Source: Thermoplasmata archaeon (lineage in GTDB: Archaea; Thermoplasmatota; Thermoplasmata; Thermoplasmatales; Thermoplasmataceae). From it: 24,836 nt of DNA. Location: contig JAJYVJ010000012.1 in NCBI GenBank assembly GCA_021792045.1, forward strand, positions 1 through 24,836. Reading direction: 5' to 3'. Below the pieces are notes generated by a model. That model had not been told where the DNA came from. It made no database searches and was given only the letters and a program-made list of their open reading frames with translations. The translations under genes and the position numbers were made by a program. Shown piece after piece: positions 1 to 24,836 of the stretch (position 1 is the first letter of the stretch; the number at the start of each line of letters is the position of its first letter).

Positions 1-338
1 TTCAAAGGAATAAGGCTTTCGCAATGCCTGTAAAATGAGCATGTGGTTCTACATGACCACTCGCAAAGAGGTTATATTAACCGTTTTCGGCGAAATGCTT
101 TTAAGAATTGTGGTTGCTTTAACCATTATTTGGCAATAGTAGTGCAAACTACATACGCGTATAATGGCATGAAAAGTTTTATTTAAGATATAGGCGTAAA
201 TGCTGTGTGGAAGAAATTAGGAACTGGTTCTTTGTTGTACCATGTGTTGGTAATACGGAAAACGCTCTAGATGCGAGTATGGTGTATGCCAACAACGTCA
301 GGAACGGGAAGGTCAATGGGAAGTGAGGTGTAAGTATA
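1..338. other. 5' flank with no convincing gene
   Basis: I see no RNA gene or attachment site here. The only coding candidate is a short plus-strand frame, starting at GTG 207 and stopping at 324-326, which would give 39 residues. Its composition is protein-like (it includes RNWFFVVPC) and its stop touches the ribosome binding site of the next gene, so it could be the tail of a decayed gene. It has no recognisable start signal. A GAGGTG Shine-Dalgarno sequence at about 325-330 serves the gene starting at 339. Confidence 0.3.
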
Positions 339-1226
339 ATGATAGCAAGAGACATTGGAAAAAGAGCGGAGGAAGTAATATCGATTGTTAAGGAACTCAA
401 AGATTCAGAAGGCTTAAGTGAAGAAGACACCAAGAGAAAAATTATAGAACCATTTTTTGAGGCTTTCGGGTGGGACTTTAGTCTGTATGGAGAAATTATG
501 GTGACCATGGAGTCCAACCTTTCTACCAAATCACAAAAGGACAAAGCGGACTATATTTTCAAACTCAGAGATGCCTCAATTTTTATTCTGGAGGCAAAGT
601 CGCTAAATGCCGATTTAACCGAGAAGGATCGGGACCAGTTGAGAAGATACATGCTACTTGACGGATGTAAATTCGGCGCTATTACCAACGGCCAAATCTA
701 TGAGTTTTTAAAAAAGAAAGAACGAGAAATAGAATCTTTTTACAAAATTAATGTCTTGGCATTAGAAGAAGAGGTGGAAGAGGTAGTAAAAAAATTAATC
801 TGGCTTTGCAGGGATACATGGGAATTATGGCTGGAATTAGGACCGGCCGAATTCGAAAAGACAATTGATATTTTGGCATCAGAAGCGCGAATGAGAAGCA
901 AAATGGTAGCCGCGGTTCCGTTAAAATCATCGCCTTCTGAATCTTCCTCACAAGATTCTGGAAAGGCTCCAAGGGGAGCGGCCACTTCTCAAAAGACGTT
1001 TCAAGATGCTGTGCTGAAAATTCTTCAAAAGGAGAACGGACTTACGGGTTCAGAAATTATCCAAAGGATAGAGGCCGTCTTTAAAAACAACCTAAATAGT
1101 TGGGACTTAGGCGAGCTGCCTACTGGTGGTGTCAGGTGGAAGAACAGAGTCTGGTTTGGACTGCAGTATTTAAAAAATTCTGATAAATTAAAATTGGAGG
1201 GCCACAAATACTATGTTATTCAATAA
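339..1226 (+). CDS. Restriction-endonuclease-like protein: HsdR-N-type PD-(D/E)XK fold plus C-terminal winged-helix-like domain
   Basis: Predicted DNA-cleaving or DNA-binding defence protein of 295 residues. Residues about 30-125 look like the N-terminal nuclease domain of type I restriction R subunits: a helix ending in AFGWD (42-46), Asp71 in DKADYIF, Glu85 and Lys87 in ILEAK, and Gln100 in a QLRRY block like the QxxxY element of HsdR nucleases. A Ser/Gly/Pro-rich linker at about 195-220 leads to residues about 222-295, which resemble the winged helix at the N terminus of Mrr-type enzymes (motif TGSEIIQRI). No helicase or methylase is attached. A GAGGTG ribosome binding site lies 8 bases before ATG 339. 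It opens a same-strand run of nuclease-like and unknown genes. It could be a stand-alone methyl-directed endonuclease or a nuclease subunit acting with its neighbours. The fold call is solid; the substrate is unknown. Confidence 0.8.
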   Translation: MIARDIGKRAEEVISIVKELKDSEGLSEEDTKRKIIEPFFEAFGWDFSLYGEIMVTMESNLSTKSQKDKADYIFKLRDASIFILEAKSLNADLTEKDRDQLRRYMLLDGCKFGAITNGQIYEFLKKKEREIESFYKINVLALEEEVEEVVKKLIWLCRDTWELWLELGPAEFEKTIDILASEARMRSKMVAAVPLKSSPSESSSQDSGKAPRGAATSQKTFQDAVLKILQKENGLTGSEIIQRIEAVFKNNLNSWDLGELPTGGVRWKNRVWFGLQYLKNSDKLKLEGHKYYVIQ

Positions 1227-1273
1227 GCAATGTTCCCGCATTCGATCTAAAATCATTTTAAGGCATTGGATCT

Positions 1274-1939
1274 ATGTGCCCCCAAACTGCGGTAATGATC
1301 TTCATTTCAGCTATTCTAGCAATAGCATTTCTGATAAAGGTTCAAAATATTTTGAGCATAGTCGGGGGTGTTTATAAATTGAAAAATTTTAAGGAAGAAC
1401 TGAAAGCAGCATGTAAGAGATCGGCAGATGAGCTCCGCAAAAGTGTTGTTACCAAAACTGACGAAAACAGATTGTATAGAGAACAGAGACAGGAAGCACA
1501 GATGGTGGCTGAAACCTACCATAAACTCCTGAAATCTGGTTATAAAACAAGCGAATTTTTCTTGGAATATGTATACAAGGTAGATGGTGTTAAGAGAAAA
1601 CTGAAACCGGATCTTATTTTCGAGGAAAACGGGTTTGACAACATCGTAGAGTTCAAGGTTTTCTGGGAAGGAGATATAGATGAAAACTCGCAAATAAGGC
1701 GTAAAAAGGATGGGAAATTGTTTAAAAGCACAATCGACAAAATTGATTTGAATAAGATACAGCTTTATCACGAAAATTCGAGATTCCTCAACATCAGGTC
1801 CATTTGTTTAGTTCTCGCTTACGTGGGTCCAAATTTTCTGGATAATCGCAGGAGTTTCAGTTTGAAATCTTTTGAAAAAAGTTTTGGCGATATCTTAGAA
1901 AAAATGGGCAAGTTGGATTCTGAGGTGATAGTTTGCTGA
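1274..1939 (+). CDS. Membrane-anchored PD-(D/E)XK nuclease-like protein
   Basis: A 221-residue protein with one N-terminal hydrophobic segment (about residues 7-31, rich in I/A/L/F/V), predicted to anchor it in the membrane. A charged, probably coiled-coil stretch follows (35-85), then a nuclease-like core: Pro-Asp113 in KPDLIFEE, then Glu126-Phe-Lys128 in IVEFKVFW. This spacing fits the D-x(n)-ExK site of PD-(D/E)XK nucleases. The start follows the upstream stop by 47 bases and has only a weak ribosome binding site; ATG 1274 is chosen because it retains the whole membrane segment. Membrane tethering of a nuclease suggests action on incoming DNA or as an abortive-infection effector, but that is inference. 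The domain could also be a non-catalytic relative. Confidence 0.65.
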   Translation: MCPQTAVMIFISAILAIAFLIKVQNILSIVGGVYKLKNFKEELKAACKRSADELRKSVVTKTDENRLYREQRQEAQMVAETYHKLLKSGYKTSEFFLEYVYKVDGVKRKLKPDLIFEENGFDNIVEFKVFWEGDIDENSQIRRKKDGKLFKSTIDKIDLNKIQLYHENSRFLNIRSICLVLAYVGPNFLDNRRSFSLKSFEKSFGDILEKMGKLDSEVIVC

Positions 1940-1958
1940 AAATTGGAGTAAACATCCA

Positions 1959-2897
1959 ATGAGAATAAGTGAAGCACACACGAAACTGGACAAGAGATGC
2001 GTCATAGCGATAAGGCAGCACAGCGGAATATTCGGCGTCCTTGCGAGAATAGGGGAACGCCTTCCAACCTACACGTTCACCGAGGAGGACAAGACCTACA
2101 TACAGGTATTCCTACCCAAGAAGGAGAAGCCGAGCCCCAGCATGGCGCCAATCCTGTCGCGAAAAGACATCGTAGAGAAGAGGTCCTACTATTCGATTAC
2201 GGAGAGGATAAACAACGTCGAGGGGATGAAAGTCATATCCAAGCTGCTGGAAGCTCCTTCAGTTGCCCTGAACGACAGTTACATGCTCAAGGACGAGCTT
2301 TACATGGATTTCAGGTTCCACAGCGCGAAGCTGGACGAGATAGACGACATTCTTATGGGGGTGATAGGAAAGAACGAGAACTTCAGGATAGTGAAGATGA
2401 CGCAGTCTAGAAAAATCCGCGAGCGGATGGAAGAAATGCATCTCCAGACCCCGCTTGCAGTGGTAAGGTATTCAATGCCCATTCCGATGGATAATGAACT
2501 AGTGGCATACATTGAGAAAGAGCATCCCGGGGCGGTGGCAGAGATTGAGGGAAGGACGGTATCGGAGCAGGGGATCAAGATCCTCCTTTATACGGAAAAG
2601 TCCGTCGACTTCGAAAACGTTTCCGCCATTTCCAGGGACAATAACGTTTACGAGACGAGCATCATAGAGAAAGCCCTGATGGAGGGCAGGAGAATGGGAA
2701 ATGAGGCAAGGATCCCTAGGATTGCCTTCTTCCTCACCATTGAGAACGGTAGGCTGTTCGACACAACCTTCGTGCCTGCAGCCGAGGCCGACGAATACGT
2801 GGGCGTAATGATGGCATCGATGAAGCTGGAGGATGGCGTTCGCCCGAGGCTGGAATATTATTCCCTACTCGACGACAAGGTTTGGGAGTGGATATGA
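1959..2897 (+). CDS. Conserved-looking protein of unknown function
   Basis: I do not recognise this 312-residue protein. It is soluble, has no cysteine cluster or nucleotide-binding motif, and alternates strand-like and helix-like blocks such as TPLAVVRYSMPIPM and RIPRIAFFLTIENG, suggesting two or three alpha/beta domains. The start ATG 1959 has GGAG about 11 bases upstream. Its last four bases overlap the next start (ATGA), so translation is probably coupled. Codon use is distinctly more GC-rich (many AGG, GAG, AAG and CTG codons) than the AT-rich genes on both sides, so it probably has a separate origin or history from its operon partners. It may be a regulator or specificity component of the neighbouring nuclease-like genes; nothing in the sequence proves this. 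Confidence 0.75.
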   Translation: MRISEAHTKLDKRCVIAIRQHSGIFGVLARIGERLPTYTFTEEDKTYIQVFLPKKEKPSPSMAPILSRKDIVEKRSYYSITERINNVEGMKVISKLLEAPSVALNDSYMLKDELYMDFRFHSAKLDEIDDILMGVIGKNENFRIVKMTQSRKIRERMEEMHLQTPLAVVRYSMPIPMDNELVAYIEKEHPGAVAEIEGRTVSEQGIKILLYTEKSVDFENVSAISRDNNVYETSIIEKALMEGRRMGNEARIPRIAFFLTIENGRLFDTTFVPAAEADEYVGVMMASMKLEDGVRPRLEYYSLLDDKVWEWI

Positions 2898-3853
2898 GCA
2901 AATTGGCAGAGGCCTGGTTGCAATTTGATGGAAAGATTTACCTTTCTGATCCTATTAAATTTGAGGTTTTGAACAAACTGCCTGTTGGAGTTATCGAAGC
3001 CAAAATTCAGATTGGAATTGAGTATGGTAACGATAAAAGTCAATCTCAACCTATCAAAATTATGTACAATATGGAAGATATTTTAGCTACGATCTATTAC
3101 AAAAACATTCCTCTGGTTGAATCTTTTCCACTTTATTCCATCCCAAGTCCTAATATGACGACCGAAATAAAATTTACGTTCAGACTTTCGGTGGAAGACC
3201 TATCTTATATAGAATCTAGAAGAGCAGATGACATTAATGATCTAATTGTCAAGATAAATGGGTTCTATTCCTCCATTGACACAATGAATAGAACGCCAAT
3301 AGGAAATGGAATTCAATCTTTCTATATATTTTTACCATGGAAATTTTCCCAAAAAGAATGGATTGATTTTTTGAATGCTTTAGGGTATGCAGAAAAATGG
3401 ATTGTGGAAATTGACAGACCGAGGGTTGAAGGATTTTATGAAGTGATTGAGTTTCTGGACAAAGCAAAGTCAGGACTATCTGATAATTCAAGTCCGGATG
3501 CAATCATATCTGATCTGCGTTCAGCATGGGACTGTCTTGATCCGTTTTTAACAAAATTCCAAGAGTCCATAAGTGCTGAAATTAACAGCGGATCCAAGGG
3601 AGAAAAAGACCAACCCTCTAAAAGTGAAAGGCTTAACGAAGTTGCCGAAGCCAGTAAAGCAATTCTGAGTGACATTGTCAGGCTGAAAAAGGCGATAGAT
3701 AAATTAACCCAGATAGGTCCACACAAAGAGAGTTACGTCTCCACCAGGGAGGATGCTATCCTGGCTTACAGATTAACGGTTTCAATGATTTCCTATTATT
3801 CAGCATTACTGAAAGAAGTTTCTGAACAAAATGAGATTAGGGGGCAAAATTGA
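2894..3853 (+). CDS. Unknown protein with helical C-terminal half, defence-island neighbour
   Basis: Unknown function, about 319 residues from ATG 2894. This start is preferred over an in-frame TTG at 2882 because it forms an ATGA overlap with the upstream stop and has GGAG a few bases before it. The N-terminal half (to about 180) is rich in beta-strand-like segments. The C-terminal half is strongly helical, with a charged hinge containing GSKGEKDQPSKSE and a last helix pair ending TREDAILAYRLTVSMISYYS. That pattern resembles small helical domains appended to defence proteins, but no HEPN RxxxxH motif is present. There is no signal peptide. Coupling to the upstream gene implies the two products act together. 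Confidence 0.7.
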   Translation: MSKLAEAWLQFDGKIYLSDPIKFEVLNKLPVGVIEAKIQIGIEYGNDKSQSQPIKIMYNMEDILATIYYKNIPLVESFPLYSIPSPNMTTEIKFTFRLSVEDLSYIESRRADDINDLIVKINGFYSSIDTMNRTPIGNGIQSFYIFLPWKFSQKEWIDFLNALGYAEKWIVEIDRPRVEGFYEVIEFLDKAKSGLSDNSSPDAIISDLRSAWDCLDPFLTKFQESISAEINSGSKGEKDQPSKSERLNEVAEASKAILSDIVRLKKAIDKLTQIGPHKESYVSTREDAILAYRLTVSMISYYSALLKEVSEQNEIRGQN

Positions 3854-3950
3854 AGATCCCGGAAGATACCTCACCTATTGGTACTACTTTTAATCCAATG
3901 GGACTTGATAAATGCAATGAACAACAATATTTTTCAGGAGAAAATTAAAA

Positions 3951-5201
3951 ATGCAAGGTAACAAAGACATTAAGAACTTAATTGAGTGGATAAATAGAAA
4001 AATGAACCTAGATGATTTTCATGCGATTTTCAATATTCCATCTGATACTTTCACCGAAATACCTCGATCAATTGGACTTTTAGGAGAGTTACTAGGCTGC
4101 TACATAAATCATTTTGGGGATATATCTTACAAGTCATCTATTAAAAAGAGAGAATGTTACCTTCAGTTATTGTTCGCAGATATTTTCGGAGAACTCGCAA
4201 TTTCTATAAAGATGGCTTCAGAGGGGTATTTCAAATATTCCCTTCGGAACATTAGAGCTACACTTGATCTGATTTTCGCAGGGCTATTTTTCGTTTTATC
4301 TTGGGACAATTTAAGTCTAAATGATCCTGAAGGGACCAATCTATTCGCATCGGCTTTCTTTTCTGGATACTGGGGGAAGTTGAAAGAGATAGATCCTGAC
4401 CAAATAGTGCTGTCAGGTCTTTCAATATTGCCGGAGGATGAAATAGTGATGGTTAGAAAAGAATCTATGAACCTTGCGAATTCTTTCTTAAAACAGGTAA
4501 TTGAAAGGTTTAAGTTCGAAGAGTCAAAAGTCAGCAAAACTGGAAAGGCTAAACAGATTATGAGAGACGCCGTGGAAAAGGCATTTTCCGAACTGGTGAA
4601 ATCAGCTCCGAATGCTGTGTGGAATGACCTTCAACATGAAACCTTTGCTCAGACGAATTTCTATCAAGTCCTGATGCTTGACGAACGATTCTTTTTCAGG
4701 TCTTGCGAGAATCATGAAAAAGACCTTCTAGACCGGCTCGTAAAAGACCTAAAGTTGAATAAATCTACCATTGAAAATGTTGAGGAAATAAAAGAATATT
4801 TAACATTCCGTTTTCCCCTATCAGACGCTACAGATGACAATATAACTTGTGACGATTGCGAAAGGCCACCCCAAATTTTTGGGCTAAGGGGGAGATTGAG
4901 CAGTAGAGGTTTGTTGAAGGTAATGAAATTCCAAATGCAAAACGAACCTAGAAAAAAACTTGACAATTGCGTTTCAAGACTTTTTTCAAATGGAGACGAG
5001 CAAAGTAAAGGGTTTTTTGGTGACGTCATTTATAGCAAATTGTACGCTAAATTGAATGACTTTTCACACGCCAATCTTGTAGAAGAACCATCAGTAAAGG
5101 TGTGGTATTCCGATTTTTTCAGCCCAGTGATCGGATTTATTAAATGCATACTTAACACTCTCCATGTAAATAAAACCGCAGTTGGAGGGGTTTATAAATG
5201 A
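3951..5201 (+). CDS. Unknown protein with a CxxC motif
   Basis: A 416-residue protein I cannot assign. It starts at ATG 3951 with a clear AGGAG ribosome binding site at 3936-3940, after a 97-base gap. It is largely helical. Residues about 85-115 form an amphipathic to hydrophobic stretch (RNIRATLDLIFAGLFF) too short and mixed to call a membrane segment with confidence. One CDDC motif lies near residue 300, just before a basic Arg/Gly-rich stretch. Near the C terminus YAKLNDFSHAN carries an Asp-Phe-Ser-His element seen in some helical domains of uncharacterised proteins. The stop overlaps the start of the next small gene by four bases. The AT-rich composition matches the restriction enzyme downstream. 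Confidence 0.7.
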   Translation: MQGNKDIKNLIEWINRKMNLDDFHAIFNIPSDTFTEIPRSIGLLGELLGCYINHFGDISYKSSIKKRECYLQLLFADIFGELAISIKMASEGYFKYSLRNIRATLDLIFAGLFFVLSWDNLSLNDPEGTNLFASAFFSGYWGKLKEIDPDQIVLSGLSILPEDEIVMVRKESMNLANSFLKQVIERFKFEESKVSKTGKAKQIMRDAVEKAFSELVKSAPNAVWNDLQHETFAQTNFYQVLMLDERFFFRSCENHEKDLLDRLVKDLKLNKSTIENVEEIKEYLTFRFPLSDATDDNITCDDCERPPQIFGLRGRLSSRGLLKVMKFQMQNEPRKKLDNCVSRLFSNGDEQSKGFFGDVIYSKLYAKLNDFSHANLVEEPSVKVWYSDFFSPVIGFIKCILNTLHVNKTAVGGVYK

Positions 5202-5350
5202 AAAGGGCTATTGACTATGATCAGGAGATTTCCTTTTATCAAGAGGATATTTTGACAAGAAGGCATGTCTGCTTCAGCATTAATCAATTCTGGGTATATA
5301 TAGGAAATCTTCATGGGATATTACACGCAACCAAAACTGAAAAAAATTAA
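5198..5350 (+). CDS. Small 50-residue protein coupled to the upstream gene
   Basis: This small gene starts at ATG 5198, inside the ATGA that also contains the upstream stop. A strong GGAGGGG ribosome binding site lies at about 5184-5190, 7 bases before the start. The predicted product has 50 residues beginning MKRAIDYDQE, is soluble and aromatic-rich, and has no cysteine pair. It ends 25 bases before the stop of the convergent restriction-modification gene. The good ribosome binding site and overlap make it more likely real than chance. Size and position would fit an antitoxin, inhibitor or accessory subunit of the 416-residue protein; no family is recognised. Confidence 0.55.
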   Translation: MKRAIDYDQEISFYQEDILTRRHVCFSINQFWVYIGNLHGILHATKTEKN

Positions 5351-5375
5351 GTATGAAAGATAGTACGGTCGGCTT

Positions 5376-8300
5376 TTACATTCTGTCGAGAAAACCGGTT
5401 TCATCGATCTTCGCCATAATTTTAATTGTCCGATTCAAAACCTCAACAATCTGAGGAAACATGACCAATTCTTCATTTGATAGCCTTCTACTCTTTCTAT
5501 CTTTAAGCCACTTATTTAACACTTGATAACCACCTATTTGGAAGTCCCAGACATCAAAACTGATATTTCCGAAAAATTGAGTCTCGTTGATGAAAACATT
5601 TTCATTTCTATATTCACAGAACTTTACTAAATTGGTGCCAGACACTTCAAAACTGGTGTTGCCTGTCGGCTTTTCTTTACCTACATGCAAATCAAGGAGT
5701 TCGTTACCAAGACGTGCTAACATGAGGAATTGCTCAGAGTCGTGAGTAAATGGAATTCTTGGAAAGTCGATGTTGAGCGCATCAGCAAACTTCTCCCGGT
5801 ATCTTCCAGAATAGAGAATCGAATAAATGTAGGCAAAAATGTCTTCAGGGTTAGGTCGGAATCCATAATACTTTTCCAACTGCTCTGTTAATGCAGGAGA
5901 GATATTGGTTTCTCTTAGGTCGTTTGTTTTACCATTCTTCCCTTTAACTTTTTCCTCGTAGAGATAGAGCGGAAAGTTAACATTACCACCTCTGTAGAAA
6001 AGGTTGAAATCCTCAACAACTGTAGAACAAAATGCTAGATTCCAAGGTTTATCTGAGCCTACGGCGTGACCTGCTCTCCCTATGCATAGGGAGATATTGG
6101 ATCGTAGCATGTTTCTCATGACCTTCGGACGCGGCATGCAGAGAAAACCCCTGCTCTTTCCAGTATAATAAGTATATCTCACATCAAACGGCCTATATAA
6201 AATAGGTATAACTAAGTCCCCTCTCAGGCCTTCTTTCTTCAGGTCCTCTTGAGCGTCCACAACCCTCCAATCCCTTACATCTTTCCCTAATTGATATGAA
6301 ACACGGGCCTGTTCAGGGTCCATGCTCATGAACTTAACAACAGTCTGCTTCACTTCATCAGCTGTCCAACGTATCGTAAGGCTATCTCTGGCAGTAACGA
6401 TACCCACACTTCCGACCTTAAAGATGTCATTAATCTTCCATGTATCACGAATTGCGAGGCCAGTTTCAGCTCCTTCAGGACGTAGGAAATAATTCGGAGA
6501 AGTTGGCAGAAGCATTTGCCAATTCAAAGTTTTTAATCTCGCGCCATCAAGAAACTTGAATTTCTGCTCACGAGTTCCATACAGGTCATAATATAGAATC
6601 TCTTGCTTTGAAATTCCAGCATGCCTAACAAAAATAACTATTGCTACTCCAGGCTTTATTTCGAAGACATTCTCATCTATGCCTCCATCTGGTGATTTCT
6701 CGTGCAATCTCGAATTACCATGTAAGTTAACGATGTATATTCTATTAAAGCTCTTTAGGAGTGATTGTCGCATTCCTCTAAAAGTAGGGTTGTCCAAGTA
6801 AGCGTTGTTTGTAATGTAACCAACAACACCTTCACCAGATTGGTCTATTTTCCATTGGGCAAATCTAATGAATTTTACGTAGTCATCTTGAAGCCATTTT
6901 GGATTTTTTTCTCCAAGCGGCTTGCCGTCCAGAACATAATAACCTTGGTCGACAGTACCGTCAGGGCGCGTATATCCTTTGTGGAGTAAATCCTGGATCC
7001 ACTTGCTCTTATTGACTGAAAGTCCCCGATAAGGTGGGTTACCGATAACCGCTAATAAATTCTCTTTTGCTTTGACTTCGTTTGCAGTAACATTTTCCTC
7101 GGAAATCTCTCGCATAAAGGATACTAAGTCGTGATGCATAGATTTTTCCAGTGTATTTGTAAGATAAATCTGAATTCTGTCATTCCCACTTAACTTATAA
7201 AACCAACTCTGAACTACGAGACTTAATTTTAGATGAGAGAGGATATAGGGAGTGATTTGAATTTCAAAACCGTAGAAGTCTTTTAGTAAGTGTTTTCGAA
7301 TTTTATCTTCAATCATTCCAGACTGCCGGTTGTTCTTCAACTCAAGAAGTGCGCCTAAGTAGACAAGACTTAAAAAGGTACCAGTTCCTACTGCAGGGTC
7401 TAGCACTTTGACGCCATCGTTGGCTAATCCCATATTTTTGCTAAATAATTGCTTAAGAACAAAATTCACAGAACCTACTATGAACGACACGATGGGTCTA
7501 GGGGTGTAATAGACTCCCATCTTTTTTCGCTTAGCTGAATCATACTGTGATAGAAAATCCTCGTAGAATAGTATGAATGCATCTTTCACCGCGTTTGTCC
7601 TATCAGTAATCTCGTTCAAAACACTTACAATGTCTGTACTGTTTAATACCTCTATTATCTCATCCACAATCCATGACAGATTTGAGGGTATCAAATCTCC
7701 TGAGATATTCAAGAATATTCTTCTTATCAAACCTATGCTCTTAGGAATTCCAGAAGAAGCATTTGTTCTATCAAGGATTAAGCTCGGATGAGTTGCTTTC
7801 GCCAAAAAAAGACCATAAGTTATAGTCTGAGCGTACGCGTCTGAGCAATCGTCACTGTTAATATCTGGTATTAATTCTCTCACGCCCTCATAGAAATCAT
7901 ATGTAGAAAAAACTGGAAGTCCCGCTTTGGAATTTATGAGGTCTTCGTCAAGTTGCTCTTTCGAGAGTTCTTTCAACAAGCGAGTTCTTTTTGAAAGCTC
8001 CGAAGCTAGTTGTTCAGCAGAACATACTGTTCTTTTAGAAAACCCAGAGAAATTGAGGAGTAACCTCGTGAAAATTGTGGCTTTCTCTTCAGTAAGAAAG
8101 AACCTTAGTTTTTCTAGGTCTGTTTCTGCGAATAGCTCGAAGTCCTCGATCAACACTCCATCTCGGATCAACAGAAAACGGTGATAGTTAGTTAGCAATA
8201 TATTGTCTGCACTAGCACGATACTTCTTGATTTGATCACTATCTATTTCCCTGTCAAGGTCTACGTCGAGGTCTTTAGTTTCTATATATCCAATTTTTGC

Positions 8301-8621
8301 ACCTCCTCTGTAGACCTTGAAATCAGGTGCTCCTATGTTTCCCTTCCTTTGAGGTTCTTGAATCAACTTTAGATCCGTAGCTAGATCTCCTATCAAATTC
8401 TCAAAAGGAGTTCTAAAAGTCATTTCGGTAGACATGCCCGTGGCATATTTCTGTCTTATATCATTATAGTAATTTTGGATGTGAGTTAGTTCACTAGAAG
8501 GAGAATATGACAAACAAGCAGGAACTCCAAATGGTCTAATTAACATTTCGTTTGAGGCTATGGCGATCATAGACTGTGCACGTCGAGGAGAATATATGAC
8601 TGACCAATGTAAATTTGGCAT
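5376..8621 (-). CDS. Type IIG-like restriction-modification enzyme (nuclease, N6-adenine methyltransferase and probable specificity region in one chain)
   Basis: Single-chain restriction-modification protein of up to 1081 residues. The N-terminal nuclease site is visible as Asp100 in GAPDF and Glu114-x-Lys116 in GYIETK. The methyltransferase core follows: an YYTPRPIVSFIV entry motif (about 370-385), the S-adenosylmethionine motif LDPAVGTGTFL (about 405-415) and the catalytic GNPPYRG motif IV (about 530). The remaining 450 residues probably contain target recognition. There is no helicase, unlike the longer type ISP enzymes. The start is uncertain: homology-like sequence begins near residue 46 (LTHIQNYYN), so a start at Met26 or a TTG near 8505 is possible, and the first codons may lie in DNA of the adjacent group II intron. 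It converges on the defence run at 339-5350. Because it methylates and cuts with one polypeptide it could function alone. Confidence 0.9.
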   Translation of the reverse strand: MPNLHWSVIYSPRRAQSMIAIASNEMLIRPFGVPACLSYSPSSELTHIQNYYNDIRQKYATGMSTEMTFRTPFENLIGDLATDLKLIQEPQRKGNIGAPDFKVYRGGAKIGYIETKDLDVDLDREIDSDQIKKYRASADNILLTNYHRFLLIRDGVLIEDFELFAETDLEKLRFFLTEEKATIFTRLLLNFSGFSKRTVCSAEQLASELSKRTRLLKELSKEQLDEDLINSKAGLPVFSTYDFYEGVRELIPDINSDDCSDAYAQTITYGLFLAKATHPSLILDRTNASSGIPKSIGLIRRIFLNISGDLIPSNLSWIVDEIIEVLNSTDIVSVLNEITDRTNAVKDAFILFYEDFLSQYDSAKRKKMGVYYTPRPIVSFIVGSVNFVLKQLFSKNMGLANDGVKVLDPAVGTGTFLSLVYLGALLELKNNRQSGMIEDKIRKHLLKDFYGFEIQITPYILSHLKLSLVVQSWFYKLSGNDRIQIYLTNTLEKSMHHDLVSFMREISEENVTANEVKAKENLLAVIGNPPYRGLSVNKSKWIQDLLHKGYTRPDGTVDQGYYVLDGKPLGEKNPKWLQDDYVKFIRFAQWKIDQSGEGVVGYITNNAYLDNPTFRGMRQSLLKSFNRIYIVNLHGNSRLHEKSPDGGIDENVFEIKPGVAIVIFVRHAGISKQEILYYDLYGTREQKFKFLDGARLKTLNWQMLLPTSPNYFLRPEGAETGLAIRDTWKINDIFKVGSVGIVTARDSLTIRWTADEVKQTVVKFMSMDPEQARVSYQLGKDVRDWRVVDAQEDLKKEGLRGDLVIPILYRPFDVRYTYYTGKSRGFLCMPRPKVMRNMLRSNISLCIGRAGHAVGSDKPWNLAFCSTVVEDFNLFYRGGNVNFPLYLYEEKVKGKNGKTNDLRETNISPALTEQLEKYYGFRPNPEDIFAYIYSILYSGRYREKFADALNIDFPRIPFTHDSEQFLMLARLGNELLDLHVGKEKPTGNTSFEVSGTNLVKFCEYRNENVFINETQFFGNISFDVWDFQIGGYQVLNKWLKDRKSRRLSNEELVMFPQIVEVLNRTIKIMAKIDETGFLDRM

Positions 8622-9117
8622 GGGAAATTACCTGTTCATCCCATTAGCAGAGGATACATGCATTCCAGTGATGGAATGCGGGAAGTTAACTCTCTTGCGA
8701 AATCACAGGCAGCAGAGAAAGCGAACGGAATACAGCATCGTAAGATCGAAATGGGAAGGTCGAGCCCGTATGGTTTGGGCGAAGACTGATACAGAGGATA
8801 TTAACAACAGGATATGTTCCTCTGCTTCCCCGGTGTCATGCCGGCTGCATGTGAGGATAGCCATATATGGTAAATCGGGAGACCTGTGATCTCCACGAAC
8901 ATGCCCCGAAAGGTGGTTGAGTAATTGTAGCGGATTCCATAAGCCCAAAAGGCGAAACGAACCGCAAAGGATCACAAGGAGTCGGAGGGGATCATAGTAC
9001 CAGTGACATGAAGGACAGCATAACCTTCAAAGAGGAAAGGATCCCTGCTGTACGCATTCCTGTTTCGGGCAGGGGAGGACTCCATTCCCCGCTTGAAACA
9101 CAGCGAGGTACGAGGAC

Positions 9118-9398
9118 GTGAAAAGACTCGAACTGTTCCGGAACAGGATCTACCAAAGGGAAAAGGAAGAACCAGAAAGGAAATTCCACAGCCTGCATGA
9201 CAAACTGTGCAGGATCGACATCCTGCATGAGGCATGGAAAAGCGTTGCAGCCAATCATGGATCTGCAGGAACAGACGGACAGACCATAGAAGATATAAAA
9301 GAATACGGAATAGACAGGTTCCTGAAAGAACTTCAGGAACAGCTTGTTAACGAAACATACACAGTTGATGCAGTAAGAAGGGTATACGTACCCAAGGG
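9118..9398 (+). pseudogene. ltrA: Group II intron reverse transcriptase, 5' fragment
   Basis: N-terminal part of the intron-encoded reverse transcriptase/maturase, from GTG 9118 to the IS insertion point. It contains the usual opening (KLCRIDILHEAWKSV, NHGSAGTDG) and ends in VRRVYVPKG, the conserved block before RPLGIP. The frame then runs into IS sequence and stops at 9412-9414. Joining bases up to 9398 with 11537 onward gives an uninterrupted 438-residue protein, so the split is due only to the insertion. An intact enzyme would bind the intron RNA, assist splicing and perform target-primed reverse transcription. As it stands the fragment holds only reverse transcriptase domain 0 and part of domain 1 and cannot polymerise. 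Confidence 0.88.
9395..9398. repeat. 4-bp target-site duplication (left copy, AGGG)
   Basis: AGGG directly before the TGTAA left end. The matching copy is at 11533-11536 directly after the TTACA right end. Removing the element plus one copy restores the PKGDGKQRP reading frame of the reverse transcriptase. Confidence 0.85.
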
Positions 9399-9460
9399 TG
9401 TAATCGCCGGTTGAAAATTGTGCATTTTCGCCGGGATAAAAGTGATCCAGATCGCCGGTT
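9399..9460 (+). repeat. IS21 left terminal region with three 24-bp-spaced repeats
   Basis: Left transposase-binding region. CGCCGG starts at 9405, 9429 and 9453; the second and third are each followed by a run ending in TGATCCA. It pairs with the inverted right region at 11484-11532. Confidence 0.8.
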
Positions 9461-9523
9461 TAATTTTGATCCATTTCCTTATGTGGAAGATGGTCTCAAT
9501 TGTACGGGCTGGAGGTGTGGAGA

Positions 9524-10697
9524 ATGATCAGGAACTTGAAGGAACGGGGAATGAGCAACAGGGAGATAGCCAGGGAGCTTGGCATTTCCAGGAACACTGT
9601 GAGCAAGATGCTCAAGACCACAAGGGTAAAGGATCGGCAGACAAGGAAGAGAGGATCCAAGCTCGATCCTTACAGGGATAAAGTGAAAGAGCTCATTGAG
9701 AAGTACAACCTCTCCTCCGTCAGGATACTGGAGGAGATTAGAAAGCTTGGTTATGACGGCGGACACACAATACTGAAGGATTACTGTGCCACTCTCCGCC
9801 AGGGACAGAAGAATACAGGCAGTATATCGTTACGAGACTGAACCCGGTAAACAGTCACAGGTGGATTTCGGAGAGTTCGGTTACATTGAAATCGACGGAA
9901 AGTCCAGGAAATTATACGCATTCTCCATCATACTCGGGTATTCCAGGATGCGCTACGCTGAATTCACCACCGATATCTCCACGGAGAATGTCATAAAGAT
10001 GCATCTCAATGCATTCCAGTACTTTGGAGGGTTCACCGACACGATCCTGTATGACAACATGAAGCAGGTTGTCCTTGATAGAAAGATAAAGGCTTCTGAG
10101 TCTCGATTCAATCCGAAGTTCATGGACTTCGCCGAATATTATGGGATTGTAATAAGGCTCTGCTATCCCTATAGACCTGAGACAAAGGGAAAGATAGAGA
10201 ACACGATAAAATACATCAAGGGCAACTTCTGGGCTGGAAGGACATTCTCCGATCTAAATGACATCAACAACCAGTGCACTGCATGGCTGAATAAAATCAA
10301 TTCACAGATCCATGGAACAACGCATGAGATACCCATGGACAGGTGGAAACATGAGAATCTCAACCCAATCTCTGCAGTTCCCGCATACATGACAAGGAAG
10401 GAGGAATCGAGAAAGGTCTCGAGGGACTGCTACGTCTCATACAAGGGCAACAGGTATTCCATCCCATGGAAGTACGCCGGAAGGGAATGCAGGGTCATTG
10501 AGCAATCTTCACAGGTGAAGATAGAGATCGATTCCACAGTTGTTGCAGCGCATGAGATCATGGCCAGTACCGGAAGGATATCAAGGAATAAGGAGCATTT
10601 CGAGGGACTGCTGAAGGCCATAAAGGATGAAAACAGTGCTGTATATTCCCAGACTGTAGAGACAAGGGATCTGAAGAAATACGAGGAGGTGTCATGA
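9524..10697 (+). pseudogene. istA: IS21 transposase IstA with a frameshift
   Basis: DDE transposase of the IS21 element. The N-terminal part (from ATG 9524, with GAGGTG 6 bases upstream) carries a helix-turn-helix, MSNREIARELGISRNTVSKML. The C-terminal part, in the next frame, carries the catalytic core: Asp in QVDFGEFGY, Asp in LYDNMKQVV and Glu in PETKGKIENT. The first frame runs to a stop at about 9841 and the second is open from about 9786 to 10697; the switch must fall near 9795-9830, around CGCCAGGGACAGAAGAATAC, and corresponds to one extra base or two missing bases. I see no obvious slippery heptamer, so a disabling mutation or sequence error is likelier than programmed frameshifting. 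The stop overlaps istB by four bases. Confidence 0.85.
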
Positions 10698-11467
10698 TGG
10701 ATTCCTATGAGAGGGTTCATGATTACCTGAACAAGCTCGGTCTCTCCACATTCGAAAAATCCATGGATTCCTATCTGGAAACAGCACATGACAGACCGTT
10801 CATGGATATCCTTGATCATCTTCTCGCAGAGGAGGTGAAGCACAAGCTCTCAAGGAAGACGGAAAACATGCTTAACTGGTCCGGGTTTCCGTTCCGTAAA
10901 TCCGTGGAGGACTTTGATTTCTCCTTCCAGCCGTCAATTGACAGAACGGTGATAGATGATCTCCTGACATTGAGATTTATACACAACATGGAGAACGTCG
11001 TATTCCTCGGTCCACCAGGAGTGGGAAAGACGCATCTTTCCATAGCACTGGGAATGAGATCAATCATGCAGGATATTCCCGTATATTATGTATCGGCTGT
11101 GAAGCTCGTGCAGACACTCAAGAGGGATTACGATCTCAAGCGACTGGAATACCGCATAAAGACATATTCAAGATTCCGTCTCATGATAGTGGACGAGATC
11201 GGATATCTTCCCCTCACCAGAGAAGAATCCAACCTGTTCTTCCAGTTCGTATCATCCAGGTATGAGAAAAGATCGACCGTCTATACGTCGAACAAGTCAT
11301 TCAGCGATTGGGGCGAGATTTTAGGGGACCAGGTCATGGCTTCTGCAGTGCTGGATAGAATACTGCACCACTGCACTGTCATTAACATAAAGGGTGAATC
11401 GTACAGGCTGAAGGAAAGGAAGAGAAATTCCCTTCCTACGGAAAGAAGAGGTGAGAAGAGTGAGTGA
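10694..11467 (+). CDS. istB: IS21 transposition helper ATPase IstB
   Basis: AAA+ ATPase of 257 residues that assembles on DNA and stimulates IstA. Visible features are the Walker A motif GPPGVGKTH (about 107-115), the Walker B motif LMIVDEIGYLPL (about 163-174), an N-terminal helical region typical of IstB and a C-terminal basic tail LKERKRN. Length fits the family. It starts at ATG 10694, within the ATGA overlap with istA, behind a GAGGAGGTG ribosome binding site. It appears intact even though istA is frameshifted, so it could still act with an IstA supplied elsewhere in the genome. Confidence 0.93.
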   Translation: MMDSYERVHDYLNKLGLSTFEKSMDSYLETAHDRPFMDILDHLLAEEVKHKLSRKTENMLNWSGFPFRKSVEDFDFSFQPSIDRTVIDDLLTLRFIHNMENVVFLGPPGVGKTHLSIALGMRSIMQDIPVYYVSAVKLVQTLKRDYDLKRLEYRIKTYSRFRLMIVDEIGYLPLTREESNLFFQFVSSRYEKRSTVYTSNKSFSDWGEILGDQVMASAVLDRILHHCTVINIKGESYRLKERKRNSLPTERRGEKSE

Positions 11468-11483
11468 AAGTATTTATGGAGTG

Positions 11484-11532
11484 GATCAATTTTATTCCGG
11501 CGATCTTGCACAAATCTTGATCGGCGTTTACA
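11484..11532 (-). repeat. IS21 right terminal inverted region
   Basis: Read on the minus strand it begins TGTAAACGCCGATCAAG and reaches CGCCGGAATAAAATTGATCCA-like sequence 24 bases in, matching the left end block by block. Confidence 0.85.
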
Positions 11533-12572
11533 AGGGGGATGGAAAACAGCGACCGCTTGGAATACCAACGGTCAAAGATCGGATAGTACAGCAGGCAGTG
11601 AAACTGATCATCGAACCCATATTCGAAGCAGACTTCAAAGACTTCAGCTATGCATACCGCCCAAACAGATCAGCAAAGGATGCATCAGAGGAGATAAGGA
11701 AACAACTAAACTATGGACGTACCAATGTTATTGACATTGACATCAAGGGATTCTTTGATCACATCAATCATGAGAAGATGACCTTCTTCGTATCAAGGCG
11801 AATAGCTGATCCATACATCCTCAAACTCATAAGGGAATGGAAGAGGGCTGGCATTGTATTCGAAGGGGAGACAACATACCCCATGGAGGGAACTCCACAG
11901 GGTGGTGTCATATCTCCGCTGCTTGCCAATATCTACCTCAATGAACTTGATACCCTGTGGGCAAGGAGGAAGATGCATGACAGATACGGAGAGAATGCCC
12001 GGAGGAAGATGCATGACAGATACGGAGAGAATGCCCATTTGATTCGCTATTCTGATGATACTGTGATCCTCACAGACAGAAATCCTGAACATGCAATGGA
12101 CATCCTGAAGAGGATAATCTCACTCCTTGATCTTGAACTGAACATGGAGAAGACAAGGATAACAACAGCACAGGAAGGCTTCGACTTCTTGGGCGTTCAT
12201 TTCGTGAGGAAATGGAGCAGGCACAAGAACAAGGAAGCAACATACGTATATCCAAGCGAAAAGGCAGTGGAGAACTTCAGGGAAAATATAAAGGCAACGA
12301 TACCAAAGAATTACGCCTTTAGAAAACCCGTGGCAATGGCAGTGAAACAGGTCAATGCAATAATCAGGGGATGGTACAAATATTACAAGCACACAAATGC
12401 CAGATCAATTTTCGCAAGATTGGAGAGATACATTGACTGGAAGCTTGCAAAATACTACTGCTTCATTCACAAGATACCAAGAGTCTCATCAAGAAAAGAC
12501 ATATATTATAAAGTCCGTGATTATGGAATAGAAACCATGAACTGTGGAATAAAATATGTCCGTAATGCCTGA
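11533..12572 (+). pseudogene. ltrA: Group II intron reverse transcriptase/maturase, 3' fragment
   Basis: The larger part of the intron-encoded enzyme, from the IS right junction (first AGGG copy) to the TGA at 12572. It contains RPLGIPTVKDR, the FSYAYRP block, IDIDIKGFFDHI (first catalytic Asp), TPQGGVISPLLANIYLN and the catalytic RYSDD box, YSDD instead of the usual YADD. The maturase X domain follows (FDFLGVHF, then IIRGWYKYYKH). No C-terminal HNH endonuclease is visible. A frame entering from the IS right end (ATG or GTG near 11451) could express most of this fragment, but it would lack reverse transcriptase domain 0. A 36-bp tandem duplication adds 12 residues just before the YSDD strand. 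Confidence 0.9.
11965..12036 (+). repeat. Perfect 36-bp tandem duplication in the reverse transcriptase
   Basis: Two identical copies, 11965-12000 and 12001-12036, each starting GGAGGAAGATGCATGAC. The unit keeps the frame and doubles the 12 residues RRKMHDRYGENA between LDTLWA and HLIRYSDD. The copies are identical, so the event is recent. Confidence 0.97.
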
Positions 12573-12587
12573 GGTGAAGAATACAGG

Positions 12588-12621
12588 ATAGCTGTACTCG
12601 GGAAAACCGATTGTCCAGTTA
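12588..12621 (+). ncRNA. Group II intron domain V
   Basis: The hairpin TAGCTG (12589-12594) pairs with CAGTTA (12616-12621), the upper stem TCGG pairs with CCGA around a GAAAA loop, and a two-base bulge (TT, 12611-12612) sits on the 3' side. The AGC catalytic triad is at 12590-12592. Size (33-34 bases) and placement 16 bases after the reverse transcriptase stop fit domain V. One T-C mismatch in the lower stem suggests slight degeneration. A domain VI-like stem (GGGTTGG with CCAATTC) follows at about 12630-12659. Confidence 0.75.
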
Positions 12622-12664
12622 GAGGTGGAAGGGGTTGGAGAAATCCAATTCTTTACCCTACTAT

Positions 12665-13319
12665 TAGTTTGTGAAGAAATTGATATAGAGCGTTGATATC
12701 CCTGCCTCTCCAAGAAAACTGGTGTAATGAACATTACATCATACAGAAATTTGATTTATAAACCCTGAAAATCTGACTGTCCACGACATATTTAGGAGTG
12801 TAATTCCTAACGGTTAATGATTGCCATAGGTTTGAGGTATGTATCCAATTAACGAAAAAGGCGCGACCGGTAAAATTCTAACTTTGAGGAGTTGAGGACT
12901 TTATCCAATCGCGCCCAAGTGGAAATAGGCAGGAATCATATAGATTTTGCTAATAAACATTGAATTCTTCTTGATACTATAGTGTCAAAATCAGGAATGT
13001 CACAAGGGAGGTGCCACCACTCACTATCGTCAAGTCTCGTACGCCTATCGGTTTTGAGGTCAAAGCACTGCTTATAAAAAGAGACGACCCACTTGTCCAC
13101 AGGACTTCGTAGCATCTCTTCGCTCAAATTTGACAAACAAGGACATTCAACAATTATGCAATCTTCATCAATTTCAAGTTTTAGGTTATTGCAAAAAAAC
13201 CAAAATAATAATCAAGTCAAAGAGGTCGCTCTTCCCTAAAACTAATTTTTTTCTCACCCAAATGAAATTGGCATAACCCAAAAGTATTAAAGAAGACATA
13301 CTATCCTTCGTATTATCCA
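12665..13319. other. Gene-poor stretch with an inverted repeat and a possible gene remnant
   Basis: No confident gene. GGCGCGA at 12860-12866 and TCGCGCC at 12909-12915 form a 7-bp stem around 42 bases. The octamer TATCCAAT occurs at 12842, 12902 and again just before the gene at 13320. A minus-strand frame from about 13214 down to 12936 is open for about 92 codons but lacks an ATG until codon 27. It reads as protein-like (IDEDCIIVECPC, DDSEWWHLPCDIPDFD), so a truncated gene remnant is plausible. Its family is unknown. Confidence 0.4.
13281..13290 (+). promoter_or_regulatory. Candidate archaeal TATA box for the gene at 13320
   Basis: AAAGTATTAA centred about 34 bases before ATG 13320, with no Shine-Dalgarno sequence in between. 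This implies a very short or absent leader. Confidence 0.4.
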
Positions 13320-14207
13320 ATGAAAATCCTTGTCCTGGGCTTGTTTAATTGGAATACAAAGATTTTAGTGCCATCAGAATTAATTCAAATAACAGACATA
13401 ATATTCAATAACAACGGAACCATTAAAACTCGGGATGATGGTTGGTACGTCTCAGACAAGGAATTTCCCATAACTTTTGAAGGTAATAAAATCGACTTAA
13501 TGGTAAGTTATTCAAGATTAATTGCTAGACTTGATATTAAAATTGATGGTCCGGGGAAAACAGAGTACAACCTCAATCGAATCTTTGAAGTGCGTCGCGA
13601 ATTAATGAACGTATTGAACGATTATATGGAGAAGAGGTTAGAAAAAATCAGTAGACTCAAGTTTATTCAAGAAAAGTTCCCGGGAGGTATAAACTTGCCA
13701 ATGTTCTTTTCCTATGTTCTAGTAATTCTAGATTCTAAATCCCACCTATTTCAAGCAGTATTTAGAAGAGATAAGGATCGCGACTGGAATGGGGTCCCAT
13801 TTGATGTTAGTACGACGAATTTCTTTACCGTAGTAGCTGATGTGCGTTCTAAGTGGTATCTAAGGGACTTGCTTGTTCCCATGAGAATTGGAGGGGGAAT
13901 ATTGATTATGGGAGAATCAAGCTATAGATTTCTTCACAGGGTTATCAACCTCATTTACTATGTTGGAATGACTCGAATTATTAAAGAAGTTGGAGTCCAA
14001 GGTAATTCATTTGTTTTCAGAGATGGATTAATGCCAATCGTTGGAAATATTGGCGAAGAAATGAGCAGTTCACTAATACAGAGGACGACCGAAGAAAGAC
14101 TTCAGAAACTAAATAAGATGCTGATTCTTTTCACATTTACACTCATTAGCTTAACGGGAGTCTTGGTGGTATTTTCTTTCTATGCTGCAGGAATCATTCG
14201 AATATAA
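13320..14207 (+). CDS. Unknown protein with C-terminal membrane anchor
   Basis: A 295-residue protein of unknown function. The only clear structural feature is a C-terminal hydrophobic segment (about 268-292, ILFTFTLISLTGVLVVFSFYAA) followed by a few residues, giving a tail-anchored or single-span topology. A charged helix at about 92-115 (RRELMNVLNDYMEKRLEKI) may form a coiled coil. The soluble part would be cytoplasmic if tail-anchored. No ribosome binding site is visible; the start is supported by an upstream TATA-like box. It stands alone, converges on the coiled-coil/VWA/MoxR operon and shares the AT-rich composition of the restriction genes. It may belong to the defence-type cargo, but no motif says so. 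Confidence 0.65.
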   Translation: MKILVLGLFNWNTKILVPSELIQITDIIFNNNGTIKTRDDGWYVSDKEFPITFEGNKIDLMVSYSRLIARLDIKIDGPGKTEYNLNRIFEVRRELMNVLNDYMEKRLEKISRLKFIQEKFPGGINLPMFFSYVLVILDSKSHLFQAVFRRDKDRDWNGVPFDVSTTNFFTVVADVRSKWYLRDLLVPMRIGGGILIMGESSYRFLHRVINLIYYVGMTRIIKEVGVQGNSFVFRDGLMPIVGNIGEEMSSSLIQRTTEERLQKLNKMLILFTFTLISLTGVLVVFSFYAAGIIRI

Positions 14208-14330
14208 TTGCGTGTTCACAGAGATGGTCCGTCACGCTTCTTGCGGGAAATAATTTGATGAAATGTATAAACTATTTGCCCACATGTCAGCTGGAATACT
14301 TGTTTTTCCAACTTCATATGACAGTTACTT

Positions 14331-15248
14331 TCATTGCGGGGAATCTCCCAATTTAGTGTCAATACCACTAGCATGGGAGTCATGGAGGACGTTCTCTGCA
14401 AGGAACTCAAGCATTCCTTCCAGCCGGGTCTTGAGCATGTCCTTCTCGCCGACGATCTCCGCCATCTCTTCTATGTCCTTCTTTGTTTCGACTGCCTGCA
14501 GGCTGAGTTTCTCATATCTCTTTCCCTTCTTCTTGGCGATTCCCTTCAGCCTGTCTATGGTCTCGTTGAGCTTCGTGATCTTGCCCTCATACTCAAAGCG
14601 TATCTTGGATGCAAGCATCTGCCTCTGCTTCTCCACTCTATCGGCTATGTCCGGATTCAGGTCGGATGCTGAAAGAACCTCACGCAACCCTTTCATCTCA
14701 TTCAGGACAGCGATCAAGGAGCGCACCTGATAGCTCATGGTGAGGAAATTCGGCGACGACGGATAGAGTTCATCCATCTTGTCCGGGGTTATTGGAAACG
14801 TTGGATGCTTCTTGTATATTGCGCTGACTATATCCTTCCAATGCAGCGTTAGGTCTTTGTATATCTCATTCTTCACGCCCTCGAATGCGATCTGGATCTT
14901 CTTGAATTCATCCTCCAGGGTATTCAGCCGGTCTCTTGGAATGACGTATTGCTTATCCAGCTTGAACGAGGCAATCTTCTTGCATGTCCGGTAGAACCTG
15001 ACCTTCTGGTAGTCCACCTTTGACCTCTGCTCCGGATCAAGACGATAGAATGCAGATCTTATATGCTCCTCGAGAACGGATATGTTTGTGTTGAAACCCT
15101 CGGTTCCGAGTTCCACCACAAAGAACCGTTCCAGCGGCGATTCTATCCTCGGGCTTGCGCCGGACTGTCCTGCCTGTGCTGCAATCCCTTCTCCATCCAC
15201 TCCTACTTCGCGTCCTAATCCGTTTTCCTTTGCTTCCTGTTCCGTCAT
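14331..15248 (-). CDS. Coiled-coil protein encoded with a MoxR ATPase and a VWA protein
   Basis: A 305-residue, mostly helical protein, third in a minus-strand operon with the MoxR and VWA genes; its start lies two bases after the VWA stop. The first 40 residues are Gly/Glu/Ala-rich and probably disordered. Residues about 85-145 and 205-290 are long charged helices (for example KITKLNETIDRLKGIAKKKGK) likely to form coiled coils. It has no membrane segment or enzymatic motif. Phage and plasmid MoxR/VWA (CobS/CobT-like) pairs are often accompanied by a helical DUF3150-type protein of similar size, and this may be an archaeal counterpart by position and build. I cannot confirm that by sequence. 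A role as adaptor or substrate of the ATPase is inferred. Confidence 0.7.
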   Translation of the reverse strand: MTEQEAKENGLGREVGVDGEGIAAQAGQSGASPRIESPLERFFVVELGTEGFNTNISVLEEHIRSAFYRLDPEQRSKVDYQKVRFYRTCKKIASFKLDKQYVIPRDRLNTLEDEFKKIQIAFEGVKNEIYKDLTLHWKDIVSAIYKKHPTFPITPDKMDELYPSSPNFLTMSYQVRSLIAVLNEMKGLREVLSASDLNPDIADRVEKQRQMLASKIRFEYEGKITKLNETIDRLKGIAKKKGKRYEKLSLQAVETKKDIEEMAEIVGEKDMLKTRLEGMLEFLAENVLHDSHASGIDTKLGDSPQ

Positions 15249-15250
15249 GT

Positions 15251-16687
15251 TCAGACCTCCATCAGTATGTTGTCGCCCGAAAACCTCTCTATGTGCATAG
15301 CATGGGAATATTTCTCAAGCAGCGGATTGCTTGTCTGTATCATCACGCTTGTCAGATCCATCCTGCTGCATTGCCTTGCCACGTTTTCGTCAATGCTGTC
15401 TATCCCATCGCTCACAAGAACGGATTTGTAGTCCCTTCCGTTCTTCAGGACATCCTCAAGGCACGCGGTAATGTTCGTTCCGCCGTCGGCCTGAATACCT
15501 GCCAGCGTTTTCAGGAGTTCCCACATGTCCGAAATAGGTTCCCCCAGCTCGGTATCGAACAGCCTGAGCTTCAGGGTTCCGCCATGTTCCCTTACGGTCT
15601 TCGCCATCCCGATCACGCTTGCCGCTGCGACGGCAATCTTCTGTGCGTAATCGTCGATGAATGCAATTCCGCTACCCATACTGCCGGATTTATCCAGATA
15701 GACGAGGTAATTGTTCATGCTGGAATACCTCTCCCTGACGTGAGCAGTCTTGGATGCGATCTTATAGTCAAGGAGATCCTCATCAAGCATGTCCTGTGGT
15801 ATGACGTCGGGTATTTCGGAATAATAGAGCATTTTCCTTGCACCGATCGGTATGCCTCTCCTGACTGACGGCTTCACATGGGATTTCCCGGTATCGTCGG
15901 TATTGAGTCTCTTCATCACCCTGGCGAGTGATATCACAAACTTGTTCGAGAGTATGTCACGCATCTCTTCCGGGTCCGTAAGGCGTTTCATAGGAATCCC
16001 GGTATGCGAGAAGGAATTCAGCATGGATATCATGTCGTTGCTTTGCTGTGTAGCCTGTGCCGCTGCCGAGGACATCGTTCCCATTATGCTGCTATAGAGG
16101 GACTGGTTGGTCATTGTGCCGCCCTGCAGGTTGTTCAGCGCGTTCATGAAATTGTTGAAGTTAAAGGGTTGATTCCCAGGCTGATTATTCGGTTGATTTC
16201 CCTGCTGATTCCCAGGCTGATTGCTGGGCGTATTGCCGGGTTGATTTCCCTGCTGCTGTTGGTTCTGCTGCTGCATCTGCTGCATCAGGGAAGGTGGAAT
16301 CGAGCCCTGGGCTTCCTTGGCCTTCTCCACGTATGCCTGCAGGAAGTTCTTGCTTGCCATCAGGGAAAGCATCGGGTTCCTTGACACCTTGGCATTCAGT
16401 TCCTGGTATCGTGGATCCGCCATCTCCTTCTCAAGCAGTGACTTCCATGAGTTCTTGGAAAGGGGATTCAGGACGAGCTTGTCATAAGGCATGTAATGCA
16501 TCAGGTGTGCATCCATCAGGAAATGCGATCCAATGGTGACGTTCTTGTCGGAAAAATCCCTCGTCAGATCAAATGTCGCAGACCTGACGGTCGGGTCCTT
16601 GTAGGCATTCTGGTCCATGAATGACTTCCACTCATCAGGCCGGATGATCTTGTATTTCTTGTTATAGTAGGATTGTGCAGTCTGCAT
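15251..16687 (-). CDS. VWA-domain protein, partner of the MoxR ATPase
   Basis: A 478-residue protein with a C-terminal von Willebrand A domain. The metal-ion-dependent adhesion site is complete: DKSGSM near residue 328, Thr in GGTNIT near 402 and Asp in LVSDGID near 422. A Gln/Asn/Pro/Gly-rich linker with repeated NQPGN units (about 135-180) separates it from an N-terminal helical region, which contains HFLMDAHLMHYMPYDK. MoxR ATPases typically work with such VWA proteins as chaperone or metal-insertion pairs, as in CobS/CobT, and the VWA domain binds the target. The start ATG at 16687 overlaps the MoxR stop (ATGA), indicating translational coupling and a stoichiometric complex. The substrate is unknown. 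Confidence 0.88.
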   Translation of the reverse strand: MQTAQSYYNKKYKIIRPDEWKSFMDQNAYKDPTVRSATFDLTRDFSDKNVTIGSHFLMDAHLMHYMPYDKLVLNPLSKNSWKSLLEKEMADPRYQELNAKVSRNPMLSLMASKNFLQAYVEKAKEAQGSIPPSLMQQMQQQNQQQQGNQPGNTPSNQPGNQQGNQPNNQPGNQPFNFNNFMNALNNLQGGTMTNQSLYSSIMGTMSSAAAQATQQSNDMISMLNSFSHTGIPMKRLTDPEEMRDILSNKFVISLARVMKRLNTDDTGKSHVKPSVRRGIPIGARKMLYYSEIPDVIPQDMLDEDLLDYKIASKTAHVRERYSSMNNYLVYLDKSGSMGSGIAFIDDYAQKIAVAAASVIGMAKTVREHGGTLKLRLFDTELGEPISDMWELLKTLAGIQADGGTNITACLEDVLKNGRDYKSVLVSDGIDSIDENVARQCSRMDLTSVMIQTSNPLLEKYSHAMHIERFSGDNILMEV

Positions 16688-17853
16688 CAGACTATACCCC
16701 CTGCAATCTGTTTCTTGACGTCCTGGATTTTCTTGAGAACGGATTCTGCGTCATTCACGAACTGCGTGACCTCTGCCTGGTAGACGTCAAGCATGCCCTC
16801 TTTCTTGACTAACTGCCCTGCCATGTTCACAGCTTCGAGGGCTTCCTTCTCAGCATCGCCGAGGTTGCCGTTCTTCATCAGATCCCCGACCTTCGTAAGC
16901 TTCTCCTGTGCTGCCCTGAGTTCCTTCGGGTATAATGTGTCAAGGGCCTTGTTGAATGCGTTAAGCTGCTCGTCATTGTCCTGCAGAATGTATTTCGCCA
17001 CATCAACGGCAGACTTCTTTATAGGCATGTCCATGAGCCATGAATACGTTGCCACAAGGAACGGAAGGTATGTTTTTCCTATCGCTGTCCTGTCAGATAC
17101 GAAGATTCCGTTCATCCTCATCGTTGAAACGAGGGTAGCGATAATGTCTGCAATCTCCCCGGCATGTGCCTTCTCAAAAGTCTCTATTTCCGCATAGGCC
17201 TCATCCAACTCCTGCATGGATATGCCGGTCTTTACTGCACCGTTCTTATTCAGGTTAAGCATGATCCCGTTCTTGATCTTGTCAGACGGTATAGGTGAAA
17301 CAAAATGCTTCAACAGGATTCGGTCGTAGAATGCCTGCAACTCATCCCCCTGTGGAAGTTCATTTGACGCGGCGAACATGGATATCAGCGGAACAGAATG
17401 CACGGTTCCGTCGGCATCCACGAAAACCCTCTCGTTCATTATGTTCAGAAGAGTGTTCAGCGTTTCGGAAGAACCCTTGAAAACCTCGTCTATGAAGGCA
17501 ATGTTGGCTTCCGGCAGCTTTCCCTTCATCATCCTGACGTATTTGCCCTGCCTGAATGCTATCGGATCTATCGCGCCGACAATGTCGTCTGGTATGCTGT
17601 ACTTGCTCAGAAGGTAGTAATAGAATTTTCCACCTATCCTGTCAGTGAGGGATTTCAGCAATGCCGACTTAGCGGTTCCCGGTTCCCCTATCAATACGCA
17701 ATGGTTTCTGCTCAGTAATGCAAGCAGGGCTACCTTTGCCTCCTCATCCCTTCCGATGAACTCGGAACTTAGCTCCGCCAGTATCTTCCTGGCTTTCTCT
17801 TTATGGCTGGCCACTCTTTCTTGCGGTTGTAAAACTGTTTCCAATTTCCTCAA
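16687..17853 (-). CDS. MoxR-family AAA+ ATPase
   Basis: A 388-residue AAA+ ATPase of the MoxR type. Walker A is GEPGTAKSALLK (about 56-67) and Walker B is IAFIDEVFKG (about 117-126), with a SETLNTLLNIMNER block and a sensor 1 region MFAASNELPQ after it, in the order usual for MoxR. The C-terminal 120 residues are helical. The start is TTG: the codon at 17853 sits directly on a GAGGAG sequence, so the in-frame TTG at 17844, nine bases downstream of it, is an equally good choice. A TATA box lies about 30 bases upstream. It heads the MoxR-VWA-coiled-coil operon and is transcribed divergently from the gene at 18006. Confidence 0.9.
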   Translation of the reverse strand: MRKLETVLQPQERVASHKEKARKILAELSSEFIGRDEEAKVALLALLSRNHCVLIGEPGTAKSALLKSLTDRIGGKFYYYLLSKYSIPDDIVGAIDPIAFRQGKYVRMMKGKLPEANIAFIDEVFKGSSETLNTLLNIMNERVFVDADGTVHSVPLISMFAASNELPQGDELQAFYDRILLKHFVSPIPSDKIKNGIMLNLNKNGAVKTGISMQELDEAYAEIETFEKAHAGEIADIIATLVSTMRMNGIFVSDRTAIGKTYLPFLVATYSWLMDMPIKKSAVDVAKYILQDNDEQLNAFNKALDTLYPKELRAAQEKLTKVGDLMKNGNLGDAEKEALEAVNMAGQLVKKEGMLDVYQAEVTQFVNDAESVLKKIQDVKKQIAGGIV

Positions 17854-17880
17854 CTCCTCAGCACTACATCCATAATGTGC

Positions 17881-17887
17881 ATATATA
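17881..17887 (-). promoter_or_regulatory. TATA box of the MoxR operon
   Basis: ATATATA, read on the minus strand within TTATATATGC, is centred about 27-30 bases before the TTG start at 17853. This would place transcription initiation almost at the start codon. Confidence 0.6.
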
Positions 17888-17901
17888 ACTTTGCCTATAT
17901 C

Positions 17902-17943
17902 TGATACTTATTATCGCATTTAAAAGGAGATACCATAGTATCA
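17902..17943. promoter_or_regulatory. Inverted repeat between divergent promoters, possible operator
   Basis: TGATACT (17902-17908) and AGTATCA (17937-17943) form a perfect 7-bp inverted repeat with a 28-base centre. It lies between the MoxR operon TATA box and the TATA box of the divergent gene, where one regulator could control both. Confidence 0.35.
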
Positions 17944-17973
17944 TTTTCACACAAACCAACTAATTGCGATATC

Positions 17974-17980
17974 TTTTAAT
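17974..17980 (+). promoter_or_regulatory. TATA-like box for the gene at 18006
   Basis: TTTTAAT centred about 29 bases before ATG 18006 with no ribosome binding site between, consistent with a leaderless transcript. It decides the start: in-frame ATGs at 17964 and 17991 lie before or too close to the box. Confidence 0.5.
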
Positions 17981-18005
17981 GCGCGAAGATATGTGTTCAT
18001 TCATT

Positions 18006-18335
18006 ATGACGGTAGATCAGCAGGAAACAGAATCGAAACCGGCGAAGAAGCCAAACAAGAAACCATTCAGTTACATCCCCGGAGATAAAAGGTTCAAGGA
18101 CCCTGAATCGCTTGGAATAGACGATTTCTCCATTACCGTAGACGGGAAGAGGATACCGCTGAAGCTGAGGGCAAAGATCGACGGTCATACCACCCAGGTT
18201 TGGCTGTTTGCCGATAACGCACCGTACAAACCTTACGAGCTTACGTATCACAAGGAATACAAGGCGTTCCTGCGAACAATCAACGTGATAAGGAAGATTT
18301 ATGGTTCGGAAAGAGCACAAGAAGAAGGCAAATAA
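18006..18335 (+). CDS. Small basic protein of unknown function
   Basis: A 109-residue protein from ATG 18006, chosen because of the TATA box about 29 bases upstream. The first 20 residues are Lys/Pro-rich (KPAKKPNKKP) and probably disordered. The rest is a compact, strand-rich region (DDFSITVDGKRIPLKLRAKI, then HTTQVWLFADNAPYKPYEL) ending in a helix that contains FLRTINVIRKIYG. It is divergent from the MoxR operon and shares its more GC-rich codon use, so it probably belongs to the same module, possibly as regulator or substrate. No family is recognised. Confidence 0.65.
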   Translation: MTVDQQETESKPAKKPNKKPFSYIPGDKRFKDPESLGIDDFSITVDGKRIPLKLRAKIDGHTTQVWLFADNAPYKPYELTYHKEYKAFLRTINVIRKIYGSERAQEEGK

Positions 18336-18646
18336 TTTGTTATGATCAGAAGGGATCTACAAGAACTGGTCAACTGTTATTTCAATTTCCTTAATTTCCT
18401 TAGATACTAGAGACAACTCAGAGATTCAAAGAACACAGACCATTCAGGAAGCAATTGGATTGACTCAGTTACTGCGTGGTTGCTTTCAAACCATCCCAAG
18501 ATGGGATCGTACAGGAAGGCTAGCGATCTACCGATCCGCAATGCATATGGATGTGAAATTTCTAACGCGCAACAATCGCCATAGCTATAAACTAAAATTT
18601 ATTATTGTTCTGAGTTATAAAAGCAGAAATGAGAGAATTTTTTCCT
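18336..18646 (+). other. Intergenic stretch with a short protein-like remnant
   Basis: There is no intact gene. A plus-strand frame open from 18411 to the TAG at 18582-18584 has 57 codons and no ATG until late; it reads as protein-like (SNWIDSVTAWLLSNHPKMGSY, then ASDLPIRNAYG), as if it were the tail of a decayed gene, perhaps a transposase. An inverted repeat ATCCCA/TGGGAT lies near 18493-18507. The last 35 bases hold the promoter of the next transcript. Confidence 0.35.
18616..18622 (+). promoter_or_regulatory. TATA box for the micro-ORF/PIN transcript
   Basis: TATAAAA, centred 27-28 bases before ATG 18647. The spacing is what is expected for a leaderless archaeal transcript beginning at that ATG, not at the PIN gene's own start. 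Confidence 0.6.
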
Positions 18647-18712
18647 ATGCAAGTTCCATCACGAAGAAAGAAACCTAAAAGAAGGAAACCTCGTCGTCCG
18701 AGGAGTCCATGA
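18647..18712 (+). CDS. 21-residue highly basic micro-ORF ahead of the PIN gene
   Basis: ATG 18647 to TGA 18710-18712 encodes a 21-residue peptide (starts MQVPSRRKKPKRRK) with 11 Arg/Lys. The TATA box is correctly placed to start the transcript at this ATG. The TGA is immediately followed by the ATG of the PIN gene in the same frame, and an AGGAG ribosome binding site for the PIN gene lies within the micro-ORF at 18701-18705. Its RRKKPK block echoes the RRKKPRP at the PIN N terminus. It could be a regulatory leader, a tiny antitoxin or a decayed N terminus of the nuclease; chance cannot be excluded. Confidence 0.45.
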   Translation: MQVPSRRKKPKRRKPRRPRSP

Positions 18713-19312
18713 ATGAGTATTCGACGTAAGAAACCTAGGCCTTACCTTGATTCCAACATAATTCTTGATTATATCAGAAACAGAAAAAATGACTCTGTTC
18801 TTCTCTTGGAAACCATTAAAAGAAGAAAATTACGAACTTGGACGTCTTTTTATACCCTTCTCGAGGTAATAGACAAAGAGCAGGAAAACAAATGGATATG
18901 GAAGAGAGCTCAACAAGGCGAAACTTTTGACGATATTTTAAGAACAAGATATCCGCGCAATCTTTCCAGAGACGAGTTGAGGTCGGTTTATGATGACGTT
19001 GTAAAGAAATTTATGGCTGACTTTGTAGATACCGACATTCTGTATTTGAATGTACCGTATGATGAGGATTGGGATGACATCTTGCAAATGATGGTGAAAT
19101 CCAACATTTCGATAGGTGACTCAATACAGTTGGATGCAGCAATCAAAAGCGGCAGCAATGTCTTCATTACCAGAGACAGTGGGTTAATCAAAATAATCTC
19201 AGAAATGCCTCCGCTATCGAGAAATAATATGATAGCTTCCCTCCCTCAAGATCTTGAAAAGTCACTCAAGAATAATGGTATATTACCGATCGTGCCAAAC
19301 GGGACGCACTAA
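18713..19312 (+). CDS. PIN-domain ribonuclease, VapC-like
   Basis: A 199-residue PIN-fold protein, predicted metal-dependent RNase. The acidic residues are all visible: Asp13 in YLDSNIILDYI, Glu51 in LLEVID, Asp136 and Asp141 in IGDSIQLDAAI, and Asp155 in FITRDSGL. It is longer than ordinary VapC toxins (about 130-140 residues) because of a charged insert between about 55 and 125. The start ATG 18713 abuts the TGA of the upstream 21-residue frame and uses an AGGAG sequence about eight bases before. No conventional VapB antitoxin (AbrB, ribbon-helix-helix or similar) flanks it. It may be a toxin whose partner is the basic micro-ORF, or a stand-alone PIN nuclease. Confidence 0.85.
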   Translation: MSIRRKKPRPYLDSNIILDYIRNRKNDSVLLLETIKRRKLRTWTSFYTLLEVIDKEQENKWIWKRAQQGETFDDILRTRYPRNLSRDELRSVYDDVVKKFMADFVDTDILYLNVPYDEDWDDILQMMVKSNISIGDSIQLDAAIKSGSNVFITRDSGLIKIISEMPPLSRNNMIASLPQDLEKSLKNNGILPIVPNGTH

Positions 19313-19456
19313 ATTCTTCATATCATTCCTCCTTGTATTGTACTGGTTACAACTGCATCTTCTATTTAATTATCGTGACTCACTCAGGTCCCATGGAGAT
19401 GCGAGAATTCACTTCACTTTCTGGTCTCGCGATTTTCCAGTTTTAACCCTTTAAAA

Positions 19457-19500
19457 CGCAAAAAGGGGAACGCCAGATCTTCTGATCCAACATTCCCCTT
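19457..19500 (-). terminator. Terminator-like hairpin, copy 1
   Basis: On the minus strand AAGGGGAA pairs with TTCCCCTT and is followed by TTTGCGTTTT. It is the outer member of a tandem pair after the operon's last gene. Confidence 0.55.
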
Positions 19501-19591
19501 AATTCAATCTTCTAGTATTTAACTGCTGATGGAAGAAAGTTCCAATAGTCTCTACATTTCTTCCATGCATTTTTAAATACGCGGCTTCCGA

Positions 19592-19634
19592 AACGCAAAA
19601 AGGGGAAGCCCGCCATTGCGAACTTCCCCTCTTA
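19592..19634 (-). terminator. Terminator-like hairpin, copy 2
   Basis: On the minus strand GAGGGGAAG pairs with CTTCCCCTT and is followed by TTTGCGTTTCGG. It begins only a few bases after the stop of the 67-residue gene (19637). Confidence 0.6.
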
Positions 19635-19636
19635 TT

Positions 19637-19840
19637 TTATGGAAGGATGATACCCGATTTCCTTGCAAGATCACTCAACTTGTTATACAGGTCTTCAAGG
19701 GCGATATGAATGAGATTCGCATCCGTGAACCTCCCCTCGTCGCCTTCCTTGCGTTTGTATCCATAATCCTTGTTCGTGATAATCTTGTTGATGGCATCCA
19801 TCAGGGATACCGTATCATCTTCCAAAACCACTGTTCTCAT
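19637..19840 (-). CDS. Small protein of unknown function, last gene of the PCNA operon
   Basis: A 67-residue protein. It opens with a strand-like MRTVVLEDDTVSL followed by helices, a layout compatible with a ribbon-helix-helix or similar small DNA-binding fold, but the match is only by shape. The ribosome binding site AGGAGA directly follows a GCC-GGAA-GGC hairpin (19854-19863), the leader type shared with three other genes of the operon. Tandem terminator-like hairpins follow it. Confidence 0.65.
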   Translation of the reverse strand: MRTVVLEDDTVSLMDAINKIITNKDYGYKRKEGDEGRFTDANLIHIALEDLYNKLSDLARKSGIILP

Positions 19841-19853
19841 CTTTCTGTCTCCT

Positions 19854-19863
19854 GCCTTCCGGC
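19854..19863 (-). promoter_or_regulatory. Hairpin-SD leader, member 1
   Basis: On the minus strand TTTTATATC, then the GCCGGAAGGC hairpin with GGAA loop, then AGGAGA and ATG at 19840. Same layout as at 20779, 22212 and 23885. Confidence 0.6.
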
Positions 19864-19881
19864 GATATAAAATTTAACATG

Positions 19882-20769
19882 TCAGCCGAACACGTCCGGA
19901 ACCCATCTTCTGCCTGCACCAAGAAGGACCAGCCGCATATCGTTGAGCTTGTTCACGATCTCGTCCGAAGTTTTCCGGATCTCCTGTGGAACGTCAACTT
20001 TCGGCATGTATCCTATCTTTGTCACGTATCCGTTCTCGGGCGTATTCAAGAGCTGGTTAACATGTTCTTCAAATAAATATTTCAACTCTGCAAGGTGATT
20101 CTGAAACCACCTTCTCTTTTTAAGCTCGGGCATGTTTTTCAGACTGTCTGCCCTTGCCATCATGTCGTTATAGTATTCCTCGATCTTCTCGTCCTCGAAC
20201 CCGGCAAGGTCATATCCAAGCCAGTAGAGGGCAGATCGGAGGTATATGTATCTGTTTCTCAGTTCTTCAAGCATCCACATGGCTTCATTGCCAGGTGGCC
20301 TTGGTCCAGGCATCAAGCTGTCATGCTCAAGCCGGACCGTCGTCAATACGTTCCTGAAAAATTCATCTTCAGGAACTTGTGTCTGTGGTGAGAAATCATG
20401 GAAACTGTCACCGGTAAATATCTTAAGTTTACCGAATATTTCCCTCACCACGTAATTTGTTCTTCTGTCGTTGCTTGTTGTTATCAATCCATAACCGAGC
20501 AGATCGTCAAAACAGACAGGAACCTTCGTTCTCGGCACGAAGGGCATGTTCTTACTCCATGCCCTCACGTAATATTCCCTTTCAAAAAACTCTCCATCGA
20601 CCCGTTCAACCTCCTTGATTGTTTCGTAAGTCACGTATGTGCTTACCGGATCGGGAATGGGTTTTCCGTAAACGTATGGTTCCCAATATTCTGCCACATG
20701 GGCATCGTATATGCTTCCGCCCATTGTCAGCTCTACTCGGTCTATTTTTAATTCAACCAACTTTCCCAC
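19882..20769 (-). CDS. Unknown protein of the PCNA operon
   Basis: A 295-residue protein that I do not recognise. It begins at GTG 20769, four bases after a GGAGG ribosome binding site that is fused to a GCC-GAAA-GGC hairpin; a TTG nine bases further in is an alternative. The N-terminal half is strand-rich and aromatic (AEYWEPYVYGKPIPDP, EREYYVRAWSKNMPF); the C-terminal half is helical and charged (NRYIYLRSALYWLGYDLAG, then MPELKKRRWFQNHLAELKYL). No membrane segment, cysteine cluster or nucleotide motif is seen. It follows the N-terminally extended PCNA gene, so a clamp-dependent replication or packaging role is possible but unproven. Confidence 0.7.
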   Translation of the reverse strand: MGKLVELKIDRVELTMGGSIYDAHVAEYWEPYVYGKPIPDPVSTYVTYETIKEVERVDGEFFEREYYVRAWSKNMPFVPRTKVPVCFDDLLGYGLITTSNDRRTNYVVREIFGKLKIFTGDSFHDFSPQTQVPEDEFFRNVLTTVRLEHDSLMPGPRPPGNEAMWMLEELRNRYIYLRSALYWLGYDLAGFEDEKIEEYYNDMMARADSLKNMPELKKRRWFQNHLAELKYLFEEHVNQLLNTPENGYVTKIGYMPKVDVPQEIRKTSDEIVNKLNDMRLVLLGAGRRWVPDVFG

Positions 20770-20773
20770 TTTT

Positions 20774-20788
20774 CCTCCGCCTTTCGGC
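20774..20788 (-). promoter_or_regulatory. Hairpin-SD leader, member 2
   Basis: On the minus strand ATTTTATTTA, then GCCGAAAGGC (20779-20788, GAAA loop), then GGAGG (20774-20778), then the GTG start at 20769. Confidence 0.65.
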
Positions 20789-20828
20789 TAAATAAAATTA
20801 TAATTAATGTATTAAGTTTCTCGCTCCA

Positions 20829-21866
20829 TCACTCTGCGCGTGGAGCCAGTAAAAATGTTATGTTCGTATATCCACGATTTCCGGAATACCTTACAGTAAC
20901 CGGATAATTTGTTTTCAATTCGATTTTAAGTTCATCGTTTTTCTTGAGAAATCTCAAGAAGTTCATGAAGTACTCAGCCGGATACAGCGCCGATACAGTG
21001 TCCGGTCCGTATATCCTAAAGTCCTTCATCATGTCAATAGGTATCTCTGTTTTCACTTCTTCGCTGTCAGATTTTGCTTTCAGTATGACAGACCTCGTTA
21101 CCGGGTCCATCATGATCTTGAATTCATCTGATACATGCTCTGCTTTTCCAAGAAAATCTTTCAGATATCCAGCATTAATGACGAAATAATTTTCCGCCAC
21201 AATGACTGGCATCTTCGGGGTTGTCACTTCATTCGGATCGAGCAGCGGAATCCTTATAGAATTCAGCCCGTCACTGACGGTACATGTTTCGCTCTTACTC
21301 TTGTTCCACTCAAACGTTACTGTATCCTTCGGATTCAGTTTCAGGTCCAGTATCTTACCCAAGGCGATCGCATACCTTGCGTCGTTCTCGTCAAAATACC
21401 ACTCGATAAATGTCTCCCTGCTCATGACCACGTCTACCATGGCCACGTGCGCCGGGTCCACTATTCTTGTATGCAGCCCTTCCCTTGAGATTTCGAGTAT
21501 ACCCTCGTCCGCAAATCTTGTCAATATTTGCAGTACTGGCTTGAGAAGACCGTAATCCACTCTGGATACGCCTCTAACGTTATTCAAGTGTATTTGCATT
21601 AGCTTCTTCTTCTCAGCCTCGCTCAACTCCGGGGCGACTTTCGCAGGTTCCTTATCTTCCTGGCTCTTCGCCAGTTCCTCTGCTTTCGCCGCCCTTCTCT
21701 TTGCTGCACCAACAAGAAGACCCGGTTGGTCGTATTCATCTACAGTGGCGTTCTTTGGCTCATTGCTTTCGCTCTGTGCCTGGACGTCTACCTGTTCCGT
21801 CTTCTGTGGTTCTATTCCCTCTCTCTTTTCCGATTCTGTGGCTTTACCCACTTCTGTGTTTTCCAT
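20829..21866 (-). CDS. PCNA-like sliding clamp with a long N-terminal extension
   Basis: A 345-residue homologue of the archaeal sliding clamp, which encircles DNA and tethers polymerase and other partners. The PCNA core starts near residue 90 (MQIHLNNVRG) and is about 250 residues, the family's usual length. Landmarks are EGLHTRIVDPAHVAMVDV, the interdomain region with PVIVAENYFVINAGYLKDFL, and the C terminus TNITFLLAPRAE, equivalent to the LAPRIE-type tail. The first 90 residues are charged, Glu/Lys/Ala/Gln-rich and probably disordered, an unusual addition that could be a tether for partners. It has a 25-base leader block identical to that of the second PCNA gene. It differs strongly from that paralogue, so the two may form a heteromeric ring. 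Confidence 0.9.
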   Translation of the reverse strand: MENTEVGKATESEKREGIEPQKTEQVDVQAQSESNEPKNATVDEYDQPGLLVGAAKRRAAKAEELAKSQEDKEPAKVAPELSEAEKKKLMQIHLNNVRGVSRVDYGLLKPVLQILTRFADEGILEISREGLHTRIVDPAHVAMVDVVMSRETFIEWYFDENDARYAIALGKILDLKLNPKDTVTFEWNKSKSETCTVSDGLNSIRIPLLDPNEVTTPKMPVIVAENYFVINAGYLKDFLGKAEHVSDEFKIMMDPVTRSVILKAKSDSEEVKTEIPIDMMKDFRIYGPDTVSALYPAEYFMNFLRFLKKNDELKIELKTNYPVTVRYSGNRGYTNITFLLAPRAE

Positions 21867-21875
21867 TTCTTTTTT

Positions 21876-21905
21876 CTCCTCCCGGAATTCATACCGGGCA
21901 ACATA
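21876..21905 (-). promoter_or_regulatory. PCNA-type hairpin leader, copy 1
   Basis: On the minus strand TATGTTG, then CCCGG-TATGAATT-CCGGG, then GAGGAG and ATG 21866. Bases 21881-21905 are identical to 24747-24771 upstream of the other PCNA gene. The stem sits directly on the ribosome binding site. Confidence 0.75.
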
Positions 21906-21911
21906 GGGGGC

Positions 21912-22196
21912 TTAACCCTCCCGATCCGGATTGTTCGTAATACAATCGATCAGCCTCCTTGGGGCTTTGTCATACTTCCGCAAATGATCCATGGACTGTT
22001 CAAGCGCGTAAATCGCCTGGCGTCCCTTATTATCCAAAACCTCATAGTAATCTATCGTGTCTATCACCGCAATCATATCCAGATCGGGTTTGTCTGTTAC
22101 TGCCCTCACAAATTCCACCAAGTCCTCTGTCGTATTCTTTGAATACTTCAGGATATACCTGGCAGTTTCCTTTTCATCTCTGCTCATTCGTTTCAT
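21912..22196 (-). CDS. Small helical protein of unknown function
   Basis: A 94-residue, mostly helical, charged protein (MKRMSRDEKETARYILKY, then DLVEFVRAVTDKPDLD), lacking any motif I recognise. The start ATG 22196 lies 10 bases after a GGAGG ribosome binding site fused to a GCCC-GAAA-GGGC hairpin. Its stop is just upstream of the leader of the extended PCNA gene, so the two are probably cotranscribed. Confidence 0.65.
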   Translation of the reverse strand: MKRMSRDEKETARYILKYSKNTTEDLVEFVRAVTDKPDLDMIAVIDTIDYYEVLDNKGRQAIYALEQSMDHLRKYDKAPRRLIDCITNNPDREG

Positions 22197-22206
22197 TTTT
22201 TCAATT

Positions 22207-22223
22207 CCTCCGCCCTTTCGGGC
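22207..22223 (-). promoter_or_regulatory. Hairpin-SD leader, member 3
   Basis: On the minus strand, starting right after the upstream stop: TTTTATTTT, GCCCGAAAGGGC (22212-22223), GGAGG (22207-22211), ATG 22196. It is the longest stem of the set. Confidence 0.65.
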
Positions 22224-22232
22224 AAAATAAAA

Positions 22233-22523
22233 TTATTGTTTTCCGTTCCTCAAGGATATAATCATCTCGACCCTTCGATCTACAGACAATTCCAAGACTT
22301 TCCTGAGTTTCTCTATTGTATGTTCGCTATAAGCCAGGTAGAGCCCTATTATGGACTCTATAGCTGATAGCATGATGTCATCACTTATTTGTTTCTTTGT
22401 TGCTAATTCCAGGATGTCTCTTATTGCCTGCTTTACAGCATTATACTTCTGCCTCTCCTCTGGCTGAATACTATCCTCAGTCGGAAATAGTTTTACCATT
22501 TTTTCCACGTCTTTGTCATTCAT
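22233..22523 (-). CDS. Small helical protein of unknown function
   Basis: A 96-residue protein from ATG 22523. In-frame ATG 22535 and TTG 22547 exist, but 22523 is favoured because the preceding bases TGTAGCC-ATGAA match those at the start of the gene at 23433. It is helical and charged, with a hydrophobic middle (DDIMLSAIESIIGLYLAY) more like a packed helix than a membrane span. There is no Shine-Dalgarno sequence. A terminator-like hairpin lies immediately upstream (22544-22581), so it may need its own promoter or antitermination. Confidence 0.6.
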   Translation of the reverse strand: MNDKDVEKMVKLFPTEDSIQPEERQKYNAVKQAIRDILELATKKQISDDIMLSAIESIIGLYLAYSEHTIEKLRKVLELSVDRRVEMIISLRNGKQ

Positions 22524-22540
22524 GGCTACATTCATACATA

Positions 22541-22586
22541 AACGCAAAGAGGGGAAGCCCCCTTTCGTGAACTTCCCCTTTACTTT
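22541..22586 (-). terminator. Terminator-like hairpin, copy 3
   Basis: On the minus strand AAGGGGAAG pairs with CTTCCCCTC and is followed by TTTGCGTTTATG. It resembles the hairpins at 19457 and 19592 and lies between the zinc-ribbon gene and the 96-residue gene, inside the presumed operon. Confidence 0.55.
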
Positions 22587-22622
22587 TTAATGAAATCAAG
22601 GCAAAATAAAATTAATGTCGAT

Positions 22623-23066
22623 TTAAAATTCAAAATCCTGTGGTCTGATCGGCAGAACGACAGGGATAAATTTTTCCTCCTTTTGAGGAATCTTACGTAT
22701 AGGTTCATCACGCTTTTTCGTATTGAACTCTTCGTCGACTTCCGCGGCCAACTCATAGGTTCCAGTATCGTCCCCGTCTTCGTCGATTATCCTGGTGATC
22801 GTCCCATCCTTTGCGAGTTTTTCCACAAATTCCGTGACGCTCATATCAAGATTCTCACCGCAGTTAGGACACTGGATCTTATATGTGACATCCGCATCGT
22901 CCTCATCATACGACCTAACGTCATTGAGCCATTCCGTCTCCCAATTCTTGTCGCTGCCATCATCCCTGCATGATAACATTGTATCAATATCGGTCAAAAT
23001 ACCGGTAACGCGGTATTCGACTTTCACATTGTTCACTATTGCATAATTACATTTCTTGCAGTTCAT
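22623..23066 (-). CDS. Zinc-ribbon protein of unknown function
   Basis: A 147-residue acidic protein with two cysteine pairs, CKKC at residues 3-6 and CPNC near residue 66, that could bind one zinc as a split ribbon. Two further cysteines are present (one near residue 33). Between and after them are Asp-rich stretches (RSYDEDDADVTY, IDEDGDDTG). Its start at 23066 has an AGGAG ribosome binding site that lies in the loop of a small TTGC/GCAA stem, which could mask it. A terminator-like hairpin follows its stop. It may be a transcription- or replication-associated zinc protein; the family is unknown. Confidence 0.65.
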   Translation of the reverse strand: MNCKKCNYAIVNNVKVEYRVTGILTDIDTMLSCRDDGSDKNWETEWLNDVRSYDEDDADVTYKIQCPNCGENLDMSVTEFVEKLAKDGTITRIIDEDGDDTGTYELAAEVDEEFNTKKRDEPIRKIPQKEEKFIPVVLPIRPQDFEF

Positions 23067-23097
23067 TTTGCATCTCCTGCAACATAAATAAAATAAA

Positions 23098-23433
23098 TTA
23101 TCCGATTACGCGGAAAATTCCATCTTTAACGATTATTTCGACTGTGTCGCCGTAATCACCATGTACCATGTCCTCAACAAACTCATCAATCAACCATGGG
23201 TTGTCCTCATCACCATACGCCACTACGTATTCCCCCGGGTTCATGTTAGTAAGAACAATGTCTTCCATGCTGTCGCCGCCACACTCGTCCTCAATATCTT
23301 GCAAGCTCAATTCGCTTGAATAAGCTTCCTCTTGTCTTTTCCGCACTCTCTTTGCTGCCTTTTCCAAATAGTTTTCATGATGCACCAGGTCAGAAGTCAT
23401 GCTAACCTGTTCATCAAATAAATCATTGTTCAT
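23098..23433 (-). CDS. Acidic small protein of unknown function
   Basis: A 111-residue protein with a basic helix (residues about 22-35, YLEKAAKRVRKRQEEAY) followed by a strongly acidic, strand-rich second half (DECGGDSMEDIVL, then VEDMVHGDYGD). It starts 11 bases after the upstream gene's stop, without a Shine-Dalgarno sequence; the start context TGTAGCC-ATGAA is shared with the gene at 22523. No cofactor motif is visible. The acidity could suggest a DNA-mimic or partner-binding role, which is speculation. Confidence 0.65.
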   Translation of the reverse strand: MNNDLFDEQVSMTSDLVHHENYLEKAAKRVRKRQEEAYSSELSLQDIEDECGGDSMEDIVLTNMNPGEYVVAYGDEDNPWLIDEFVEDMVHGDYGDTVEIIVKDGIFRVIG

Positions 23434-23444
23434 GGCTACATAAA

Positions 23445-23873
23445 TTAGAGATCGGCTTCCACCAGGTCTCTTAATACGATTTCAACGCAATCATCTGTAC
23501 TCAGATTGCTTGTATCTATGGGTATTCCTTTCTTCTTCAGGATCTCATTAGCTTTATCCATTTCCCATCCCCATCCCCAACCGGATGATTCATCAACGCC
23601 TCGCGGCGTTATTCTGGTCACCATCAGATCATTATCTTCCAGCAGGGCATGACTCGCCATCATGTGATAAACCATATCTTTCCTGCTTTTAAACGCTTCA
23701 ATGATTCCTTCCTCAAAGCATTCACTGCATAAATGATATCTGCCATCACTTAGGTTTGTCATTCCTTCAAGACTATTACGGAAATTGGTCTCTGCATGGT
23801 ATTCTTCCCGTTTTGGTTTATTAGATGTGAGACTGCTTTCTAATTTCCCAAAGCTTTCCCAATCACTATCCAT
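23445..23873 (-). CDS. C2H2 zinc-finger-like protein
   Basis: A 142-residue protein beginning at ATG 23873. The frame is open upstream for 20 more codons, but this start is chosen because a hairpin-SD leader (GCCGAAAGGC then GGAG) ends 7 bases before it. Residues about 48-78 hold a Cys-x2-Cys and a His-x4-His (LCSECFEEG, then YHMMASH) at roughly C2H2 spacing, so it probably binds zinc and perhaps nucleic acid. A Trp-rich SSGWGWGWEMDK motif follows, then a C-terminal helical region. It lies directly after the second PCNA gene and is probably cotranslated with it. Confidence 0.7.
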   Translation of the reverse strand: MDSDWESFGKLESSLTSNKPKREEYHAETNFRNSLEGMTNLSDGRYHLCSECFEEGIIEAFKSRKDMVYHMMASHALLEDNDLMVTRITPRGVDESSGWGWGWEMDKANEILKKKGIPIDTSNLSTDDCVEIVLRDLVEADL

Positions 23874-23880
23874 ATTCTTT

Positions 23881-23894
23881 CTCCGCCTTTCGGC
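23881..23894 (-). promoter_or_regulatory. Hairpin-SD leader, member 4
   Basis: On the minus strand, right after the PCNA stop TAA: TTTTTATTTT, GCCGAAAGGC (23885-23894), GGAG (23881-23884), ATG 23873. It fixes the start of the zinc-finger gene. Confidence 0.65.
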
Positions 23895-23904
23895 AAAATA
23901 AAAA

Positions 23905-24729
23905 TTACGGGATTCTCGGTGCGACCATGACATATCCCTTCACGTCGTCGCCGTTCTCCCCGATTTTAAAGTTCAATTTTATAGGGCCGGGATTCTTTTC
24001 TTCCACGACCTTACCGTTTTTAGTTGTTTCAGTTGTTGTTATAAATCTGACCATTACATCTCCCTTCTGGAAATTCCTGGTCACCTTTTCAAGTATATGT
24101 GTACTGAACAGGGATGCAATCCCTTCTTCGCCCTTGAAGTCTCCTTTCAGGATCTTCACTGGCAATTCCATTTCAGTCTTTTCTCTTGTCGCAGACAGAA
24201 TCAGGTTAGATTTGTCTGCAGTAAGTTTTACGTCGTCTGCCACATCGGCAGCCACCTTCAACGCGGTATGCAACTGCTTTCCGTTCACCACCGCACCAGT
24301 TTTGTAGTTTATATTTGGTATGTTCACGGTCATTTTCTCTTCGTAGATGGGGAATGTCTTCACAAACCCATCCGCTCCCGACACCGTAACTAAATCCTTC
24401 TTCTGGGAGAATTTGATTCTGCCCTTGATATACATAAGGACACCTTTCAAATCATTCAGGCTTATCCCGAACGTCTGGTCACTGTTTGTGTACTTTATGC
24501 AACGCTTTGCATCGATATATTCGACACACAACGAAACACGTGCTATGTCTGCACCTGCAATTCTTATTCCGTCCTTGGCCCCTGACATCAATACATGATC
24601 GACGTCAATCGACTTGAAGACCTTCATTGCATCATACAGTGACATCTGATCCATCTCGAACGATAGACCGTCCTGTCCACTCTCAATAGCTGTCCTCTCC
24701 TCTCTCCCAATAGTTGTCGTTTCAACCAT
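23905..24729 (-). CDS. PCNA-like sliding clamp, second paralogue
   Basis: A 274-residue clamp homologue. After about 20 extra N-terminal residues the PCNA fold begins (LSFEMDQMSLYDAMKVFKSI). The region DGIRIAGADIARVSLCVEY corresponds to the DGL-type strand of archaeal PCNA, and the C terminus GYVMVAPRIP to the LAPRIE-like tail. It is weakly similar to the extended clamp at 20829-21866. It starts at ATG 24729 behind GGAG and the shared 25-base hairpin leader, and is followed by the zinc-finger gene with only a hairpin-SD linker. Mobile elements of archaea are known to carry extra PCNA genes; two on one element is less usual. A heterotrimeric or competing clamp is an inference. Confidence 0.85.
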   Translation of the reverse strand: MVETTTIGREERTAIESGQDGLSFEMDQMSLYDAMKVFKSIDVDHVLMSGAKDGIRIAGADIARVSLCVEYIDAKRCIKYTNSDQTFGISLNDLKGVLMYIKGRIKFSQKKDLVTVSGADGFVKTFPIYEEKMTVNIPNINYKTGAVVNGKQLHTALKVAADVADDVKLTADKSNLILSATREKTEMELPVKILKGDFKGEEGIASLFSTHILEKVTRNFQKGDVMVRFITTTETTKNGKVVEEKNPGPIKLNFKIGENGDDVKGYVMVAPRIP

Positions 24730-24742
24730 TTCTTTTTCACTC

Positions 24743-24771
24743 CTTTCCCGGAATTCATACCGGGCAACATA
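24743..24771 (-). promoter_or_regulatory. PCNA-type hairpin leader, copy 2
   Basis: Same CCCGG-TATGAATT-CCGGG hairpin and preceding TATGTTG as copy 1 (24747-24771 equals 21881-21905), followed by AAAGGAG and ATG 24729. A TTTAAT element near 24790 may be the promoter. Confidence 0.75.
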
Positions 24772-24836
24772 ATCAGGTCAACGGATAGGCATTAAACCCT
24801 TTCCATGCCTGAAATGCCGGGTCTACTTGTATATGT

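Follow-up and report, generated by a model that had tools for sequence, protein, structure and literature searches.

Known modules at gene junctions

The nearest described kind of module to the gene junctions treated here is the SAS/ESAS of Cluster K mycobacteriophages. As described in PMC3203893, the SAS is a fixed sequence of 13 bp, and the ESAS is a 17-bp repeat, imperfect but with a consensus. As in our case, they are short repeated modules that contain a Shine-Dalgarno sequence (SD) and precede many genes of one mobile element, and they are nearly absent from the host genome examined, much as the core described below is rare in host DNA. About half carry an upstream inverted repeat with a variable spacer. 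Unlike them, the archaeal junctions have stems of 3-9 bp, mostly different in sequence from one element to another and often closed by a GNRA loop, together with a U-tract at the upstream stop. The 13-bp SAS GGGATAGGAGCCC, with up to two mismatches, had no site in three of the four elements studied and two in that of genome G054, one being GGGATAGGAGAAC within the sequence leading to the 11792 gene; it is not repeated. Nor do the stems of the elements, at 3-9 bp, form inverted repeats of the ESAS type, which are imperfect, 17 bp long and built on a common consensus.

The start of the junction recalls archaeal U-tract terminators and the ribonuclease aCPSF1 (FttA), where the U-tract also lies past the stop codon, and aCPSF1 is likewise encoded by the hosts of our elements. 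In M. maripaludis, internal operon terminators have been reported (PMC8716108, PMC10450193), and aCPSF1 is described to bind U-tracts, with two U4 tracts required for efficient binding (PMC8716108). In contrast to such terminators, the tract of the elements belongs to a recurring sequence and is joined to a start module. A functional likeness is offered by the plastid IEE, as outlined in PMC2230500, a short element between operon genes where cleavage gives stable, translatable monocistronic mRNAs; the IEE is plastidial, its cleavage was shown whereas ours is proposed, and we claim no relation in sequence.

Leaders and junctions of the window

The window, i.e., the whole stretch of DNA analysed, comprises 24,836 nucleotides of a Thermoplasmata archaeon (contig JAJYVJ010000012.1). 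Its first-pass annotation had pointed out four minus-strand leaders where a hairpin follows an AT-rich run and SD-like purines sit directly against the stem, and this is what we find (family D2). The hairpins lie at 19854-19863 (GCCGGAAGGC), 20779-20788 (GCCGAAAGGC), 22212-22223 (GCCCGAAAGGGC) and 23885-23894 (GCCGAAAGGC) of the minus strand, and the GGAA loop listed there beside GNRA loops is itself a GNRA. The AT run also overlaps the upstream TAA stop in two cases, those of the genes starting at 22196 and 23873.

19849-19874, minus strand: leader of the 67-aa gene (start 19840), with AT run 19864-19874, hairpin 19854-19863 (GCC GGAA GGC) and SD AGGAG 19849-19853
20774-20799, minus strand: leader of the 295-aa gene (GTG start 20769), with core 20789-20799, hairpin 20779-20788 (GCC GAAA GGC) and SD GGAGG 20774-20778; covariance model E value 1.2e-4
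22207-22234, minus strand: leader of the 94-aa gene (start 22196), with core 22224-22234 over the upstream TAA stop, hairpin 22212-22223 (GCCC GAAA GGGC) and SD GGAGG 22207-22211
23880-23906, minus strand: leader of the 142-aa gene (start 23873), with core 23895-23906 over the TAA stop of a clamp gene, hairpin 23885-23894 (GCC GAAA GGC) and purines GGAGA 23880-23884; covariance model E value 2.9e-5

The leader of the gene starting at 19840 was missed by the core pattern and reached an E value of only 1.3 with covariance model R1 (see below), and that of the 94-aa gene is one of the four sequences behind this model. Three of these four stems have 3 bp (predicted -1.4 kcal/mol at 55 °C) and a single core of the window passes the 4-bp stem test, so the evidence for the leaders from the window alone is weaker than that pooled from four elements.

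The set of leaders in the window is larger than four and includes those of both clamp genes, where a 26-nt block containing a CCCGG/CCGGG hairpin recurs unchanged (family D8, 21880-21905 and 24746-24771). The core is also present before the genes with starts at 23433 and 23066, where no separate hairpin stands ahead of the start or the SD, and other stretches look like terminators.

24740-24771, minus strand: leader of clamp gene 2 (23905-24729), with core ATTATGTTGC, hairpin CCCGG-TATGAATT-CCGGG (24747-24764) and SD AGGAG 24740-24744
23434-23447, minus strand: type A junction, lacking hairpin and SD; TAA stop, TTTATGTAGCC, then the ATG of the 111-aa gene (23098-23433)
23074-23089, minus strand: type C junction, with SD only, of the 147-aa gene (22623-23066); ATTTATGTTGC, then AGGAG
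22600-22618, minus strand: core a short way past the stop of gene 22623-23066; next comes a terminator-like hairpin and not directly a gene start (family D4)
22540-22587, minus strand: terminator-like hairpin GGGGAAG...CTTCCCC plus TCTTTGCGTTT (family D3)
21876-21905, minus strand: leader of clamp gene 1 (20829-21866), with weak core TATGTTGC, hairpin CCCGG-TATGAATT-CCGGG (21881-21898) and SD AGGAG 21876-21880; shares the identical 26 nt with clamp 2
19591-19638, minus strand: terminator-like hairpin plus TTTTTGCGTTT, past the stop of gene 19637-19840 (families D3 and D5)
19454-19505, minus strand: second terminator-like hairpin plus TTTTTGCGTTT, in tandem (family D5)

Type A genes could simply reinitiate.

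A core at gene ends in a family of elements

The same architecture occurs in related elements of three Thermoplasmatales genomes (G054, G010 and G103), and homologous clamp genes are common to all four elements; that of G054 is situated on a contig of 1.96 Mb. The recurring part of these junctions is a core, UUUU(UU)GUNGY, or a U-tract followed by GUNGY. Its pattern, widened after inspection of the data, gave 83 matches in the four elements, of which 74 were counted once two at edges and seven lacking both a nearby stop and a TTTT had been dropped. On the gene strand, 57 of the 73 element genes (19/24, 13/16, 6/9 and 19/24 in the four elements) have a core whose start lies between -4 and +40 nt relative to the stop; the corresponding figures are 2 of 68 for calls on the opposite strand and 26 of 903 for ORFs of host DNA (G054 and G010). 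Among the kept cores, 58 are no more than 25 nt away from a stop that closes an open frame of at least 50 codons, and 40 directly abut a stop; the remaining 34 (17 of 26 in G103) do not, and the core therefore also travels with the start module. Five of nine cores picked by eye lie at the end of a gene with a terminator-like hairpin or a TATA-like site next to them and no gene start, in favour of a 3′-end role. GUNGY, without the U-tract, also precedes the SDs after two TATA-like sites. In this regard, the unit originally described was indeed a repeated hairpin and SD part, but an incomplete one: its most widespread portion is the U-tract core where the upstream gene stops, and the hairpin with its SD is one of several start modules.

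Pairing of the stems

A stem of at least 4 bp with an SD follows 34 of the 74 cores in the four elements, in comparison with 0.6 on average and 4 at most over 200 shuffles; a previous test with a looser SD pattern, which took 48 of 54 cores, gave 19 versus 0.49. These 34 leaders contain 17 different stem strings, some of them register variants, and the stems, 3-9 bp in length, are mostly unlike between elements although their pairing is kept. GNRA tetraloops close 17 of 21 stems, a count that includes copies within G103, whose modules are near copies of each other and hence non-independent. For the two clamp genes a hairpin was found in all eight leaders of the four elements, again with mostly element-specific stems, and a recognisable SD in seven, clamp 1 of G054 having GAGAG only. 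Compensatory changes are seen on an alignment that was itself fitted to the model, and one measure, that of further pair types, was matched by 52 of 500 shuffles. When arms were swapped between leaders the mean fell to 4.5 of 19, which only shows that the stems differ, since own arms pair by construction. Altogether, the earlier suggestion of a repeated cis-acting RNA part whose pairing is maintained finds support in the shuffle test, the compensatory changes, the GNRA loops and the detection of elements by models that had not been trained on them.

Searches for further copies

That suggestion depended on further copies being detectable by a covariance search, and such copies were found. Because hand-made alignments misaligned the stems, model R1 was built from four leaders of equal length (window and G054; set A9), and model R2 from the 12 matches of R1. 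Among 80 PCNA loci, R1 gave a single strong match, the element of G010. R2, trained without G103, revealed the latter with four matches in 9.3 kb; of 400 genomes of the class, eight had a match with E ≤ 0.01, and more than one match was seen in G054, G010 and G103 only. The loci with single R2 matches were viewed as sequence contexts (six loci). With a first leader pattern, 117 genomes of the order gave 14 matches, G054 among them, versus 6 for a reversed control. The core pattern, drawn from G010, G054 and the window, matched in 69 of these 117 genomes, so that single copies are uninformative; a dense array was seen in G010 only (13 of 19 matches in 7.6 kb).

In IMG/VR, leader and core patterns matched 9 stretches in one search, with L101 alone leader-like, 25 in another pattern search and none in a further one. 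No relatives of the clamp, MoxR and 295-aa proteins were confirmed in IMG/VR, nor any of the 295-aa protein by alignment to genome contigs, and a plasmid collection gave no match. Rfam 15 at the gathering threshold left the junction family unmatched, with a group II intron as the only hit in the window and none in L041, L097 and L258. Clamp 1 matched 10 haloarchaeal virus records of a phage collection at ~23% identity. The element family is mobile DNA of acid-loving archaea.

Possible roles of the junctions

To our knowledge, little is known about how co-transcribed archaeal genes are expressed separately, or about what decides between an SD-led and a leaderless start. Within a single element, one core precedes three kinds of start (hairpin plus SD, SD only and bare AUG). 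Since nature supplies tens of copies and several variants of the stem, the question of start choice is directly testable.

The junction architecture, its strand bias, pairing above chance, its rarity in host DNA and the aCPSF1 gene of the hosts are established at the level of sequence; cleavage or termination at the U-tract, protection of the 5′ end and the identity of the enzyme are what we infer. We consider it the most likely reading, at slightly less than an even chance, that the junctions are intercistronic RNA connectors used throughout the gene blocks of the elements, in which a U-tract acting as a 3′-end or processing signal is followed by a start module. The U-tract of the core, often fused to the upstream UAA, would signal the 3′ end by termination or endonucleolytic processing, plausibly through the archaeal KH/beta-CASP ribonuclease aCPSF1/FttA. 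The next cistron would then start in one of three ways: from GGAG(G) or a similar sequence set directly against a short stem, in many cases one with a GNRA loop; from an SD alone; or from an AUG 0-1 nt past the core (near-leaderless). Once the transcript is processed, the hairpin might both protect the downstream mRNA at its 5′ end and mark the site of ribosome binding. Such a connector looks like a means by which every gene in a long transcript would get an end and a start of its own and, if confirmed, would be a compact operon connector for archaeal genetics. Among the functions originally proposed (30S loading, transcript processing or binding of an element-encoded protein), processing would be the best fit. 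More tentatively, the connectors may be plug-in cassettes, where stop and U-tract close one gene and hairpin plus SD, or a bare AUG, opens the next, so that a long transcript would be cut to single-gene mRNAs, some near-leaderless, with the hairpin as 5′ stabiliser and start mark. If true, this would amount to an operon-splitting code across an archaeal mobile-element family.

A module for translation only, similar to SAS/ESAS, is possible but on the unlikely side: the hairpin would mark or insulate the SD, and the AU-rich core would be a single-stranded stretch for 30S landing or reinitiation in an uncut polycistronic mRNA. The SD lies a few nt from the hairpin, a putative 16S tail able to pair with the SDs, GGATCACCTC(C/T)T, is present once per host in three hosts, the stop-start spacing of type A junctions in G010 (mostly 11-13 nt) suits reinitiation, and the 34 cores away from an abutting stop are also in keeping with it. 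However, some cores close genes without a start directly after, and SDs were predicted to be no more accessible in native than in shuffled hairpins (15 of the 26 leaders at 37 °C and 16 at 55 °C), so that folding lent no support to the former proposal of 30S loading through SD exposure. A protein might instead bind the module, as an element-encoded RNA-binding regulator acting jointly on all junctions, and its rarity in host DNA and near-uniformity within G103 would agree with this; we regard it as quite improbable, given that stem sequence is unconserved between elements and that the element proteins scanned, a subset with many unmatched, include no evident RNA-binding family.

Two further readings place the signal in the DNA. 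The junction repeat could be a recombination site for the exchange or duplication of cassettes, with incidental RNA features, as the near identity of the G103 module at many junctions and the presence of gene duplicates (a G103 pair at 76%, a G010 gene pair at 82% and 66%) would suggest; element-specific stems with kept pairing and mostly GNRA tetraloops are needless for such a linker, and the strand bias tracks gene direction, making it improbable. As for promoters, the AT-rich core or a TATA box just ahead would give each gene its own transcript. An AT-rich stretch does lie 20-30 nt ahead of several start codons, and in the window two of seven cores have a TATA-like site 8-38 nt upstream (0.3 expected), but over the four elements such sites occur at 4 of 76 cores, near the ~1.9 expected at random positions, which leaves this reading unsupported overall. 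Moreover, the distance from core to start ranges from 0 to ~60 nt, the type A core abuts the ATG, too near for a TATA box, and promoter-like TTATATACCC sites occur elsewhere in G010 and G054; we hold promoters to be very improbable.

In favour of the connector reading, the aCPSF1 gene (TIGR03675) was found in all three hosts. In host DNA, T5 tracts follow the stops of 12% of 148 and 26% of 98 convergent ends versus 6% of 139 and 4% of 137 close co-directional pairs, also in its favour, but the contrast is slight for G054 and the gene calls behind it are crude. The cores of the elements mostly have, by inspection, a single run of 4-7 T, which may speak against it given the two U4 tracts of M. 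maripaludis. Against it are also the cores that abut no stop, GUNGY without the U-tract, the two window cores with a TATA-like site and the possible reinitiation at type A genes. Moreover, a hairpin with an SD is present in 10 of 276 close host gene pairs.

Leaders of the window and related elements

The four minus-strand leaders of the first-pass annotation are all present as described. In each, an AT run is followed by a GC stem of 3-4 bp with a GNRA loop (a class that includes GGAA), and purines of the GGAG type lie directly against the stem; in two of them the AT run overlaps the TAA of the preceding gene. The leader-type set of the window is larger than these four, and the shared part is a core, an A/T-run followed by [GT]T[TCA]G[CT]:

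19854-19863, minus strand: leader hairpin
20779-20788, minus strand: leader hairpin
22212-22223, minus strand: leader hairpin
23885-23894, minus strand: leader hairpin
upstream of each clamp gene (20829-21866 and 23905-24729): a 26-nt block, identical in both copies, that carries a hairpin of 5 bp
gene start 23433: preceded by a junction that lacks a hairpin
gene start 23066: preceded by a junction with a Shine-Dalgarno (SD) sequence only
22600-22618: core leading into a terminator-like hairpin

An Rfam scan of the window matched only a group II intron, unrelated to the leaders.

Related elements occur in three Thermoplasmatales genomes. G054 was reached through a leader-like pattern, and its element (L097, on a 1.96-Mb contig) carries both clamp genes and about ten hairpin leaders of differing sequence. 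The G010 element (L041) has 11 ORF pairs in common with it, in similar order, and its contig also encodes an integrase of phage type and a primase resembling D5, both no more than 28 kb from the clamp gene, as contig-level neighbours. The G103 element (L258) encodes homologues of the clamp, MoxR and VWA-like genes. Among 400 genomes of the class, a clamp-2 profile matched PCNA-sized genes in 117, with very strong matches in G054 and G010 only and the clamp of the G103 element at E 1.5e-8. G114 holds a partial relative (L096), whose proteins were also compared.

The covariance search that had been proposed for the leaders did return further copies: model R2, built from 12 leaders with G103 excluded, gave four matches in G103, all inside a 9.3-kb stretch (E 0.001 to 0.015). 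Among 117 genomes of the order it matched nine at E<=0.05, with more than one match only in G054 (8), G103 (4) and G010 (2). An initial model, R1, trained on three leaders of G054 and one of the window, found five matches up to E 10 in 80 PCNA loci (1.24 Mb), three of them in the G010 element, including the sole strong one (E 7e-8). One of the R2 matches in G054 is a further leader at 1.11 Mb, probably a remnant, since it adjoins genes related to a small gene pair of G010. This two-gene cassette occurs twice in L041 (7954-8452 and 10791-11310, identity 82% and 66%), and its relatives in G054 lie beside that leader (L257, G054:C1 near 1110788). A site in a viral contig (L101, IMGVR_UViG_3300025132_000411), TTTATTTAGCCCTTAGGGCAGGAGGTAAAAATG at 6486-6509, also resembles the leader.

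Conservation of the hairpin as a structure

What is conserved in the hairpin is its structure. Of 74 cores, 34 are followed by a stem of 4 bp or longer (3 or more GC pairs) together with an SD, whereas 200 shuffles gave a mean of 0.6 and a maximum of 4; an earlier set with G103 left out and a looser SD gave 19/48 against 0.49. Those 19 stems are diverse in sequence, and when their 3' arms were redealt (1000 trials) 4.5 paired on average and 10 at most, a baseline to be read knowing that own arms pair by construction. In a 12-row alignment, which was fitted to the model, all cells pair and three of the four pairs changed on both sides (0/500 shuffles), while the count of further pair types was reached by 52/500 shuffles. 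Of 21 tetraloops 17 are GNRA, some G103-internal copies included, and the hairpins without a tetraloop have loops of other lengths. In the host, 10 of 276 close pairs showed hairpin plus SD.

The structure is best shown by the two clamp genes, whose leaders keep a hairpin in 8/8 cases across the four elements, with a clear SD in all except the first clamp of G054 (GAGAG only).

Stems of the clamp-gene leaders
Window: CCCGG
G054: GTCCCT, GGCTTCT
G010: GTTCCCC, GTCTCCCG
G103: CCCTTC

The stems of G103 are nearly uniform, and therefore modules have also been copied between junctions.

A core at gene ends and its possible roles

Counting gene calls on the gene strand with a core starting -4 to +40 nt from the stop, cores mark 19/24 gene ends in G010, 13/16 in G054, 6/9 in the window (5.3 kb) and 19/24 in G103 (57/73 in sum), against 2/68 opposite-strand calls and 26/903 host ORFs (100 aa or longer) in 700 kb of G054 and G010. 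An earlier count of close co-directional pairs gave 13/16 element pairs and 4/276 host pairs. Of the 74 kept cores, 58 have the stop of an open frame (50 codons or longer) within 25 nt, and 40 are directly adjacent to that stop. Cores bearing TTTT distribute between gene and opposite strand as 25/4, 14/2, 4/0 and 26/9 in the four elements. A frequent form of the core in G010 is TAATTTTTTGTTGC, where the upstream stop is TAA; next comes an immediate ATG, an SD, or a hairpin plus SD.

Such an arrangement could be read as a promoter, with a TATA-like site just before the core. Window cores alone have this site in 2/7 cases against 0.3 expected, and therefore single window leaders may have promoters; across the four elements, however, it lies 8-38 nt before only 4 of 76 cores (about 1.9 expected), and promoter-like TTATATACCC sites are found at other places in G010 and G054. 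The suggestion that the leader helps 30S loading by exposing the SD found no support, as the native hairpin beat shuffled ones in 15 of 26 leaders at 37 C and 16 of 26 at 55 C.

From sequence, we infer instead that the U-tract core would be a 3'-end signal of the upstream gene. Of nine cores picked by eye, five are at gene ends, where the next feature is a TATA-like site or a terminator-like hairpin, not a start. Host T5 tracts follow 12% of 148 convergent ends in G054 and 26% of 98 in G010, against 6% of 139 and 4% of 137 close co-directional pairs, a contrast that is weak in G054. All three hosts encode aCPSF1, which in a methanogen is described as binding U-tracts, with two U4 tracts giving the best binding (PMC8716108); for the same methanogen, 38% of operons are reported to contain internal termination sites (PMC10450193). 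Against this role, 34/74 cores do not abut a stop and most have a single U-run. A processed, near-leaderless 5' end would be an attractive explanation for junctions with an AUG 0-1 nt after the core. The U-tract would then be the junction part and the hairpin plus SD the start part; as expected from such a division, hairpin plus SD also follows a TATA-like site without U-tract in G054.

The closest described kind that we found is the SAS/ESAS of Cluster K mycobacteriophages (PMC3203893). The 13-mer of SAS is not repeated here: with up to two mismatches allowed, G054 has two sites and the remaining three elements have none. The plastid IEE (PMC2230500) may be compared by way of working only. 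Top-ranked titles and abstract openings of open-licence PMC papers described no junctions of this kind in archaeal elements, and the available part of a 2010 structured-RNA survey (PMC2864571) names neither Thermoplasma nor Ferroplasma. Terminator shapes of bacterial intrinsic look, e.g. GGGGAA...TTCCCC plus TTTTTGCGTTT, were seen in a scan of the window, L041, L097 and L081; those of the window (19454-19505, 19591-19638 and 22540-22587) are located downstream of gene stops.

Gene content of the elements

The proteins of the window indicate a Thermoplasmatales mobile element: a 295-aa protein has a 68% relative assigned to this order, the top relatives of its PCNA among named genomes are Thermoplasmata, and one gene is of the Ta1207 family. 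Two of the proteins resemble clamps of the PCNA type; clamp 1 meets the Pfam PCNA_N cut-off, a Pfam scan of clamp 2 gave nothing above cut-off, and the first clamp of G010 is similar to clamp 2. Two divergent clamps of this type are coded by each of the four elements, and the N-terminal extension of the first is long in the window, P0002 and G054.

Further window genes encode a bpMoxR ATPase, restriction-type proteins, a group II intron maturase and a transposase with rve and Mu-type domains. The gene adjacent to MoxR has no Pfam match and is read as VWA-like. This pair is found at four loci (window 15251-17853, L041 15542-18058, L258 and L096), and none was seen in the G054 stretch. Within window 8610-12572, the intron structure (8610-8842, plus strand) and the maturase (11451-12572) flank the transposase gene, whose neighbour was read as IstB-like; insertion of the transposase gene seems to have split the intron.
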